Positions 1 through 64,000 of a stretch of 64,000 nt of DNA are shown here, piece after piece. The notes below the pieces were generated by a model. The model was not told the origin of the DNA and made no database searches. It was given only the letters and a program-made list of their open reading frames with translations. Each line of letters begins with the position of its first letter. The first letter of the stretch is position 1. The translations under genes and the position numbers were made by a program. Source of the DNA: a virus; the IMG/VR virus record IMGVR_UViG_3300045911_000062, positions 1 through 64,000 of that record. One strand, written 5' to 3'.

Positions 1-402
1 TGATGGATCTACAGTCCTTTTAGATGCATCTAAAATTCTTCCTTCTTTATCTATAGAAAATCCAATACTTTCAATAAAATCTTTAAAAGATTTTGCATAA
101 TCTTTTTCTTCCATAAAAACTTTTGATTTGTATAGGTCGAAAGAATTCTGATATTCTTTACTAATATCAAATGATATATTCGTTTGATCTACGGATAAAT
201 CAGTATACATTATAACTTTTGATGACATATGATTTTGAAAGTCTATTGGAAAATTTGTACTTGTTGTTTGTAAAATTGTATTATTGCTTTGTATAAAATT
301 TTTTTCGTCCATGTCACTGAAGACTAGTACGGACATTAATATAATGATTCCTATTAAAATCCATGATCCTCCTATTGTCCATTGTTTTATACTTTTTTTC
401 AT
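1..402 (-). CDS. Hypothetical membrane-anchored protein, C-terminus cut by window edge
   Basis: An open frame of 134 codons starts with ATG at 402 and runs without a stop off the left edge, so the C-terminus is missing. The N-terminus is MKKSIKQWT followed by a hydrophobic stretch (about residues 10-28: GGSWILIGIIILMSVLVF), then a hydrophilic region. This suggests one membrane anchor with an N-in, C-out soluble domain. I recognise no family. It is divergent from the lipoprotein gene at 497, and the 94 bases between them hold a late-promoter box for the other strand. Existence is well supported by the long open frame; function is unknown. Confidence 0.6.
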   Translation of the reverse strand, partial: MKKSIKQWTIGGSWILIGIIILMSVLVFSDMDEKNFIQSNNTILQTTSTNFPIDFQNHMSSKVIMYTDLSVDQTNISFDISKEYQNSFDLYKSKVFMEEKDYAKSFKDFIESIGFSIDKEGRILDASKRTVDPS

Positions 403-468
403 AGTGGTGTTAAACTTTTAGTCTTATTTATTGTAAATAAAAATAGTTTATTGGTTGGCTGTAACTTT

Positions 469-476
469 TATAAATA
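469..476 (+). promoter_or_regulatory. T4-type late promoter box TATAAATA
   Basis: Exact match to the T4 late consensus TATAAATA. It sits 20 bases before the ATG of the lipoprotein gene at 497, with AAAGG between box and start as a ribosome-binding site. Confidence 0.65.
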
Positions 477-496
477 AATCATAAAGGTCTACGTAA

Positions 497-790
497 ATGC
501 GTATTTATTTATTATTGCTATTACTAATTCTAACTAGTTGCAAACAAACTGTAACACTAGATTATAACAAAAATATAATAGCATGTACAAACATTTATGA
601 TAAAAAAGACAAAATAATATATTACGAAGATAATAAAAATACATTCCAATCTGTTTCTACTGGTGTTACTCAATATACTTATATTGATGTATATGGCGAA
701 CGTAAAATGCTTAATGAATATGAAATAGATAATTATAATTGTGTAACTGTTAGTTCACAAGAACAGTTCAATAAAATAGTGAATGAATAA
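497..790 (+). CDS. Small predicted lipoprotein
   Basis: A 97-residue protein with a classical lipoprotein signal: MR, a run of leucines, then the lipobox LTSC with cysteine at residue 15. Cleavage before Cys15 and lipidation would leave a mature chain of about 83 residues, probably on the periplasmic side of a Gram-negative envelope. The mature part is polar and Tyr/Asn-rich with no recognised domain. It has a late promoter box upstream and its stop is immediately followed by the ATG of the fibre-like gene at 791, so the two are probably co-transcribed late. An outer-membrane spanin or a superinfection-exclusion lipoprotein are possible roles, but nothing in the sequence decides. Confidence 0.7.
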   Translation: MRIYLLLLLLILTSCKQTVTLDYNKNIIACTNIYDKKDKIIYYEDNKNTFQSVSTGVTQYTYIDVYGERKMLNEYEIDNYNCVTVSSQEQFNKIVNE

Positions 791-1747
791 ATGCTATTAA
801 ATTTTTGTAATGGAATAGTGCAAAAACAGCCAATCATACCATTCCTTATTAAAAATGGAAAATCTGTTACTCTCAATTGCACTACAGCACCATTAATATT
901 AACATTTTCACATGGATTATCTAATTATCTAACTATACATTCTGATGTTATAAAAAATGCTTGGGTAGGTCCATTTAACAAATTAAAAGATTATTATCTA
1001 TATGTTGATATTGATATCAATACGGCCTCAGTATCGTTTGGTGAAACACATTTGCCACCAAAATCTATAGGTAAATTGCCTCTTCATGCTGAAATTGGTC
1101 AACATTATTTTGAATTTAAATCCAGAAAAATGTATGAAAAAAGACCAGGGTTAAATTCATGGAAAGAAGTAATAAGAGTTTTTGTTGGAGAATATAGAAA
1201 ATCTGCAATTTTAAAATGTTATGATGTTGGTTCCAATTTCAATTTAGCCACTAGAAATTATTCTGGTATGATTTTATTTGATGACAATAGAAGACCCATT
1301 AAAAAAGAAAATAGACAAGAATTCTTAACAACAGAATCTGAATTGACCATAGAGAATGGTTATATAGGAAAAATAGATCAACATTTAAATATAACAAAAT
1401 GTATGGAAACTATTCCAAAACACCGCTGCATCTCTATAGATAATAAAAATTATAAATACTGCAAATTAGCTAAAAATGGATTAGAATGTAATGGCATAAC
1501 ACAAAATAGTCACGCTTCTGGCGATATTGTGAATTATGTAAAATACGGATATTTGTACGATACTCTAGGATGGAATTTTTCTAAACCTTCTGGCTCACCT
1601 TTATACTTAGGTGAAGATGCATCAGTAAGCGAAACACCTTCAAGATATATTATACAACAGGTCGGATTTATTGTTGATCGTAATACAATATTTGTTGATA
1701 TTAAGAATCCAATTAAAACATCATTCAATTATATAAATACAGTTTGA
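791..1747 (+). CDS. Virion fibre-type structural protein (paralogue of the protein at 25632)
   Basis: A 318-residue protein with no catalytic motifs. It resembles the 319-residue protein at 25632-26591 along much of its length: an SHGLSNY / SHGIRNY motif near residue 40, a shared region ending in a LPP/LPN turn, then IGQHYFEFKSRKMY / IGEMFFNLTNNRMF and a VIRVFVGEY / IIQIIVGTC strand. The C-terminus (QVGFIVDRNTIFVDIKNPI) also matches a segment in the fibre protein at 59928-61784. These modules look like beta-rich fibre or decoration domains. It directly abuts the lipoprotein gene upstream and ends in TGA. Probably a tail-fibre or capsid-decoration protein. Confidence 0.6.
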   Translation: MLLNFCNGIVQKQPIIPFLIKNGKSVTLNCTTAPLILTFSHGLSNYLTIHSDVIKNAWVGPFNKLKDYYLYVDIDINTASVSFGETHLPPKSIGKLPLHAEIGQHYFEFKSRKMYEKRPGLNSWKEVIRVFVGEYRKSAILKCYDVGSNFNLATRNYSGMILFDDNRRPIKKENRQEFLTTESELTIENGYIGKIDQHLNITKCMETIPKHRCISIDNKNYKYCKLAKNGLECNGITQNSHASGDIVNYVKYGYLYDTLGWNFSKPSGSPLYLGEDASVSETPSRYIIQQVGFIVDRNTIFVDIKNPIKTSFNYINTV

Positions 1748-1761
1748 GGTTCTAACAGCAT

Positions 1762-2046
1762 ATGAAATTAAATGATATAATTACAGAAAATAAACGTGAT
1801 GAAAACAGAGATTTAAATAAAGCTCCTCCACCAGAAGATGGTAAAATGACTACTGCTCAGGCAGCTAAACGTCTTAACGTTACTATGGGGCGCATACGTC
1901 AACTGATAATGAATGGGGAACTCGATGCTCAACGACCAGAAAAGGGCAGAAGAGATAATTTATTATCTATTAAAGATGTGCAAGAAATCGCAAAGAAAAA
2001 GAAAAAACCTGGACGTCCTAGTAAAAAAAATAAGGATAGAGATTAA
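1762..2046 (+). CDS. HTH DNA-binding protein with C-terminal AT-hook
   Basis: A 94-residue protein. Residues about 29-75 (MTTAQAAKRLNVTMGRIRQL...) form an excisionase/MerR-type helix-turn-helix that reads like the HTH_17 group, followed by a lysine-rich tail containing PGRPSKK, an AT-hook core that would bind AT-rich DNA in the minor groove. The first ~28 residues are charged and probably disordered. It lies 14 bases after the fibre-like gene, and its stop overlaps the ATG of the broken ORF at 2046 (TAATG). A transcription regulator or DNA-architectural protein is likely. An excisionase role is not favoured because no integrase is seen. Confidence 0.7.
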   Translation: MKLNDIITENKRDENRDLNKAPPPEDGKMTTAQAAKRLNVTMGRIRQLIMNGELDAQRPEKGRRDNLLSIKDVQEIAKKKKKPGRPSKKNKDRD

Positions 2047-2270
2047 TGAAAATAAAAAACAGATTTCGGCATGATAAATATTGATGCCGACAGTATATCA
2101 TACTATATAACATAGCTGTTGACACAAATGCAAAAACATACGAGATTACATTTTATTTTAGTGAAACTTCAAATTCATTAACTACAAGGTTGAATTCAGT
2201 TGAAGAAACAATTAAAATGATGAAAACTATAGACTATGAAAGAACGTCTTTAAAAGTTTTAAAGAAATAA
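2046..2270 (+). pseudogene. Small ORF interrupted by one in-frame TGA
   Basis: Starting at the ATG that overlaps the previous stop, the frame reads 12 residues (MKIKNRFRHDKY), a TGA at 2082-2084, then 61 uninterrupted codons (starting CRQYIILYNIAVD, ending SLKVLKK) to TAA at 2268. The downstream part has protein-like composition and no good start of its own; the first ATG after the TGA is at 2217. This looks like a gene broken by one nonsense change, or one needing TGA readthrough. No family is recognised. The next gene, glutaredoxin, follows 13 bases later with its own AAAGGAG site. Confidence 0.5.
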
Positions 2271-2283
2271 AAAAGGAGAAACA

Positions 2284-2514
2284 ATGAAAGTAGAAATTTT
2301 TTCAAAAGATGGTTGTCCCTATTGCATTAAGGCAAAAAATTTATTGACAACAAATGGGGTGCAATTTACAGAATATAAAGTTGGTGAAAATGGAATAGAT
2401 AAAAACTTCATACAAGAAAAAGCTGGTAAACCAATTCACACAGTTCCACAAATTTTTATTAATGAAACACATATAGGCGGTTTCTCAGACCTACAAAACT
2501 GGTTTAAAACATAA
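2284..2514 (+). CDS. grx: Glutaredoxin
   Basis: A 76-residue thioredoxin-fold protein with the dithiol active site CPYC (Cys11, Cys14), the cis-proline region TVPQIF and the GG-containing motif HIGGFSDL that binds glutathione. Length matches small bacterial and phage glutaredoxins. It should reduce the phage class I ribonucleotide reductase (nrdA/nrdB in this window, whose large subunit ends in a Cys pair) using glutathione. It is preceded by a strong ribosome-binding site AAAGGAG. Identity is secure; the partner is inferred. Confidence 0.93.
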   Translation: MKVEIFSKDGCPYCIKAKNLLTTNGVQFTEYKVGENGIDKNFIQEKAGKPIHTVPQIFINETHIGGFSDLQNWFKT

Positions 2515-2517
2515 ATA
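2510..2517 (+). promoter_or_regulatory. Late promoter box CATAAATA
   Basis: The box overlaps the end of the glutaredoxin gene and lies 18 bases before the ATG at 2536, with AAAAGAG as a possible ribosome-binding sequence in between. Confidence 0.45.
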
Positions 2518-2535
2518 TATTAAAAGAGAATTATC

Positions 2536-2838
2536 ATGGATAACATTTTAGCCTTAATTATAGTCTCAACAATTATTTTATTCTTGGCATATAAAACTTT
2601 AAAAATAAGTAAATATAATCCACCAAAAGTAATCATAGGACATAGAAAATATTATGATGTTGTTAATAGATTATATGTTGATGTAGTAGATTACGATGGT
2701 GTGACAGTTTTTTATAAATTTGAAGTAGAATCCGAAAATTATGATCTTCAGACTCTTCCAGAGAAAGATTTTCTAAAAAGATTTCGCAAAGTTGGAAATG
2801 ATATAAGATCAGTAAATGACAATCATTTTATTGAGTAA
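2536..2838 (+). CDS. Small membrane-anchored hypothetical protein
   Basis: A 100-residue protein with an N-terminal transmembrane segment (about residues 4-20, ILALIIVSTIILFLAY) and a soluble domain of about 75 residues rich in Tyr, Val and Asp (YYDVVNRLYVDVVDYDGVTVFYKF), which looks beta-rich. No family is recognised. It has its own late-type promoter box and is followed at once by a bidirectional terminator, so it is the last gene of the rightward block. Confidence 0.65.
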   Translation: MDNILALIIVSTIILFLAYKTLKISKYNPPKVIIGHRKYYDVVNRLYVDVVDYDGVTVFYKFEVESENYDLQTLPEKDFLKRFRKVGNDIRSVNDNHFIE

Positions 2839-2872
2839 TAAAAAAGGGACTAGAAAATGTCCCTTTTTTATT
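2837..2872. terminator. Bidirectional intrinsic terminator between convergent genes
   Basis: A 14-base inverted repeat, AATAAAAAAGGGAC with its complement, flanks an 8-base loop. It has A-runs on one side and T-runs on the other, so it can end transcription from both strands. It sits exactly between the stop at 2838 (+) and the stop at 2868 (-). Confidence 0.85.
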
Positions 2873-4115
2873 CATAATCCTTAAGTAAGAAACTTTTACA
2901 AGTGTTTGGAAAACAGCTTTTATTATTTTCAGTAAGAAACCAAAACCATCTTGTAGGAAACTTTGGTGAAACACAATTTCCATAGCCATCAGTTATAATA
3001 AATACCGCATCTGGATATTTTTTAAAATTTTTATGAATTGACTCTTCTATAATAGAAAAACTAGTTCCGCCACCCATGGGCAATTTATTTTTATTTAAAT
3101 CAATCTCTTTAACATAAGTGGAAAAGCAAAAAAATCTAACATCAAAACGATCTAAAGGTACGCTTTTTGAAGCGTCAAAAAAGCGCTGTGCGTATTGGTG
3201 ACATGATCCAGATGTATCTAAGAAAAACGCTATTGTAATTTTTTCTTTTTCTTTTTTAATAGAATCAGATATTGTTGGTAAAAAGAAATTTTTACCTAAT
3301 GTTACAAACCTCCTATTCTTTTTGGCCCATTGATAATGTTCGCTTTCTGTCTCCATGAGTTTACTCTTAACCCACTTATGTATGATAGTTTCCCATTTTT
3401 TATTTTTTACAACTTTTTTGTTTTCTAATTCTTGTATTAGAAATGCATAAGCACTATCTTTTGATTTATTACTTGATTTATTATTTTTATAATAATTATC
3501 TAATAAATTTTTTAATTTTTCTAATTCTGATTTGTCAAGCTGTTGAATTATTTCTTTTATCACATCATCAGATAGATTAAACCAACTTCCATGGTCATCT
3601 GCCATTTTTCCATATACTGATAATGGGTTATCCATATTTTTTTGCTTGTTCATCAATAAATCATAGTAGTATTCCATATTCATTCCATATGGAACTTCCT
3701 GATCCGGAAAAACTTTATCCAGCCAAATCAACGTATTGTCAATGTCAACATCACTTCTAATAAATTTATAATGCCTTATTAAAATCTCATTGACGCATAA
3801 ATCAGCAGCAATGTTCATCAATTCCATATTAAAATTTTTATTTTTAGCCATTTCACGAAGCCTAGTCAAATGTGATAGCATTACATGTAGGCATTCATGG
3901 CTTATAAAAAATAATTTTTGTATTTTCGTTGAAGACTCCCAAAATTTTGGATTTATTTTTAATAAATAATGTTCTTCGGTTTCTGCTTCTCTAGAAATTG
4001 AAAGTGTTGGGATCTCTTCCGTAAATTTTATATTACTCATATTTAAAAAAGTATAGTACATGTTACCGTATGGTTGTAAACTTCTTAACAATTCTACTTT
4101 TTCTTCTAATTCCAT
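2868..4115 (-). CDS. VWA-like metallopeptidase-type protein (DUF2201-like)
   Basis: A 415-residue protein with two recognisable parts. The N-terminal half contains HECLH (His73-Glu74...His77), an HExxH zinc-peptidase motif. The C-terminal third has a von Willebrand factor A-like fold with a MIDAS-type DTSGS (residues about 300-304), a GGGTSF loop and a TDG segment. This two-part arrangement is that of the putative metallopeptidase/VWA-like (DUF2201) family, which is usually encoded beside a MoxR-type AAA+ ATPase. Here the MoxR gene starts 62 bases away on the other strand. Partnership with that ATPase in protein remodelling is inferred; the substrate is unknown. Confidence 0.8.
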   Translation of the reverse strand: MELEEKVELLRSLQPYGNMYYTFLNMSNIKFTEEIPTLSISREAETEEHYLLKINPKFWESSTKIQKLFFISHECLHVMLSHLTRLREMAKNKNFNMELMNIAADLCVNEILIRHYKFIRSDVDIDNTLIWLDKVFPDQEVPYGMNMEYYYDLLMNKQKNMDNPLSVYGKMADDHGSWFNLSDDVIKEIIQQLDKSELEKLKNLLDNYYKNNKSSNKSKDSAYAFLIQELENKKVVKNKKWETIIHKWVKSKLMETESEHYQWAKKNRRFVTLGKNFFLPTISDSIKKEKEKITIAFFLDTSGSCHQYAQRFFDASKSVPLDRFDVRFFCFSTYVKEIDLNKNKLPMGGGTSFSIIEESIHKNFKKYPDAVFIITDGYGNCVSPKFPTRWFWFLTENNKSCFPNTCKSFLLKDYE

Positions 4116-4177
4116 AAGTTGATCCCTACATTTCTCTCATGTTATCATGTTTTCCACTCAAGTAAAAGGAAGCCCTT

Positions 4178-5671
4178 ATGAGTAGTTTAGAAAATAAACT
4201 AAAATTTGCAGCACAAAACCAATTAAATGTAATACTTATAGGACATGCAGGTGTAGGAAAAACTTCAGTAGTTAAAAGTGTGTTTGAGGAATTAGGTTTA
4301 AAGTATCTTTATTATTCAGCTTCAACCATGGATCCATGGGTAGATTTTGTTGGTGTCCCCCATGAAGTAACAGGAGACGACGGGATTAAATATTTGGATC
4401 TAATTCGTCCAAAAGCATTCGCATATGATGATGTAGAAGCTATATTTATAGATGAGTATAACAGGGCGCCTTCAAAAATTCAAAATTCTGTGATGGAATT
4501 GATTCAATTTAAATCAATAAATGGAAAAAAATTTAATAAATTAAAATTGGTATGGGCTGCTATAAATCCAAGCGATGAAGATGACACTGGTAAGGTATAT
4601 AGTGTTGAGAAAATAGATCCTGCACAAATGGATAGATTTCATTTTCAAATAACAGTACCGTACACACTGAACAAAAAATATTTTAAAGAAAAATATCCAG
4701 AATATGCCGATCGTGTTATAGAATGGTGGAATGCTTTACCGAAAATACAAAAAAATTTAGTTTCACCAAGGCGAGTTGACATGGCGCTAAACACACTAAA
4801 ACTTGGTGGCGATTTGAATTGGGTATTACCCAAGGAAGTCAATACAAAAGAATTAATTGATATTATTGATAATGGGTCTTTTGTTGAAAGAATAAAAAAA
4901 TGCTTCCAGGAAAAAAATGAAGAAAAAACTAGAAGTGTTATTTCTGACAATGATAAAATACTTAGTAAATATGTAAAATGTATCTTAGAAAATGAAGAAT
5001 ATATGAATTATTTTATGCCATTCTTCACTGATGAACAAATTGTTGCTTTGATATCTAATAACAATCAAGGTGTTATTGACTACATTAAAAAACCAAATAT
5101 AGCAAAAACAAGAAGGAATGTAATTGTTACTATTGTTAAAAATAAGTCAGTAAAAAAACAAGTATTAGATGAATTTACTAAAATTCTCAGTAGCATAGAT
5201 ATAAAAAATCAACAAAAAAGCGATAGTATCTGTCTTTATGTAGATAAAAACGATACTATAGGAATACCATTAGAAAATAACAGTCATTGGTATAATCATT
5301 ACAAAAAAGTATTGTCTTTTAGTAACAGTTATGACAGGAAAAGAATACTTGAGGCATTAATTTCAATGAAAGGGTATATTTACAAATATTTTGAAGATAA
5401 AGACTTTGAAACTATAAAAAATATATGCATTTGTTCTTTTATTATAATTGGATCTACTCGTAATTTTAACCAAAACGCAGAAGAATTATCTCATTTAGTA
5501 AAAATAATAAACACTTGTTTTTTATTTGCAACACAAAATAATATTGATATAAAAAAGATGCTTCCTCAAGATGATTGGCGTATAAAAAAAGCATTAGAAA
5601 CTATATACCATAACAAAGAAGTATATGAAACACTTCACAGTTATTTCAAGGGTCTTTATGATTATATATAA
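4178..5671 (+). CDS. MoxR-type AAA+ ATPase
   Basis: A 497-residue protein. The AAA+ module fills the first ~230 residues: Walker A GHAGVGKTS (22-30), Walker B AIFIDE (88-93), and a sensor-type MDRFHF segment near residue 150, as in MoxR/RavA-type chaperone ATPases. The remaining ~260 residues are helical and unrecognised. AAGGAAG precedes the ATG. It is divergent from the VWA-like gene at 2868-4115 and overlaps the macro-domain gene downstream by 14 bases, so ATPase and macro-domain protein are probably made from one transcript. Confidence 0.88.
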   Translation: MSSLENKLKFAAQNQLNVILIGHAGVGKTSVVKSVFEELGLKYLYYSASTMDPWVDFVGVPHEVTGDDGIKYLDLIRPKAFAYDDVEAIFIDEYNRAPSKIQNSVMELIQFKSINGKKFNKLKLVWAAINPSDEDDTGKVYSVEKIDPAQMDRFHFQITVPYTLNKKYFKEKYPEYADRVIEWWNALPKIQKNLVSPRRVDMALNTLKLGGDLNWVLPKEVNTKELIDIIDNGSFVERIKKCFQEKNEEKTRSVISDNDKILSKYVKCILENEEYMNYFMPFFTDEQIVALISNNNQGVIDYIKKPNIAKTRRNVIVTIVKNKSVKKQVLDEFTKILSSIDIKNQQKSDSICLYVDKNDTIGIPLENNSHWYNHYKKVLSFSNSYDRKRILEALISMKGYIYKYFEDKDFETIKNICICSFIIIGSTRNFNQNAEELSHLVKIINTCFLFATQNNIDIKKMLPQDDWRIKKALETIYHNKEVYETLHSYFKGLYDYI

Positions 5672-6125
5672 AAAGTTAGATATAACAACTGTACAAAATG
5701 GTATTGTTGCGCACGGAGTAAATTGTCAGTTTGTAATGGGCGCTGGTGTAGCATTAAGTATAAAAAATAAATGGCCAAATGTTTTCTCAGAATATATTTC
5801 TTATAAACAAAAATGCAATACGAACGATTTACTTGGTAAAGTTTTATTTGTAAAAATATCAGAATCGTTATTTGTAGCTAATTGTTTCACGCAACAATAT
5901 TATGGAAATAAACCTAATGTTCGTTACGCATCTCCTAATGCTATTAGGCGATGCGTAGAACGTTGCGTAGACGAATGTAATGATCGGGGGCTAGACTTAT
6001 ATATGACTAGAATAGGATGCGGTCTAGGCGGTCTTAATTGGAACAGCGATGTCCTGCCAATAGTAGAAAAAATTAATGAAAAACTAAGTGATAAATTAAT
6101 AATATATATTTGTGATTTGAAATGA
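5658..6125 (+). CDS. Macro-domain protein (ADP-ribose binding/hydrolysing)
   Basis: A 155-residue protein consisting of one macro domain. It shows the phosphate-binding loops NCQFVMGAGVALSI followed by WP, and the second loop TRIGCGLGGLNW, with ADP-ribose-binding Asn and Gly residues in place. The frame is open from an ATG at 5625, but the ATG at 5658 is preferred: it follows AAGGG and starts with the first beta strand of the fold. It overlaps the end of the MoxR gene. Macro domains bind or remove ADP-ribose, so reversal of host ADP-ribosylation (for example a DarT-type defence) is one possible role. The sequence does not show the substrate. Confidence 0.85.
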   Translation: MIIYKKLDITTVQNGIVAHGVNCQFVMGAGVALSIKNKWPNVFSEYISYKQKCNTNDLLGKVLFVKISESLFVANCFTQQYYGNKPNVRYASPNAIRRCVERCVDECNDRGLDLYMTRIGCGLGGLNWNSDVLPIVEKINEKLSDKLIIYICDLK

Positions 6126-6262
6126 TATTTTTGACAATTTATTCCAATTGTAAAAATGATTTATAATTTCCAATACTAAAATTATCAAAAACTACAACCC
6201 TGTTTCCTTCTTAATTTATTTTTTAATCATATGAGATCCTATACTACAAATTAATATATTCT

Positions 6263-8191
6263 TCAAAAGAAATGCCAGGGTCTAGTTTGCAATCCGCACA
6301 AATTATCAAAGGCTGAACCAATATCTAATTGTATTATATTTTTATTATGAAAATCATGAATCAATCTTTTAGCGGCAAACGAACAAGAATATAACACAAC
6401 ACAATTATCTTCAATACATTCTTGTAATTTTTGTAATAACAAAGGGTACTGTTTCACAACTGCGCATGTATCTTTGACACTATAAGGTTTAATCATTGAA
6501 ACTCTATTAAGATTTAAATTATTTTCAGTAACAATATGAATAAAATTTAAATGAGAATTAAGTTTACTTAAATAATCTGGTCCAACTATTATAACTTTTT
6601 TATTTTTTAATAATTCAAATAATTCAAAAATAGTTCCGTCAATTTGCCATCTTGAAAATAAACCACCATCAAACAAATTTAAATCCTTTATGTATTCAAA
6701 TATATTTTCAACCATGTAATCCTTTTTTAATACTTCTGTACTAATACCGACATAATATGGAACTTTTTTAATAATTGGCGTTACAAATTTATCCATGAAT
6801 TCTTCGGCATTTTTATCCCATTTAACTCTATGGATATTATATGCATTTTTTTCTTTTATTCTAAGCATGCATATCCATTCCCCATCATTATATCTAGCTA
6901 ATGATATTGGAATATTATTTTTAATGCTGTTAAAAATTAAATTTTTAATATTATCATTCTCAATTTTTACATTGTCATAAGTCAAAAATGGATTAACTTT
7001 TTGTTTAACTTTAAAAACAGTATTATCAGTAAAAGATTTTGGAACAATTTTTCTATATGTGCTAATTGCTAATGAATAAAACCTATTATCTATAAAATCA
7101 AAAATTTTAGCCTGTTGGTTTTCGTATGATAATATATTATTAACATGTTTTTGCAGTAGTAATGACATAGACAACAACTTATCTCTGTCATTGTAAAGAT
7201 TATGAATAATTTTTATAATATTATTAACATCGTTTTTATTTACTATAAAAATCATATCATCAGTATATTTAAAATGATCTTTACAATTATAGATATCTGT
7301 TGTGATAAGCACTACGCCCTGAAGCATTGCTTCGCAACCTAATGGCCATCCATTATATGCTTTTCCGTTTTCTAAATTTATTATAATATCTACATTTTTA
7401 GAATAAAATTCATCTAAATCTTTAACAGACATTGGTTTATACGATTTAATATATTTCGATTGCACCCCATTTCCTATTGAGATAAACTCTATATCGTGTT
7501 GAGGGAACATTTTTTTATATTGCTCTACGACAGATCTATAAACAAAAGCACCTTTTTGTTCTGGATCGCCCATTGAACTGAAGCACACTCTTAGAGTTTT
7601 AATATTTTTTTGTTTAGGAATTACTATATTATTTTTGGGTAATAAAGTGCCACCCAAAACCTCTATAAAATTTTCGTGTTTAGCCTCTTTCAACCATTTA
7701 GTAGTAATAGGACTGGTTGATATGACGTTTGCATCTTTATGTATTTTCGTAATCGCATTTTTTCCGCTGAGTCCCCCACCAGGATATAAATGTATAAATT
7801 GTTTATTATATTCTACTTTAAAGAATTTATTAAATTTTTCATACATTGAAAGAAATATATGATATATGTACTTATAATTTTTTATATCAAAATTTTCATT
7901 TTTAGTAAATAAATATGAAAACCCATTGATAGTATTAAATCTTTTTCCATCTATCCTTGTATTAAACTTATTTAAATGATTATATTTTTGATCAAAAATT
8001 AATATATTGTAGTCATTTAAACCATAATATTCTTTCATTTCATCATAGTCAAAATCATAGTTTATCTTAGAATATGAGTCGATTTTATATACTAAGAAAT
8101 CTGCATTGTATCTATCAATAAAAGCCTTACTCTCTTCTATTCTCCATTTTCCATATTTACAAGGAAATAGTATATCAGTTACAAGAATCAT
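6263..8191 (-). CDS. Two-domain glycosyltransferase: GT4-like fused to GT-D domain
   Basis: A protein of about 642 residues. Residues ~1-390 resemble a GT-B fold family 4 transferase, with a glycine-rich PGGGLSG loop and a donor-site segment of the kind NGWPLGCEAMLQG. Residues ~415-640 are a GT-D fold domain: ISLARYNDGEW near the start and the closing IQLDIGSAFDNL...TRPW. The same closing pattern ends the separate protein at 9179-9934. The frame can begin at a TTG at 8200, but the ATG at 8191 is better; it overlaps the end of the aminotransferase gene by 17 bases. It probably adds sugars in a polysaccharide or glycoprotein pathway together with the next three genes. Confidence 0.78.
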   Translation of the reverse strand: MILVTDILFPCKYGKWRIEESKAFIDRYNADFLVYKIDSYSKINYDFDYDEMKEYYGLNDYNILIFDQKYNHLNKFNTRIDGKRFNTINGFSYLFTKNENFDIKNYKYIYHIFLSMYEKFNKFFKVEYNKQFIHLYPGGGLSGKNAITKIHKDANVISTSPITTKWLKEAKHENFIEVLGGTLLPKNNIVIPKQKNIKTLRVCFSSMGDPEQKGAFVYRSVVEQYKKMFPQHDIEFISIGNGVQSKYIKSYKPMSVKDLDEFYSKNVDIIINLENGKAYNGWPLGCEAMLQGVVLITTDIYNCKDHFKYTDDMIFIVNKNDVNNIIKIIHNLYNDRDKLLSMSLLLQKHVNNILSYENQQAKIFDFIDNRFYSLAISTYRKIVPKSFTDNTVFKVKQKVNPFLTYDNVKIENDNIKNLIFNSIKNNIPISLARYNDGEWICMLRIKEKNAYNIHRVKWDKNAEEFMDKFVTPIIKKVPYYVGISTEVLKKDYMVENIFEYIKDLNLFDGGLFSRWQIDGTIFELFELLKNKKVIIVGPDYLSKLNSHLNFIHIVTENNLNLNRVSMIKPYSVKDTCAVVKQYPLLLQKLQECIEDNCVVLYSCSFAAKRLIHDFHNKNIIQLDIGSAFDNLCGLQTRPWHFF

Positions 8192-9182
8192 ATGATTCAA
8201 TACATTCCATTATAAAGTTTATATCATTATCTGAAATATCTTCGTGTAAGGGGAAATTGATAATTCTTTCGTATAAATCAACTGAATTAGTAAATGGTAT
8301 TAAAGGTTTATAATATTTGTTTGCTTCTATTCCTCTATCTCTGAAATATTTTATATTTGCAGGCTTTTTAAACAATACCGGCAAATTTCCATAAAATACA
8401 CCCTGAGAATAGTTAAATAATTCGTAAGATTGTTTATCATTGAATAGTTTTACAAATTTATTTTGTATTTCTAAATGTTTATCTATATTATAAGATTCTA
8501 AATGTTGTAAAATGAAAGCGGCAGAAACATCTGACATTTTAAAATTTGACGATAGAATCTTATAATCTCTTTGATCGTTGAATCCAAATCCTAATATTCT
8601 TTGTAATTCATCATAAAGATAACTATCGACGACAAGAAAACCCCCCTCTCCGAAACCTAAAGTTTTTGTGTGGTGGAGTGAACTGAAAGAAGCGTCTCCC
8701 ATCATACATATATTTTTACCAAATTTATCTTTACTCATAAAAGACGAAGCATTATCATACATCAATAATCCGCCACGTTTTTTATAATTAATTACAGTAC
8801 CAAATAAATTTGTGATTATAATACCATCATATTTTTCTGAATAATATTCATCTATTGTATACGTATTGCTATTAATATCGTGTATATTAGTTGAAGCTCT
8901 ATTAACTACGCATGAAGGAAAAGTAAAAGCTGGACTTGCCCATCTTTTTGTTGTATTATTAATAGAATCATACCAAAACATAAATGCATGCAATGCAGTT
9001 GTACCATTTGATGAACACAAAACTCTCTTACCTGCTTGCAAATTTATCATTTCTGATAATTTATCTTCCAATAATCTTTTTACTGGCCCATTATTTGTAT
9101 ATTGATTAATAGATTTTGAATTATCTAAATACTTTTCTACTAAATTAAAATTTATCTTTTTTTTCTGTATATAGTTTATCAT
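8175..9182 (-). CDS. DegT/DnrJ/EryC1-type sugar aminotransferase
   Basis: A protein of about 335 residues of the PLP-dependent sugar aminotransferase family (fold type I). Visible landmarks are CSSNGTTALHAF (phosphate loop), ASPAFTFPS, a DNAS segment (cofactor Asp), and SLHHTKTLGFGEGG, where the Lys after HHT should form the Schiff base with PLP. Such enzymes transaminate nucleotide-linked keto sugars to amino sugars. The open frame begins at TTG 9194, but the ATG at 9182 overlaps the upstream stop as ATGA and is preferred. It is shorter than most family members (about 370), mainly at the C-terminus. It probably makes an amino-sugar donor for neighbouring transferases. Confidence 0.85.
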   Translation of the reverse strand: MINYIQKKKINFNLVEKYLDNSKSINQYTNNGPVKRLLEDKLSEMINLQAGKRVLCSSNGTTALHAFMFWYDSINNTTKRWASPAFTFPSCVVNRASTNIHDINSNTYTIDEYYSEKYDGIIITNLFGTVINYKKRGGLLMYDNASSFMSKDKFGKNICMMGDASFSSLHHTKTLGFGEGGFLVVDSYLYDELQRILGFGFNDQRDYKILSSNFKMSDVSAAFILQHLESYNIDKHLEIQNKFVKLFNDKQSYELFNYSQGVFYGNLPVLFKKPANIKYFRDRGIEANKYYKPLIPFTNSVDLYERIINFPLHEDISDNDINFIMECIESYDSCN

Positions 9183-9934
9183 TTTATAACACAATAATCC
9201 TGTAAATTTCCATTTTTAAACCAAGGTCTACTTTCTATTCCGGCCCATGCGTCTAACGTCGCCCCGAAATCTATAGCTATTTTGTTTTGCCTTTTTAATA
9301 TTACACCTAAATCTTTCGCAGTTATACTAACTCCGTACAAAACAACATTTTCATTTATATGTGCTAACTTATTTATAATAGTTTGTCGATCATTATCAAC
9401 AATTGTGACAGAAACATCAGTTTGTAACAAATTACAAATTTTATTAACATTTATATTAGAATTTGGCGTAATTATATTAATTGGAACACCAGATATTATA
9501 TTTTTAAAATTATTTGGATCACCAAATAATCTCGATCTTGGTAACTGATGATCACAACAAATTGGAATATCTATATTCATTTTTTTTAAAGCATCTAATG
9601 ATAAAGACCATTGCTCTTTTTTAAATTTCATTTTCTGGCAAACTTTATTATTAAAATCCATAATACCAACTATGTCAGAATATTTAAGACATGTAACCAA
9701 ATGATCATAAAATATTTCTCGCATACTGTCGAACTGCAAAATGTCGAAATTCCATAGTTTTGCTATTTTATTTTTAAGGGCGTCCGGAACATTGTTGTTT
9801 ATTATATGAATTTCTGCATCACCAATTCTGGATAAACAAAAAGGAGTATTTGTTTTTATGCAGTATTTAACACGATCAGCAACTTCTTCGTTGCTTAAAG
9901 ACACCTCAAGATATTTGTTTAAATGGGCAGGCAT
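9179..9934 (-). CDS. GT-D fold glycosyltransferase
   Basis: A 251-residue protein made of one GT-D domain: PFCLSRIGDAEI near residue 32 (nucleotide-sugar binding Gly-Asp-Ala-Glu region) and the closing IAIDFGATLDAW...SRPW. It matches the C-terminal domain of the fusion protein at 6263-8191, so the two are paralogues. The ATG at 9934 lies inside the end of the pyruvyltransferase gene (29-base overlap), and its stop overlaps the aminotransferase start, so the four genes form a tight operon. Acceptor and sugar are unknown. Confidence 0.75.
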   Translation of the reverse strand: MPAHLNKYLEVSLSNEEVADRVKYCIKTNTPFCLSRIGDAEIHIINNNVPDALKNKIAKLWNFDILQFDSMREIFYDHLVTCLKYSDIVGIMDFNNKVCQKMKFKKEQWSLSLDALKKMNIDIPICCDHQLPRSRLFGDPNNFKNIISGVPINIITPNSNINVNKICNLLQTDVSVTIVDNDRQTIINKLAHINENVVLYGVSITAKDLGVILKRQNKIAIDFGATLDAWAGIESRPWFKNGNLQDYCVIK

Positions 9935-10682
9935 TAAATAATTTTCTTAAGTCTATATTAAAATCATATTGTTCAAAACTATTTATTATTTCATTTATAG
10001 TTGTATCTTTATTAATTTTTAAAGAATTGCAATGTTCCCTATTTACAGAAGAGTAATAATCATGAAATTTAAATCCATTACCGAGAACTTTATCAGAAAA
10101 CTCTACCCATTTAGATTTTATTCCATATGCATCCGCTGCTATTAAGCCGTGCAATGAACTTGATGCTATCATTTCACATGATAAAATCTGATCTACTACA
10201 TTATTAATTCCAGATAATATATCTATTTTCAAAATTTCTTTTGATTTGTTATAATTAAACCAATCATTATTAGCATCAACATAATGTGGAATAATTCCTA
10301 GTTTGTACTTCTTTTTTACTAATGGATTATAGTATTTTGGGTACAATAATGCAGGGTCTCCATATACTTCTGGACAATCTATTCCTTGTTTTAAAATGAT
10401 ATCTCTTGATAACTTCCCACGAACAGCACATATTTGTTTTGGAATTGTTGATAATTTTCTAGAGCTTGAAAGAAAACCTGCTCCCCATATTATAGAACCG
10501 GAATCTGCTCTTTGTAAAATACTACCAATACAGATATATTTTTCTAAATTATTTCCATGATTTATCCATACTACTTTTTTTCTAGAGATTTTTTCTATCA
10601 AGGTTTTATTAAGTAAATCCCCCCAATTATTTTTATCACTTCCATTAATTGGATTGTACCAAAACACATTTATTGATGACAT
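9906..10682 (-). CDS. Polysaccharide pyruvyltransferase family protein
   Basis: A 258-residue protein with the landmarks of the polysaccharide pyruvyltransferase family: NNWGDLLN near the N-terminus, VYGDPALLYP in the middle and SSSLHGLIAADAYG near residue 180, where the Ser-x-x-His-Gly motif is typical. These enzymes usually add pyruvate ketals to exopolysaccharide or cell-wall sugars, or act as CsaB-like transferases. It shares this pattern with the 294-residue protein at 33032-33916. It is the first gene of a leftward operon with the GT-D, aminotransferase and fusion transferase genes. No late box is seen upstream. Confidence 0.82.
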   Translation of the reverse strand: MSSINVFWYNPINGSDKNNWGDLLNKTLIEKISRKKVVWINHGNNLEKYICIGSILQRADSGSIIWGAGFLSSSRKLSTIPKQICAVRGKLSRDIILKQGIDCPEVYGDPALLYPKYYNPLVKKKYKLGIIPHYVDANNDWFNYNKSKEILKIDILSGINNVVDQILSCEMIASSSLHGLIAADAYGIKSKWVEFSDKVLGNGFKFHDYYSSVNREHCNSLKINKDTTINEIINSFEQYDFNIDLRKLFNACPFKQIS

Positions 10683-10823
10683 TTATTAATACCTATATTA
10701 TAATTGTTCGAATGAAAAATTAATTATATATTTTTATTTTTTGATATTTGTATTTTATATTTTACTAGAAATAAAACTATCGAAAGATTTCATGCATGTA
10801 GTTTTATACAAATTTATAACATA

Positions 10824-10831
10824 TATAAATA
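10824..10831 (+). promoter_or_regulatory. Possible late promoter box TATAAATA
   Basis: Exact consensus in a 244-base AT-rich gap that otherwise holds no convincing gene. It lies 96 bases before the preferred ATG (10927) of the HAD phosphatase, so the link is weaker than for other boxes. Confidence 0.35.
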
Positions 10832-10926
10832 TTATATTTCGACAAAAAATACTTTTAGTATTATTTATGGTTGACATAATGGGAGTGTTCTTGTATATTA
10901 TTGGCATACAATTTATTGGATTTACA

Positions 10927-11439
10927 ATGAAAGCAAAAGATATAAAATATAATGAAAAATGGGCAGTTGCAATAGATTTAGACGGAACATTATGCAATTT
11001 CGAAAAAAAAGTTTCAGAAATTAATAACATGGAATTTGATAAAATTCCAAAGAGAAAAATTTGGACTTCTATATCGGAATATGATAAAAACGTACAGCCT
11101 TTCTTTGAATCTTTAGAATTATTACCAGATGCCATGCAACTTTTTAATTTCGTAAAGAATAATTTCATTAATTATTATATTTTATCTGCTTCTGGGCGTA
11201 CACCAAAAAATGCTGCTGAACAAAAAAGAAATTGGTGTAAGAAACATTTGGGACATGTAGTTGTTAAAATTGTTCAAAGTAGCGAACAAAAAAGTCAATA
11301 TGCCACGCCTAACTCTATTTTAATTGATGATAGAGAAAAATCTATTAAACCGTGGGTTGACGCTGGTGGTATTGGTATACTACACGTTAATTCAGCACAA
11401 TCAATTTCTAAATTGAAAGAAATTATAAATTTAAAATAA
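10927..11439 (+). CDS. HAD-superfamily phosphatase
   Basis: A protein of about 170 residues with all four HAD motifs in order: IDLDGTLC (nucleophile Asp17 and Asp19), ILSASG (motif II Ser), a Lys in KIVQSSEQKSQ (motif III) and ILIDDRE (motif IV Asp pair). The small size and the DDRE...WVDAGG ending suggest a 5'-nucleotidase or polynucleotide 3'-phosphatase-like activity on nucleotides or nucleic-acid ends. The frame is open from 10741, but the extra 62 residues are AT-driven hydrophobic sequence and the enzyme fold starts right after the ATG at 10927. It converges with the fibre operon; the two stops are three bases apart. Confidence 0.8.
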   Translation: MKAKDIKYNEKWAVAIDLDGTLCNFEKKVSEINNMEFDKIPKRKIWTSISEYDKNVQPFFESLELLPDAMQLFNFVKNNFINYYILSASGRTPKNAAEQKRNWCKKHLGHVVVKIVQSSEQKSQYATPNSILIDDREKSIKPWVDAGGIGILHVNSAQSISKLKEIINLK

Positions 11440-11450
11440 ATTTATTTTAA
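11431..11450. terminator. Perfect 20-base palindrome at a convergent gene junction
   Basis: TTAAAATAAATTTATTTTAA reads the same on both strands and contains the stop codons of both converging genes. It may act as a weak bidirectional terminator, but the stem has no G or C. Confidence 0.3.
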
Positions 11451-11684
11451 CAAATTATTAATATCAATACCATTTATTTTTTTAACTAAAAGATTTGGTA
11501 ATGTATAATTTACTACAAAACCAACATGATTTCCATCCGGTGGTAAATAACTTCCGTAAACTGGAGGTATATCTCCATCTAGCAATTCTTTACCATTTAT
11601 AGTCTTTTTTACTTCTGGATATGTTATATCAGGATAAACAATAAATCCTACTCTATCACCGCTAGGAGGTACATATATGGTCAT
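11442..11684 (-). CDS. Small fibre-operon protein with duplicated motif
   Basis: An 80-residue protein built from two similar halves: YVPPSGDRVGFIVYP and later YLPPDGNHVGFVVNY, each followed by a V/L-KK-x-x-NG segment (KKTINGKEL, KKINGIDI). This internal duplication suggests two copies of a small beta-rich module. No family is recognised. It is the last gene of the leftward structural operon 14868-11442 and overlaps its neighbour upstream by four bases, so it is probably a virion component. Confidence 0.65.
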   Translation of the reverse strand: MTIYVPPSGDRVGFIVYPDITYPEVKKTINGKELLDGDIPPVYGSYLPPDGNHVGFVVNYTLPNLLVKKINGIDINNLLK

Positions 11685-12028
11685 ACGGGCGTTATCCTAG
11701 TATGTATTGAATCGTTTTCACCGTTTATACCACGACATATGACAAAATATTCTCTATCTGGTAATCCTTCAAAACTATACGTACCATCGATTGGTGATGA
11801 AATGGTTCTAGCTACGTGTACGTTTGTTTCTTTGTCAAAAATATCTATTACTCTTGATACTGGTGCATTGCCTAAAACCACTTTACTAGGATTATCAGCA
11901 GCAATTCTTTTATTTCCAGGCGGAATGCTATTAGTTATTGAAAATGGGTATATAGGAAATATGTTTGTAGTTATAACATTAACTCCTTCTGAAATTGAAA
12001 TAGTAGGCATTGCATCATAATGTGGCAT
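11681..12028 (-). CDS. Virion protein with transthyretin/CarbopepD-like domain
   Basis: A 115-residue protein. Residues ~45-112 (RVIDIFDKETNVHVARTISSPIDGTYSFEGLPDREYFV) read like the carboxypeptidase-regulatory/transthyretin-like beta sandwich, with its DGTYSF-x-GLPD-x-Y hallmark. This domain is common in phage fibre and decoration proteins, where it serves structure or sugar contact. It is cotranslated with the 80-residue protein downstream and follows the 305-residue structural gene closely. Confidence 0.65.
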   Translation of the reverse strand: MPHYDAMPTISISEGVNVITTNIFPIYPFSITNSIPPGNKRIAADNPSKVVLGNAPVSRVIDIFDKETNVHVARTISSPIDGTYSFEGLPDREYFVICRGINGENDSIHTRITPV

Positions 12029-12031
12029 ATT

Positions 12032-12949
12032 TTATTCCCACCTTATAGCTAAAGAATGTAAAGTAGAATTATGTATAGAAGCATTTCCAGGTGCTCCCAT
12101 CACCCCTGAACCATTAGCACCTAATGCCAAATATGTTATTGGTGTTACACCAACCGGGGTCGCTGTGAATGTACTAGAATAACCTATTTCAGTCGTATAA
12201 TAACTTAAAAAGTTTGGAATGCAAGTAACTGCCCGTTGCATACCAAAATGACGCATGACTTGAGCTTGACCGTTTACCAAAGTAGGGCCACTTCCTGGGA
12301 AGAAACATGTAGACATACCATCATTAGTTACAGAATTTAAATTAGTATTTATTGTAAATCTTTGTATAGGATGATTTGTTTGTGAGTCAGAATAATAAAC
12401 ATAAAATCCTCCAGGTATTGGTGTCCCTGATGAATCTGTAAATCTGCTAATAGCGAAAAAGGAAAAACCTAATTCAATGGTATTCCAATGATCTCTTTGG
12501 CTATATTTTTTATAACATAGTGCTAAATATCCAGGTAAATAACATAAAAATGATGTTTTAGGATCTGTATTTGATTTTATTGGATTAAAACTAGATATAG
12601 TTAATCTTGGAGTGACATTTCCAGTTATTGTACCAGACCCATTTGTTCCGGTACCAACAGTTATGTACATAAATGGAACTCTATTATCACCACCACTATT
12701 TTCATTTGATATTTCCAATTTAAAGTATATTGGATCAGTTGAATGCAGAAAATCATTAATATATCTTATTTCATAAGCTGTAGTCGAAGTATTCGGTGGT
12801 AAAGTAGAAGTTAACCAATTTACTTGTCCTGTATCTGTAGTTTTTGGAATACCTATATTTGTTAGATAATCTGATAACTCTGAATGGGTATTTCTCCAAC
12901 CATTATCATTTGCATGATTTAAAGGTGTTGTCCATAATTCTGTTGCCAT
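12032..12949 (-). CDS. Predicted virion structural / fibre protein
   Basis: A 305-residue protein rich in Thr, Ser, Asn and Gly with few charged residues, typical of beta-structured fibre or decoration proteins. It has no signal peptide, membrane segment or catalytic motif. It lies between the 178-residue head-fibre-like gene and the transthyretin-like gene in one leftward operon. An AAGGA site precedes the ATG. Assignment rests on composition and context. Confidence 0.6.
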   Translation of the reverse strand: MATELWTTPLNHANDNGWRNTHSELSDYLTNIGIPKTTDTGQVNWLTSTLPPNTSTTAYEIRYINDFLHSTDPIYFKLEISNENSGGDNRVPFMYITVGTGTNGSGTITGNVTPRLTISSFNPIKSNTDPKTSFLCYLPGYLALCYKKYSQRDHWNTIELGFSFFAISRFTDSSGTPIPGGFYVYYSDSQTNHPIQRFTINTNLNSVTNDGMSTCFFPGSGPTLVNGQAQVMRHFGMQRAVTCIPNFLSYYTTEIGYSSTFTATPVGVTPITYLALGANGSGVMGAPGNASIHNSTLHSLAIRWE

Positions 12950-12965
12950 TTTTTATCCTTTTTAA

Positions 12966-13502
12966 TTAAATATGTGTATAATAGTCATTACTAATATTAA
13001 CAAAAACTTCGTGTGGCGTACTAGCAAATCCTATACGCCTAGTAACTGAGTTGCTAGCTGTTGGTGCTGTCTGAGTCATTTGTCCTGGCGTCTCCGACAT
13101 CATCACCGGCCCAGACACTGTAAAAATTGGAAATAATGAATCTGCCCTTATATTACCAATATATAATATAATGGTATTATCATTCGCATTGCCTCCGCTT
13201 ACACAAACTCCTACTTTGACATCACCAGACGTAGAAGCATCACTAGCATCTGCTTTATACCATTTACTATCTACTCCATTTAGATATATAACTTCTCCAA
13301 ATAAAACAGACTCACCTAATATTCCAGTTTCATAAAATATTCCACCCCAACTATTATTATCTAAAGGTTTAATACAATTAGTAAAAGTTTTAATTTGTGA
13401 TGTAGATATTTTAACATCGGAAGCAGATTGTACGCCAGCTAATTCTTCGCTTCCAGTAAGTGGACTTGCTGGGGTAAAATCTACTATTCTCGTATCTGGC
13501 AT
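12966..13502 (-). CDS. Head-fibre/decoration-like structural protein
   Basis: A 178-residue protein. The N-terminus (LTGSEELAGVQSASDVKISTSQIKTF) is a short adaptor-like motif often found at the start of phage fibre proteins. The rest (LFGEVIYLNGVDSKWYKADAS...VGVCVSGG...GNIRAD...IGFASTPHEVFVNI) resembles beta-barrel head-fibre modules, with the same order of strands as the C-terminal part of the proteins at 791, 25632 and 59928. It is the second gene of the leftward operon and has its own late-type box (AATAAATA) upstream. Confidence 0.62.
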   Translation of the reverse strand: MPDTRIVDFTPASPLTGSEELAGVQSASDVKISTSQIKTFTNCIKPLDNNSWGGIFYETGILGESVLFGEVIYLNGVDSKWYKADASDASTSGDVKVGVCVSGGNANDNTIILYIGNIRADSLFPIFTVSGPVMMSETPGQMTQTAPTASNSVTRRIGFASTPHEVFVNISNDYYTHI

Positions 13503-13523
13503 TTACATATCCTCATCATTTTG

Positions 13524-13531
13524 TATTTATT
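13524..13531 (-). promoter_or_regulatory. Late promoter box variant AATAAATA
   Basis: Lies 22 bases upstream of the ATG at 13502 on the minus strand, with overlapping AATAAATAAATA. The same variant precedes the sheath and tube genes. Confidence 0.4.
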
Positions 13532-13584
13532 TATTACTACTTCTCTCATTTTTGTTTTAACTTTAATATAATCTAAATAAATCA

Positions 13585-14868
13585 TTAGTTAAGTAATATT
13601 TTACCACCATCGACACGTAATATGTAACCCCCATTATGCATCAGCAACGCGGGATTACTAGGTTCAGACGATGGTGTAGGTGTAGGTGTAGGCGTAGGTG
13701 TAGGTGTAGGCGTAGGTGGTTCTATGGTATTTACCGTTATATTTAACACTTCCCCTACATTCATATGTATATTATATGGTTTAGGAACTGAACATTCTTC
13801 AAAACCATCAAAACCAGCCCCAAATTTATACCCATATAATCTTATTTCACCATTCCCAGATAACGGAGCGGAGATACTTTCAGCAAATGTTAATATTGTT
13901 GTATTTGTTTCTGGATTGTATGAATGATTACTAATTTTATATTCAGTTAAATTAAACGTATCAGGATTATAGAACCATACTCGTCTTGGGGCTATTAAAC
14001 CAGTTCGCAGTTGAATTGAACCGTGTATATTTTCTGAAACATGATTAAATACATTATTATTTTTTATTTTTATAATAGTATCAGTACCATTATAAGTTAC
14101 TGTTTTTACTTGATATACACCGTTATTTTTATTTGGACTTTTAACTTCGATATAGCCAGATATTGAGGTGGTATCTACCTGTTCGCTTACAATGATTTCT
14201 GTTCTGTTCGATTCTGGTATGTATCTAACTAAAGTTACAGCATAAACGCCGTCATTATAACGGCTGCCAGACACCCTAAAATGCATCTTACTTTTTATTT
14301 CTGAAACTTTATTTCCAGAAATAAAAAAGCTATTGGGCGTATTATGAACTATATCAAAAGTGAAAAAGGGGACTACTAAAAATAATTTATGTATATTGAA
14401 CGTATTTAAATGGTTCCCTCGCAAAATTATTGTATCATGAGATGGAATATTATGAATTTGAATTCTTTTATCAAATGTAAAATTGTTTATTAAATCAGGA
14501 TCTCCAGATAATTCTACCGTATCTGATGTTTCATTTATTGAAATAATAGGAGCAGAAACTAAAAGATCAGAATTGTCAAATATTAATCCATATCCACCGA
14601 TACATTCAAAAAGATCGCAACACTCTACTGCATCAAAACCACATTCTTCGTCCCATATTAAACCAAATCCAACAGGTCCGCATAATGCTAAATTTTTCTT
14701 AATTATGTCGATATTGTGATTTTCTGTAATACCTACAGAAATGTATTCATTTATCCTATATTTTTCGATGACTTCCAACAGCTTAGTATGATACGGTTTT
14801 ACTTCTAAAAAATAGCGTATCAGTGCATCTATAGGTTTTGATATTCCGGGCCTTAGTTCACAAGACAT
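13585..14868 (-). CDS. Virion structural protein with Pro-Thr linker and C-terminal tip
   Basis: A 427-residue protein. The N-terminus (DALIRYFLEVKPYHTKLLEVIEKY) is an adaptor-like helix followed by ~330 residues of beta-rich, Ser/Thr/Ile-rich repeats with several related segments (SGYIEVKSPNKNNGVYQVKTVTY and similar). Near the C-terminus comes an uninterrupted Thr-Pro repeat linker (encoded at about 13671-13719), then a ~30-residue tip with two short repeated strands (GGYILRVDGGKILLN). This looks like a baseplate or fibre protein whose tip is displayed on a stiff linker. It heads the leftward structural operon and has an upstream CATAAATA box. Confidence 0.65.
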   Translation of the reverse strand: MSCELRPGISKPIDALIRYFLEVKPYHTKLLEVIEKYRINEYISVGITENHNIDIIKKNLALCGPVGFGLIWDEECGFDAVECCDLFECIGGYGLIFDNSDLLVSAPIISINETSDTVELSGDPDLINNFTFDKRIQIHNIPSHDTIILRGNHLNTFNIHKLFLVVPFFTFDIVHNTPNSFFISGNKVSEIKSKMHFRVSGSRYNDGVYAVTLVRYIPESNRTEIIVSEQVDTTSISGYIEVKSPNKNNGVYQVKTVTYNGTDTIIKIKNNNVFNHVSENIHGSIQLRTGLIAPRRVWFYNPDTFNLTEYKISNHSYNPETNTTILTFAESISAPLSGNGEIRLYGYKFGAGFDGFEECSVPKPYNIHMNVGEVLNITVNTIEPPTPTPTPTPTPTPTPSSEPSNPALLMHNGGYILRVDGGKILLN

Positions 14869-14890
14869 TCCAAATCCAAAGTTATAGATT

Positions 14891-14898
14891 TATTTATG
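14891..14898 (-). promoter_or_regulatory. Late promoter box CATAAATA
   Basis: Lies 23 bases upstream of the ATG at 14868 on the minus strand, with TTTGGA as a possible ribosome-binding site in between. Confidence 0.55.
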
Positions 14899-15111
14899 CT
14901 ATGCGGATTTGCTATTTAAAGAATTGTTTGGAATTGTTTTGTTATTGTGCAACATAGAATATAAAACTTCCAAAGATTGGCGAGTTGCAATAGTTACAAC
15001 CCGTAACTCGTAATCAGTAATATCTTCTATTTTTGTAGAGTACAAAAAATTTAAAGTTTGTTCTAATGAGTTTACATTAAAAAATTCATGTTCAATAATT
15101 TTATCATTCAT
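14899..15111 (-). CDS. Small hypothetical protein
   Basis: A protein of about 70 residues (MNDKIIEHEFFNVNSLEQTL...) with amphipathic helices and no recognised domain. The frame extends to 15168, but the ATG at 15111 overlaps the upstream gene's stop by only eight bases (ATGAATGA), which fits translational coupling better than the 65-base overlap of the longer form. Pairing with the 66-residue protein upstream suggests they act together; function is unknown. Confidence 0.5.
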   Translation of the reverse strand: MNDKIIEHEFFNVNSLEQTLNFLYSTKIEDITDYELRVVTIATRQSLEVLYSMLHNNKTIPNNSLNSKSA

Positions 15112-15304
15112 ATTGAATATTATTTTGTTTATTTTTGTTTTCGTCAATCTTTGATTTGCTACCATCAATTACATGTTTTACTTTTTCTAAAAACTCAGAA
15201 CTAAAAGATTTATTTAGTAATATTTTATTTTTACGAGAATAAGACGCAGAATGTGATAAAAATTCAATGTACTCATTTATTGATGCCTCATCAATTTTTT
15301 TCAT
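15104..15304 (-). CDS. Small hypothetical protein
   Basis: A 66-residue, highly charged, helix-rich protein (SRKNKILLNKSF...KVKHVIDGSKSKIDENKNK) with no recognised domain. It sits between the primase gene and a second small gene and is coupled to the latter by overlap. It may be an early or middle protein acting near replication, but this is only context. Confidence 0.5.
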   Translation of the reverse strand: MKKIDEASINEYIEFLSHSASYSRKNKILLNKSFSSEFLEKVKHVIDGSKSKIDENKNKQNNIQYE

Positions 15305-15346
15305 ATTTTCTGTTATCCTAAACTACATGTTATAACCTATATTTAG

Positions 15347-16342
15347 TTATTTTCTAATTTTAATTTGAAATTCTACATTTGAACCGGAATATATCGAATC
15401 TGTAATCAATTTTATAGTATATGGTCTTCCATTTTTCTTAACACATTCTGTAATATCTTTAACATCATCATCAAATTTAGGTATAGAAATACTCCAATTA
15501 TGTTTTATTGCAAACTCTAACAATTTATCAGATGATCCCTTACGATCTGGAACAATAATTTTTTGTTTTTTACATCTAACTAATAAATGTTCTTGTTCTG
15601 ATGTAAGATAATTTTCCATAACAGCTACTCCATTAATATGAAAAGCATCAAAAAAGCCCTCTGTTATGAACAAACGATTTGTTGTATTATCAAATAACCT
15701 ATCAATAAAGTACATTGCTCCTAATTTTGGTTTATCAACTGACACATATTTTCTTTGAGATTCTATCAATGCTCTAGACTGATAATAAATCATTTTTGAT
15801 TCTTTAAATGCCGGTATTATTAATCTATTTTTTAGATATAATGCTTTAGCATTTTCATCGGGAGAAACAGATGATTTCCCTGTAGAAAGATAAAACGAAT
15901 ATTTTTCATGATCTATGCATTTTTCTTGTTTCAAGAAATTTATAGCTATATTATAAAATGGATGCGATTTAGCATTTTTAAGTTCAACAAAATAATCTGG
16001 AATATCAATATAAGAAAATTTAGGTTTTTCTTTAGGTTTATTTGATATTTTATCTGATAATAATAAACGAAGATATAAAATTTTATTCAAAGGAATACCA
16101 AATGCTTCTAAAATAGTCTTTACATCTTTACTCATTGCATATGGTGGTTCTAATCTTCCCTTTATGCCACAGTTGAAACAATGATAAGAAGCGGAATCAT
16201 TATTCAACAACCATCCGCCTCTAGGTCCTTTAGTCCTACTTCCGTCTCCGCATACTTCACAAAAGACTTTCTGCCAACCAGCAGCAGTTGGGTTTTTTAT
16301 GTTTATATGTTCTCTTATGATATCTTCTAAAGTTTCATTCAT
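15347..16342 (-). CDS. gp61: DNA primase, T4 gp61-like
   Basis: A 331-residue primase. The N-terminal zinc finger has two CxxC pairs (Cys28/Cys31 and Cys55/Cys58). A TOPRIM core follows around residues 215-290: LFITEGFFDAF carries the catalytic Glu and VPDRKGSSDK supplies the Asp region, with a DDD cluster after it. Length is close to T4 gp61 (342). It makes RNA primers on the lagging strand, normally working with a replicative helicase that is not in this window. It is transcribed leftward ahead of the small genes at 15304. Confidence 0.88.
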   Translation of the reverse strand: MNETLEDIIREHINIKNPTAAGWQKVFCEVCGDGSRTKGPRGGWLLNNDSASYHCFNCGIKGRLEPPYAMSKDVKTILEAFGIPLNKILYLRLLLSDKISNKPKEKPKFSYIDIPDYFVELKNAKSHPFYNIAINFLKQEKCIDHEKYSFYLSTGKSSVSPDENAKALYLKNRLIIPAFKESKMIYYQSRALIESQRKYVSVDKPKLGAMYFIDRLFDNTTNRLFITEGFFDAFHINGVAVMENYLTSEQEHLLVRCKKQKIIVPDRKGSSDKLLEFAIKHNWSISIPKFDDDVKDITECVKKNGRPYTIKLITDSIYSGSNVEFQIKIRK

Positions 16343-16374
16343 CTTAGTATTATACAGTTAGATGAATAGAAGGG

Positions 16375-17061
16375 TCAAGTTTTCTTTTTGTTCTGTAGTT
16401 TTTTTGTGGCAGGATTTTTCTTTTCTGATACTGGTGATTTTTTTTCTTGTACTTTCTCTTCGTCTTTTGATTTTAATTCACTATTATTTTGTAAACGTCG
16501 GAGGACTTCATCACTGTCTAGCCATATATCTTTACCTTCTAATACATCTTTAATTTCTGTTTCAGATAAAAATCCTCCGTAAATATCGCGAGTGAGCTTT
16601 TGAAACCAATCACTAACATGATTTATTCTAGAAACAATTTCATTTCCTTTACCAAAATTGCCCTCAGAATAACTATGAATCATAAAACTACAATTTTTAT
16701 TGACAATAAATTCATGCCCTGCCAAAAATATTAAAGTTGCTGCTGAATATACTTTTCCATCCATACATGTAATAACTGTTGCTCGCGATGTTCGTATGGC
16801 ATTTATTATTTGAATAGTGACATATAAATCACCGCCCGGGCAATTCAGATATATTATTATTTTATCATGTGCTTCCGCAGTTTTTAACACATGAATCAAT
16901 TCTTGAAATTGCTTATAGTCTTGTATTTCATCGCTAATATAAAAATGATAGATATTTACTGATATGACTTGCGTATAGCATTTTATTAAATTATTATCTT
17001 GGGGCTGTGTAATTAATTGTTCGGTTTCTACTTGCTTTAAAGGCTGATAGTGTTTGATCAT
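16375..17061 (-). CDS. ClpP-like serine protease
   Basis: A 228-residue protein with a ClpP/crotonase fold. It shows the oxyanion-hole segment NCPGG (73-77), the nucleophile Ser106 in GKVYSAATL and catalytic His129 in MIHSYSEG. The position that usually carries the third residue, Asp, reads Gly in my alignment (YGGFLS), so the acid may be supplied elsewhere. A lysine-rich tail of ~35 residues follows the protease domain. A TATAAATA late box lies upstream, which fits a role in virion maturation such as a prohead protease. Degradation of host proteins is an alternative. Confidence 0.83.
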   Translation of the reverse strand: MIKHYQPLKQVETEQLITQPQDNNLIKCYTQVISVNIYHFYISDEIQDYKQFQELIHVLKTAEAHDKIIIYLNCPGGDLYVTIQIINAIRTSRATVITCMDGKVYSAATLIFLAGHEFIVNKNCSFMIHSYSEGNFGKGNEIVSRINHVSDWFQKLTRDIYGGFLSETEIKDVLEGKDIWLDSDEVLRRLQNNSELKSKDEEKVQEKKSPVSEKKNPATKKLQNKKKT

Positions 17062-17152
17062 CTATTTTTAATCCCATATCGTAAAAGTATTTATATCCAG
17101 TTTTAAAACTACATATTTTACTAACTGTTATAGTTAAAACGCAGAACGCCAT
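16994..17152 (-). CDS. Possible 52-residue leader ORF overlapping the ClpP-like gene
   Basis: An ATG at 17152 preceded by GGAGAGG opens a 52-codon frame (MAFCVLTITVSKICSF...) that ends 68 bases inside the ClpP-like gene in another frame. The good ribosome-binding sequence is the only support; there is no recognised domain. It may instead be a regulatory leader or chance. Confidence 0.22.
   Translation of the reverse strand: MAFCVLTITVSKICSFKTGYKYFYDMGLKIDDQTLSAFKASRNRTINYTAPR
17088..17095 (-). promoter_or_regulatory. Late promoter box TATAAATA
   Basis: Exact consensus on the minus strand, 27 bases upstream of the ATG of the ClpP-like protease gene (17061). Confidence 0.6.
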
Positions 17153-17222
17153 TTTTATTGATGCCTCTCCATATATTTTTATATGAAAAATTATGTTTAT
17201 TATGTAATTTTTATTATTAATT

Positions 17223-18344
17223 TTATGTTAATAGATTTGAAAACATGCCATCTCTAATATCATGTTTTACTCCACCAACAACATATGAAGATATCTCTAC
17301 TTCTTGTGGAGCTACTTGTACGTTACTGCCAATTAAATATTTGTCAGTCCATGTTATTGGATTTTTAACTGGATAATCATTTTTTATGCCTATAGTACGC
17401 ATTCTCTTTCCTGCGATATGTTTAACATATTCACATAGAATAGGTTTTGTTAATCCTAACATTGGTCCATCTTTAAACAAATAATCTGCCCATTCAGTTT
17501 CTTGTTTTACACAATCAATATACATTTTTTCTATAATTGGTAAACTTTCTACAAACAATTCTGCCATTTCTGGATCATCTTCTCCATTTGCCCATTTTTT
17601 TAAAATATTTTGGGTAAATGCTAAGTGTAAGTTTTCATCTCTTGCGATAAAAGTGATAATCTTTGCATTACCCTCCATCAAACCTCTTTCCGCAAAGGCA
17701 AAAGAGCACGCAAATGATGCATAAAAACGCACTCCTTCTAATACATTAACAGATGCCATACATAATAGTAATTTTCTTTTTAACTCTCTAAGAGAAATAT
17801 TAACTAATCCATCATCTTTAGTATTATGCCGACCTTCTCCAAAAACCTGATATAATAATGAATATTTCATGAAGTCATCATAATAAGAAGTTACGCTATC
17901 TGCCCTATTTAAAATATTAAAATCTGTCATTATTTGATTAAGAACTTCGGTCGGATTAGAAAAAACATTTTGTATTATCCATGAATATGAAAAGCTATGT
18001 AATGACTCAAACATAGACCATAGCGTTATCATAGATTCTATTTCTGGATTTGAAACATGCGGCATAAAAGACTGTGGACTTCTGCTTTGAACAGAGTCCA
18101 AGAAAGTTTGAAACAACAAATTTTTTATAAAAATATGTTGTTCATTTTGTGGTAAATGTTTAAAATCTTTACTGTCCTTAGATAGATCTATCTCATCAGG
18201 CTTCCAAAAAAAACCTAACTGTTTTATATACAATTGTTTAAATATTTCAAATCTTTGAACATCAAATCTTGAAACATTAGGCGTTTCACCGAAAAACATA
18301 TATTCTTTTGTGAAATCTATATTATTCTTATTAAATGACTTCAT
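17223..18344 (-). CDS. nrdB: Ribonucleotide reductase class Ia, beta subunit
   Basis: A 373-residue R2 protein that carries the di-iron centre and tyrosyl radical. Ligands and radical residue are in place: Asp83 (FLDSVQSRSP), Glu113 and His116 (MFESLHSF) and Tyr120 (SFSY), then a second EGVRFY and ENLHLAF set for the remaining iron ligands. Length matches the family. The gene follows nrdA by 15 bases in the same direction, so both subunits come from one transcript. The enzyme reduces ribonucleotides to dNTP precursors; the glutaredoxin at 2284 is its likely reductant. Confidence 0.96.
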   Translation of the reverse strand: MKSFNKNNIDFTKEYMFFGETPNVSRFDVQRFEIFKQLYIKQLGFFWKPDEIDLSKDSKDFKHLPQNEQHIFIKNLLFQTFLDSVQSRSPQSFMPHVSNPEIESMITLWSMFESLHSFSYSWIIQNVFSNPTEVLNQIMTDFNILNRADSVTSYYDDFMKYSLLYQVFGEGRHNTKDDGLVNISLRELKRKLLLCMASVNVLEGVRFYASFACSFAFAERGLMEGNAKIITFIARDENLHLAFTQNILKKWANGEDDPEMAELFVESLPIIEKMYIDCVKQETEWADYLFKDGPMLGLTKPILCEYVKHIAGKRMRTIGIKNDYPVKNPITWTDKYLIGSNVQVAPQEVEISSYVVGGVKHDIRDGMFSNLLT

Positions 18345-18359
18345 TTTTATATTACTCCT

Positions 18360-20678
18360 TTAAATTGTACATGAATCACATTCTTCTTTTACTTCTGTAT
18401 GTGTTTCTAAATTTTTAACATTTTCTGAATGGTTTTCGACCATATCAACATCCTTTTGATCATTAGTATTATGATAGTAAAGAGTGCGAATTCCATAATA
18501 ATTACACTTTAATAAATCGCCAAGCAATACAGACATTGGAATTTCTGCATTATCATAATTTGCAGGATTATAACTAAGATTAGTAGATAATGATTGACAT
18601 ATAAATTTTTGCATCACAGCAGCGGTATGAATTATACCGTCCATATTTTTCATTTCCCAAAGCAGGTCATACTTATTTTTTAATCTCCCTATCTCCGGAA
18701 CAACTTGTTTTGATATATTGGATTTATTACCTTTAACAGTTATTAATGATCTTACTGCTTCTTGGCCGTTAGTCGCATTCATTATTTTTGACGAAGATTC
18801 TGCAGGCATATTTGCTAAAATTGTAGCATTTCGTATTCCATACTTCTTGATTTCGCCTCTCAACCACTCCCAATCTAATTTATACGATGGAGTAATTAAT
18901 TTATCAACATTTTTATTATACCTGTCTATAGGTAGTATACCACGAGCATATTTTGTCTTTTCGTGTTCTCTGCACGGACCTTTTAGTTTTGCTAATTCCA
19001 TTGATGCCTTTATGCCGTAAAAAGACAAAGCCTCAAATGTGTCATGTAACAAATGTAAGGCCGCAGTGTCATTAAATCTGACTCCATTTTTAGCCAAATA
19101 GTATGCTAAATTTACAACACCAATTCCTAATGGTCTATAATCTAAAGTTGCTTCTCTGGCGGCTGGAAGCATGTATTCTTGATAGTCCAACAAATTATCA
19201 AGTTTTGATACAGCATTCCACATTATTTTTTCTAAATCATCTAAATTTCTAATGTTTCCTAAATTTATGGCTGAAAGAGTGCATAACGCAACCCTACCAT
19301 TATCGTCATCTACTGAATTTAACTGCTGTGTAGGTAATAATATTTCTGCACATAAATTACTTGTTCTAATTGGTACGTCAAACGGTACATAATTATTGAC
19401 ATTATCAACATTAAAAATATAAATTCTTCCAGTATCCTTTCTTTCCATCATTAATTTTGTAAATAATTCTGAAGCTGGTATTGATAATTTACGAATATTT
19501 TCGTCTTTTTCATATTTTTCGTATAATTCTATAAATTTGTTTTTATCTGCGAAAAATGCTTCACGTAATCCTGGAGTTTCTTTCTCCGAAGGTGAAAAAA
19601 GAGTTATGTTTTCTCCTTTAATAAATTTATTATAAAAATAGTTGTTTATTTGTATTCCATAGTCTAGTTTTCTAACTCTATTATCTTGTGTTCCTTTATT
19701 ATTTTTCAATACCAAAATATCCTGAATCTCTAAGTGCCAGATTGCAGTATAAAGAGTAAGGGAAGCTCCTCTAATTCCTCCTTGAGAACAAGATTTTAGA
19801 GCAGACTCAAACATTCTGTAAAACGGAACTACGCCAGTGTGACGTATTTCCCCGTTACCTACTTTAGATCCCTCGGCTCTTATGGCAGATGCTTCTAAAC
19901 CTATTCCTGCCCGTTTGGATGCATATTTTACTATCGCACCAGTAGAAGCAATAATACTATCTAACGAGTCCCCACATTCTATAAGCACGCAGCTTGAAAA
20001 TTGGCGAGTAGGTGTTCTCACCCCAGCCATTATAGGGGTAGGTAAGCTTATATTCCAATTTGATATGTCATTGTAATAACTTTTTACAGCTTTTAATGAT
20101 TTTTCTCTAGAGCATAAGACTGCGGCCACTAATATGTAAGTAAATTGAGGGGTTTCCAGTGGAACTATTTCATTAAGTGACCTATCTCGAACAGCATATT
20201 TTGTGACATATTCACTTACACCTATATGAGTCATTTCTAAGTCTCTGTCATGGTCTATAAAATTTTCAATTTTATTCCATTCTTCTTCACTATACATTTC
20301 CAAAAGATCTTTAGTATAATATCCATCATTAATCATTCTAACAATAAACGGATATAATTTAGGCGGTTCCATTCCGCCCCATGCCATTTTACGCATATCA
20401 TAATTCAGCAATCTTCCCGCAACGTATTGATAATTGGGACTGTTTTCGGTTATTAAATCAGAAGCAGCTTTAGTTAAAGCTCTATGAATTTCTGTTGTAG
20501 TAATACCATTAAAAAAAGATAAACGTGCCTGCATTACTATGTCAGATACTGAAACACCAGCTATTCCGTCACAAGCTAAATGTACCATTTTATGTATTTT
20601 TTCTATATTAAGATCTTCTGTAGTGCCATTTCTTTTTATGACTTGAATTGAATTAAAATTTGATACATTATCTTTCAT
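18360..20678 (-). CDS. nrdA: Ribonucleotide reductase class Ia, alpha subunit
   Basis: A 772-residue large subunit. It has an N-terminal ATP-cone (VIKRNGTTEDLNIEKIHKMVHLA), the first active-site Cys in FSSCVLIECGDS, the NLCAEI segment with the radical-site Cys-x-Glu, and a C-terminal redox pair in CDSC three residues from the end. Length agrees with E. coli and T4 NrdA. The ATP-cone implies allosteric on/off control by ATP/dATP. It lies directly upstream of nrdB. A sigma70-like promoter may lie upstream at 20736-20762; no late box is present, consistent with early or middle expression. Confidence 0.96.
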   Translation of the reverse strand: MKDNVSNFNSIQVIKRNGTTEDLNIEKIHKMVHLACDGIAGVSVSDIVMQARLSFFNGITTTEIHRALTKAASDLITENSPNYQYVAGRLLNYDMRKMAWGGMEPPKLYPFIVRMINDGYYTKDLLEMYSEEEWNKIENFIDHDRDLEMTHIGVSEYVTKYAVRDRSLNEIVPLETPQFTYILVAAVLCSREKSLKAVKSYYNDISNWNISLPTPIMAGVRTPTRQFSSCVLIECGDSLDSIIASTGAIVKYASKRAGIGLEASAIRAEGSKVGNGEIRHTGVVPFYRMFESALKSCSQGGIRGASLTLYTAIWHLEIQDILVLKNNKGTQDNRVRKLDYGIQINNYFYNKFIKGENITLFSPSEKETPGLREAFFADKNKFIELYEKYEKDENIRKLSIPASELFTKLMMERKDTGRIYIFNVDNVNNYVPFDVPIRTSNLCAEILLPTQQLNSVDDDNGRVALCTLSAINLGNIRNLDDLEKIMWNAVSKLDNLLDYQEYMLPAAREATLDYRPLGIGVVNLAYYLAKNGVRFNDTAALHLLHDTFEALSFYGIKASMELAKLKGPCREHEKTKYARGILPIDRYNKNVDKLITPSYKLDWEWLRGEIKKYGIRNATILANMPAESSSKIMNATNGQEAVRSLITVKGNKSNISKQVVPEIGRLKNKYDLLWEMKNMDGIIHTAAVMQKFICQSLSTNLSYNPANYDNAEIPMSVLLGDLLKCNYYGIRTLYYHNTNDQKDVDMVENHSENVKNLETHTEVKEECDSCTI

Positions 20679-20735
20679 ATTTTTTTCGTCCTTGGCTTCT
20701 AATTTAATGTAGATTTATTTAGATGATTTTGCGAA

Positions 20736-20762
20736 ATTATATATATATTGTAATTTTATCAA
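20736..20762 (-). promoter_or_regulatory. Possible sigma70-like promoter for nrdAB
   Basis: On the minus strand TTGATA (20762-20757) is followed after 15 bases by a perfect TATAAT (20741-20736), 58 bases before the nrdA ATG. The spacer is two bases short of ideal, and AT-rich DNA gives many such matches. Confidence 0.3.
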
Positions 20763-21305
20763 TTAGTTATAGATTATTTTTTTATAATCTTCAATAGATG
20801 GAAATAATGAACATTTTATAGCATAAAAATATGGTATGTTATATATTAATATCTCTTTTTTGTTTAAGAGTGCTTCACTTAAACTTTCATCAGTATAATC
20901 ATTTTCCAGTATAGTAGTTAATAAACTTACTGCATGTTGTTCTGCTACTATATCCAATATTTCAGCTAATGCATTTTGATACGTCTTTGATGTGTTCTTA
21001 TCATTTTTACTATAAAGAATTTTATAACCATTAATTGGAAAAACATAATAGTTTTCGTGATTAGGCAATATAATTTCATCAACATTGCAAAATATGGCTT
21101 TTGACAAAATTTTTTTTGTTTGATTTTGGAAAGCAGAATTAAATGCACTTTCAAATGAATTATCGTGAATTTTTCTATGTCTGGCTTTAACCTTTATAAA
21201 GCCATCCTTACCGCTTAATAAGGATTTGTATAATGGAATACCATTAGAATTTACAATAAATTCTGAACATTCTTTTTTGATCGTTGGAAACAGCATTTTA
21301 GTCAT
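20763..21305 (-). CDS. Hypothetical protein
   Basis: A 180-residue protein (ECSEFIVNSNGIPLYKSLL..., AIFCNVDEI, YYVFPINGYKILYS). The order LYKS, a Lys/Arg-rich KVKARHRKIHD segment, a short AIFC strand and the FPINGYK strand is conserved-looking and faintly reminiscent of toxin-type ADP-ribosyltransferase folds, but the catalytic residues are not convincing and I do not assign that function. It is the first gene of the leftward block that continues into nrdA and is divergent from the sugar gene at 21341. Confidence 0.55.
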   Translation of the reverse strand: MTKMLFPTIKKECSEFIVNSNGIPLYKSLLSGKDGFIKVKARHRKIHDNSFESAFNSAFQNQTKKILSKAIFCNVDEIILPNHENYYVFPINGYKILYSKNDKNTSKTYQNALAEILDIVAEQHAVSLLTTILENDYTDESLSEALLNKKEILIYNIPYFYAIKCSLFPSIEDYKKIIYN

Positions 21306-21312
21306 ATAAATA
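21305..21312 (+). promoter_or_regulatory. Late promoter box TATAAATA
   Basis: Exact consensus 29 bases upstream of the ATG at 21341. It suggests that the second sugar cluster is late-expressed. Confidence 0.5.
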
Positions 21313-21340
21313 AATATCGTATTAGAAGCAGCATTATAGC

Positions 21341-21982
21341 ATGATTAGAAAAACACTTCAAGACTTTTATGATAAGGTATCAGGCAGAACAGTTTATGTC
21401 ATTGCCGGTGGGTCAACAGTAAAAACACAAAATTTAAACCTTTTAAATGGAAAATTAGTAGTATGCCTTAACAATTCATATTCTATTTATCCCGATGCAT
21501 TGGCATTATATTGGGCAGATGAAACATGGGTGAATAACCATATAGAAGGTGTAAAAAATCATCCAGCTAAATTTAGATTTCATAGTAAATTCCATGTCTC
21601 TGATAAGTATTTAAATAGTGAAAAACATCTTGGAATTGGAAATTCAACTATATTAAGACGTACTGGTGATAAAGGAATAGATCCAGATTTAAATAATGTT
21701 AGGGGCAACAATAGTGGAGCACATATATTAAATTTATTGTATAATTGTAAAGTTAGAAGAATAATATTATTAGGATATGATATGAAAATTATTGATGGTA
21801 AATCACATTGGCACGGTGGACACAGCTTATCAATAAAACCAGAAGTATACTGCAATCTTTTTATACCTTCAATTCAATCTATGGCAGATTTTTTTAAGCG
21901 TGCAAATATAGAAGTTATAAACACGTCACCAAATACAGATTTAAAATGCTTTCCTAGAATGAAACTTGAGGATGTCGTATGA
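21341..21982 (+). CDS. DUF115/MptE-like Rossmann-fold protein
   Basis: A 213-residue protein with the pattern of the DUF115 (MptE-like) family: VYVIAGGSTV near the N-terminus, CLNNSY, an ALYWADE strand, then NNSGAHILNLLYNCKVRRIILLGYDM. Members sit in surface-polysaccharide and flagellin-glycosylation loci and are thought to bind nucleotide-linked substrates. It is a paralogue of the protein at 22545-23219. Its stop overlaps the next ATG (ATGA), so the cluster is translated as a unit. Confidence 0.7.
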   Translation: MIRKTLQDFYDKVSGRTVYVIAGGSTVKTQNLNLLNGKLVVCLNNSYSIYPDALALYWADETWVNNHIEGVKNHPAKFRFHSKFHVSDKYLNSEKHLGIGNSTILRRTGDKGIDPDLNNVRGNNSGAHILNLLYNCKVRRIILLGYDMKIIDGKSHWHGGHSLSIKPEVYCNLFIPSIQSMADFFKRANIEVINTSPNTDLKCFPRMKLEDVV

Positions 21983-22548
21983 CACAACCTATTATAGTTA
22001 CAGCTTTCAGTTCAAATGAATACTATATTAAATGCGCAGAAAAATTTAAAAAAATGTTTCATAGAAATTGTAACAATTTATTAATTATGGAACAATTTAA
22101 TGATTGTGGAGACTGGCATTCTAATACTAGAAAAAAACCATCAATAATACTAAAAAATCTATGCGAACAAAAACAAACAATTATGTGGATAGATGTTGAT
22201 GCAGAAATATACAATCCTATAGAACTAGATGTTCCAAATGATATTGATATGATGGCTGTTAGGCAAGAGTGGGGACCAAGAAGAACCTGGTGTGTAGGTA
22301 CTATTTTATTTAATTATACACAAAATTCTATAGATTTTTTAACGGAATGGTGTAATGTATGTAATTCAAATAAAGGAACAGATGAAGCTAATCTTGAAAT
22401 TGTTTGGCAAAAGAATTGGAAAAATAAATTAAAAACACAACTATTACCTAGAAAATTTTTTATGGTAAACAAGTTACACGAAAAACAAAAAGATACTGTA
22501 ATACTACACTATTCTTCTGGAAACGCTAGAAAAAAGGAAAAAATATGA
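21979..22548 (+). CDS. Nucleotide-diphospho-sugar transferase
   Basis: A 189-residue GT-A-like transferase. It carries the metal-binding DVDAEI (a DxD motif, residues ~74-79), a preceding IMWI strand, and the late WCVGTILFNYT...FLTEWC and HYSSG segments seen in short nucleotide-sugar transferases. It is flanked by the two DUF115-like genes with four-base overlaps on each side. The donor sugar and acceptor cannot be read from the sequence. Confidence 0.68.
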   Translation: MTQPIIVTAFSSNEYYIKCAEKFKKMFHRNCNNLLIMEQFNDCGDWHSNTRKKPSIILKNLCEQKQTIMWIDVDAEIYNPIELDVPNDIDMMAVRQEWGPRRTWCVGTILFNYTQNSIDFLTEWCNVCNSNKGTDEANLEIVWQKNWKNKLKTQLLPRKFFMVNKLHEKQKDTVILHYSSGNARKKEKI

Positions 22549-23219
22549 ACGGAGTGTCTTGGGGAGTTGTAAGTTGTCAACACGACAGTATAGTAATTGT
22601 TTGTAGTGGAAGAAGTTTAAAATCATTTGACATGAATTTATTATCTGGTATTGGACACATTATATGTGTCAATAATTCTTATATTGGTGTTCCCATTTAT
22701 GATGCATGGTTTACCCTCGATCCATGGGGATTGTCTGGTGGACAGTTACCAAAAAAAGGAAATCCAAAATTATACGCAGCAGTTCCACAAGACTTTGGGA
22801 CGCCACACGCAAAAATTCAAAGTCACAGGATAAATGCACCAAAAAATATAACGTATTTACATAGGTTAATATCCCATAATAATCCAACTGTATCAAGTGA
22901 AACTGCTTATAGATTAGGTTTGAGTGAAGACCCCGGTTGTATAAATACTGGCAACTCTGGTTTTGGTGCTCTAAATCTTGCATACCACATGAAACCAAAA
23001 AAAATTTTGATATTAGGCATGGATGGAGATATAGGATATTATTATTCCGGATCAGAAAAGAATAGATCATTGAAATTTTTACCACTAATGATGGAATCTA
23101 CGGTTGATCAGTTAAAAAAAGCAAATATAACAGTAATAAATGGCAGTTTAAACAGTAGTATAACTTGTTTTCAAAAATATACTCCAGAAGAATCAGTAAA
23201 AATATTCAAGGATATTTAA
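22545..23219 (+). CDS. DUF115/MptE-like Rossmann-fold protein (second copy)
   Basis: A 224-residue paralogue of the protein at 21341-21982: IVIVCSGRSL, CVNNSY, AWFTLDPW, NTGNSGFGALNLAYHMKPKK, ILILGMDGD align in order. It differs by a longer middle region, which may set substrate choice. It overlaps the preceding transferase by ATGA and is preceded by AAGGA. Likely role as for its paralogue, in sugar transfer onto a surface or virion glycan. Confidence 0.7.
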   Translation: MNGVSWGVVSCQHDSIVIVCSGRSLKSFDMNLLSGIGHIICVNNSYIGVPIYDAWFTLDPWGLSGGQLPKKGNPKLYAAVPQDFGTPHAKIQSHRINAPKNITYLHRLISHNNPTVSSETAYRLGLSEDPGCINTGNSGFGALNLAYHMKPKKILILGMDGDIGYYYSGSEKNRSLKFLPLMMESTVDQLKKANITVINGSLNSSITCFQKYTPEESVKIFKDI

Positions 23220-23222
23220 AAA

Positions 23223-24560
23223 ATGCTTGACACTATAATTAAATCTATAAATGACACTAAAGACATAAATGGCAATATAGTTTTTTTCAGAGTGTATAAA
23301 GGTGATATAATTATACGTTTAGCAAAATTGGATATTACAGAAAAGAATTTTTTGATCATACATAATTCTACTGGCTTAGAGCAACCTACCATTTTTGATT
23401 TTGAAAAAGATAATAAGACTTGCTTATACAACAAGGGAAGGTTTTCATTTTCTAGGAAAAATCTTATAAATCGTCTAAATTCTAACATAAAAAACTATAA
23501 AAATAAATTCACAATAAATGATTTTCGTGATATAAAAACTGCAATAAAAAATTTAAAAAATATATCGCCATCTATTTGTGTTATAGATCTAATCCAATAT
23601 GAGCCTACAAAAGAATGTTTAGAGTTTTGTTTTAAAATACTACCAATAAATGGTAATATTATTATAACAAATTACGTTGAAACGAATAATAATCTAAGTT
23701 CAAAAGCCGTTAATGAATTTCTTTATAAAAATAATGACAATATATGTAAAACAATCAATAGTATAGAAAAAACAATAACATTAACAAAAAAAGAAGAATC
23801 TACACAAGACATAATAGAAATATTTCAATACAAAACGGAATCATATAATAATGAATCAGACTTAATACAAACATTTCCATACAAAATGGAAACATATAAA
23901 AATGAACCAGACTTAATAATATCATGTGTGTTGCGTACAGGAGGACCAGTTTATAATTACAACTATGTTAATGCTCTAGCTAATTCTATTAAAAAAAATG
24001 TAAAAATACCACACGAATTTGTATGTCTTACCGACGATCATACCGGATTTAATTCTAATGTGGACTCAATTATAAAATTAAAACACGATTTTAAAAAATG
24101 GTGGTGTAAAATAGAATTATTTAGACCTGATATATTTAAAAACAAAAGAGTATTTTTCTTAGATTTGGACACAGTTATTTTAGAAAATATTGATAATATA
24201 GTTAGTAAGAAATTTAATTTTTGTGGACTAAGAGATTTTTATAAAAATGATACGCTTGGAAGCGGTTTAATGTCATGGACATCAGGCGGTTATCACCATA
24301 TTTATGAAAAATTTTTAAGAAATTCACAAGCAATTATGAATTACACGCCAGAAGGCGATCAACAATGGATCAATCAAAATGTTGATGGCATAACATATTT
24401 TCAAGATGTTTTCGGATCTGAAATTGTTTCTTATAAAAAACATTGTATTAAAAATAAAATATTTAATATGCCTAAAAATGCAAAAATAATATGCTTTCAC
24501 GGAGTACCAAAGCCACATGAAATTAACTATCCACAAATAAGGGATCATTGGCTGCCTTGA
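23223..24560 (+). CDS. Two-part protein with C-terminal glycosyltransferase domain
   Basis: A 445-residue protein. Residues ~235-445 form a GT-A-like transferase: CVLRTGGPVYNYNYVNALA, the metal-binding FLDLDTVI (DxD), GLRDFY, LGSGLMSW, EGDQQWIN and a late CFHGVPKPH. The N-terminal ~200 residues are Lys/Asn/Ile-rich and unrecognised. Between the parts lies a tandem repeat of about 17 residues (QYKTESYNNESDLIQTF then PYKMETYKNEPDLIISC), probably a hinge. It is the last gene of the sugar cluster; a fibre gene follows after 28 bases. Confidence 0.68.
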   Translation: MLDTIIKSINDTKDINGNIVFFRVYKGDIIIRLAKLDITEKNFLIIHNSTGLEQPTIFDFEKDNKTCLYNKGRFSFSRKNLINRLNSNIKNYKNKFTINDFRDIKTAIKNLKNISPSICVIDLIQYEPTKECLEFCFKILPINGNIIITNYVETNNNLSSKAVNEFLYKNNDNICKTINSIEKTITLTKKEESTQDIIEIFQYKTESYNNESDLIQTFPYKMETYKNEPDLIISCVLRTGGPVYNYNYVNALANSIKKNVKIPHEFVCLTDDHTGFNSNVDSIIKLKHDFKKWWCKIELFRPDIFKNKRVFFLDLDTVILENIDNIVSKKFNFCGLRDFYKNDTLGSGLMSWTSGGYHHIYEKFLRNSQAIMNYTPEGDQQWINQNVDGITYFQDVFGSEIVSYKKHCIKNKIFNMPKNAKIICFHGVPKPHEINYPQIRDHWLP

Positions 24561-24571
24561 ATAAATAAATC

Positions 24572-24579
24572 TATAAATT
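24572..24579 (+). promoter_or_regulatory. Possible late promoter box TATAAATT (or AATAAATA at 24560-24567)
   Basis: Two overlapping candidates precede the ATG at 24589. The TATAAATT copy would leave only a few leader bases; the upstream AATAAATA copy gives a leader of about 16 bases and matches the variant used by the sheath and tube genes. Confidence 0.4.
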
Positions 24580-24588
24580 AGAATTGTA

Positions 24589-25635
24589 ATGTCAACTATA
24601 AAATATAAATGTAATACATGTAAAAGAGAAGTTGAATTGTTAGAAAATCAAAACGGGTTAACCGTAATTGGTAGATGCGTGTTGACTAATGGTTGCTTTG
24701 GAAAACTGCAACCTATTGCGAGAAACCCATACAATATAAGAGAAACGTATGATTATTATGACAATGACCTTTCTGAATTATATGAATTCAATTCTAGAAA
24801 CAAATTTTTTAACCATCATCAGATTAATAAAAATACAATATGGAGAATTAAACACAATTTAAATAATCATCCATTTGTAGTAGTATTTGTTAATACTGGT
24901 AACGGAATAAAAAAACTAGATAAATCAAACTATTCTATTAATTATATAGATTCTAATAACTTAATTGTTAATTTAGATAATGCATCTGGCGTAGCTCATT
25001 GTATAGCAAGAACTTCACAACATGACATTATAAAATATTCAGAACCAACAGAACAAATGACCCAAGTTACAGTTGGTGGAACATTCACATTTGCTATTCC
25101 AAAATTACTTACAAAAATTGATACTCCCACACCAACACCAACTCCATCGTTGCCATTAGATTTACAATTTATTGGCGATATAGAATTGGAAATAGGGATA
25201 ACAAAGCCTAATGAAGAGGAAGTTATTTGTTTTGAAAAAATACCAACAACCCAGATAGCTTCTCCATGGGTTGGCATAAATGAAATACTCATACGAAACC
25301 GTAGAAATTATTACGTCAAAATGAAAAACATTTTACAATTTACTACTTTCGATAATGCAAATTTAACTTTTTCTGATATACCTGATGGAACAAAAATTCG
25401 ATTCATCAGAATCAATTATGGTACTGGAATACGTCAAAGCATACCGTCACGAGGAGCATTTGTTCTATTAAGTACCTATCCACACAAAATTCATGATAAA
25501 ACGTTAGACAAAATTCTTGATTTAGGTGAAATAGTAGATACACAATATTGGTATATGACATATAATGGGGGAGAAGTTTATATTAATACTAATGCTATCG
25601 AATCCACATATCCGCATATAAGGAAGGTTTCATGA
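24589..25635 (+). CDS. Virion structural protein with N-terminal zinc ribbon
   Basis: A 348-residue protein. The first ~40 residues form a zinc-ribbon-like unit (YKCNTCKREVEL...GRCVLTNGCFG, two Cys pairs). Residues ~75-145 carry the H-N-L beta module (TIWRIKHNLNNHPFVVVFV...YIDSNNLIVNLDNASGVAHCIAR) also found in four other proteins here. A short Thr-Pro linker (DTPTPTPTPS) then joins an unrecognised C-terminal domain. It heads the rightward fibre operon 24589-27741 and overlaps the next gene by ATGA. Probably a fibre or baseplate component. Confidence 0.65.
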   Translation: MSTIKYKCNTCKREVELLENQNGLTVIGRCVLTNGCFGKLQPIARNPYNIRETYDYYDNDLSELYEFNSRNKFFNHHQINKNTIWRIKHNLNNHPFVVVFVNTGNGIKKLDKSNYSINYIDSNNLIVNLDNASGVAHCIARTSQHDIIKYSEPTEQMTQVTVGGTFTFAIPKLLTKIDTPTPTPTPSLPLDLQFIGDIELEIGITKPNEEEVICFEKIPTTQIASPWVGINEILIRNRRNYYVKMKNILQFTTFDNANLTFSDIPDGTKIRFIRINYGTGIRQSIPSRGAFVLLSTYPHKIHDKTLDKILDLGEIVDTQYWYMTYNGGEVYINTNAIESTYPHIRKVS

Positions 25636-26591
25636 TAATAAAAACAAACTTTTCTAACGGATTGATATATTCTTGGGATGGAATAAATAATCCACTAAAA
25701 TATTCTAATGGATATGTTTCTATTAAAAATACAAAAAAATTAATATCTTGTACTATGTCACATGGTATTAGAAATTATTATATAGAGTTAAAAGATAAAA
25801 ATAATGCTTGGCACATCAATTCATCAGAAAAAACTTGGTTATTAGTACAATTAAATAATTTTACAGGTGAATTACAATATATTACCACAACCATAAACCC
25901 AGAAAACAAATTTGGAACAACTCTACCTAATCAAATTAATATAGGAGAAATGTTTTTTAATTTAACAAATAATAGAATGTTTCAATGGAATGGTTACAAT
26001 TGGGTTAATATAATTCAAATAATAGTTGGAACGTGTCAAAATGGTGTTGTTAATATTTCACATACCGGAACTCAAGTAGGATCAACAAAACCTTCATTTT
26101 GTAGCACAATATTACAGTCTAGAAATGGTATTCCACTGAGAATACAAGATGGTGAATATTATTCATTTATGACTCAAATGGATTATAAAGATAATGTTAA
26201 CTCGTGGAAAACTTCTACAAACATACTTTTAAGTAATTCCATATATTACGGAGTCGCCTCTGAAAATATTCCACATCTTTCTTTGTTAAGTATTGATAAT
26301 AACGGTAATATAGTTAAAGCAAATAACATTAATAAAGTAGCATTTGCTATATCTATGGGGAATTTTTCAATCGGTCAGGTAGTAAAATATATAACTCGTG
26401 GTGAAATTGTTGACAATTCTTGGATATTTGGCCCTGATGAAATCAACAAAAATTTATTTTGTGATGAAAACGGTCGGCTTACTACACATCTTGCTAAATC
26501 TAATATCATTCAAAAAATTGGTACAATAATAGGAAGAGATATTATAGATTTTTACCCGCAAGAGCCAATTTATTTAAATCCTAATTTTTAA
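25632..26591 (+). CDS. Virion fibre-type structural protein (paralogue of the protein at 791)
   Basis: A 319-residue beta-rich protein sharing the SHGIRNYYI, IGEMFFNLTNNRMF and IIQIIVGTC landmarks with the 318-residue protein at 791-1747, and a C-terminal segment (KIGTIIGRDIIDFYPQEPI) of the same type as in the 59928 fibre. The similarity is in order and spacing, not identity, so the copies are old. It overlaps the upstream gene by four bases. Fibre or decoration role is likely. Confidence 0.62.
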   Translation: MIIKTNFSNGLIYSWDGINNPLKYSNGYVSIKNTKKLISCTMSHGIRNYYIELKDKNNAWHINSSEKTWLLVQLNNFTGELQYITTTINPENKFGTTLPNQINIGEMFFNLTNNRMFQWNGYNWVNIIQIIVGTCQNGVVNISHTGTQVGSTKPSFCSTILQSRNGIPLRIQDGEYYSFMTQMDYKDNVNSWKTSTNILLSNSIYYGVASENIPHLSLLSIDNNGNIVKANNINKVAFAISMGNFSIGQVVKYITRGEIVDNSWIFGPDEINKNLFCDENGRLTTHLAKSNIIQKIGTIIGRDIIDFYPQEPIYLNPNF

Positions 26592-26619
26592 CAATTTACG
26601 TTTTGAATAAAACTTCATA

Positions 26620-26627
26620 TATAAATA
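26620..26627 (+). promoter_or_regulatory. Late promoter box TATAAATA
   Basis: Exact consensus in the 60-base gap between fibre genes, 25 bases upstream of the ATG at 26652. Confidence 0.6.
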
Positions 26628-26651
26628 CTTATTATACTAGAGAAATTTAAA

Positions 26652-27437
26652 ATGAAATTTTACGGTGACATAGAATTAATAAACGGAAAAATTTTAGGTT
26701 TGCATGTAGAAAATGTTGAATCTATTTCTCTTTCAGAAATTGATAGCAATAGGTTATTGTCATTTAACGGTAAATTATATTTTAATAATGGTACTGGTTA
26801 TAAACTAATACAATTCTCAGATACTGATCAAGAATCTCCATTAATAACAACACTTGGTCCATGGATTAACGATGATTTATCATTTAACTCTACGTTATTC
26901 AATGAATTTAATAATGTGTCTGGATTAACATCTGAAAATTCTTTGTTCGATGTTTTGAACCAGCTTGATACTGCTATATCAAATGTGACTCAAAATTCTA
27001 TATCAGATTTACAAGATGTTATGTTAAATAGTCCAGATTTTGGAGATATTTTAATTTTTACTTCAAACACTTTTGTGAATATAAGCTTAGAAAATGCTAT
27101 AAAAAATTATGGAAATCTACGTATAGCATCTTCAATGCAAGACTATGAAACGTCTGGCGTTTTGCTGAACAATGATTTATTATATTGGAATTCCAACACT
27201 AATAAATTTTCAAACAAACGTTGTTTTTATAGATTTTCGTCTCAAACATCTCAAAGTGAATATGTGTTAACACATAATTTAGGAGTGAAATACTGTTTTG
27301 TTGAAATATTTGATAAACTAACAAGTAAAAAGATAAGTTCAAATAATTATGAAGTAAAATATGTTAATGAAAATCAAGTGGAAATAATTTTAAATAACCA
27401 GACTGCTGCGGAAATTATAGTATTCTCTTTATCGTAA
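26652..27437 (+). CDS. Virion fibre protein with C-terminal H-N-L module
   Basis: A 261-residue protein. The N-terminal part includes a short strand-rich start (MKFYGDIELINGKI) and a middle region with LYFNNGTGYKLIQF and SISDLQDVMLN, motifs frequent in phage fibre adaptors. Residues ~190-261 are the H-N-L module (QSEYVLTHNLGVKYCFVEIFDKLTSKK...VEIILNNQTAAEIIVF). It has its own exact late promoter box. The next gene, 13 bases downstream, is little more than a second copy of the module. Confidence 0.63.
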   Translation: MKFYGDIELINGKILGLHVENVESISLSEIDSNRLLSFNGKLYFNNGTGYKLIQFSDTDQESPLITTLGPWINDDLSFNSTLFNEFNNVSGLTSENSLFDVLNQLDTAISNVTQNSISDLQDVMLNSPDFGDILIFTSNTFVNISLENAIKNYGNLRIASSMQDYETSGVLLNNDLLYWNSNTNKFSNKRCFYRFSSQTSQSEYVLTHNLGVKYCFVEIFDKLTSKKISSNNYEVKYVNENQVEIILNNQTAAEIIVFSLS

Positions 27438-27450
27438 ATATTGAACAAAT

Positions 27451-27741
27451 ATGTTTAACAATTTAAGAAAATTAAAATTTAATAAAAATGATTTATTATA
27501 TAGCGCAGATGCAATATTAGTTTCTAATGACATCATACAATATTCATTCTCATCACCATCTTTAGAATGGGTTATAAATCATAATTATAATACTAAAAAT
27601 GTAATAGTTCAAACATTTGACTCCAATAATGAACAAATAATGCCATCTTCAATTTCAATAAATGAAAATACAATAAACATAACATTTTCTAATCAAGTTT
27701 CAGGATTTGCAAATATTATGTTTATCAATGTAAAATTATAA
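27451..27741 (+). CDS. Small fibre protein: single H-N-L module
   Basis: A 96-residue protein. After a ~25-residue start it is one H-N-L module (LEWVINHNYNTKNVIVQTFDSNNEQIMPS...NTINITFSNQVSGFANIMF), closely similar in layout to the C-terminus of the preceding protein and to the start of the 59375 fibre. It may be an accessory tip or decoration protein and is the last gene of the rightward fibre operon. Confidence 0.6.
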   Translation: MFNNLRKLKFNKNDLLYSADAILVSNDIIQYSFSSPSLEWVINHNYNTKNVIVQTFDSNNEQIMPSSISINENTINITFSNQVSGFANIMFINVKL

Positions 27742-27772
27742 AAAAATTAAAAAATTATAAAAACATTATATA

Positions 27773-27997
27773 TTATTTTATATAAAATTTACTAGAGTCT
27801 TTACATTCTACAGAATGTACTTTTCCAGTAATAGAAATGTTAAGTCTTTTTAAATTTTCATGGCTCTCGCATATTTTTTGTGCTTTTTCATAATATTCAG
27901 GGTTTAGTGGATATTTTATTGATATTCCAATAAGAATTCCTAATATTGCTCCCAATAGAAAACTAGATAATATTATATTAATTATTTTTATATTCAT
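27773..27997 (-). CDS. Small membrane-anchored hypothetical protein
   Basis: A 74-residue protein with an N-terminal hydrophobic segment (IINIILSSFLLGAILGILIGI, ~residues 5-25) followed by a short periplasm-facing domain with two cysteines (QKICESH and SVECKD) that could form a disulfide. No family is recognised. It ends the leftward block of nucleotide-metabolism genes, two bases after the thyA stop codon. Confidence 0.6.
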   Translation of the reverse strand: MNIKIINIILSSFLLGAILGILIGISIKYPLNPEYYEKAQKICESHENLKRLNISITGKVHSVECKDSSKFYIK

Positions 27998-27999
27998 TA

Positions 28000-28872
28000 T
28001 TACTCCGAAAATGGAAATACAATTTTTGGATGATGTTGATAATCAATCATTTTAAAACAATCTACAGTAACCCAAGTTTCCAAATCTTCTAAAGAATTGA
28101 TTCTGTCATCTATCCATATTGATGGCGCAGAAAATGGTTGTCTTGTTATTTGATGCATAATTCCATCCATTTGATCTTGGTATATGTGAACATTCCACGA
28201 GAAATGACAGAATTTACCGGGAGACAGACCTGTTATTTTACACATTAATAAAAGTAATAAAGAATACGAAGCAATATTGTAAGGAGCACCTAAAGGCACG
28301 TCCATGCTACGTTGAATCATACATAAATTCAATGTCGAACCCTGTAAACCGAACATATACAATAAATGGCACGGTGGAAGTGCCATAGCATCTAACTCTC
28401 CCGGATTCCAGTGAGTTACTATTAATCTACGATCGTCATTACGTTTATCCAAACGCTCCACAATACATTTTAACTGATCAATTGATCTATTATCATTTGC
28501 CTTCCAATCTCTTGCCTGAGCACCATAGATGCGGCCTAAATCATCTTCTCCTTTCCTATTAGGGTTTTGTAACCATGATTGAGTTTTGTTAGCATTGGCA
28601 TCCCAAATTTTACATCCTAATTTTCTAAAATCTGCGGCGTTGGTACAGCCACGTATGAATCCTAACAATTCAGCAGCAATAGGTCTGATATCCATTTGTT
28701 TAGTAGTCAAAAGTGGAAATTTTCCTTTACTTAAATCGTATTCTCGGTAATCTCCAAATATTGTTGCGCATCGTTTATTAGTTCTTTCGTTTTTTTGTAT
28801 GAAACCGTTATTAATAATTTTTTTACAAAGTTCTATATAATTATTATCAAAATCATTAATTATTTGACTCAT
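28000..28872 (-). CDS. thyA: Thymidylate synthase (ThyA type)
   Basis: A 290-residue enzyme that methylates dUMP to dTMP using methylene-tetrahydrofolate. Catalytic Cys168 lies in ALPPCH; QRSMDVPLGAPYNIASY follows, with Asn199 at the position that selects dUMP (dCMP hydroxymethylases carry Asp here). WNVHIYQDQ holds the His/Tyr that contact the substrate. Length agrees with the family. It serves the phage dNTP supply together with NrdAB and is next to the TrpF-like gene (one base apart). Confidence 0.94.
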   Translation of the reverse strand: MSQIINDFDNNYIELCKKIINNGFIQKNERTNKRCATIFGDYREYDLSKGKFPLLTTKQMDIRPIAAELLGFIRGCTNAADFRKLGCKIWDANANKTQSWLQNPNRKGEDDLGRIYGAQARDWKANDNRSIDQLKCIVERLDKRNDDRRLIVTHWNPGELDAMALPPCHLLYMFGLQGSTLNLCMIQRSMDVPLGAPYNIASYSLLLLLMCKITGLSPGKFCHFSWNVHIYQDQMDGIMHQITRQPFSAPSIWIDDRINSLEDLETWVTVDCFKMIDYQHHPKIVFPFSE

Positions 28873-28873
28873 T

Positions 28874-29248
28874 TTAATTTTCCCATATTAATTGCATTTT
28901 TAAAGTATTTACGGCGTCAATTATTTTTCCGCATTTATTTATACAAAACCAGTTATCTGTTCTAATGCCAATTTCCATGTCGATATAGACTGGAGTATTA
29001 CCAGATGTCAATTCTACATTATATGCGATTTTATTCACTGTCTCTGGATTTATTCCACCAGCATATCTAGTATAGAAACCATCAAACGGTTTATTTATCT
29101 GATGGATTTCTTTACCAATGCCACCAGAACTGTCATATAGTAGACGAATTGCCACACCAAATTCTAACCGAATTGATGACTCGCTGGCAAGTTTTTCTAA
29201 CTGTTTCATGTCGGTTCTTTGATCTATCCCCATGAAATTTTCTATCAA
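28874..29248 (-). CDS. Shortened TrpF-like (phosphoribosylanthranilate isomerase-like) protein
   Basis: A 124-residue protein. The second half (FDGFYTRYAGGINPETV...VYIDMEIGIRTDNWF) resembles the phosphate-binding end of the TrpF-like TIM-barrel proteins found in many phages, with AGGIxPE and IDMExGxRTD. The first 35 residues (FMGIDQRTDMKQLEKL...RLEFGV) look like the first strand and helix of the same fold. About half of a full barrel seems to be missing between them. The start is TTG at 29248 or ATG at 29233; both are uncertain. Activity is doubtful; it may be a remnant or a reduced form. Confidence 0.45.
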   Translation of the reverse strand: MIENFMGIDQRTDMKQLEKLASESSIRLEFGVAIRLLYDSSGGIGKEIHQINKPFDGFYTRYAGGINPETVNKIAYNVELTSGNTPVYIDMEIGIRTDNWFCINKCGKIIDAVNTLKMQLIWEN

Positions 29249-29255
29249 TCATCTA

Positions 29256-30125
29256 CTATATCTCCGTTAATTTTCTAATCTGTTCTAATCTATCTTTATA
29301 TGCTAAAATTTCATGATTGACTTCGTTGATCCTTCCGTACCGAATTTCGAAACATTGAATCAATAATGTGCGCAAATATGTCCAATCTGGAGCGTATGGG
29401 ATTTTAGAATCCACATATAATTTTTGCAATGCTATCTCTTTATCTTTGAACCACGCTTTTAACTCGTCTAGTGTATACATTCCATTGCGAACAGATTTTA
29501 GGATATCGCCGTTTTTTTCTAAATCCAGATCTCTGTCTGTAAGAATTTGTTCACATTCTAGGCAAAGTCGAACAAGATGACTTGCATATTTTGTATCGTA
29601 TCCAAACCTATCAACCAATTCTCTTCGTTTACCAATAGGCTCTTTATTTTCCATCTTTTTAAATTTTGAATGCGCATACCCAAGAAATTTTTGGACGCTT
29701 CCTTTGTGTAAAAATTGTCGTCTAGCTGACCTCAGATGTTTTCCAACCTGATCTTCATATAGTACACACCGTTGGGGTAAAAACAAAACATCCACGATGT
29801 TTGGATTATTTTCTGCGGCTAGATTGAAGAATTTGACAATGGAAATGATATTAACATCATACTCTTTTTCATTATGATGAATGTGATGTTGATTTAACGT
29901 TTCAAAAAACTCTGGAGATGGACCAAATCCGCGAACATAGCCAGTCCTATGGGGAAATGCCATATCTAACGGCAGCATACAAATACCATAAATGTCTAAA
30001 TCGCTGGTATCGTTAGACGCTGCATATGCAAACGATCCAGTTATGCCCTCAAAAACAATATCAGACATAAAATCTTTAGACAAATTTAGTTTTCCCGCTT
30101 TATGTAAAGCTTTTATAGCACTCAT
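29256..30125 (-). CDS. RlaP-like nucleotidyltransferase
   Basis: A protein of about 289 residues of the minimal nucleotidyltransferase fold: GSFAYAASNDTSDLDIYGI holds the GS and D-x-D metal-binding core, and a third acidic residue follows in YDVNIIS. The layout, with a long helical C-terminal half, fits the RlaP family (RNA-ligase-associated nucleotidyltransferase, PF10127) frequent in large phages, but no RNA ligase is seen in the window. The frame is open to 30176, but the ATG at 30125, after GGAAAAA, follows the endonuclease stop by one base and is preferred. Confidence 0.75.
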   Translation of the reverse strand: MSAIKALHKAGKLNLSKDFMSDIVFEGITGSFAYAASNDTSDLDIYGICMLPLDMAFPHRTGYVRGFGPSPEFFETLNQHHIHHNEKEYDVNIISIVKFFNLAAENNPNIVDVLFLPQRCVLYEDQVGKHLRSARRQFLHKGSVQKFLGYAHSKFKKMENKEPIGKRRELVDRFGYDTKYASHLVRLCLECEQILTDRDLDLEKNGDILKSVRNGMYTLDELKAWFKDKEIALQKLYVDSKIPYAPDWTYLRTLLIQCFEIRYGRINEVNHEILAYKDRLEQIRKLTEI

Positions 30126-30126
30126 T

Positions 30127-31719
30127 TCATTTTTTCCATGACCAAACAGAACTACCGCAGTCCCAGATGCGATCATACCCGTTATTTTTCATGTTTTCCA
30201 CTTCTGTGAGATTTGGATCAAAAAATGGCAATATATTTTTTAGTTTATGTTTTTGAAATTTTACTCTCGACAATAATGAATCATAATCACTAGTATACCA
30301 ATAAGCTGGTTTAGTATAATGTGAAAACGTCATACCTATTTTTTTATAAACATTTCCAGAAAATAAATGTCTGTGACAATAACTTATGATAGATTCTGGA
30401 TGGTGTTTTTTTATGAAATTTGAAAATAATTTACTGGCACCGCCTATTACGCAGGTATTCAATAAACAACAATATCTTAACAACTCAAACTGATAATTTT
30501 TATTATATCTAGCATTACCAAATGACATCAAACATATTAGTTTATTTTCGGTATTAAATAAACCATAACAAATATTACTTTTTACATATCCCTGAAAATG
30601 GTTATGATTTAGAAATTGTTTTTCTAATTTTTTATCAACTCTTTTTAATATTAATTTTCTAGCGAATTGCCTTTCACAGTTATTCAAATTTGAAAGTATT
30701 ATTGATTTGTAAATATCTTTTTTCTTTTTCCACTCATGTTCGAATATATGTAGTAACTTTACATGTTTTCTTTCACATTCAACAGTTTTATTTAAATGGT
30801 AGTCTTTTGATACCCCAGCATTTTCAGAATGCCAGTATAAACCATTATATTCTATTGCTAAAGAATGCGACGGAATTAAAATATCTACTTCTGTTGATAT
30901 AAAATTTTTGTTTCGTTGTTGTATTAATTCTGGTGGTATTATTTTACATAATTCATTATAGACATCTATCTCACCAGAAGAAAAATAATGAACTTTAGGT
31001 TTTATGCCAAGTTTATGTAATGATCTGACCCATAATGATTCACTACCCCCATATGTTTTCACAATAAGCGGTATAGGCATTTTATCATTGATTTCTTTTA
31101 TTCTGATCGGATCATTAATAATTGATATTATCTCATCTGATAAATGTATCTGCGTTGGGGACGTCCTACCATATTTCTCTATATTGTTACTGATAACTCT
31201 TTGTTTTATTATTTCTGATTGCATAGGATACATAACCCCATAATTTTTAATCAGCGTTTCCATTTGTTTTTGTCGTATTTCATCATTCTGCGATGGCGCT
31301 TTTACACCATAACGCACTCTCATAGTATTTTCAATTTTTTGTTGGATGTCTTTATTGTGGGACACATTTTCCACACCATATTTTTCTAAATTGGTCTTTT
31401 TAATTTTTTCTTTTACTTCTTGAGTTGCAAAGACATTTTCCACACCATATTTTTCTAAATTGGTCTTTTTAATTTTTTCTTTTACTTCTTTCGAGTGGAA
31501 TTGGCTCTCCACTCCATATTTTTCTAAAAATGTTAATTTTGTTTTCTCTCTTGATTTTTTAGAATTATGATACCCCCTACATTTCCAACAACAATAATGA
31601 TTCCAATTGTTTGATCGTTTATTAAATTCTACTTTGTTGTCGCACCTATCACTCTCGCATTTTGGCGGTCCATTCTTTAGTAGCTCTTCCCTTATCAGTT
31701 GTTTTTCTTTTTTAAGCAT
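30127..31719 (-). CDS. Homing-type endonuclease with N-terminal repeats (Vsr-like nuclease domain)
   Basis: A 530-residue protein. Residues ~1-55 hold a Cys-rich finger (CESDRCDN...YCCWKCRGYH). Residues ~60-190 are repeats of ~23-37 residues with a conserved F/NLEKYGVE-x-V core, probably DNA-binding. Residues ~255-345 carry a Vsr-like nuclease core (EVDILIPSHSLAIEYNGLYWHS, later LLHIFEHEW), and the C-terminal part matches the second endonuclease at 54376-55932 (VIGGASKLF, SGNVYKKIG, ending in W-x-W). This fits EDxHD/Vsr-type homing endonucleases. It lies directly upstream of the RlaP-like gene and is probably a selfish insertion. Confidence 0.75.
   Translation of the reverse strand: MLKKEKQLIREELLKNGPPKCESDRCDNKVEFNKRSNNWNHYCCWKCRGYHNSKKSREKTKLTFLEKYGVESQFHSKEVKEKIKKTNLEKYGVENVFATQEVKEKIKKTNLEKYGVENVSHNKDIQQKIENTMRVRYGVKAPSQNDEIRQKQMETLIKNYGVMYPMQSEIIKQRVISNNIEKYGRTSPTQIHLSDEIISIINDPIRIKEINDKMPIPLIVKTYGGSESLWVRSLHKLGIKPKVHYFSSGEIDVYNELCKIIPPELIQQRNKNFISTEVDILIPSHSLAIEYNGLYWHSENAGVSKDYHLNKTVECERKHVKLLHIFEHEWKKKKDIYKSIILSNLNNCERQFARKLILKRVDKKLEKQFLNHNHFQGYVKSNICYGLFNTENKLICLMSFGNARYNKNYQFELLRYCCLLNTCVIGGASKLFSNFIKKHHPESIISYCHRHLFSGNVYKKIGMTFSHYTKPAYWYTSDYDSLLSRVKFQKHKLKNILPFFDPNLTEVENMKNNGYDRIWDCGSSVWSWKK
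31365..31490 (-). repeat. Direct repeat of 57 bp inside the endonuclease gene (period 69 bp)
   Basis: Copies at 31365-31421 and 31434-31490 appear identical, both encoding the KEKIKKTNLEKYGVENV unit. The period of 69 bases (23 codons) shows recent in-frame duplication of one DNA-binding repeat. Confidence 0.8.
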
Positions 31720-31790
31720 ATTTTTATTCCTTTGGTAATGGCGCTACTTATATTTAACATAGACACAAAATAAAATCAAAAAATTCTACA

Positions 31791-31798
31791 TATAAATA
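31791..31798 (+). promoter_or_regulatory. Late promoter box TATAAATA
   Basis: Exact consensus 25 bases upstream of the ATG at 31823, with ACGGAA in the leader as a possible ribosome-binding site. Confidence 0.62.
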
Positions 31799-31822
31799 TG
31801 TAAAGAATTACGGAAATTTTAA

Positions 31823-33010
31823 ATGAAACAATCAATGGGCGTTAACATAACAACAAAAATTAATATTTTCTATTCAGATACAAAAGAATTAATACACACT
31901 GGATCTAATGCTATACATCCGCAAAATATGGCTAGAATTTTAGCCAGAGCACTAGCTAATGAACCAAATTCTATAATATATAGAATTGCATACGGTAATG
32001 GTGGATCATTCACCGATTCCGCAGGTAACACCGTGTTTAAGCCGCCCAATACTGGTGCAGAAGACGGTTGGCAATCAAGACTATACAACGAAACATACTC
32101 GGAAGTTGTCGATGAAAACAGTGTATTTTTTGGTACAGACCCAGGATCAGCAGATTCATCAAACGTTCGTATAGGCGGTGGTGATGATGCGAGTTCAGAT
32201 TCGCCCGGTGGCGGAACAAGAAGCACTGAAGTAGGACTTAAATCCAATATTACAATAATATCAATTTTAAATGAAAACGAACCATCTGGTCAAGTTTTAA
32301 CCGACGACCTTGGAGTTATAGAGGAAGCGCATGAAAAATGTTTTCTATTCGATGAAATTGGGCTTTACAGTCCTGGAAAACCGGCCAGAAGTACGAATGG
32401 ATATAGTAATGTTGATGTAGGCAATAAAAGATCTACAACTAATTCAAATTTAAGTGTTAACACTACATACACTATGGGAATAACTGTAGACGGCACGTTT
32501 TATAATTGTGAAATAACAACTCCTGCATCGGGAACTGGTACGTCTGGAGAGTTAACATATGGTGATATATGTGAAGGTATTAATGACGGGTCTTGGATTT
32601 CATCCGGTTCACAAATAAATGATTATGTTTATTTTTATATAACAGACGACTCCAGTGGAACATATCCTTCAATAACAAATAAACAAAGCTATGGATATTT
32701 AACTATTCAAAGTAAAACTACTGGAATAAATTCTTCCATCGTTCTAACATGTGAAACGGCATCTACGGATTTTTTCAACGCGATAACAAATGGAGTATGT
32801 GCAAATTGCAACATTGAACCAGTTAATGGACAAAATGCTGGGGTGCAAAACGATCCTATAAATCCCGAAAATGAGAGGGAGCGTTTGTTAACACATTTCA
32901 TTTTTAGTCCGATTTTAAAGTCTGCTAATCGTTCTATAACTGTAGAATATATATTGACAATATCTGTCGGCGAAACAAGTGATGCAGAGATAAATCAAGT
33001 TATTAACTAA
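31823..33010 (+). CDS. Predicted virion structural protein
   Basis: A 395-residue protein rich in Gly, Ser, Thr and Asn, with no membrane segment or catalytic motif. A Gly-rich region near residues 110-135 (GGGDDASSDSPGGG) and a long polar middle region typify phage baseplate or fibre proteins. It is a single rightward gene between two leftward blocks, with its own exact late promoter box. G+C appears somewhat higher than in the flanking sugar genes, which suggests different selection or origin. Confidence 0.6.
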   Translation: MKQSMGVNITTKINIFYSDTKELIHTGSNAIHPQNMARILARALANEPNSIIYRIAYGNGGSFTDSAGNTVFKPPNTGAEDGWQSRLYNETYSEVVDENSVFFGTDPGSADSSNVRIGGGDDASSDSPGGGTRSTEVGLKSNITIISILNENEPSGQVLTDDLGVIEEAHEKCFLFDEIGLYSPGKPARSTNGYSNVDVGNKRSTTNSNLSVNTTYTMGITVDGTFYNCEITTPASGTGTSGELTYGDICEGINDGSWISSGSQINDYVYFYITDDSSGTYPSITNKQSYGYLTIQSKTTGINSSIVLTCETASTDFFNAITNGVCANCNIEPVNGQNAGVQNDPINPENERERLLTHFIFSPILKSANRSITVEYILTISVGETSDAEINQVIN

Positions 33011-33031
33011 ACAGATATAAAATAAAAATAT

Positions 33032-33916
33032 TTATTGAGAAAATTCTAAAGAGAAATCTTTCCAATAATCTCTAGCTCTAATTGGAATTTTTTGATCATT
33101 TATTTTTAAATAAAATTGTGGATCTTCATCGTCTTCATAAAAACAATCCGGCAATTGTTTATTCCACGGCATATTATTTTCTAATGTTTCTAGACAAAGA
33201 GTTGGTATATAATTATCTATAGTTATATTTTGCGTTTTAATCATTTTTATTGGTTCAATGTCATTTACACCTACACTAGCAAAGTAGTCTCTAAACTTTA
33301 TTCCATCTCCCCATAACTTATCAGAAAAATGTAACCATAAACATGGAACTTGATATGCATGTGATGTTATTATTCCATGTAAACTTGAAGATATTATTTT
33401 TTCACAACTAAGAATATCATCTATAAATCTTTCCATTTTCTTAGCTGTTGGTGTTGTAGTATTTAAAATTATAGTATCGCGAAAATGCTCTTCATGTTGT
33501 TTAACAAAACTTACCATATCATGATATTCTATTTGATGTGGTATTATGCCAAGCTTATATTTCTTTTTTATATTTTTATTATTATACATAGATGGTAATA
33601 ATAATGCTGGATCTCCATATACCACTTCTCCAACATCAATTCCAGATTCTTCCAAAACTTTTTTCGTCAACGGACCCCTAACAACATTATAAACTAATCC
33701 GTGTCTAAGTTTTTGTGTTCTAGATATAACACCATTTCCAAAAACATGAGTATTTTTCGACAAATGATGAGTTAATGTACTACCTACTAATGTTATTTTG
33801 TTTTCTATCTCATGATGGCAATAATGAAATGGTATGTTTTTTTTAAATAAAATGTACTGATTTAGGGCATCACCGAAATTATTGGAAGGTATGAAATTAA
33901 TTTTAAGTCTTTTCAT
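33032..33916 (-). CDS. Polysaccharide pyruvyltransferase family protein (second copy)
   Basis: A 294-residue protein with the family landmarks NNFGDALNQYI, VYGDPALLLPS and SSSLHGIITSHAYQ, in the same order as in the 258-residue protein at 9906-10682. The HFSDKLWGDGIKFRDYF segment near residue 195 is also shared with that copy (FSDKVLGNGFKFHDYY). It is the last gene of the third sugar cluster and overlaps the HtrL-like gene by 14 bases. Likely pyruvyl or related transfer to a surface or virion glycan. Confidence 0.82.
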   Translation of the reverse strand: MKRLKINFIPSNNFGDALNQYILFKKNIPFHYCHHEIENKITLVGSTLTHHLSKNTHVFGNGVISRTQKLRHGLVYNVVRGPLTKKVLEESGIDVGEVVYGDPALLLPSMYNNKNIKKKYKLGIIPHQIEYHDMVSFVKQHEEHFRDTIILNTTTPTAKKMERFIDDILSCEKIISSSLHGIITSHAYQVPCLWLHFSDKLWGDGIKFRDYFASVGVNDIEPIKMIKTQNITIDNYIPTLCLETLENNMPWNKQLPDCFYEDDEDPQFYLKINDQKIPIRARDYWKDFSLEFSQ

Positions 33917-34799
33917 TTTTTATAAACTTTTCAAAATAATCACTAAATGCTACTTTATTCGGGTTATGTAAGTGACCCCAATCTCTATGATAGAACGAAT
34001 CAAACATTATAGTTTTAAATAAATTTTTATTTTCGTGTGATATGGTTGAATATATTGATTCTTCAGAAAATAATTCTTTATCATTTATTATATCTACAAT
34101 TTTTGATACACATAAACAGCAAAAAATATCCATAAATTCTTTTCTTCCGCCGAAGAACCCGCCTATCATAGAATCTGTACGCATATTCGTGTCTATATGA
34201 TAGAACCGTTTTGGCAGTGGTCTATTGTTGGGTATTGTATGACATATGGATATGATTTTATTTTCTATGTCATTTAAAATATTTTGTATTAAATTTTTAT
34301 TAAAAATTCCAACAGACTTATTAGGATTATTTTTAACATCATGAAAATATTCATGTGGAAATAATAGACTACTAGACAAACCAGCATCAATCCAAAACAA
34401 ATAATCAACAGTAATATTAACTGAATTCATTACGTGACGTATCATTTCAGTTTTACCCCACATGATATGACAATTTCTATCTATCCAAAATCTACTTTTT
34501 AAATATGGATCAGATTTTTCAATTTTAATTTGAAAAATACTGTTAGAAAACCAAAAATCAGTTAAATCTTTTTTTATTACAAATATATTATTATACTCTT
34601 TGAATTCATTACATATCTGATGAAATGTATCACTAGAAGTAAAACAATATATTGGATAACCTATATTTGATATGCTTTTTAAAGATTCTCTATAATATTT
34701 TTCTCTATCTGGTCTTCCGCCAAATGGCGTTCCATGATAACCATCATAAATACAAGTTACAAATATGACATTATTATAGTTCTTTTTATTTTTTTTCAC
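33903..34799 (-). CDS. HtrL/YibB-like glycosyltransferase
   Basis: A protein of about 298 residues. The pattern FVTCIYDGYH at the start, WFSNSIFQIKIEKS, LFWIDAGLSSS (acidic sugar-nucleotide/metal site) and MIGGFFGGRKEF matches the HtrL/YibB group of putative glycosyltransferases; the same pattern occurs in the middle of the fusion protein at 35391-37730. The frame opens at TTG 34823, but the GTG at 34799, which reads GTGA and overlaps the upstream stop by 14 bases, is a more economical start. Confidence 0.7.
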   Translation of the reverse strand: MKKNKKNYNNVIFVTCIYDGYHGTPFGGRPDREKYYRESLKSISNIGYPIYCFTSSDTFHQICNEFKEYNNIFVIKKDLTDFWFSNSIFQIKIEKSDPYLKSRFWIDRNCHIMWGKTEMIRHVMNSVNITVDYLFWIDAGLSSSLLFPHEYFHDVKNNPNKSVGIFNKNLIQNILNDIENKIISICHTIPNNRPLPKRFYHIDTNMRTDSMIGGFFGGRKEFMDIFCCLCVSKIVDIINDKELFSEESIYSTISHENKNLFKTIMFDSFYHRDWGHLHNPNKVAFSDYFEKFIKNEKT

Positions 34800-35349
34800 A
34801 GCATAACCATGCACATTTTTCAAAGTCTATATTTGAGTATTTTTTTAAATTTTTTAATGATTCTAATACATCGGAATCTATTATTTCACACCAATCCCAA
34901 TATGTATCTTTAATATTGTTTAAAAAATGTTCCTCATTTATAGCATAATCGTGTGCCATAATAAAATCGCCAGAGTTTATTATCCTAGAAAAATAATTAA
35001 ATTCCTTTTTTTTATCGCCACCGTCACATAAAATCAAAGTTTTTCCACTTGATATTTTATCATTGATAATATCTAATGCATCTTTAGAGAATACGTCTAA
35101 TATTATTCTTCCTTTTAAATTTTCGTCTCCTACCCTATCAACAATATCAAAAGATAAAAAATTATAATTATATTCTATAGATTTTTCATATAAAAACAAA
35201 CAAAATCCACCATATGCAGTTCCAATTTCTATAACATTTTTAAAATTTTGTTCTTTTAAAAAAACATCAAAAGATGCAAATGTTATATTATTTTGCATAG
35301 CTTTAAAGTTTTTATATACAAAAAATCCAGTTTTATTAAAGTAATCCAT
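34786..35349 (-). CDS. Class I SAM-dependent methyltransferase (CmcI/rhamnosyl-O-methyltransferase-like)
   Basis: A 187-residue protein with a Rossmann methyltransferase core: VIEIGTAYGGFCLFL is motif I, LSFDIVD motif II, and LILCDGGDKKKEFNYF...DFIMAHDYA resembles the CmcI/cephalosporin hydroxylase group, which includes sugar O-methyltransferases. It lies inside the third sugar cluster between the HtrL-like gene and the three-domain fusion, so a glycan is the likely substrate. An exact late promoter box precedes it. Confidence 0.75.
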   Translation of the reverse strand: MDYFNKTGFFVYKNFKAMQNNITFASFDVFLKEQNFKNVIEIGTAYGGFCLFLYEKSIEYNYNFLSFDIVDRVGDENLKGRIILDVFSKDALDIINDKISSGKTLILCDGGDKKKEFNYFSRIINSGDFIMAHDYAINEEHFLNNIKDTYWDWCEIIDSDVLESLKNLKKYSNIDFEKCAWLCCEKK

Positions 35350-35369
35350 TTTCTTTATTGTTTATATAA

Positions 35370-35377
35370 TATTTATA
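35370..35377 (-). promoter_or_regulatory. Late promoter box TATAAATA
   Basis: Exact consensus on the minus strand, 21 bases upstream of the methyltransferase ATG at 35349. It places the last three genes of the third sugar cluster under late control. Confidence 0.6.
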
Positions 35378-35390
35378 TATTAACTTTGAG

Positions 35391-37730
35391 TTAATTTTCC
35401 CTTCGTTCGTGAGGTTTATAATGTTTAATTCTATTATGTAATATTGGAGATGCTAATAAAACTGCTGGCCTCAAATTACCTTCTTTAGTCATCTGGTACA
35501 TATAAGACATCCATGTTTGTTCATATGGATGAACCCATTTTGTATCAATAAACATTTTCTTATTACCTTTTTTAGAAACTATCATTGGCCAGTTTGCATA
35601 ATAAATTTCACCGTCAATATATGTTAATCCATCCAAATTTCTTATATTTTTGAAAATCGTCAACGGTGAATTGGGATCTAGACCTTGAATTGGTAATTTA
35701 TCATAATCTGGCCAATCTCTACTCCTTATATGTTGCGGAACGTTATACCATGAACATTGTTTATCATTGTCCAAGAACACTTCTGTAAAAGTTAATTTTA
35801 GAAAATCAAATTCATCTTTTAGCATTATTCTATGCACTAAATTATAAAGATTTGGAATATATTTTCTAAATCCATTCCTACAAAATTGTGATGAAAACTC
35901 TGGAGGGTTAATCGTCATATCATCTTCAAAGAAAAACATAAAATCTGCTTCAGAATCATGAAAATGTTCAGCGGCTCTTTGTCTTCCACCACATATACCA
36001 GTATTTCCGTTCATATCTATGTATTCAAATTTATACTCATTAGCAATCTTTTTATTTTGTTTTTTTGCTTTTACGTCTGTTGAATTGTCTATAAGAACTA
36101 AATGTGGCCTTTTTAACCATTCTGGTGTTTTTTCCATAGATTTAATAGTATGCTGTAATTGTTCTGGAAAATTGAATGTTAATATATACAGATTTGTCTT
36201 GTACTTTTCTACATCTTTATCGGTATATATTTTTATATTTTTAATTTTCTTTTTTTCTGTTTCAACAATTTTAACATTACCGTCGATAATAGCCTGTGTA
36301 AATTTAACAATTAAACCATTCCCATCCAATTCAAATCTTCTATAAATGTCAGGCTGATTATATGCCATGATCGTAAATATACTTTCCTCAGTCCCCATAT
36401 AACCATCATTTAATGTTTTATTTAAAATAGAATAATATGTTGCATTCGCATCATTTATTTGTTTTTTATGTCCACCAAATAGCCCACCTCTACAAACATA
36501 TTCTACTTTTTTTCCAGCGTAAATATTAATTTTATTAAATTCAAATCCATGAATTTCGGTATTAGCTTCATATGGATAACTAAGAAACAAAAATGGATTT
36601 GCATACTCTGGTAATTTGTCGAGTACATTATTATCTACTAAATGAGAATATGAAACAGTATTTGTAATACCAGCGTCTAACCAGAAAAAATATTCAGTAT
36701 CAAATGGATTCCAAATAGTCGCATCATTTAGCATAAACATTTTTGATTGTACTATTGGGTTGTACCACTCTAAACTGGCTTGTGGCGATTCAGATAACCA
36801 TCCTGCTAAATTTCTCCATTTAGGATTATTGCGTATTTTTTGTGTAACATCCCAAAAAGGTGAATATAATTTTTTTATATCTTCTAATTCATATATTTTT
36901 ACATAAGTGTTGCGTCTGTCTCTTTTTTCCCAAACTAAATATTCCAAATCTTTTGGAATATAAATAAAAAGATTTTGTGGAATATCTAAAAAATTTTTAA
37001 AGTTTTCTATATAATGTTCAAATGGTCTGCCGACTCTGTTAATGTTCCACAATCCTGTAACTATAGTCATGTTTTTATTAACATTAATGCTATTTTTATA
37101 TTTCATATTAACAAAATCCTCAAATTGTTCAACTCGACCAATTTTTAAATTATTTTTTCGAACTATTAATAAATTATATGTATAAAAATATTCATGATTA
37201 TCAATAATATTAAAAATTTCATGTCGATAATCTACTAAAACATTACTAGAATCTGCATTGCCACCTATATCTTCAATTATATAGTATCCATCATTTTTTA
37301 CTTTGTTAAACAAATTTATAAATGTTTTATACTGACCTTCTGAAGTATGTAAGCCATCATCTATTATAATATCAAATGTTAGTCCATTTAAATTATCTTC
37401 ACAGCTTTGTTTATCCAAAGAACTAAACAAAAATGTTTTTATTCTATCTTCAGAAATCATACAATCTTCTGCTATGTCAACGCCATATATATTTGCATTT
37501 TTAAAGTATTCTTTCCAGGCTCGTAAACAAGCTGCTGGCTTATAGTGTGGGTAAAAATTAGTCACTCCTACAAATGTAGATTCAATATTTGGATCTAAAG
37601 TACCTAAGCCAACCTCCAATATGTCTATACTATTATCTCTAATTTTTTCAAACAATGCAGAGTATTTTTTAGTATATCCAGAAAGAAATTTATCACTACC
37701 ATTTTTAATTATTATATCATCTAAGTTCAT
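35391..37730 (-). CDS. Three-domain fusion: methyltransferase, HtrL-like transferase, GT2
   Basis: A protein of about 779 residues. Residues ~1-200: class I methyltransferase (DILEVGLGT, IYGVDIAEDC, FDIIIDDGLHTSEGQ, YYIIEDIGG). Residues ~220-490: HtrL/YibB-like transferase (MTIVTGLWNI, YFFWLDAGITN, YVCRGGLFGGHK). Residues ~505-779: GT-A family 2-like transferase (NLYILTFNFPEQL, VLIDNSTD, GICGGRQRAAEHF, FFFEDDMTI with the metal-binding acidic residues). The frame opens at TTG 37736; the ATG two codons later is used here. It probably installs and caps part of one glycan. I know of no standard protein with this exact order, but I could not search. Confidence 0.77.
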   Translation of the reverse strand: MNLDDIIIKNGSDKFLSGYTKKYSALFEKIRDNSIDILEVGLGTLDPNIESTFVGVTNFYPHYKPAACLRAWKEYFKNANIYGVDIAEDCMISEDRIKTFLFSSLDKQSCEDNLNGLTFDIIIDDGLHTSEGQYKTFINLFNKVKNDGYYIIEDIGGNADSSNVLVDYRHEIFNIIDNHEYFYTYNLLIVRKNNLKIGRVEQFEDFVNMKYKNSINVNKNMTIVTGLWNINRVGRPFEHYIENFKNFLDIPQNLFIYIPKDLEYLVWEKRDRRNTYVKIYELEDIKKLYSPFWDVTQKIRNNPKWRNLAGWLSESPQASLEWYNPIVQSKMFMLNDATIWNPFDTEYFFWLDAGITNTVSYSHLVDNNVLDKLPEYANPFLFLSYPYEANTEIHGFEFNKINIYAGKKVEYVCRGGLFGGHKKQINDANATYYSILNKTLNDGYMGTEESIFTIMAYNQPDIYRRFELDGNGLIVKFTQAIIDGNVKIVETEKKKIKNIKIYTDKDVEKYKTNLYILTFNFPEQLQHTIKSMEKTPEWLKRPHLVLIDNSTDVKAKKQNKKIANEYKFEYIDMNGNTGICGGRQRAAEHFHDSEADFMFFFEDDMTINPPEFSSQFCRNGFRKYIPNLYNLVHRIMLKDEFDFLKLTFTEVFLDNDKQCSWYNVPQHIRSRDWPDYDKLPIQGLDPNSPLTIFKNIRNLDGLTYIDGEIYYANWPMIVSKKGNKKMFIDTKWVHPYEQTWMSYMYQMTKEGNLRPAVLLASPILHNRIKHYKPHERREN

Positions 37731-37775
37731 GGCCAATACTTTAAAAAAATAATAATATTAGTGCATTAGTAAATT

Positions 37776-40466
37776 TCACAAACCTATCTCCACTCTTTCG
37801 GCCCATCCTCTTTCTGGTGAATGTCCCCAAAAAACTAATCTATTTGGTTTTTCATTAATAATAAACATTTCTTCATAGTGAATAGTACCATCTCCATTCA
37901 AAAATCTTTTTAGATTTTGTCCATCAATGTATTTTGTATGAATTGGTTTCCCTTCTTTGTCATCAAAAGCTACTAATATAAAATTATAATCGTTTGCTGG
38001 TAATTGTTTTCTATCTATATTAACTAGATGGTAAAATGATTTGTGGAATGATTCTTCCCATTCTCGTTCAGATTTATATGTGTATGGATTTGGCGGAAAA
38101 TTATTTTCCATTGTCCATTTCTGGAAAGCACGTTTTTTGAAATGTATTCCAGCATATTTCTCATAATCACGTAAAGATCTTACTTTTCCTAATGTATATG
38201 GTCCTAGATCGTGACCATTATTTTCTGTTTGTAGTAATTGCCTAATACGAGATCTGGCTATATCTTGTTGCTTCCACCATCTGTTATCTCCTCGTTTATG
38301 ATGATCGTCCCAAACTAAAATTCCAGACCGCTCCTCACGCATTGTTGCATGCCATATAACTACCCTGTGAGGATGAAATAAATCATATCCATGAGTATAG
38401 CTTCTGACTGTTAAATTTATCTCTTCTCCACTAAAAAATATATTAGGATCATGACGAACATCTCTAGCCCATTTATTAGGTCCAAAAGCAAAATGACCGC
38501 TTAAGAATCTTGCTGGATATGGCTTAGTAAGACTCTTCCAATTTTTAACAGCAGTCGGCCTAATAAAAATAGTTCCGAATGGATAAAAACATGCTGCTTC
38601 TGATAACCACGGCTCTTGTACTCTATCTGCCGGATCATTTTTTGGATTATAATATGGCAAATAACCACATATTAAAGGATTATATCCTTCATTCTTTAAT
38701 TCGTAGTACCAAGACAAAAGTGTAATATCCCAATCTTCTTTAAATCTATGGTGAGAATCTAATTGTAAAACAAATTCTTCATCTTCAAGTAAAGTATCAT
38801 TTATTAAAGCTCTTGCATATCCCAATCCTTTAGCTTCTAAGTAATTAATATCTATTATTTTAAATCTGGAATCAGTTCTAAATTCATCTAAATTATCAAA
38901 CCCATCATCTGGATTGAATTGCCTACATATTCCAAAAATTATTCTATCTGGATATTTTGCATTCTTTAGAGCATCCTTTATAGTAGGAACTAACTCTGGC
39001 TCTCTATATGCTGGTAGATGAACCAATATTCTATCAGATTTTATATGTTCATCTATTGATTTTATAATTTGTATTTTATTCTCATCTTGTTTATACTTTA
39101 CATCAATATTAAAATTTATAGTAGGCACTTTTTCTTCAATTTTGTTTTTTTCGTATATGTTTCCTTCTATAATAGATTGCCAACCATGCTCTTTTGAATG
39201 AGGCCATACGATCCACTTATAAGGTTTTTTATCATAATAAAAAGATCTCCAAATTTTACAATAACCATCTGGATCATTTTTCATTCTTTTTATTTCTTCG
39301 GGGTCTATATCTTGACGATGAATCTCTTTGCCATCTTCATCCTTAAATGCTACAACTAAACAGGTATAATCATCATATGGCAACTGATTAAATTGAATAT
39401 CTATGCAATGTTTAAAAAAGTTTAAAAATGAATTATTATAATCTTCTTCATTATCAAACTGTGGATTCGGAGCATAATTATTTTCTAAAGTGTATCTTTG
39501 AACTTTTTTATCACTAAACCTTATTCCCGAATATTTTTCATAATCTTTTAAAGTCCTTTCTGGTCCAAAACCATACTTACCAAACTCTTCAGGGTTATAA
39601 ATTTCACCGTCCATACTAAACAATTTTCTACAACGCAAATGTGCATTAGAATTTAGTTTATGCCAATTTGAATAATCATCCCAATGTTTCTTCAACCCCC
39701 TTCTTGTATAGAAATGCCAAGCGACCACTTTATGAAGATGATATAAATCATACCCCCATGTAAAAGCACGTACTGCAATAGAATGCTCTTCTCCATGGAA
39801 ATATAATTCTGGATCGTGTTGAACCTCTACAGCAAATTCACCCTGAGTAAATGCAAAATGTGCAGAATAAAATCTTGCTGCAACTGGTTCGGTTCTAGAC
39901 TCATAATCATCTATCGTTGCTGGTAAAAAATGCACTATACCTTCTGGACTAAATCTATCAAAATTCATTTTCCATGGTGCTTTGAGCCTGCTATCAGGAT
40001 CATTATCAGGATCATATGATGGTAAATAACAAGTTATTAATGGTTTTTTTGATTTTTTCTTCAATGATTCATATTCATTTATTAAAATACTATCCCATTT
40101 TTCTACAAATCTATGATGAGAATCTAATTGAAGTGTATATTTTTCCCCATTATATTCCTGTTGAATCCTATTTCTCGCCCAGCATGCGCCCTTAGATTCA
40201 GTATATGGGACGTCTAATAAAAGTATAGACGCCCCATCTTTACTTAGTAAGTATTTGTCGAAATCTTTATCGATTTCAGAAAACACCTGCTCTATAATAA
40301 AGTTATTATCTAAAAAATTTTCTACTGATTCATCGTCTGAATGTTGCCAATTTACACAAATCTTTAAATTTTGTGGGTATTCAGCATTTTTTATAATATC
40401 TATTAATGTAGGTATTAATTCGTTATCTCTATAAGATGCAATCTGTACAAAAATTGTATTTTCCAT
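37776..40466 (-). CDS. Duplicated GT60-like (Skp1-GlcNAc-transferase-like) glycosyltransferase
   Basis: An 896-residue protein made of two similar halves (~1-470 and ~480-896). Each starts with the GlcNAc (PF11397) family pattern, VQIASYRDNELIPTL in the first and VHLPAYREPELVPTI in the second. Each continues through AKG/SKG-x-x-x-AR, LQLDSHHRF with the metal-binding D-x-H (near residues 112 and 585), then FHGEEHSIAVRAFTWGYDLY and FSGEEINLTVRSYTHGYDLF. Known GT60 enzymes add GlcNAc to hydroxyproline (Skp1) or to Ser/Thr of proteins. Each half also ends in a conserved ~110-residue tail (LPYDDYTCLVVAF / LPANDYNFILVAF). A protein acceptor is therefore plausible. Confidence 0.8.
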   Translation of the reverse strand: MENTIFVQIASYRDNELIPTLIDIIKNAEYPQNLKICVNWQHSDDESVENFLDNNFIIEQVFSEIDKDFDKYLLSKDGASILLLDVPYTESKGACWARNRIQQEYNGEKYTLQLDSHHRFVEKWDSILINEYESLKKKSKKPLITCYLPSYDPDNDPDSRLKAPWKMNFDRFSPEGIVHFLPATIDDYESRTEPVAARFYSAHFAFTQGEFAVEVQHDPELYFHGEEHSIAVRAFTWGYDLYHLHKVVAWHFYTRRGLKKHWDDYSNWHKLNSNAHLRCRKLFSMDGEIYNPEEFGKYGFGPERTLKDYEKYSGIRFSDKKVQRYTLENNYAPNPQFDNEEDYNNSFLNFFKHCIDIQFNQLPYDDYTCLVVAFKDEDGKEIHRQDIDPEEIKRMKNDPDGYCKIWRSFYYDKKPYKWIVWPHSKEHGWQSIIEGNIYEKNKIEEKVPTINFNIDVKYKQDENKIQIIKSIDEHIKSDRILVHLPAYREPELVPTIKDALKNAKYPDRIIFGICRQFNPDDGFDNLDEFRTDSRFKIIDINYLEAKGLGYARALINDTLLEDEEFVLQLDSHHRFKEDWDITLLSWYYELKNEGYNPLICGYLPYYNPKNDPADRVQEPWLSEAACFYPFGTIFIRPTAVKNWKSLTKPYPARFLSGHFAFGPNKWARDVRHDPNIFFSGEEINLTVRSYTHGYDLFHPHRVVIWHATMREERSGILVWDDHHKRGDNRWWKQQDIARSRIRQLLQTENNGHDLGPYTLGKVRSLRDYEKYAGIHFKKRAFQKWTMENNFPPNPYTYKSEREWEESFHKSFYHLVNIDRKQLPANDYNFILVAFDDKEGKPIHTKYIDGQNLKRFLNGDGTIHYEEMFIINEKPNRLVFWGHSPERGWAERVEIGL

Positions 40467-40523
40467 TATTCACCTAGCATAAAAAAGGGGGTTAAAAATT
40501 TCACTTATATTTTTATTTCTTTA

Positions 40524-40970
40524 TTATGATGAGACTGAACTTTGTTTAGATTTTGTTGTAGTAGCTTCTACTTTAGGAGCTTCTACTTTAGGAGCTTCTT
40601 GCCCAGAAACAGCCATAGATAAAGACATTTGATTATGTGATACACCAAATCCATGTCCTGGGAGAGATGTTTTCCCATTAGTATGTAATACTCGTACTAA
40701 TTGATGATATAAAACCAATGCGTTCTGCCCATTTGGTAAAGTTACTTGACTTAATAAATCCCATAGCTCATAACGATGAGCATCGCGACGTTTAAGTATT
40801 TTTACAAAACGCTCCTTATCAATTTTATCTAAATGCAATGTCTTGATAAAATAAATATCACCATTTGATGGATCTTCACGCATAACTAACACTTCTTGCA
40901 TCACTCCGTCTATCAATATTCTACGTAAGTGATTGTATACTGGTGCTGTTTTTTGTGTAACTCTTGACAT
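40524..40970 (-). CDS. Late hypothetical protein
   Basis: A 148-residue protein with a mixed alpha/beta core of ~105 residues (YNHLRRILIDGVMQEVLVMRE...) and a disordered tail containing a short tandem repeat (EAPKVEAPKVEA). No family is recognised. AAAGGAG precedes the start region and a CATAAATA late box lies upstream, so it is probably a virion or morphogenesis protein. Confidence 0.58.
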   Translation of the reverse strand: MSRVTQKTAPVYNHLRRILIDGVMQEVLVMREDPSNGDIYFIKTLHLDKIDKERFVKILKRRDAHRYELWDLLSQVTLPNGQNALVLYHQLVRVLHTNGKTSLPGHGFGVSHNQMSLSMAVSGQEAPKVEAPKVEATTTKSKQSSVSS

Positions 40971-40998
40971 AATTTCATTTCTCCTTTAGAATTTGAAT

Positions 40999-41006
40999 TA
41001 TTTATG
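40999..41006 (-). promoter_or_regulatory. Late promoter box CATAAATA
   Basis: Minus-strand box 29 bases upstream of the ATG at 40970; AAAGGAG follows in the leader. Confidence 0.55.
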
Positions 41007-41022
41007 ACAGGAAAAAAATATC

Positions 41023-41430
41023 GTGCCGAAAAGAGCTATGTTAGTCCCATATATGAAATGGGAAGAAAAAATATATTTTTTATGCATGAGACCATCCAAC
41101 TCAAAATATGGTGGAACGCATTATCAATTCTGTAAAGGTAGGATAGATGATGGTGAAACATCTAAATCCGCTGCTATAAGAGAGGCTACAGAAGAGCTTG
41201 GCATCAATCCAAACTATGCATCACCATTGGTTTTTGTAAATCGGGTAATGAATGGTACATGCGATCTATACATATGTGAATATAATTATAATTCATATCC
41301 AGAAACTACGGAAGAAACGTTACACACTGCTTTCTTGTCTGAAGAAGAATTTATGTTAATAGGTCGCGATTGGCAAAAGCCAATCGCAAAAATGATATCA
41401 AATTTTATAAATCAACAGAAACTAATTTAG
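41023..41430 (+). CDS. NUDIX hydrolase
   Basis: A 135-residue protein with a complete NUDIX box, G39-x5-E-x7-REATEELGI (residues 39-61), so it hydrolyses a nucleoside diphosphate linked to another moiety. The GTG start at 41023 is supported by AGGA eight bases upstream; an ATG five codons later is the alternative. The gene is convergent with the AT-hook protein gene, and the two coding ends overlap by 26 bases, which is rare in this window. Substrate (for example dNTP, ADP-ribose or nucleotide sugar) cannot be told from the box. Confidence 0.88.
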   Translation: MPKRAMLVPYMKWEEKIYFLCMRPSNSKYGGTHYQFCKGRIDDGETSKSAAIREATEELGINPNYASPLVFVNRVMNGTCDLYICEYNYNSYPETTEETLHTAFLSEEEFMLIGRDWQKPIAKMISNFINQQKLI

Positions 41431-42340
41431 TATCTAGATCCATTATTAAGCTATATACGTTGTATAATTCATAATCTCCCTGTTCCCCACCCCAATACTC
41501 TTGACCATATCTAGAAACAATAATTTTATAATTAAAACCATCTTCATATTCATAAATTTTAATTAGTTTGAATTGGTGATACCTAGCATACTCAAGAATT
41601 TTTTCCAGTTTAACATTAGTTATATCAATCTTAAATACATTATGTGGCATGTTGTAATATTTTGCAATAAACAAATATTTTGTAGAACTTATTTCTTCAA
41701 TTATTCTGTCTAAATGATCGTACCCAAGAAATTGTTTCCAAGAAATCCAATTTTTTCTGTAATGTAAGTCTGGCCTTCTTGGTATGCCTTTTGGACATTT
41801 TCCGTTTTTACAAAGTTCCTTCCAATCTTCGTATCGTTTCAGTCCTAACTTTCTAACAACTGCAACAGCATCGTCATATTTCATATATTTTCTATTTTTT
41901 GCTTGTTGTATAATAGAAAGATTATTTGTTCCTAAATAATAGTTCCATCCCTTCCAATAATGTTTATAAATTTGATCTGGATTTCTTGGTATTTTTGAAG
42001 GTCTGTTGAATTTATACCATTTTATATACTGTTTTATAGAACCTATGTTTTCTTCCAATATAATAGCCCTAGCCTTTTCGTATGGTAATGATGTTCTTTT
42101 TCTCCCTGGTTTCTTTTTTAGATGTTCTGGAATTCTTTTGTACACCCTTTTTTTGGGAGGTACTTTTAAATGGTCTGGTTTTTTTGGTCGGCCACGCGGC
42201 CTGCCAGTTGGCACATAGGGGGTTCTTCCTTTCTTATTAGGATTAGGCGGCCTTCCTACTGGTCGTTTAACAACCTTTTTTTCAATTTCTGTAATAGGCA
42301 TATCATTACCTATTTCGATAACATCTTCTTTATCTAACAT
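41405..42340 (-). CDS. AT-hook DNA-binding protein with phage-integrase-repeat-like units
   Basis: A 311-residue very basic protein. Residues ~25-85 hold several AT-hooks (VGRPPNPNKK, GRPRGRPKK, PGRKR), which bind AT-rich minor grooves. Residues ~88-215 contain two copies of a W-rich unit of the form YEKARAI...YIKWYKF...IPRNPDQIYKHYWKGWNYYLG, then YEDWKEL...IPRRPDLHYRKNWISWKQFLG, which resembles the phage-integrase repeat unit (PF14882). No recombinase domain is present. A nucleoid-like or genome-organising DNA-binding role is likely in this AT-rich phage. Confidence 0.72.
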   Translation of the reverse strand: MLDKEDVIEIGNDMPITEIEKKVVKRPVGRPPNPNKKGRTPYVPTGRPRGRPKKPDHLKVPPKKRVYKRIPEHLKKKPGRKRTSLPYEKARAIILEENIGSIKQYIKWYKFNRPSKIPRNPDQIYKHYWKGWNYYLGTNNLSIIQQAKNRKYMKYDDAVAVVRKLGLKRYEDWKELCKNGKCPKGIPRRPDLHYRKNWISWKQFLGYDHLDRIIEEISSTKYLFIAKYYNMPHNVFKIDITNVKLEKILEYARYHQFKLIKIYEYEDGFNYKIIVSRYGQEYWGGEQGDYELYNVYSLIMDLDTKLVSVDL

Positions 42341-42362
42341 ATCCCCATCTTTTTGTTTTTCT

Positions 42363-42370
42363 CATAAATA
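42363..42370 (+). promoter_or_regulatory. Late promoter box CATAAATA very close to a start codon
   Basis: Only six bases separate the box from the ATG at 42377. With T4 geometry, transcription would start at or next to the ATG, giving a leaderless mRNA. Confidence 0.42.
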
Positions 42371-42376
42371 TATTGC

Positions 42377-42835
42377 ATGGATATTAGAAAATTATCACTA
42401 CATTTAGCTGAATCTGTTGATGCGTGGAGAGTTGTTCCCCGCATGATATTAGTTTGCTATGCTTGGCTAGTAAATCAACTATATTTATGGTATACAAAAA
42501 TACCGACATATGTGCAAGAGAAATGTGATGCTGCCATTCTACAAATATTCACAGAAGCAGGAATGGAATTGGAAAAAGCTCAAAAACTTGCATGTACGGT
42601 TATAGATGTGGTCGGAGGGCCGACCCCTGCACAATCTGCGTTCGTGACTACAATCATTGGGTTATCAACTGGTATATTTGGTCTATATGCGTCTACGGGA
42701 CGAAAATGGGATAAAAGTGAATCACAAATAAACATAGTCCCATACGCTCCACCTACTGATGTTCCTTCAGAACAACCTATTGTTAAAAACAAAAAATCTT
42801 ATAATGATCAAGAAGATACTGGACCAAAACCATAA
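42377..42835 (+). CDS. Two-TM membrane protein, putative holin
   Basis: A 152-residue protein with two hydrophobic segments, about residues 23-40 (MILVCYAWLVNQLYLWY) and 92-108 (VTTIIGLSTGIFGLYAS), and a polar Pro-rich tail. The N-terminal SVDAWRVVPR and the FGLYASTGRKWD region resemble a group of small phage membrane proteins sometimes annotated as holins. It is a single rightward gene with a late box immediately before its ATG. No lysin is next to it, so the holin assignment is tentative. Confidence 0.55.
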   Translation: MDIRKLSLHLAESVDAWRVVPRMILVCYAWLVNQLYLWYTKIPTYVQEKCDAAILQIFTEAGMELEKAQKLACTVIDVVGGPTPAQSAFVTTIIGLSTGIFGLYASTGRKWDKSESQINIVPYAPPTDVPSEQPIVKNKKSYNDQEDTGPKP

Positions 42836-42836
42836 A

Positions 42837-43769
42837 TTACTTTTTGCCAAGTAATAAGCCAGTAAAGTTAGATAAATTTTCTGAAATGTTTTTTAAGCCC
42901 GCATGATTACAAAATTTCATAAATTCTATCATGTTGTAACGTGATCTATCTGTTTTCTTAACAGTTTGACGTATTAGCTCTTTTATTTCATCAGGCTGAG
43001 AATCGAGATCCATTAATAAGATATTTTCATTGAATAAATCAACAGTTTTGAAATTTTTCTTTTTTAAATCACCATTTTCATCAAAATATTCAACTTCAAA
43101 AGTATGTTGTAAAATATTTTCTAACGTATAATCATCGGTATACGCTTTTTTAATTTTATCTGAACGCAAACGTGGATATGATGACATAACATTATCACCA
43201 GCATCTCCACGGAAACATTTTTGAAACATGAAATAATCTACATCAAAATCATATTCCTCAAGTGTTTTGGGTTTATCTTTAATAGGATCATAAACAATAA
43301 CATTATCATATTTTAATAATTGAAGTAAATCATTATCACCGGATAATATTATATGTGTATCATCTGGATATTCAGCAACAAACCCTGCTATTATATCATC
43401 TGCTTCTAATTTTTCTTTTTCTAATACTAGAATTCCAGTTTTTTCTTTAAGAATAGATTTAAAGTATTTAATGTGATCATCGAATATTTTTAATTCATTT
43501 ATTTGATTTTCTGTTAAATTTTTTCTACGATTTGCTTTGTACTTTTTAATAGTAATACACTTATCACTAGAAGTATACTCTTTCCTCCAAGAAAAACTAT
43601 CAAATACACATACAACATTATCTGGAAAAAACTTCTTAAAGTACATATTCATGGATGTTAATGCTTTATGTAGCCCTAATGCAATCATAGTTTCTGCATC
43701 AAGATCTTCACGTATAGAAAAAAATGTTCTATATAATAAATGATGTGTATCAAATATTAAATGTTTCAT
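42837..43769 (-). CDS. rnh: RNase H / 5'-3' exonuclease (FEN-1 family, T4 Rnh-like)
   Basis: A 310-residue nuclease of the 5'-nuclease family, close in length to T4 RNase H (305). Metal-binding acidic residues are seen in LIFDTHHLLYR (Asp7), VVCVFDS, LEADDIIAGF and ILSGDNDLLQLL; RGDAGDNV marks the H3TH DNA-binding motif. It removes lagging-strand RNA primers. It is encoded with the clamp-like protein and DNA polymerase genes in one leftward block; its ATG overlaps the preceding stop (ATGA). Confidence 0.88.
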   Translation of the reverse strand: MKHLIFDTHHLLYRTFFSIREDLDAETMIALGLHKALTSMNMYFKKFFPDNVVCVFDSFSWRKEYTSSDKCITIKKYKANRRKNLTENQINELKIFDDHIKYFKSILKEKTGILVLEKEKLEADDIIAGFVAEYPDDTHIILSGDNDLLQLLKYDNVIVYDPIKDKPKTLEEYDFDVDYFMFQKCFRGDAGDNVMSSYPRLRSDKIKKAYTDDYTLENILQHTFEVEYFDENGDLKKKNFKTVDLFNENILLMDLDSQPDEIKELIRQTVKKTDRSRYNMIEFMKFCNHAGLKNISENLSNFTGLLLGKK

Positions 43770-44281
43770 TGATTAGCTAATTCTTTTAACCATAATTCTA
43801 CCACTTGTGATTCATCTTCTGCAGTAAATCCATTTTTCCTAAGCATAGAAATAAAAGAATCATTCCAATCTAGAGACAATTTAAATTTGCCGTCATTATC
43901 ATCCCACATATCACCAACTATGCTTACCCATGGCTCTTTAGACTTTTTTTTATGTTCAATAACGATATCATTAGTTTTATCTAATATTTCTGATATTTTT
44001 TGCTTTCCGTCATCAGTAGTCGTTAACCTGACTAATATTTTATCTATTATATTTAATATTAAATCGTCCTTATTTACTATCTTTTCTATTAAAGAATTAT
44101 ATATAGAGTCCACAAACTCATTCTTTTTCTGTGATATGAGATCATCATATTCGCTTACCGACTGAATATTTTCTAAAAGTTCTGCTATGTAAGCACCTTT
44201 ATTTTTTGCAATACTATCTGCAAGATCTTTTATAAATTTATTGTCTTTTAGAAGTTTTTCTTTATTTAAAAGCATATTCAT
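43766..44281 (-). CDS. Hypothetical protein in the replication block
   Basis: A 171-residue, mostly helical protein. The C-terminal ~55 residues (EPWVSIVGDMWD...KLSLDWNDSFISMLRKNGF...VELWL) form a compact Trp-rich unit of a kind seen at the end of several phage proteins of unknown function. It lies between the clamp-like gene and rnh with minimal spacing, so a role in replication or late transcription is possible. A small clamp-loader subunit was considered but no supporting motif is visible. Confidence 0.5.
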   Translation of the reverse strand: MNMLLNKEKLLKDNKFIKDLADSIAKNKGAYIAELLENIQSVSEYDDLISQKKNEFVDSIYNSLIEKIVNKDDLILNIIDKILVRLTTTDDGKQKISEILDKTNDIVIEHKKKSKEPWVSIVGDMWDDNDGKFKLSLDWNDSFISMLRKNGFTAEDESQVVELWLKELANQ

Positions 44282-44285
44282 CCCT

Positions 44286-44999
44286 TTATAATTCTGCTAT
44301 TGTATATACGGTAATGCCTTTTGATTGCGTTATCATAAATCCACGTTTTGTTATTTTTACATTCCTATAATTCGCTAACACTGCATCACGGATAAGTCTG
44401 GATATCTTCTTTGTGGAATAAACAAAATTAAATTCATCAACACTACCATCATCATTCCATGTGATTTTGGATTCCGTTTCGTGTTCTAACACATCTCTAT
44501 TTTCATCTTCAACTTTTAATAATAATCCAGGTGTAGATTTCTTTCCTATTAAGGAAATCGTTTTTGTATCCATCGCGGTAGTAACTCTATTAAGAACTGT
44601 TAAAGTTTCGGCATCCATATCGAATGAAAACCAAACTGGATCATTTACCCTGACTGGAAATTTTACTTTTTCAGGATCTATACATCTAAATTCGATTTTT
44701 GTTCTTTTACTTTTAAATGTAAGTTTTGTTATTTTCTTTCCATCATCATCGTAAAAGACATCATAATGTGACAGGTTATCAACCATTGCTAAACGTTTTT
44801 TTAACGAATCTAATCTAGAAACAGCCAATGGAGGAAAAGAAAATTTCTCAGGCATCTCTTGTAATATAAATATTCCAACTTCTGAAGAATACCCACCTAT
44901 TCTGTTTTCTTTAAATGATATATCAGTAATCTCATTCGAATGAGCTATATCGATTGTTTTTCTAATAAGTTCTATATCTTGTTGTGATAGTTTATTCAT
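44286..44999 (-). CDS. Sliding-clamp-like protein (T4 gp45-like, tentative)
   Basis: A 237-residue protein, close in length to T4 gp45 (228). It can be divided into two halves of similar layout, and it lies directly next to the DNA polymerase gene (ATG at 44999, polymerase stop from 45000). Its strand-rich sequence (KLTFKSKRTKIEFRCIDPEKVKF, EFNFVYSTKKISRLIRDAVL) is compatible with the clamp fold. No exact signature exists to prove it. If correct, it would tether the polymerase and also activate the late promoters listed here, as in T4. Confidence 0.5.
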   Translation of the reverse strand: MNKLSQQDIELIRKTIDIAHSNEITDISFKENRIGGYSSEVGIFILQEMPEKFSFPPLAVSRLDSLKKRLAMVDNLSHYDVFYDDDGKKITKLTFKSKRTKIEFRCIDPEKVKFPVRVNDPVWFSFDMDAETLTVLNRVTTAMDTKTISLIGKKSTPGLLLKVEDENRDVLEHETESKITWNDDGSVDEFNFVYSTKKISRLIRDAVLANYRNVKITKRGFMITQSKGITVYTIAEL

Positions 45000-47612
45000 T
45001 TATTCAAATTCCACTAAGTCTTGTACTAACAATGTTTTTCGTGTTGGTAACTCTTCACCAATTGCATCTAATAAAGGTTTACATACTTGATCTATCACGC
45101 GAACAATCTGTTCGTCTCTATCTATTAGAGGTTCAATCTGTTCTGTGAACCATTTTGGTATGTTTTTTAAATCTACTGGAATGGCAATTGATTTAAAGTT
45201 TCCAATTTTCTTTTTGAGATAAAAAGTTTTTATTCTCATTCCAGACAATATTTTCATAGATTCTTTATCATTATTGGCTTCCAAACATTTATTCCAATGT
45301 ATTGCGGCCATTGCATGCCCTGTAATTGTAACACCCTTTTGTCCGTTTTGATAGTATTGAATATATTCATCTAATTTGTTAACACGTTTGGGGAGTCCTA
45401 ATCTATCAAGATCTAATTTTTCTGCATTTAATAATTTTTCCCTCTGTTCCAAAATAGAAAGGCCCACAGACTTCCAAGGCTCTCCTTTTAAGAATCTTTC
45501 AAAATGTTGAGACAACATTTTACGAATTAACTTAGGAGTATTAGTCTTTTTAATTTGTAACCCTTTTGTTACCATTTTATCAACTTTAATGCCATCTTTT
45601 TCCACTATGTGCATCATATAATTTTTCTTACCTTTCGTAAAAATACATCGGTCAGAAATAGTTTCTTGAGAAACTTTAAATATATTTAAATAATCTTCAC
45701 TTAATAGAAAATGTTCTTGTGAAAAGGAATTAAAAGAACTATTAATAAAATCTGCAATATCTTTCGCCTTTTTTGAACATGCTTCATAATTATTTTCTAA
45801 GGTTTTGAAAAGATTAGAGTCTGTATCGCCAGCTATAACATACTCATTAGGATATACATATTTCCCATCTAAAAACTTAGATATAGATTTTGCCATGTGA
45901 TATAATATCTGTCTGCCAGTCTTAGTCGTAGATTCTGCCATTCTTACATCGAAGAATCTAAAAAACCTATTTCCACATGCGCCATAAGTCGAGTTCAATT
46001 TTAATTTGAACACTTTCTGCATAAGATCATATAATTTATGTTCGTCTTGATATTTTTTAGCAGTATTAGGATCTGTAGATTCCAGTTCTAGGAATTTTTT
46101 CTCAAATTCTTCCGACTTATTTTTAAACTGTTTTCTCTTACTAAACCATTCCTTTAATAAGGATGGAATTATCCCCTTTTTATCTAAGTTAAAAACTGTA
46201 CCATACCCACTTATAGAACAATTCATCTCTCTTAATAAAGAATTCCATTCCTTACCAGTCAAAAATTCTACACTACCGTCTTCAAATATGAATGATAATT
46301 TTTTATCAGTTTTTTGTATAACATTCTCATATGCTATATCGGTATCAGTAAACTGTCCAACCAATGTATCAAAACTTATATTAACAGACATCATTGATGA
46401 TGGATATAATGAATTTACATCGATTGAACCAACCCATTCGTGCAAACCAACAATAGGATTGAGAACGAATGCACCACCAAACTTTTTATCAGAGGTCTCT
46501 CCATCTATTTCTTTATCATTTACAACAATATTTAAAGTATGATGGCAATAATTTATTATTGCCATCTCCGTTAAACGTATAGTTCCTAAAACATCATTCA
46601 ATAGACCTGTATCCATATGATACATTAAAATTGCTAATTTAATGTAGCCAAATTTTTCCTCAAAACCTTTCAAAATTTCACAGTCTCTAATATTATATCT
46701 TAGAAAAAAGTTAAAGTCATTTTTATACAAATCTGCTAAACTTCCTTCGTATTCTAATTTTGGTAAATCAGGAAGTTTCTCTTCTGCGACAGCCTCTAAA
46801 GCAAAAGAGTCACGTTCTCCTGGCTCAAATTTAATCATTACTAACATCAAATCTATAAGACACCTACCAGAAGTTACTAATACTGGGTTTACCTTTCCTA
46901 AAGTATCTTGCTTATCTTTTAAATATGGTTTTCTGGCTTTATCAAAAGATAATTTATTAACTATTTCTTCACCACATACCATTTTCAAACGTTGATATAT
47001 GTATATGTCATCGAAACCTTCGCTATTCCATCCAGATAATATATCAACGTCTTCTAATTCATCAATAAATGATAATAATAATTCTTTCTCCGTATAAAAA
47101 AGTCTTATTTCTGCTAATTGCAATACTTCTTTTGAAACATGTTTCATTTTGAAATTTTTATCTGGAGGAACAGCTAATACAAGCATCTTTCCTGTATGTA
47201 CTGAATATAAAGATATTGCATTAATTGGTGCGTATGGTTCATTGTATATGTCTGGCATGCCCCTCGTTTTGTCGTAGTCTATTTCTATATCATAGAATGC
47301 TACATTAAGGTTTGTAGTAGATTTATTATTAAAATAATGCTGTGACAATACTTTATATTCTAAAGGGATATCAGACTCCCATAATTTTTTTCCTTGCGCT
47401 TTTAATTTTTTTGCAGAATCGTAATAATCATTATAATTGTCAAACTCTAATTTTGCTAGTTTTGTTCCTTTATAGTCACGATATTTTCCATTAGGATCTT
47501 CCAAATAGAAATATAAAGGGGAAGGATATTCTTTAATAATCCTTCCCTGATCTGTTCTCTCCCACACCTTTACGTGGGATCTATCATAACTTGCTTGTGC
47601 AGAAATATACAT
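45000..47612 (-). CDS. gp43: DNA polymerase, family B (T4 gp43-like)
   Basis: An 870-residue replicative polymerase (T4 gp43: 898). The proofreading exonuclease is complete: Exo I VAFYDIEIDYD (~106-116), Exo II GWNSEGFDD (~190-200) and Exo III YNIRDCE (~310). The polymerase motifs are A SIDVNSLYPSS (~395-405), B KLKLNSTYG (~535-545) and C GDTDS (~594-598). All catalytic Asp residues are present. It lies in the replication block with rnh and the clamp-like gene and is preceded closely by the DsbA-like gene. No split or intein is visible. Confidence 0.96.
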   Translation of the reverse strand: MYISAQASYDRSHVKVWERTDQGRIIKEYPSPLYFYLEDPNGKYRDYKGTKLAKLEFDNYNDYYDSAKKLKAQGKKLWESDIPLEYKVLSQHYFNNKSTTNLNVAFYDIEIDYDKTRGMPDIYNEPYAPINAISLYSVHTGKMLVLAVPPDKNFKMKHVSKEVLQLAEIRLFYTEKELLLSFIDELEDVDILSGWNSEGFDDIYIYQRLKMVCGEEIVNKLSFDKARKPYLKDKQDTLGKVNPVLVTSGRCLIDLMLVMIKFEPGERDSFALEAVAEEKLPDLPKLEYEGSLADLYKNDFNFFLRYNIRDCEILKGFEEKFGYIKLAILMYHMDTGLLNDVLGTIRLTEMAIINYCHHTLNIVVNDKEIDGETSDKKFGGAFVLNPIVGLHEWVGSIDVNSLYPSSMMSVNISFDTLVGQFTDTDIAYENVIQKTDKKLSFIFEDGSVEFLTGKEWNSLLREMNCSISGYGTVFNLDKKGIIPSLLKEWFSKRKQFKNKSEEFEKKFLELESTDPNTAKKYQDEHKLYDLMQKVFKLKLNSTYGACGNRFFRFFDVRMAESTTKTGRQILYHMAKSISKFLDGKYVYPNEYVIAGDTDSNLFKTLENNYEACSKKAKDIADFINSSFNSFSQEHFLLSEDYLNIFKVSQETISDRCIFTKGKKNYMMHIVEKDGIKVDKMVTKGLQIKKTNTPKLIRKMLSQHFERFLKGEPWKSVGLSILEQREKLLNAEKLDLDRLGLPKRVNKLDEYIQYYQNGQKGVTITGHAMAAIHWNKCLEANNDKESMKILSGMRIKTFYLKKKIGNFKSIAIPVDLKNIPKWFTEQIEPLIDRDEQIVRVIDQVCKPLLDAIGEELPTRKTLLVQDLVEFE

Positions 47613-47623
47613 TTAAAATGCCG

Positions 47624-47932
47624 TCACTCCGTTTCGCTTACAGACTCTTTAAATAGTCTAGTATATACTTCTCCAAAGATTGTATTCTCATGATCAAGGT
47701 CATCAAAATTTTGCTTATTAAAAGTTACAGCCATTTTCTTTGCAACAGCTTTTGGAATCTTAAATCCAACTTCGATGTCTTCGCATCTGTCAGATATTTT
47801 TTCTCGGGTATCTTTAATAACTTCTATTAAGCCTGAAATTTCAAATAATATATTTCTTAATGCTTTAATATCTTCTTCTTTAGTTGGCATTACAAAAGTA
47901 TCTACTACTTTTTCTTTCTTTGGTCTTGGCAT
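47624..47932 (-). CDS. dsbA: DsbA-like dsDNA-binding late transcription protein
   Basis: A 102-residue protein. After a Lys-rich start (MPRPKKEK) the residues from ~25 on (SGLIEVIKDTREKISDRCEDIEVGFKIPKAVAKKMAVTFNKQNFDDL...EVYTRLF) align in order with T4 DsbA (ISGYNELIKDIRIRAKDELGV...MFNRLLALYHKDN...LYDTVF). T4 DsbA binds dsDNA and modulates late promoters. Its place just upstream of the polymerase gene, in a genome with T4-type late boxes, fits that role. Confidence 0.6.
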   Translation of the reverse strand: MPRPKKEKVVDTFVMPTKEEDIKALRNILFEISGLIEVIKDTREKISDRCEDIEVGFKIPKAVAKKMAVTFNKQNFDDLDHENTIFGEVYTRLFKESVSETE

Positions 47933-47992
47933 TTTGATAAATCCTCTATTGTCCAGTCATGATAAACCGATTCAGAAGAAATATCAACCACC

Positions 47993-48319
47993 TCAATACA
48001 AAGAATACCACATCCCAACAAAGTTATGTTTATTATATTTTATTTTAAAAACATTAACGTTATTAAACGAATCAAAAGATAGCATTAGATAACAATCTAG
48101 TAGCTCCAAACTATAATTATTATAATGAATTAATATTTCGTCAAATTTATTTGTTATTTCAAATTGATAGGTATGGTTTTTATCTAATAAAATTAATTCA
48201 TATAAAGTTATAAAATTAGTATCTGCATCTTTCGTTATTAATTTTTCCTCTTTTATATCTGCATGAATTTCATATATTTTTTTATTTTGTGTTAATATTA
48301 TTTTTGCTGGTTTTTTCAT
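47993..48319 (-). CDS. Hypothetical protein
   Basis: A 108-residue protein with alternating strands (KIILTQNKKIYEIHADIKEEKL...YQFEITNKFDEILIHYNNYSLELL), likely a small beta-sandwich. No family recognised. It follows the oxygenase-like gene by only three bases and probably shares its transcript. Confidence 0.5.
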   Translation of the reverse strand: MKKPAKIILTQNKKIYEIHADIKEEKLITKDADTNFITLYELILLDKNHTYQFEITNKFDEILIHYNNYSLELLDCYLMLSFDSFNNVNVFKIKYNKHNFVGMWYSLY

Positions 48320-48322
48320 AAT

Positions 48323-48949
48323 TTATTCGAACCATTTTGAATAGTCGCCTGGAAATTTATTTTTATCATATACATATGGTTTAGTTGCTGCTATATAAAA
48401 TCTAACCTGATGTAAATCTCCATATAAAATATCACTAGTACAGTTTATGAAATGTTCTTCCCCAGGAAAAACAACCAAAGTACCGCGTTTGGGATTGATA
48501 GAAAAATTATGATTTAAAAATTGTAATTTACCGCCCATTACTTCATAATATGGATCTAAGGGTTTTTTATCTCTATAATCCTTCAAAAATAAAACTGCGC
48601 AAAAATCCTTTGAATTAATTCTGTACCAACTTTTTTTTCCGTTTGTAGCAACAAATACGCTATTTTCACAACGTTGTTTATTATTTTTACAGCCCTGTGG
48701 GTAATATTCTATTTCAAATGGATGCATACCTTTATACTCAAAATCATAATATTTTTCTAATTCTGGTATAAGAATGTCATTTATAGATTCTGAAAGTCTC
48801 AATTCTGCTAACCTATTAAATCGTACACTCATTATAGGGTTATTGTTTTCATCTCTGTCTGGTACTTCTATAATACATGAATCTACTATTTCTTCACACA
48901 ATAACGGTGAAACAAAATCTTCAAATAATAAAATTGGTGACTTAAACAT
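48323..48949 (-). CDS. 2OG-Fe(II) oxygenase-like (P4H-type) beta-helix protein with altered iron site
   Basis: A protein of about 208 residues with the order of a prolyl-4-hydroxylase-type fold: EYYPQG strand, DFCAVLFLKDY, GGKLQF, GTLVVFPGEEHF (distal His) and QVRFYIAAT (2OG-binding Arg). Where HxD-N-S is expected, the sequence reads RCENS, so two iron ligands seem replaced and activity is uncertain. The ATG at 48961 would leave almost no leader after the late box, so the ATG at 48949, with GAGG before it, is preferred. A virion protein or a modified hydroxylase are both possible. Confidence 0.62.
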   Translation of the reverse strand: MFKSPILLFEDFVSPLLCEEIVDSCIIEVPDRDENNNPIMSVRFNRLAELRLSESINDILIPELEKYYDFEYKGMHPFEIEYYPQGCKNNKQRCENSVFVATNGKKSWYRINSKDFCAVLFLKDYRDKKPLDPYYEVMGGKLQFLNHNFSINPKRGTLVVFPGEEHFINCTSDILYGDLHQVRFYIAATKPYVYDKNKFPGDYSKWFE

Positions 48950-48974
48950 AAAAAACCTCATATTTTGTACAGGA

Positions 48975-48982
48975 TATTTATG
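48975..48982 (-). promoter_or_regulatory. Late promoter box CATAAATA
   Basis: Minus-strand box 26 bases upstream of the preferred ATG (48949) of the oxygenase-like gene. It argues against the ATG at 48961. Confidence 0.55.
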
Positions 48983-48985
48983 AGA

Positions 48986-49303
48986 TTATTTTTCGTTTAG
49001 TTTTCCCTTGAGAAAATCATTGAATTTTACTAAACGCCTAGAAAATGGTTTTGCTTTAGTCCTTTTGGATTTTCTGATTTTTTGCGCTTTCTTATGTCTT
49101 GCAAAGATTTTTCCTTGTCTAACTCTTTTAGGGTCTTTTCTTATGCCACATTTACTAGCATCGGAGACCAATCTTCCTTGCTTATCTCCAGACATACATC
49201 TAAATTGTCTTTTAATATTATTACCAATACGTTTAAATTGTCTTGTGATTCTAGGACTTTCTTCCAAGAAATCAAAAAAATAATTAAAAATATTCTGAGA
49301 CAT
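48986..49303 (-). CDS. Small basic hypothetical protein
   Basis: A 105-residue strongly basic protein. A short acidic N-terminus (FNYFFDFLEESPR) is followed by an Arg/Lys-rich body with two cysteines (RQFRCMSGDKQGRLVSD...KCGIRKDPKRVRQGKIF). It is likely to bind nucleic acid. The N-terminal FDFLEE could be a packaging/cleavage-type signal as in T4 internal head proteins, but this is weak. Its ATG overlaps the stop of the 504-residue virion-type protein upstream, so it belongs to the late block. Confidence 0.58.
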   Translation of the reverse strand: MSQNIFNYFFDFLEESPRITRQFKRIGNNIKRQFRCMSGDKQGRLVSDASKCGIRKDPKRVRQGKIFARHKKAQKIRKSKRTKAKPFSRRLVKFNDFLKGKLNEK

Positions 49304-49305
49304 AA

Positions 49306-50820
49306 TTAGCGCATACTTCCAAGTCTTCCTGATCCTGCTGTTTTTTGTGGCAATTGAGCTACTGCATTATTTTTTTGTTGATTCTGTTGATTCTGATTTT
49401 GTTTGACTAAATTTTTTTCATTAGCCAATTCTTGCTCTTTTGCTGCAATTGCCTGCTGCTGTTGTGCTTTCTCCGCGTCCAATGTCTGTTTTAATCTTAC
49501 CCCCCGCATTCTTGCCATCAACTCTTGCATTGCTGCGCGCCTTGCCGCAGTTTTATATTTTTTAGTTGCTGGATCGTCTGTTGGCAGAATTTTATATTCC
49601 ATATCTAATTGACGTCTTGCAGCCATTACCGACTGCATATTATCTGTTACAGAAATTTCTGTGAGAATTTTATCTAATGCATCCACGCTATTTACTGCTT
49701 CTGATGTAAAATTATTTAATTTTTTAACCTGGAATTTTGCTAAATCTGCTAACTTTCTAGCTTCTTTTTCTTTTTGTTTCTGTTTAGCTATTTCTTGTTC
49801 CATGGAAATTAATTCTTTTTGTTGTTCAATTGATGCCGAAGCAGCCTTAGCTGAATATTCAGCTTGTAACGCTCTAGCTTTTTCTGCCTCTGCTTCCGCT
49901 TGTGCTTTTTTAGCTTCTGCATCAGATTGTAACATTTTTAAAATGGCGCTCAGTAATTCTTCCGTTCCTTTAGGCGCTGATTTACTTGAAAAGTCTTCTA
50001 CACTTTCGTCATCTGATAAATCTTCTTCTTTGTTTGAAAATTCATTATTTTTATATTCATCATCAATATTATCATCTGATAAATCTAAATCACCAATACC
50101 AAACTCATCTTTATCCGTGTCACTATCTGATGTATCATAATCTTCATACCCTAAATCGTTATCTAAATCTGTGTTACCAACATCAGTGTCTGGTTCACGC
50201 ATGTCTATACCTGGAGCTTTATAAACAGTATTCTTTGGTATAGTTGGGAATTCCACATCAATAATCTCAAACTCGTCTTTAAGCCTAAACAATACTTCAG
50301 CCATTGAAGGTGCATTTCTATTTGTAATTTTATCAAAATTTGAATCAAATTGTAAATTTTTATGAATTTCTGCTGATAATCTATCTTCAAAATCTTTAGC
50401 CACTCTGGCCTTGACAGTGATTTTCATCAAATTGCCTTGATCATCCTCCACACCATAAGTTACAGTTTCTTCATCAGTTGCACCAGTCTGTAAATATCTT
50501 AAGCGCGATGATACATCGTTCAAATCTACTGATTCTCCTAAACCAAAAAATTTTTTAATCTTGCTTTTCATGGATTTCTTTTTCTTCAATTTTTCTTTAG
50601 CAAGTTTTAAATTTTCTTTTGATTTAGGATCTACGTACATTTTTATCCTGTCTTGCCTACGTTCTTCTTGCGCAGCTTTAGAAGAACTAATCCATTCACG
50701 TCTGCTTGCATCTCCACGTATGTCGTGACGTCTTATTTCCCCGCCAGCACTAGGATTAACGGCAATAGAATTTGAACTTGTGATAGCCATTTCTTTTATA
50801 ATTTTTTCTAATATAGACAT
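49306..50820 (-). CDS. Large acidic/coiled-coil virion or core protein
   Basis: A 504-residue protein. The N-terminal ~100 residues are basic, residues ~120-215 form a mixed domain, ~215-285 are extremely acidic (runs of Asp/Glu/Ser), and ~290-480 are Ala/Gln/Lys-rich coiled coil (EAKKAQAEAEAEKARALQ, LDAEKAQQQQAIAAKEQELA), ending in a Gln/Asn-rich tail. This charge layout recalls prohead core/scaffold or internal virion proteins. It is next to the head-completion gene and has a GATAAATA late-type box upstream. No family is recognised. Confidence 0.58.
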   Translation of the reverse strand: MSILEKIIKEMAITSSNSIAVNPSAGGEIRRHDIRGDASRREWISSSKAAQEERRQDRIKMYVDPKSKENLKLAKEKLKKKKSMKSKIKKFFGLGESVDLNDVSSRLRYLQTGATDEETVTYGVEDDQGNLMKITVKARVAKDFEDRLSAEIHKNLQFDSNFDKITNRNAPSMAEVLFRLKDEFEIIDVEFPTIPKNTVYKAPGIDMREPDTDVGNTDLDNDLGYEDYDTSDSDTDKDEFGIGDLDLSDDNIDDEYKNNEFSNKEEDLSDDESVEDFSSKSAPKGTEELLSAILKMLQSDAEAKKAQAEAEAEKARALQAEYSAKAASASIEQQKELISMEQEIAKQKQKEKEARKLADLAKFQVKKLNNFTSEAVNSVDALDKILTEISVTDNMQSVMAARRQLDMEYKILPTDDPATKKYKTAARRAAMQELMARMRGVRLKQTLDAEKAQQQQAIAAKEQELANEKNLVKQNQNQQNQQKNNAVAQLPQKTAGSGRLGSMR

Positions 50821-50840
50821 GAAAAATCCTTTATTTTATA

Positions 50841-50848
50841 TATTTATC
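50841..50848 (-). promoter_or_regulatory. Late promoter box variant GATAAATA
   Basis: Minus-strand variant 21 bases upstream of the ATG at 50820, in the 26-base gap after the head-completion gene; AAAGGAT lies in the leader. Confidence 0.42.
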
Positions 50849-51290
50849 AGCGCATTATATTTTTTTCTATAGCAAATCTATATTCAATGCCTCTTGATGC
50901 ACACCACTTACGCGCAGCTTCAGCCTTTATCATATTAATCATATAAGTATAATTTTCAACAATTGCTGTTTTTCGTTTTTTAGACTTGCTTTTATTTATA
51001 AATTTTTCAGGTTTTACTTCTAATAAAACTTTTTTTATTTCCTTGTCTTTGTTGATAAACTCAACATAAATGTCTGGGTAATATATTGATGGTTTATAAG
51101 TACCATCAGGATATGGTTTCATATATGGTATTTTTATTATTTCAGAACCCCATCTTAGTACAAATGCATTGTTATCACAAAATACAAAAGCATTATATTC
51201 TAAATTAGACCTATAAATTATTTTATCTGGATCACCAATGTATTTGTCTAAATTTTTTGGAAAAAATTTTCCTTCGTTAGCTTTTTTCAT
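50847..51290 (-). CDS. gp4: Head completion protein, T4 gp4-like
   Basis: A 147-residue protein (T4 gp4: ~150). It shows the gp4 pattern: KYIGDPDKIIYRSNLEYNAF, RWGSEIIKIPY, YYPDIYVEFI and LLEVKP, then a basic helix. The D...E-x-K placement (PDIYVEF...LLEVKP) is a PD-(D/E)xK nuclease-like core. T4 gp4 completes the filled head before the tail joins. It lies among other tail and head genes, seven bases after the tube-like protein gene. Confidence 0.85.
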   Translation of the reverse strand: MKKANEGKFFPKNLDKYIGDPDKIIYRSNLEYNAFVFCDNNAFVLRWGSEIIKIPYMKPYPDGTYKPSIYYPDIYVEFINKDKEIKKVLLEVKPEKFINKSKSKKRKTAIVENYTYMINMIKAEAARKWCASRGIEYRFAIEKNIMR

Positions 51291-51297
51291 TAAATTT

Positions 51298-52212
51298 TTA
51301 TCTTACGTTATCATATGTACTAGGTGGTGAATCTTTATGAATAACAAAAACGCTATCATAATTAAATGTCAAATCAACAGTTGTTACCGTACTTTGTGAC
51401 ATATCTAAATCGTCCATATTGACAGAAACGATTTTTGGATTAAGATATGTATAAACAGTAGTTTTTCTTGATGGGTTGTTAATTCCAGGTTCAGTTACAA
51501 AATATTCATGATATATTTTAATATATCTTATTATACCGTGTCTAGCTTCTAGTTCGCCCAAAGATGCAGTATGCGGCTCGGTTGTTGCATTTACAGATGG
51601 AAAAATCGGTGTACCATCTGGATTAAAACCAATTGGTGAAGCTGCCGTACCAGAAGAAGGAGATGAAGACATTCCATATATTCCATAACGATCCATCGTA
51701 TTAGCCCTACTTTCTGTGGTATAATTAAAAACTGGACTCAATATTTGAAAATATTTATCAAAAATATCGTGCGCCCTATTTGAAGAATCGTCATAAAACA
51801 CTAAATTTATAGTACCATAATCAACATTAGTAGCTACATTAGTTCTAAAATTATAAAAATTAGCTTTAACATAGTTAACTGTTGGCGCTGGTCTTGTGAC
51901 TTTTAATACTGAAAATTTGTTTATGTGTGGGTCTTCATGACCGGGATGTTTAATTATATCATCTCTTATATTTGGATTATTATCTCTAAAAGCAAATTCA
52001 ACAGTAAAATTAAATTTTAATTTTGGCGATTCACCATTAGCCATACCATCAGGAATTATAGCTGGCCTTAAATCATCATCATTCAACGAAACACCAAGTT
52101 CTTGTAATGTAGAATAAAATTCTTGTGTGTTATAATTTAATTGCCAAGTTGGATTGAATAATTTAACTCTTCTAGGTCCAGAAGAAGAAGGAGGAGGTGG
52201 TGGTATAATCAT
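51298..52212 (-). CDS. Tail-tube-like structural protein (tube initiator, tentative)
   Basis: A 304-residue protein. After a poly-Pro start (MIIPPPPPSSSG) comes a tube-fold-like core: LKFNFTVEFAF, FSVLKVTRPAPTVNY, ATNVDYGTINLVFYDDSSN, YIKIYHEYF, TYLNPKIVSVNMDDLDMSQSTVTTVDLTFNYDSV. The alternating strands and the final DLTFNYD are typical of phage tail-tube and T4 gp54/gp48-type baseplate tube proteins. It overlaps the upstream 180-residue gene by four bases. It may start tube polymerisation or line the tube. Confidence 0.55.
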   Translation of the reverse strand: MIIPPPPPSSSGPRRVKLFNPTWQLNYNTQEFYSTLQELGVSLNDDDLRPAIIPDGMANGESPKLKFNFTVEFAFRDNNPNIRDDIIKHPGHEDPHINKFSVLKVTRPAPTVNYVKANFYNFRTNVATNVDYGTINLVFYDDSSNRAHDIFDKYFQILSPVFNYTTESRANTMDRYGIYGMSSSPSSGTAASPIGFNPDGTPIFPSVNATTEPHTASLGELEARHGIIRYIKIYHEYFVTEPGINNPSRKTTVYTYLNPKIVSVNMDDLDMSQSTVTTVDLTFNYDSVFVIHKDSPPSTYDNVR

Positions 52213-52751
52213 ACTACTTGCCTATAATTTACACAAATTTTAATAACTCGTTTACATTTTATTTTTATAAAATTAGATAATGCATCTTTATCAAATGATC
52301 CAGATTTAACAAGTTTAAATATTTTAGTCAAAAAAGTTACAAAATCATTATATTCAGTTTTGTTTATTCTTCGCAATAAATCATAATACTGCCTCATATT
52401 CAATGTATCTACAACTAAAATAGCTCCACTAATTTCATTAGCAAGTTTAAACTGATCTGGAGTATGAACAAATGAATAAATGTTAAATTTCTGCATCCCT
52501 GTGTATGATGAACCATTTATGACCATTGTTATAGCTTTTAAAGTTTCTATACCTTTTGAAATAGGACCATTAGTTATATCTTGTAAATATGGAAATGCTC
52601 GATCAATTTCTGCTTGTTTTGTAATTGGATCGTTTGGTTGAAAATTTGTAGAACTAACAAATGTATTATCTCTAATTTTTTTAATTAGTTGTTGAACTTC
52701 AGTAAATTCTTGTCTATCAAAAGCTTCTATTACCTCTTTAACAGTTCCCAT
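52209..52751 (-). CDS. Hypothetical protein in the tail/head block
   Basis: A 180-residue protein, helical (KEVIEAFDRQEFTEVQQLIKKIRD...) with no recognised domain. It overlaps the tube-like gene downstream by ATGA and has a CATAAATA late box upstream, so it is a late protein and probably a tail or baseplate assembly factor. Confidence 0.55.
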   Translation of the reverse strand: MGTVKEVIEAFDRQEFTEVQQLIKKIRDNTFVSSTNFQPNDPITKQAEIDRAFPYLQDITNGPISKGIETLKAITMVINGSSYTGMQKFNIYSFVHTPDQFKLANEISGAILVVDTLNMRQYYDLLRRINKTEYNDFVTFLTKIFKLVKSGSFDKDALSNFIKIKCKRVIKICVNYRQVV

Positions 52752-52778
52752 AATAGCCCATAGTTTGTTTATATATTT

Positions 52779-52786
52779 TATTTATG
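52779..52786 (-). promoter_or_regulatory. Late promoter box CATAAATA
   Basis: Minus-strand box 28 bases upstream of the ATG at 52751, placed directly after the tail-tube terminator, so it restarts transcription of the genes downstream. Confidence 0.6.
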
Positions 52787-52790
52787 ATAA

Positions 52791-52820
52791 AAACAAAGGG
52801 ACCAATTGGTCCCTTTGTTT
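52791..52820 (-). terminator. Perfect hairpin terminator after the tail tube gene
   Basis: A 30-base perfect inverted repeat with AAACAAAGGGACCAA and its complement, no unpaired loop needed in the DNA, G/C core and T-run at its end. It lies 25 bases past the tube gene stop and is followed by a new late promoter box. Confidence 0.88.
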
Positions 52821-52845
52821 AATACAATGCACTTGAAAAATAGGT

Positions 52846-53466
52846 TTAACTGATACTGTTGCCAAGTGGTGCTGGACCGCCTGTAGCCATACCTTCCTTA
52901 CCAGTGATTAACTGACGTGCATGATCAAAACGAAAAGATACTACTAATTTCATTGCTTCTGATACACTATAATCCTTTTCACCATATTCAATAGATTTAA
53001 TAAAGCATCCCTCTAAAGCCCATGATTCCAGAGGGTCAATATCACCATCAAGCATTTGTGAAATCATAGAAAATTTATATTGCTGACCTGCATATGCTGA
53101 GTTTAAAACTCTACCAGAACCGGGTGCAATAATAGCTTGCTGCTTCTCAAGCTGCTCTTGGAAAATCTGTGTCACACGACCACCAACATCAGCTTCAAAT
53201 TGATAAGTAACTGGTTGCCAATTATGTTTTCCGGCGATCCATGCACGTGAATTATAGCGATGTAGTTCAATATCATCAAATTCTAATTTAGGTCTTTCAC
53301 CTTGAACAGCTTGTAAAGTCAAAATCTCACTCTCTGACCCAGAGGTTTGAATATTTCCGCGTGGGCCACCAATTCCATAAAAAAATACCCTCCATTTATG
53401 TTTAACAATTGGATGGATAATTCCACCAGCATTTGGTAGTACGCCCATATCTGTTATTAATGCCAT
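52846..53466 (-). CDS. gp19: Tail tube protein, T4 gp19-like
   Basis: A 206-residue protein (T4 gp19: 163). It has the tube-protein order: HKWRVFFYGIGG, LTLQAVQGERPKLEFDDIELHRYNSRAWIAGKHNW, PVTYQFEADVGG, then WALEGCFIKSIEYGEKDYSVSEAMKLVVSFRFDHA. It forms the inner tube inside the sheath. It lies downstream of the sheath gene as in T4, but here a homing-type endonuclease and a rightward gene separate them. An AATAAATA late-type box precedes it and a perfect terminator follows it, so the tube gene forms its own transcription unit. Confidence 0.88.
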   Translation of the reverse strand: MALITDMGVLPNAGGIIHPIVKHKWRVFFYGIGGPRGNIQTSGSESEILTLQAVQGERPKLEFDDIELHRYNSRAWIAGKHNWQPVTYQFEADVGGRVTQIFQEQLEKQQAIIAPGSGRVLNSAYAGQQYKFSMISQMLDGDIDPLESWALEGCFIKSIEYGEKDYSVSEAMKLVVSFRFDHARQLITGKEGMATGGPAPLGNSIS

Positions 53467-53501
53467 GACTTAGCTCCTTAAACATGTACAATAGTTATAT
53501 G

Positions 53502-53509
53502 TATTTATT
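53502..53509 (-). promoter_or_regulatory. Late promoter box variant AATAAATA for tail tube
   Basis: Minus-strand variant (within ATAATAAATAC) 36 bases upstream of the tube ATG at 53466; the leader contains AAGGAG. Confidence 0.48.
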
Positions 53510-53549
53510 ATAAATGTACAATAAATCCTAATTTTTTTTAGATAATATC

Positions 53550-53557
53550 AATAAATA
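53550..53557 (+). promoter_or_regulatory. Late promoter box variant AATAAATA
   Basis: Plus-strand variant 23 bases upstream of the ATG at 53580, with CAGGAA in the leader. Confidence 0.4.
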
Positions 53558-53579
53558 TATCAAACAGGAACTATAAAAA

Positions 53580-54308
53580 ATGAAACGATTTATATCTTTT
53601 TTATTAGAAAAAACTAATGCCTATCAAGAAGAAGCAATATTGGTATTGCACAAGATTTACGGCGGTTTAGATACTGCTCATATAGAAAAAAAATCTAACT
53701 TTTGTGAATTAAATATTGGGCAGGTTATAAAAGATAAAAACTATAAAACATTAAATTTGGCATTTCGTTCTGGTCCTGATAATGTGCGGTTAGCCACGAA
53801 AAAAGATGAATTTTATATAGTAGTTGATTTTCCTGATTATAACCATGAAATTACTAGAGCAGAATTATTAAAAAAGATAGAAGATAAAAAAACGGCTATT
53901 AAAATAAAAGATATTATTATACGTTTTTTAACAGAAATAAGAGATGAATTTGATGAAAAAAATAAAGAAACTGCCCATGAAATACTAAATAAAGACGATC
54001 ATGAAGTTGATAAGAGATATGATGAATTAATGAAAGCATATTCTCAAAAATTGAAAGAATATAAATCTGCTATTGAAAACTTGGATAAAATTGCTGATTC
54101 AACTGCTAACATTGCGAAGCAAACATCTATTAATATGGCTAAAGAGACTATAAAAAAAGAATATTTAGGTGATAATTTTAAAAAATTTCTATCTATTTTG
54201 ACAAAATTACCACAGGGTAGATTTATATCTAATCTTGAAAGTGATATGAAGAAAAAGATATTGGCAAGGCTAGAAAATTTTTATGATCATTACACTGAAA
54301 CGAATTAA
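53580..54308 (+). CDS. Hypothetical protein with T4 capsid-targeting-like N-terminus
   Basis: A 242-residue protein. It starts MKRFISFLLE, which resembles the capsid-targeting sequence of T4 internal head proteins (MKTYQEFIAE) and includes an L-x-E site of the type cut by the prohead protease. The rest is a mixed domain (~15-90) followed by a long charged coiled coil (~105-205). It is the only rightward gene between sheath and tube genes and has an AATAAATA box. It may be an injected internal protein; no family is recognised. Confidence 0.55.
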   Translation: MKRFISFLLEKTNAYQEEAILVLHKIYGGLDTAHIEKKSNFCELNIGQVIKDKNYKTLNLAFRSGPDNVRLATKKDEFYIVVDFPDYNHEITRAELLKKIEDKKTAIKIKDIIIRFLTEIRDEFDEKNKETAHEILNKDDHEVDKRYDELMKAYSQKLKEYKSAIENLDKIADSTANIAKQTSINMAKETIKKEYLGDNFKKFLSILTKLPQGRFISNLESDMKKKILARLENFYDHYTETN

Positions 54309-54375
54309 TGTTAATAACTAAAATAATTTAAACGAAAAGAAAAAATAATATTAAAATTATAAATTAAAACATAAT

Positions 54376-55932
54376 TTAGTCATTGACATTATGATTTATC
54401 CATTCCCATTTACTAGAACCATAATCGTAAATATGGTAAAAGCCATCCAAAAATCTTAATTCTTTTTCTGTCATGTTCTTTGGTTCTCCATCTTTCTTTC
54501 TCATACTAAACCTGTGAATTCTTTTAAGTTCATTCGGCTTAAAATACCAATAATTTGGTACAGTTTGTCTAATAAAAGAAAAACCAAGTTTTCCATAAAC
54601 ATTACCATTTGACCATCTTGAATCAGCATATGTTATAACTTTATCTGGATTAAACTGTTTTAAAAAATACTTGAAAATTTTACTAGCGCCTCCAACAACA
54701 GAGACATCAATTCTATTACAAAATCTAGTTATTTCCCATTCTAAATTTTTTCTAGAAATATTCACTTTAGAAAATGACATAGCAGATAATAGTTCTTCTT
54801 TGTAAAATAAACCGTATCTGACCTGTGAATTGCCGTATCCCTGTATATGATTTTCTTCAAAAAATTTTTTAGCAGTTAAAATATCTAATTCTTTTATTAT
54901 ACATTTTCTAGCACCGATTTTTATACTGCTCCCAAATATATTATTCAATTTGGATACAACTATTTGTTTTTTGTTAATCCATTCATCTTCAAAAATACAA
55001 ATTATCTTTATTCCTTCACTTCTAAGTTTTATATATTTTTCAAAATCTTTTATTTTAGATTTATTATTATAAGATAAAACTTCTACAGAATGCCAATACA
55101 AACCATTATATTCTATTCCAAGATTTTTAGATGGAATATATATGTCTATAATGCCATGCACAGTTCTATAGTTTAAAATTGCATCTGAAGATAACTCTTT
55201 AACTAAATTATATACTTCTTTTTGTGCTTTGCTTGTTAAAAAAGTTCTTGGAAAACATACTGGACAAAGTTTTTCGTGAAATTTACAATCATTAAAATAT
55301 TGTTTTGTAAAACTAAACTGTGTTTTACAAATTTTACAACATAACTGTAATTGAGTATTACTTATGTCATTAATAAGTTCTAAATTAGATTTTTGAATTT
55401 TTTCAATAATGCTTATATGACTTTTTTCAATTATTTTTTGCCTATATTTTTTAAATAATTCAGCGAATAATTTTATGTTTTCAAAAGAGTGTTTTTTACC
55501 TCTAAACGATGGTACAGGAGAAATCCCTTTATTAATTTTTGTCTTTTGTGCCTTTTTAAATCTTTCAGCTAATTCTTTTTTGTTGTTTTCTGAATATTTT
55601 TTAATCGAATTGGAAATTTTAGATTTGGTCTCTTCACTTAAACTATTGTATTCTCTACGTTTCAGTTGGCTAGAATTATATTTTTGTTCTCTCAAAATGT
55701 AAGACTGTTTTTGAGCATCTGTCAATTTTATTTTTTTATTTTTGTTCCAAGGAATTTTTTTAGAATTTGTTTTTTTAAAATGTTCTGATTTTTTCTTTCT
55801 ATATTCATCGGTTGATAAACTATTTACCCCAAAAAGTTTTTTATAATCAACAGGAAGAATACCATGCTTCTTTAAATGTGATGGATGAATTACTGATTTA
55901 AATTGTGATTTACATATTTGGCAAGTTATCAT
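54376..55932 (-). CDS. Homing-type endonuclease (second copy, Vsr-like domain)
   Basis: A protein of about 518 residues. A CxxC finger starts it (MITCQICKSQF), a Lys-rich helical region follows, a second Cys cluster lies near residue 205 (CCKICKTQF...CPVCFP), then a Vsr-like nuclease core (IIDIYIPSKNLGIEYNGLYWHS, ICIFEDEW) and a C-terminal region matching the endonuclease at 30127-31719 (VVGGASKIF, SNGNVYGKLG, ending WEW). The start at 55932 is preferred because the upstream part of the frame lies in the sheath terminator. It sits between sheath and tube genes and looks like a mobile insertion. Confidence 0.76.
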   Translation of the reverse strand: MITCQICKSQFKSVIHPSHLKKHGILPVDYKKLFGVNSLSTDEYRKKKSEHFKKTNSKKIPWNKNKKIKLTDAQKQSYILREQKYNSSQLKRREYNSLSEETKSKISNSIKKYSENNKKELAERFKKAQKTKINKGISPVPSFRGKKHSFENIKLFAELFKKYRQKIIEKSHISIIEKIQKSNLELINDISNTQLQLCCKICKTQFSFTKQYFNDCKFHEKLCPVCFPRTFLTSKAQKEVYNLVKELSSDAILNYRTVHGIIDIYIPSKNLGIEYNGLYWHSVEVLSYNNKSKIKDFEKYIKLRSEGIKIICIFEDEWINKKQIVVSKLNNIFGSSIKIGARKCIIKELDILTAKKFFEENHIQGYGNSQVRYGLFYKEELLSAMSFSKVNISRKNLEWEITRFCNRIDVSVVGGASKIFKYFLKQFNPDKVITYADSRWSNGNVYGKLGFSFIRQTVPNYWYFKPNELKRIHRFSMRKKDGEPKNMTEKELRFLDGFYHIYDYGSSKWEWINHNVND

Positions 55933-55949
55933 AGTAAGAATATACAACA

Positions 55950-55982
55950 AAAAAGGCAAGGACACAAGTTCCTTGCCTTTTT
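55950..55982 (-). terminator. Intrinsic terminator after the tail sheath gene
   Basis: A stem of 13 pairs, AAGGCAAGGA with its complement extended by A/T pairs, around a 7-base loop, ending in a T-run on the sheath strand. It lies 21 bases past the sheath stop codon and separates the endonuclease gene from the sheath transcript. Confidence 0.85.
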
Positions 55983-56003
55983 ATAATAGTTTATATTATT
56001 TAT

Positions 56004-58247
56004 TTATCGGTTTGATAGTGAAAAACGAGTTCTACCAGTTCCAATATTAGCTCCAGTACGGACTACCCTTACCTTTACATAAATGAATTCTACAGCCTTC
56101 ACTGGTTTGATAGCGATGTCTACATGAAGCTCATTGTTATCTATAGTTTCTGGCGTATTATTTGTTTCATCAACTAAAACTGCAAAGTCATACAAACCTC
56201 TACGGTCAACCAAAGTGCTCAAAAAACCATCGCATGCTGATTTAACTAAATCCCATGTGATACTATCGTTAGGCTCGAAAAGGAATGAAAATAATCCCTT
56301 CCTTAATTGTCTCTTGATAAACTTACATAGTCTTGAAACATTTATTCTATCAAGAGCAGAAGGAGTACCCTGACCAGTCTTTTGACCCATTACCAAAATT
56401 CCTCGTCCTGGTATATAAGCTAAAGGATTAATATTCTTAGGTGACTCATATAATTCATCTCTTGTTCCAGTATCACAATATTCTTGAACAAAAGTGGTTG
56501 GACCGCCTAAAGTTCCAGATACATATCCAATATCTTGCAAGAACCCGCACTGACCGCGGTTAACACCTGCAGGTGGCCACCAAACATCCCTCTGTTGGTC
56601 ATTATAAGCAAAAACTCGCAATGCCGCAGATGCTGCCGTAGTCATAATATTTCTACCGTCTATATTAGATGATAAACCATGTGGAAAATATGCTGCACCA
56701 TGCCAATTTTCATTTCTATTCTGTCCTGACGTTGCCCATGCTGCAATAGAGCCAGGACCTGTTGCTGGTTTGTCAAAAGGAGTTTCATCTAAAATAAACA
56801 CCTCTTCTAATTGATCCTGCATTAAACGATATAATGCTGAAGCAACTTTATTTCCGTGAAAACCTGGAGCCAAAACTATATTGTATTCTAACCATTCTGA
56901 ACGTGATCCATTATTAGGGTTATTAATAGCTGCAACTATTGCTCTTTCAATTTCATTATATCGTTCTGCATTATTAGAACCCAAAGATGTAAAAAATACG
57001 AATTCTTTTGTATTATCAAAATCTCCAGCGGCTGCTAATAATAATCCTTCTGCTTCATCAGCAGTAAATTCTGTAGGTTCTACAGATCCTGAATTCCATT
57101 GATCGATTAAACCATAAAGGCCAACGTAACCGCCTACTATTTGATTATCACCACCTATAATTGTATCATATGAATCATCATATATGTTTAATGTTGATGG
57201 GCCTTTTCCGTTGATAGGTGCTGCAATCCTATCGAATAAGCTTAAAGATGCGAACAATGGTAATGAACCAGAAATTCCGTCAGATATTACTACGCTAGAA
57301 GTTGGGCCTTCCCATGTACTGGTTATTCTTATAGCGCCTTGAATCAATTCACACGTAGCATAATTATTCAATTGAGAATTTATAGCATCTACTAAATCTC
57401 CAAATGTAATAATATCACTACCGCTAAAAGATAGATTAATTGTTGTTGATTCAGCATTATTGTCATTATTATAATCACCAACTATGTATATACTTGCACG
57501 ATATTCTTCGTCTTCGTCTAGACCTGCAAAATCTCCCAAAGTAATAAATCCGTTATAAGTTTCTGTTAATACATCTTGATATGCTGGTCTAGCTGTTAAA
57601 TTACTTAACAAAAATTCATCACGAAATGATGATGTTCTACCATCATTTACTGGATTTTCATCAGGGAGATCTTTTGCCTCTCTACTAAAGTTGTACATAT
57701 TAAATACATCTTTCAATGCTTCATTTAATAGTACCTTTAAAGTATCGCCATCAACTGATGTTTTATAAAATTGGTCTGCTGGATATAAATTATTAACAGA
57801 ATTATATTCTTGTAACCAATTAGACACTAATTCATTTAAATAATCCGCTGCAATCTGAATTTTACGAGTCCATAATGCTTTGATATCTTGTATATTATCA
57901 TTCAAATTTACATTTGCACGAATTACATACGCTCTATTACCTATTTCTAAGTATTTATTTAATGCATCCAAACCATATTCATTACGAGCATCGCCATGAT
58001 GATTTGCATCTGAAGCTGAACGTAAATATTTTGGAATACCATATAACTGCAATGATTGGCGTAAGCTAGTAACAGTTCTCAGAACATTATGTTCGTATGT
58101 TCCAACAGCAGGCGAAACCCCATCTGGTTGTAGTTTTTCATCTTCTGTTGCAATAAAAATAAGTGGAAAGCTCGCTGCACGACCTGGAATATAAAAAGAC
58201 TCGTCTACGATGGTTACGTCTACGCCTGGGCTAATTAATTGTGCCAT
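56004..58247 (-). CDS. gp18: Tail sheath protein, T4 gp18-like
   Basis: A 747-residue protein (T4 gp18: 659). The start ISPGVDVTIVDESFY is the usual sheath N-terminus. Near the C-terminus, NRGQCGFLQDIGYVSG, NPLAYIPGRGILVMGQKT and RINVSRLCKFIKRQLRKGLFSFLFEPNDSITW are the conserved sheath domain, followed by a typical final strand (VKAVEFIYVKVRVV). The extra length is in the middle, surface-exposed region (~200-420). It is followed by an intrinsic terminator and preceded by an AATAAATA box. It contracts to drive the tube through the envelope. Confidence 0.94.
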   Translation of the reverse strand: MAQLISPGVDVTIVDESFYIPGRAASFPLIFIATEDEKLQPDGVSPAVGTYEHNVLRTVTSLRQSLQLYGIPKYLRSASDANHHGDARNEYGLDALNKYLEIGNRAYVIRANVNLNDNIQDIKALWTRKIQIAADYLNELVSNWLQEYNSVNNLYPADQFYKTSVDGDTLKVLLNEALKDVFNMYNFSREAKDLPDENPVNDGRTSSFRDEFLLSNLTARPAYQDVLTETYNGFITLGDFAGLDEDEEYRASIYIVGDYNNDNNAESTTINLSFSGSDIITFGDLVDAINSQLNNYATCELIQGAIRITSTWEGPTSSVVISDGISGSLPLFASLSLFDRIAAPINGKGPSTLNIYDDSYDTIIGGDNQIVGGYVGLYGLIDQWNSGSVEPTEFTADEAEGLLLAAAGDFDNTKEFVFFTSLGSNNAERYNEIERAIVAAINNPNNGSRSEWLEYNIVLAPGFHGNKVASALYRLMQDQLEEVFILDETPFDKPATGPGSIAAWATSGQNRNENWHGAAYFPHGLSSNIDGRNIMTTAASAALRVFAYNDQQRDVWWPPAGVNRGQCGFLQDIGYVSGTLGGPTTFVQEYCDTGTRDELYESPKNINPLAYIPGRGILVMGQKTGQGTPSALDRINVSRLCKFIKRQLRKGLFSFLFEPNDSITWDLVKSACDGFLSTLVDRRGLYDFAVLVDETNNTPETIDNNELHVDIAIKPVKAVEFIYVKVRVVRTGANIGTGRTRFSLSNR

Positions 58248-58283
58248 CTGTTATCTCCTTAAAATAAAATAAGATGTTACAGA

Positions 58284-58291
58284 TATTTATT
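58284..58291 (-). promoter_or_regulatory. Late promoter box variant AATAAATA for tail sheath
   Basis: Minus-strand variant (within ATAATAAATAT) 37 bases upstream of the sheath ATG at 58247. The leader carries AAGGAGAT. Same variant and similar spacing as for the tail tube. Confidence 0.48.
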
Positions 58292-58314
58292 ATGAATGCA
58301 AAAATATTATTAAA

Positions 58315-59103
58315 TTAATTTGGTGGAATGTCCATATCATCAATATCATATAAAACTTTATATGGAGGATCTGACCTATTTACTTCTCTGACTTTTTCAT
58401 TGACATCTTCTGTATTTTTAATAGCTTCTAATCTTAACTTAACAGCCTTAATAAAATTAGTTTTAATATTTACGGGTGGAACTAAATAAAACCACACCAA
58501 AAAATTTAGATTAGTTACTATTATTCTTTTATCTGACAATTTTGGATAATTTGTATTAAACTCAATAGATTTTAATTGAACTTGAGTTATTCTCACAAAA
58601 TCGTGTATGTCATCGCTAGTTTGAATTTGTAAAGTTGGATCAAATATCATTAAAATTTGTTCTAATATTTGAAAATGTTCATGTTCATTACTAGTGTATA
58701 TGCTAAGTTCCATCATTCCATCATAAGGAACGGGAACCTGCTTATAAATTACTTTTAAATCGTCTGGTAGTGCTCCACCTCTTGGCAGATTAGTAGTACG
58801 CTCTTGAGCACCTATTCCCTTTAATCTTTCTGTTGCTAAATCAATACCAGCCATATTAACTGATATAACTGGTAAACTTAACGGCTTATTTTGCGTATTC
58901 TCTGATATAATTGCATCTACTATTCTACTAGAATTTCCATATCTAACTGGAACTTCTACAAAATCATTAGATGAATCAACATTTGAATTTTTTCCGACTT
59001 TTACTTTTAACCCGGAAAAAATTGCCATAAATTGAATTATATAACGCCTTAACTGTGCGTCATAAAAATAAGTATCCAAGTCTTTTTTAAAGTCATTATT
59101 CAT
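58315..59103 (-). CDS. gp15: Tail sheath stabiliser/completion protein, T4 gp15-like
   Basis: A 262-residue protein (T4 gp15: 272). The start YFYDAQLRRYIIQFMAIFSGLKVKVG...VEVPVRYGN parallels gp15 (YFYNSSFRRYATLMGDLFSNIQIKR...IRVPITY), and the later region PVPYDGMMELSIYTSNEHEHFQILEQILMIFDPTLQIQT fits the same family. gp15 caps the tail and joins it to the head. It is located directly upstream of the sheath gene and has an exact late box. Confidence 0.82.
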   Translation of the reverse strand: MNNDFKKDLDTYFYDAQLRRYIIQFMAIFSGLKVKVGKNSNVDSSNDFVEVPVRYGNSSRIVDAIISENTQNKPLSLPVISVNMAGIDLATERLKGIGAQERTTNLPRGGALPDDLKVIYKQVPVPYDGMMELSIYTSNEHEHFQILEQILMIFDPTLQIQTSDDIHDFVRITQVQLKSIEFNTNYPKLSDKRIIVTNLNFLVWFYLVPPVNIKTNFIKAVKLRLEAIKNTEDVNEKVREVNRSDPPYKVLYDIDDMDIPPN

Positions 59104-59116
59104 TATTTTAAAATTA

Positions 59117-59374
59117 TTATTTAGTTATTGTATTATTTATAATTATACCAAGCAAAATAGTCTCATTCCATACATGAGTAGAAATTGTTGCATAAAATTC
59201 TATATTAGATCTAATTATATGTTCAATATAATTAGCATAATCACCATCGTCTACTGAATCAGAATTGCTCAAGGATTTATTGACATATTGATTATCAGTT
59301 AAATCAAACCAAGAGATAGCATTCAATGCTTCCGGCAAACTACCACTTTCTGATAGTATAACACATAGTGTAAT
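59117..59374 (-). pseudogene. Detached C-terminal domain of the PSIT-repeat fibre
   Basis: An open frame of 85 codons that continues, in the same frame and without any gap, from the TGA that ends the fibre protein at 59375. It reads ITLCVILSESGSLPEAL...NEYY-like polar sequence ending NNTITK. It has no in-frame ATG; only a TTG at 59338 could start it. It is best read as the former fibre tip or C-terminal domain, now cut off by a single base change in the last repeat. Confidence 0.6.
59134..59141 (-). promoter_or_regulatory. Late promoter box TATAAATA
   Basis: Exact consensus on the minus strand, 31 bases upstream of the ATG of the sheath-stabiliser gene (59103). Confidence 0.62.
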
Positions 59375-59553
59375 TCATGGTGTAATTGATGGTGTAATAG
59401 ATGGTGTAATTGATGGTGTAATAGATGGTGTAATAGATGGTGTAATAGATGGTGTAATAGATGGTGTAATAGATGGTGTAATAGATGGTGTAATAGATGG
59501 TGTAATAGATGGTGTAATAGATGGTGTAATAGATGGTGTAATAGATGGAGTAT
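59371..59553 (-). repeat. 12-bp tandem array encoding PSIT (about 15 units)
   Basis: Coding array of the 12-base unit TACACCATCTAT (or with TCA for Ser) giving Pro-Ser-Ile-Thr repeats at the C-terminus of the 155-residue fibre protein. Units are nearly identical at DNA level; the last unit carries TGA in place of TCA. Confidence 0.9.
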
Positions 59554-59842
59554 TACTGACTATTACAAATTGTTTTGAATTTTCAATAAAATATATGTTA
59601 AGAAGTCCAATAACATTATTTGAAAAATTAAAATTTATATATGTATCATTATATGTTATATTGTTAGGATATATTTGTTGGCCATTTATATCTAAAATAT
59701 TAAAATAAAAATTTGTTCCGTAATTTCTTACTGATACAGAATTACCATTAAACTTTATAGATCGCCATTTATCATTATCTGGTGCCTGACCAGAATGTAA
59801 TATTATATTTCCAGTTAGTATATCTAAAAAACAATTTGACAT
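59375..59842 (-). CDS. Short fibre protein: H-N-L-like module plus PSIT repeat tail
   Basis: A 155-residue protein. Residues ~15-90 form a beta module (DKWRSIKFNGNSVSVRNYG...NNITYNDTYINFNFSNNVIGLLNIYFI) related to those of the proteins at 24589, 26652 and 27451. From ~97 to the end it is an uninterrupted run of PSIT repeats, and the stop falls inside the last repeat. A fibre that ends in its own linker is odd; the frame continues beyond the TGA for 85 codons. It follows the large repeat fibre gene and has a CATAAATA late box. Confidence 0.7.
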   Translation of the reverse strand: MSNCFLDILTGNIILHSGQAPDNDKWRSIKFNGNSVSVRNYGTNFYFNILDINGQQIYPNNITYNDTYINFNFSNNVIGLLNIYFIENSKQFVIVSNTPSITPSITPSITPSITPSITPSITPSITPSITPSITPSITPSITPSITPSITPSITP

Positions 59843-59865
59843 TCAATTTAATTTTTTTATTTACT

Positions 59866-59873
59866 TATTTATG
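59866..59873 (-). promoter_or_regulatory. Late promoter box CATAAATA
   Basis: Minus-strand box in the 85-base gap between two fibre genes, 24 bases upstream of the ATG at 59842. Confidence 0.58.
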
Positions 59874-59927
59874 CTATTGAAAATTCTTTTTAATTCATGC
59901 TTATTACTATAAATATTATTTTTATAA

Positions 59928-61784
59928 TCAAAATGATGATGGTGTTGGCGTTACATCTGGTGTAATTGTTGGGGTTGGTGTCGGTGTCAATGTAATATTT
60001 GGATCAATATCAATAGAGTTCAATTCACCAAATGCAATTGTTTGAATATCTTCATTAGATGGATCTATAAAATCGACTAAAGAAAAAGAAGAAATAGTAT
60101 TACCATCAAATTCAAATGCATAACCGTTTGAATTTAATGGGAAATAAATTCTATGACGACCTGAACGCCCGGAAACATGCATAGAAGATGCATATGATCC
60201 CATATCATATAGTGGATTAAAAAGTTCATTTCCTAAATGATCAGTCATAATAAATCCACTTGAATAAATTTGAAGGTTATAATCTGATGTGTCAACTAAA
60301 TATGTCACATAGCCTGTAATGGTATCCATTTTAACATCTAATAAATTTGAAATTGTATAAGAGTTATTTAATGATATGGTTCCAAAACTATCTACAGAAA
60401 AATAATTTCCAATATGATCTACACCTGTGTATACATATGCAAAAACAGTGTTATTATAATATTGAATATATTCTATTTCATCATCAAAAGTATATGTATC
60501 AACTAAAGTAAATGTATTTGTTATATTATCAAACGTGTATGTATGAAAACTATAATTTTCACATATTACATAATAATCTCCAACTTTACCTATATTTCTA
60601 CAATGCATATTTGTATTAGAAATTAAATTTAAATGATTATTTGTTATAGTAAATATTAACAAACCTGGAGGTGTTAAATTCTCTGGCGGTATTCCTTCCG
60701 TAAAACCCTGTCCCGCTGGCACGAATAGATATTCAGTTCCATCAATATAAGTAAATAAAACATCCCTAGTAAAAAGAAAACAAGAACCATTCCATGGATA
60801 TGGTTCTACTATTGCATCATAATATGAAGTTATAAACAATGAAGAACCATATCTAACCAACATTAAAATTGAATCATACCTGACCAAAACTGCATGATTA
60901 TTATGAATGGCGGATAGTATTGTATAAGTTTCAGTGTTAAAAACTAAATCTGGAAAATCATAATTATATGCAATTATATTTAAATCTGACATATCATACG
61001 ACACATATGAAGATGCATCGACGTTTGATTGTAACATAAATTCTTCTTCAACAACAAGTATTGGCGTATTTGATGGTGTAATAGATGGTGTAATAGATGG
61101 TGTAATAGATGGTGTAATAGATGGTGTAATAGATGGTGTAATAGATGGTGTAATTGATGGTGTAATTGATGGTGTAATTGATGGTGTAATTGATGGTGTA
61201 ATTGATGGTGTAATTGATGGTGTAATTGATGGTGTAATTGATGGTGTAATTGATGGTGTAATTGATGGTGTAATTGATGGTGTAATAGATGGTGTAATAG
61301 ATGGTGTAATTGATGGTGTAATTGATGGTGTAATTGATGGTGTAATTGATGGTGTAATAGATGGTGCTACATATTCTATATTAATGTAATCTTTTATGTC
61401 TACAAAAATTAAATTGGCATCCATAACAAAACCAACTTTTTGCATTATCCCTTTATTTGGTACAACAGTAGTTAATTCTCCGCTTTTACCTAAAAAAAGT
61501 GGAGTCATTGGGGGTGCAGAAAATATATTTTCACCAAAATCTATAACGCCAAATCTAATATATTTAATAAGTTCTTGTGGAGAAGAATTTTGTATTGCTA
61601 CTCCATGACATTCTAAAAAATTTGCTGTTGATGCCAATTTTACTAAATTATCACCATACGATACATTTACACAATAAAATTTTGGTATATATTCTATTGC
61701 AGACCCTTCGAGATGTTGACATTCAAATTTAGTGCTACGTAGATAATTATCTATAATTGATATTTTTTTATCTGGGTCAATCAT
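59928..61784 (-). CDS. Large fibre protein: head module, long PSIT linker, propeller-like domain
   Basis: A protein of about 618 residues. Residues ~1-140 are a beta-rich module whose end (KVGFVMDANLIFVDIKDYI) matches the proteins at 791 and 25632. Residues ~142-242 are about 25 PSIT repeats. Residues ~250-595 contain many short strands (VLVRYDSILMLVRYG, YYVICENYSFHTY, NTVFAYVYTG) of propeller type. The protein ends in a second Thr-Pro linker (TPTPTPTITPDVTPTPSSF) with no domain after it. The TTG at 61796 is an alternative start; the ATG at 61784 fits the late box and GGA better. Probably a receptor-binding fibre. Confidence 0.7.
   Translation of the reverse strand: MIDPDKKISIIDNYLRSTKFECQHLEGSAIEYIPKFYCVNVSYGDNLVKLASTANFLECHGVAIQNSSPQELIKYIRFGVIDFGENIFSAPPMTPLFLGKSGELTTVVPNKGIMQKVGFVMDANLIFVDIKDYINIEYVAPSITPSITPSITPSITPSITPSITPSITPSITPSITPSITPSITPSITPSITPSITPSITPSITPSITPSITPSITPSITPSITPSITPSITPSITPSNTPILVVEEEFMLQSNVDASSYVSYDMSDLNIIAYNYDFPDLVFNTETYTILSAIHNNHAVLVRYDSILMLVRYGSSLFITSYYDAIVEPYPWNGSCFLFTRDVLFTYIDGTEYLFVPAGQGFTEGIPPENLTPPGLLIFTITNNHLNLISNTNMHCRNIGKVGDYYVICENYSFHTYTFDNITNTFTLVDTYTFDDEIEYIQYYNNTVFAYVYTGVDHIGNYFSVDSFGTISLNNSYTISNLLDVKMDTITGYVTYLVDTSDYNLQIYSSGFIMTDHLGNELFNPLYDMGSYASSMHVSGRSGRHRIYFPLNSNGYAFEFDGNTISSFSLVDFIDPSNEDIQTIAFGELNSIDIDPNITLTPTPTPTITPDVTPTPSSF
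61072..61369 (-). repeat. 12-bp tandem array encoding PSIT (about 25 units)
   Basis: Same unit as the array at 59371-59553, inside the large fibre gene. The Ser codon alternates between TCT and TCA in blocks of several units rather than randomly, which shows block duplications. Confidence 0.9.
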
Positions 61785-61805
61785 TTGAAAATCCAAAGAT
61801 GTTAG

Positions 61806-61813
61806 TATTTATG
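61806..61813 (-). promoter_or_regulatory. Late promoter box CATAAATA
   Basis: Minus-strand box overlapping the stop region of the upstream structural gene; 22 bases upstream of the preferred ATG at 61784 of the large fibre gene. Confidence 0.55.
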
Positions 61814-64000
61814 ACGGACATGATCCATTTTCAAAATTTTGTAATCTTATAACACCAATAGATGGAGAAGATACATTAATAGTAGACTGTAATGCTACCC
61901 ATGATGTTTTAAATATATCAGAATGATGTTTTTTATGCGTCATAGCTGCATGCAATAATTCAAAAAATATTTTATTGACTTCTTCTGTTGTAAAATTGTT
62001 ATATATTGCATACATAGTAGTTATAATATTACTTTCACTATTCAAATTATTATTTTTTAAAAACTCATTAATATCTACATTATTATACTTTATATTTGGG
62101 TCGTTTAACATGCTATTGACAATATATTTTGCTAATTCTCCATCCATAAATACCTGTTCTTCACCTAGACCATAACGAGTATCACTATTATAAATGTTGT
62201 CATAAACTGTCCTATTTAATGATGGTAATAATTTTGTTTCATCAACAGTTCCTGAAACAATTCTTTTTCCTATCATACTTTCTATGACTCTATCCCATAA
62301 AAACATATCTATTTTAGCTAATTGCTTTTCACGAATTAATTTCCATTCCCAATGTACATTTTTTAGATATAAAGGAGAATATAATGAATTTGGTGAAGGC
62401 AATTCGTCACGTAACGTAAAATCTCTTGTAAATCGTAGAGCATATCTAGAATCATCTTTTATCGTATTTTCTAACCCTTTAACTACCAATTGTGTATATC
62501 TATAAGGAAGTTCATATTCATCTTCATCATAAACAATACCATAAACTAAGCCATAACCGAACTCTGGCGTTCTCAACCCTTGCAATATCATATGTGGTTC
62601 TGGTATAAAACGTAATTGATTTTGAGCCTCTTTCAGATTTATTAAGGAGTCTCCAGTCAGAGCTATTTTATTCTCTTTATTTTTTACCCAAAAATAGTAA
62701 ACTTTATATTCTTTTTTGCTCAATGGATCTAGTTTAGTTACATAAGAATGTGGGTATACTTTTTTGTAAATTCCTCCAGCATCTAACTCATCTTGTGTAG
62801 GCATGCGCGCTTCAAATACAAGTGTCACAATATCTTGTGGTTTAGGTTTAGAAATTTGATTTTCCAATAATGCACCATAACAATAATCATGTAAAGAATA
62901 TAAATCTAAATCTAAAGTTCCTACATAAAAACCATTAATATATACTTTTGCATCCGTATGAATTAGATTTTCTACTATAGTATCTGGCTCTACTAATTTT
63001 ACTGTAAATTCGAATATTTCATCTTTATGTTCCACCCAAATTGGTGGCATTCCAGTTTCTTCTTCTATATTTCTATATATTTTATAATAAGCCTCACCTG
63101 TACGTTTATCATTCTGTAATAAATTTTTATTTTTCAAATCTTTAGCAACTGCTAATCCCCATTCTTCAGGATGAACCAAAGATTCTGTCCATTGATACAT
63201 AACTATTTCACCAAAATCGGCCATGCGCCCCCAATTAAAGATACGATAGTTAATATCTGGAAATATTTTAGAATCATAATATGGTATGTAATACATTTTA
63301 GACGTATCTAACCATACTATTCCCTCTTTATTCTTCAACCAAACAGTCTCATTGGCACTTGTATCCTCAAAATTATAAATGGCTTTATCATTGTCTGATT
63401 GTATATCTATCACGAAATTGGGTATATGATAATGATGACCTATAGCTGGGTGCCATATTGGTATTCTTTTCATCACCACATCAGATTTTTTATCTAATAA
63501 AGTAGCAGGATTTTGAGCATCATAATTATATGATAAAGTTGTTACTGTTATGTTAGTCTTTCCTGATATGTCATAAAATTCTATTGCACCTGTGTTTATT
63601 AAATTATAATCATACCCCTCAGATAATTGTTTATTAGTTTGTGTTTCACTGTCATAGTATGTAACTATTACTTTGTCGGATTTTAACGGTAACTTAAAAA
63701 TATATCTTCCATTTATTACTTTGATTGGAACTGTATTATTAAAATTAACTATGTTTATTTCATTTTTTGTAGTTTTAGCATATTTTGTATGTATTTCTAA
63801 TTCATTTTCTATATTATATGATATTGATGTTACTTGCACATCAAAGTAAAAAGAAGGTTTTGGTGATAGCATGTATAACTGATCTGGTTGATTCCACCAT
63901 CTGTGTAAATCTGTCAAACGAACAGGCTCAAATGTATCATTTAATGATCCACCATCTGGAGTTACAAATTCAACCCTCATTTCTTTTGTTGATGCATCTC
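61809..64000 (-). CDS. Large virion structural protein, N-terminus beyond the window
   Basis: An open frame of 730 codons that is still open at the right edge (DASTKE precedes the first in-window ATG at 63980), so that ATG is probably internal and the N-terminus lies outside. The visible part is Tyr/Trp-rich and beta-structured (LHRWWNQPDQLYMLSP, IPIWHPAIGHHYHIPNF, DINYRIFNWGRMADFGEIVMYQWTESLVHPEEWG), like large baseplate or tail proteins of big phages. It has no enzyme motif. It is followed by the fibre genes, which have their own promoters. Likely a baseplate/fibre-attachment protein. Confidence 0.68.
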   Translation of the reverse strand, partial: DASTKEMRVEFVTPDGGSLNDTFEPVRLTDLHRWWNQPDQLYMLSPKPSFYFDVQVTSISYNIENELEIHTKYAKTTKNEINIVNFNNTVPIKVINGRYIFKLPLKSDKVIVTYYDSETQTNKQLSEGYDYNLINTGAIEFYDISGKTNITVTTLSYNYDAQNPATLLDKKSDVVMKRIPIWHPAIGHHYHIPNFVIDIQSDNDKAIYNFEDTSANETVWLKNKEGIVWLDTSKMYYIPYYDSKIFPDINYRIFNWGRMADFGEIVMYQWTESLVHPEEWGLAVAKDLKNKNLLQNDKRTGEAYYKIYRNIEEETGMPPIWVEHKDEIFEFTVKLVEPDTIVENLIHTDAKVYINGFYVGTLDLDLYSLHDYCYGALLENQISKPKPQDIVTLVFEARMPTQDELDAGGIYKKVYPHSYVTKLDPLSKKEYKVYYFWVKNKENKIALTGDSLINLKEAQNQLRFIPEPHMILQGLRTPEFGYGLVYGIVYDEDEYELPYRYTQLVVKGLENTIKDDSRYALRFTRDFTLRDELPSPNSLYSPLYLKNVHWEWKLIREKQLAKIDMFLWDRVIESMIGKRIVSGTVDETKLLPSLNRTVYDNIYNSDTRYGLGEEQVFMDGELAKYIVNSMLNDPNIKYNNVDINEFLKNNNLNSESNIITTMYAIYNNFTTEEVNKIFFELLHAAMTHKKHHSDIFKTSWVALQSTINVSSPSIGVIRLQNFENGSCPS

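What the first reader, a model, noticed from the sequence alone, without database searches (positions are those of the whole stretch)
37776..40466. Duplicated GT60-like protein glycosyltransferase in a phage with Pro/Thr/Ser linkers
Known: GT60 (PF11397) enzymes transfer GlcNAc to hydroxyproline (Dictyostelium Skp1) or Ser/Thr of proteins. Seen: a protein with two full GT60-like halves; fibre proteins with long Thr-Pro and PSIT linkers (13585, 24589, 59375, 59928); and a P4H-type protein at 48323. Inference: the phage may glycosylate its own fibre linkers, making them stiff or hidden. This would be an unusual virion protein glycosylation system. The oxygenase lacks a normal HxD site, so the acceptor would more likely be Thr/Ser.
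Basis: partly seen in the sequence, partly recalled or inferred. Interest (0 to 1): 0.75.

Follow-up and report, generated by a model that had tools for sequence, protein, structure and literature searches.

The report
Phage mucin-type protein glycosylation module
This large phage carries two fused sugar-transferase enzymes that are folded like the animal enzymes that start mucin glycosylation, and across large phages these enzymes tend to travel with virion-type proteins full of mucin-like Thr/Pro repeats, so the phage probably coats its own tail proteins with sugar.

Summary
Confirmed: the ORF at 37776-40466(-) is two complete PF11397 (GT60) domains, each with the DxH motif. It is a fusion of two diverged paralogues that are separate neighbouring genes in other phages, not a recent duplication. 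Both predicted structures match mucin-type polypeptide GalNAc-transferases best.

The acceptor idea was tested by co-occurrence. Among 16 cultured large phages related by tail sheath, the 3 with GT60 carry 19-29 Thr-Pro repeat sites each; the 13 without carry none. Among 30 viral records picked by unrelated genes, 3 of 3 with GT60 have the repeats against 1 of 27 without. Three large GT60 phages have 14-16 proteins with mucin-like stretches (1,300-2,300 residues); three without GT60 have 22-140 residues.

GT60 sits with a conserved HtrL/YibB transferase-like protein and a variable cassette of glycan-modifying genes. Bacterial GT60s lie in T6SS or tail-like operons, or near Thr-Pro proteins. 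For phage XacN1, which has this gene, the published study reports at least two virion glycoproteins.

Best reading: a phage mucin-type O-glycosylation module acting on virion linkers, mainly at Thr. This rests on association, not biochemistry. Hydroxyproline is unlikely: the oxygenase-like protein lacks HxD throughout the group.

The parts
37776..40466 (-). Fused double GT60 protein; N half (aa 1-450) and C half (aa 463-896), each a complete GT-A domain with DxH
   Evidence: Pfam E=1.6e-117; halves 37% identical with LDSHHRF in both; AlphaFold pLDDT 86 and 81.5; best PDB folds ppGalNAcT
35391..37736 (-). Methyltransferase-like + HtrL/YibB + GT2-like protein; its last 560 aa are conserved beside GT60 in other phages
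   Evidence: PF09612 E=4.5e-12, PF00535 E=1.5e-4 just under cut-off; homologues in XacN1 (ORF330), RAS14, G043; PF09612 in 6/6 GT60+ and 0/23 GT60- records
34786..35349 (-). Methyltransferase-like protein of the cassette
   Evidence: weak PF04989/PF13489 below cut-off
33903..34823 (-). Glycosyltransferase-like protein by eye; no Pfam match
   Evidence: no hit; assignment from reading the sequence only
33032..33916 (-). Polysaccharide pyruvyl transferase
   Evidence: PF04230 E=7.5e-13
6263..10682 (-). Second sugar cluster: GT-like, DegT-type aminotransferase, GT-D-like, pyruvyl transferase
   Evidence: PF01041 E=3.8e-19, PF22882 E=6.2e-11, PF04230 E=1.1e-14; PF13692 below cut-off
21341..24560 (+). 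Third cluster of weakly matching sugar-transferase-like genes, next to fibre genes
   Evidence: PF03407 above cut-off for 21979-22548; others below cut-off or no hit
13585..14868 (-). Candidate acceptor: 427-aa protein with PPTPTPTPTPTPTPTPSSEPS; homologue of XacN1 ORF174, which has long mucin-like stretches
24589..25635 (+). Candidate acceptor: 348-aa protein with (TP)4; homologue of the linker proteins XacN1 ORF370 and ORF372
59375..59842 (-). Candidate acceptor with (PSIT)14
   Evidence: 12-bp repeat
59928..61796 (-). Candidate acceptor, 622 aa, (PSIT)24 plus a Thr-Pro tail; beside the sheath genes, as XacN1 linker genes ORF369-372 are
61809..64000 (-). 3' part of an open frame running to about 71111 in the record (about 3,100 aa); homologue of the 3,222-aa XacN1 protein that has a Pro/Thr/Ser linker
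   Evidence: phrog_10938 virion structural protein E=1.4e-11
48323..48961 (-). Oxygenase-like protein without HxD, conserved in the group; probably not part of the mechanism

Best explanation
The protein is a fused pair of GT60 transferases that start mucin-type O-glycosylation. Each domain uses a metal (DxH motif) and a nucleotide sugar, probably UDP-GlcNAc or UDP-GalNAc, to place the first sugar mainly on Thr, and on Ser, within Pro/Thr/Ser-rich linkers of the phage's own tail and fibre proteins. The neighbouring HtrL/YibB protein and a lineage-specific set of glycosyl-, methyl-, pyruvyl- or carbamoyltransferases then extend and cap the glycan. The outcome would be glycosylated, extended linkers on the virion, with a glycan that changes quickly between phages. 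Shown here: domain identity, intact motifs, predicted fold, paralogue fusion, conserved gene partners, and co-occurrence with mucin-like linkers. Inferred: donor sugar, Thr acceptor, virion location in this phage, order of steps, and benefit.
For: Both domains match PF11397 with invariant DSHHRF and GEE...R..T.GYD...WH blocks. The N-half fold is closest to polypeptide GalNAc-transferases: all 29 top entries, Z 19.2-22.6, next best 17.3; Foldseek leads with the same enzymes for the C half. Linker co-occurrence: cultured relatives 3/3 against 0/13; records picked by NrdA or sheath 3/3 against 1/27; 27/40 GT60-picked records. Reverse test: 9/44 records picked by (TP)5 have GT60, 0/34 picked by (A/D/E-P)5 over cut-off, Fisher p=0.004. 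Linker residues: XacN1 2328, RAS14 1909, G043 1339, against 22, 23 and 140 in three GT60- large phages. In those linkers Thr is 29-35% against 7% in all ORFs, Ser 9-16% against 6-7%. Bacteria: 9/45 non-T6SS GT60 loci have Thr-Pro repeats within about 13 kb, 1.3 expected; a Klebsiella plasmid GT60 lies 187 bp after a gene with DPTPTPSPTPTPTPTPEP. HtrL/YibB partner 6/6 against 0/23. XacN1 study: at least two virion glycoproteins (PMC5852040).
Against: No enzyme assay or glycopeptide exists, and the XacN1 glycoproteins were not tied to linker proteins in the text I could read. The association is with the whole module (GT60 plus HtrL/YibB), not GT60 alone. Related phages are not independent, and the three cultured GT60 phages are one clade. 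13 of 40 GT60 records lack the TPTPTP pattern: of four examined, G001 and G019 have other mucin-like stretches, G024 a 467-residue Thr/Ser-rich region, and G011 almost nothing. GT60-lacking G039 has a long TP linker. 35 of 44 (TP)5 records lack GT60, so such linkers also exist without it. HtrL/YibB and pyruvyl transferases also fit surface polysaccharide pathways.
Confidence: 0.7

Rival explanations
1. The cassette modifies host surface polysaccharide or LPS, to exclude rival phages or change receptors, and the linkers are unrelated.
For: HtrL/YibB, pyruvyl transferase, GT25- and GT10-like genes occur in surface glycan pathways; a jumbo-phage survey assigns phage GT clusters to O-antigen or capsule changes (PMC7824862).
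Against: It does not explain why GT60 tracks Thr-Pro linkers in phages and bacteria, nor the polypeptide GalNAc-transferase fold, nor the virion glycoproteins reported for XacN1.
Confidence: 0.14
2. The module glycosylates hypermodified phage DNA bases, as T4 glucosyltransferases do.
For: Phage GTs often act on DNA; a thymidylate synthase homologue is present.
Against: The only Pfam match of the protein is PF11397 and its fold matches protein glycosyltransferases. Bacterial homologues sit in T6SS and tail-like operons. No base-hydroxylating gene was recognised in the window, but the record is a fragment.
Confidence: 0.04
3. The enzyme glycosylates another protein of the virion or host; Thr-Pro linkers co-occur only because both belong to the same kinds of large, fibre-rich phages.
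For: Linkers also occur without GT60 (35/44); G011 has GT60 and hardly any linker. In T6SS loci the gene next to GT60 is a fimbrial adhesin without an obvious linker.
Against: 13 large phages related by tail sheath lack both GT60 and the repeats; Ala/Asp/Glu-Pro linkers do not track GT60.
Confidence: 0.12

Closest known systems
XacN1 ORF334, with homologues in Stenotrophomonas phages RAS14 and CM1
   Same: Same PF11397 family, same gene neighbourhood, HtrL/YibB partner, linker proteins beside the tail sheath; at least two virion glycoproteins reported for XacN1 (PMC5852040)
   Different: One GT60 domain instead of a fused pair; carbamoyltransferase neighbour in XacN1 instead of the methyltransferase-fused HtrL protein
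GT60 polypeptide alpha-GlcNAc transferases (Skp1 Gnt1; Trypanosoma cruzi enzyme)
   Same: Same enzyme family; protein hydroxyl acceptors (PMC6939170)
   Different: Eukaryotic; the Skp1 enzyme needs hydroxyproline, for which no intact hydroxylase was found here
Mucin-type polypeptide GalNAc-transferases (GT27)
   Same: Best fold match, DxH motif; known acceptors are rich in Thr, Ser and Pro (general knowledge)
   Different: No detectable sequence match to solved members; the lectin domain of GT27 was not shown to be present
Virion glycosylation of mycobacteriophages (Freeman et al. 2023, as cited in PMC12619734)
   Same: Glycans on phage virion proteins
   Different: As cited there, glycans at C-termini of capsid and tail tube subunits; no link to GT60 or mucin-like linkers is described

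Membership tests
GT60 / PF11397 | Profile match above curated cut-off in each half | tested here: met
   393 bits for the whole protein against cut-off 21, 3 stretches; two stretches of phrog_24687
GT60 / PF11397 | DxH metal-binding motif and conserved catalytic blocks in both halves | tested here: met
   LDSHHRF at 114 and 569; invariant columns
GT60 / PF11397 | Transfers alpha-GlcNAc to a protein hydroxyl | not testable with these tools
   needs an enzyme assay
GT27 polypeptide GalNAc-transferase | Catalytic fold | tested here: met
   Z up to 22.6, rmsd 3.3-3.8 over about 280 residues; Foldseek for the C half
GT27 polypeptide GalNAc-transferase | Sequence relationship and C-terminal ricin-type lectin domain | tested here: inconclusive
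   no PDB sequence match; most matches end near residue 350 of the model
Skp1 hydroxyproline pathway | Active prolyl 4-hydroxylase with HxD...H | tested here: not met
   48323-48961 and homologues lack HxD; no Pfam hit. The record is a fragment
Mucin-like acceptor domains | Long Pro/Thr/Ser-rich stretches in virion-type proteins | tested here: met
   virion type inferred from synteny with tail sheath genes and phrog_10938

The most novel reading that the evidence does not exclude
A widespread, self-contained bacterial and phage mucin-type O-glycosylation system: GT60 initiates, HtrL/YibB and variable enzymes extend, and mucin-like Thr/Pro linkers on contractile tails (phage, T6SS, injection particles) are the dedicated acceptors, giving virions a rapidly diversifying sugar coat.
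Probability: 0.45. Interest if true: 0.88.

Novelty: new variant of a known kind. Interest (0 to 1): 0.76.

Why it matters
Protein glycosylation of phage virions is rarely documented. A recognisable initiating enzyme paired with recognisable acceptor domains would allow glycosylated virions to be predicted from sequence. It would suggest mucin-like proteins in phages, give a likely role to the HtrL/YibB family of unknown function, and link phage tails with T6SS and injection particles through a shared modification. Cultured phages XacN1 and RAS14 make it directly testable.

Tried and rejected
Recent duplication of the GT60 gene: rejected by the tree. Hydroxyproline as acceptor: the oxygenase-like protein lacks HxD in this phage and three relatives. 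Solved relatives by sequence: none; weak hits to a response regulator and fatty-acid-binding proteins are noise. Single-protein scans with DNA polymerase, NrdA and tail sheath returned too few viral contigs for a control set; an NrdA alignment worked. Literature searches for PF11397 in phages or for mucin-like phage tails gave nothing on point. PF00535 does not track GT60. PHROGs gave no function for most linker proteins.

Full report
What is there. The ORF at 37776-40466 on the minus strand encodes 896 residues and matches Pfam PF11397 at E=1.6e-117. The only PHROG match, phrog_24687 'glycosyltransferase', is hit twice. The halves share 37% identity over 439 columns and each carries LDSHHRF. 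The DSHHRF, GEE and WH blocks are invariant across 23 aligned sequences.

Fusion, not a fresh duplication. A scan of viral contigs found 156 relatives and kept 80. In about a dozen of these loci two GT60 ORFs of about 420 aa lie side by side as separate genes; most others have one. In a maximum-likelihood tree the C half of the window protein falls inside the group of second genes (100/100 support, up to 76% identity), while the N half lies outside it and is most like single-copy genes (its exact place is unsure). The window protein is therefore a fusion of two diverged paralogues, which suggests two different acceptors or successive steps; that last point is inference.

Fold. AlphaFold models of the halves (pLDDT 86.0 and 81.5) match polypeptide GalNAc-transferases best. 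For the N half all 29 leading VIA-align entries are such enzymes (Z 19.2-22.6, rmsd 3.3-3.8 over about 280 residues), with the next entry at 17.3. Foldseek gives the same picture for both halves. No solved structure matches by sequence. Those enzymes act on Thr and Ser in Pro-rich, mucin-like sequence (general knowledge).

Gene partners. In 83 loci the most frequent neighbour family, in 62 loci and nearly always on the same strand, is a protein whose representative matches HtrL/YibB (PF09612). In the window it is 35391-37736, and its last 560 residues are conserved beside GT60 in XacN1, RAS14 and G043. Among 29 records, PF09612 occurs in all 6 with GT60 and none of 23 without. Further downstream genes vary: FkbM methyltransferases, GT10-like, GT25-like, a PLOD-type GT and carbamoyltransferase. 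The window itself has pyruvyl transferases, a DegT-type aminotransferase and a GT-D-like protein. This looks like initiation, extension and capping; the order is inferred.

The linkers. The Thr-Pro and PSIT stretches are real; the PSIT arrays are 12-bp repeats with 97% matches. Window proteins 13585 and 24589 are homologues of XacN1 linker proteins ORF174, ORF370 and ORF372, whose mucin-like stretches are much longer. In XacN1, ORF369-372 lie beside tail sheath and sheath stabiliser; the window's PSIT genes hold the matching place. The frame at 61809 continues to about 71111 in the 73,946-base record and its window part matches a virion structural protein family.

Association tests. (a) The codon pattern for TPTPTP occurs in 27 of 40 GT60 records; the pattern read backwards in 2. 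(b) Of 30 records picked by an NrdA or sheath relative, the 3 with GT60 all have it and 1 of 27 others does (Fisher p=0.001). (c) Of 16 cultured phages related by tail sheath, XacN1, RAS14 and CM1 have GT60 and 19-29 sites each; PA5oct, RaK2, 121Q, CBB, Atu_ph07, SCTP-2, XbC2, XaC1, Munch, Phosso, GAP32, Hallingskeid and Vibrio 2.275.O have neither (p=0.002 if independent, which they are not). (d) Picking records by (TP)5 gives GT60 in 9 of 44; by (A/D/E-P)5, 0 of 34 over cut-off (p=0.004). (e) Linker residues per genome: 2328, 1909 and 1339 in three large GT60 phages against 22, 23 and 140 in three without. Thr is enriched about five-fold in these stretches in XacN1, Ser about 1.5-fold. Some metagenomic linker proteins are mostly linker, for example 1414 of 1788 residues.

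Exceptions. Four GT60 records without the TPTPTP pattern were read: G001 and G019 have other mucin-like stretches, G024 a 467-residue Thr/Ser-rich region, G011 almost nothing. Many (TP)5 records lack GT60.

Bacteria. GT60 seems rare: 158 confirmed loci from a scan of 84,980 species genomes with two peptide patterns, so this is a lower bound. About two dozen of the 80 kept lie in T6SS loci after the ImpA-domain gene, often with a fimbrial adhesin gene between. An Azospirillum copy heads an operon with sheath, tail, VgrG and PAAR genes, and a relative there has a Pro/Thr/Ser stretch in the sheath-matching ORF. Of 45 non-T6SS loci, 9 have TPTPTP sites within about 13 kb against 1.3 expected from the same genomes. 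On a Klebsiella plasmid the preceding gene encodes DPTPTPSPTPTPTPTPEPTP.

Experiment in the literature. The XacN1 study detected at least two glycoproteins by proteomic analysis and proposed that the phage-encoded glycosyltransferases ORF328 and ORF334 make them (PMC5852040). ORF334 is the homologue here. The idea of phage-made virion glycoproteins is therefore not new; the mucin-like acceptor, the module and its spread are, as far as the held literature shows.

Verdict. It remains an association: donor, acceptor and benefit are untested.

Noticed in passing
L535, L536, L590-L619 (bacterial loci): GT60 genes lie inside T6SS loci directly after the ImpA-domain gene, often with a fimbrial adhesin gene between; what they modify is unknown. 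Two such loci (L602, L617) also have long Thr-Pro repeats, in L602 in the VgrG-matching ORF.
   Followed up: partly
L539, L541: Azospirillum GT60 next to a contractile-tail or injection-particle operon (DUF4255, sheath, tail, VgrG, PAAR); in L541 the sheath-matching ORF has TPPPTPTPSPSPTPTTTP.
   Followed up: partly
L585, L591: Micromonospora: short GT60-like ORFs (205-227 aa) next to RHS-repeat proteins of about 1,970 aa.
   Followed up: no
window 48323-48961: 2OG-oxygenase-like protein conserved in XacN1, RAS14 and G043 but without HxD in any; perhaps a structural or dead-enzyme role near the DNA polymerase gene.
   Followed up: partly
window 54376-55965 and 30127-31719: Homing-endonuclease-type ORF next to the tail sheath gene (54376) and a similar-looking ORF at 30127 with 69-bp tandem repeats.
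   Followed up: no
window 59375-59842: 155-aa ORF that stops right after (PSIT)14; slippage may have cut the protein short, or it may be a natural short form.
   Followed up: no
window 6263-10682 and 21341-24560: Two more sugar-gene clusters flank fibre genes, apart from the GT60 cluster.
   Followed up: partly
L629 (G005), L624 (G023): Giant mucin-like phage proteins: 1414 of 1788 residues in Pro/Thr/Ser-rich stretches, and a 3753-aa protein with 689 such residues.
   Followed up: partly
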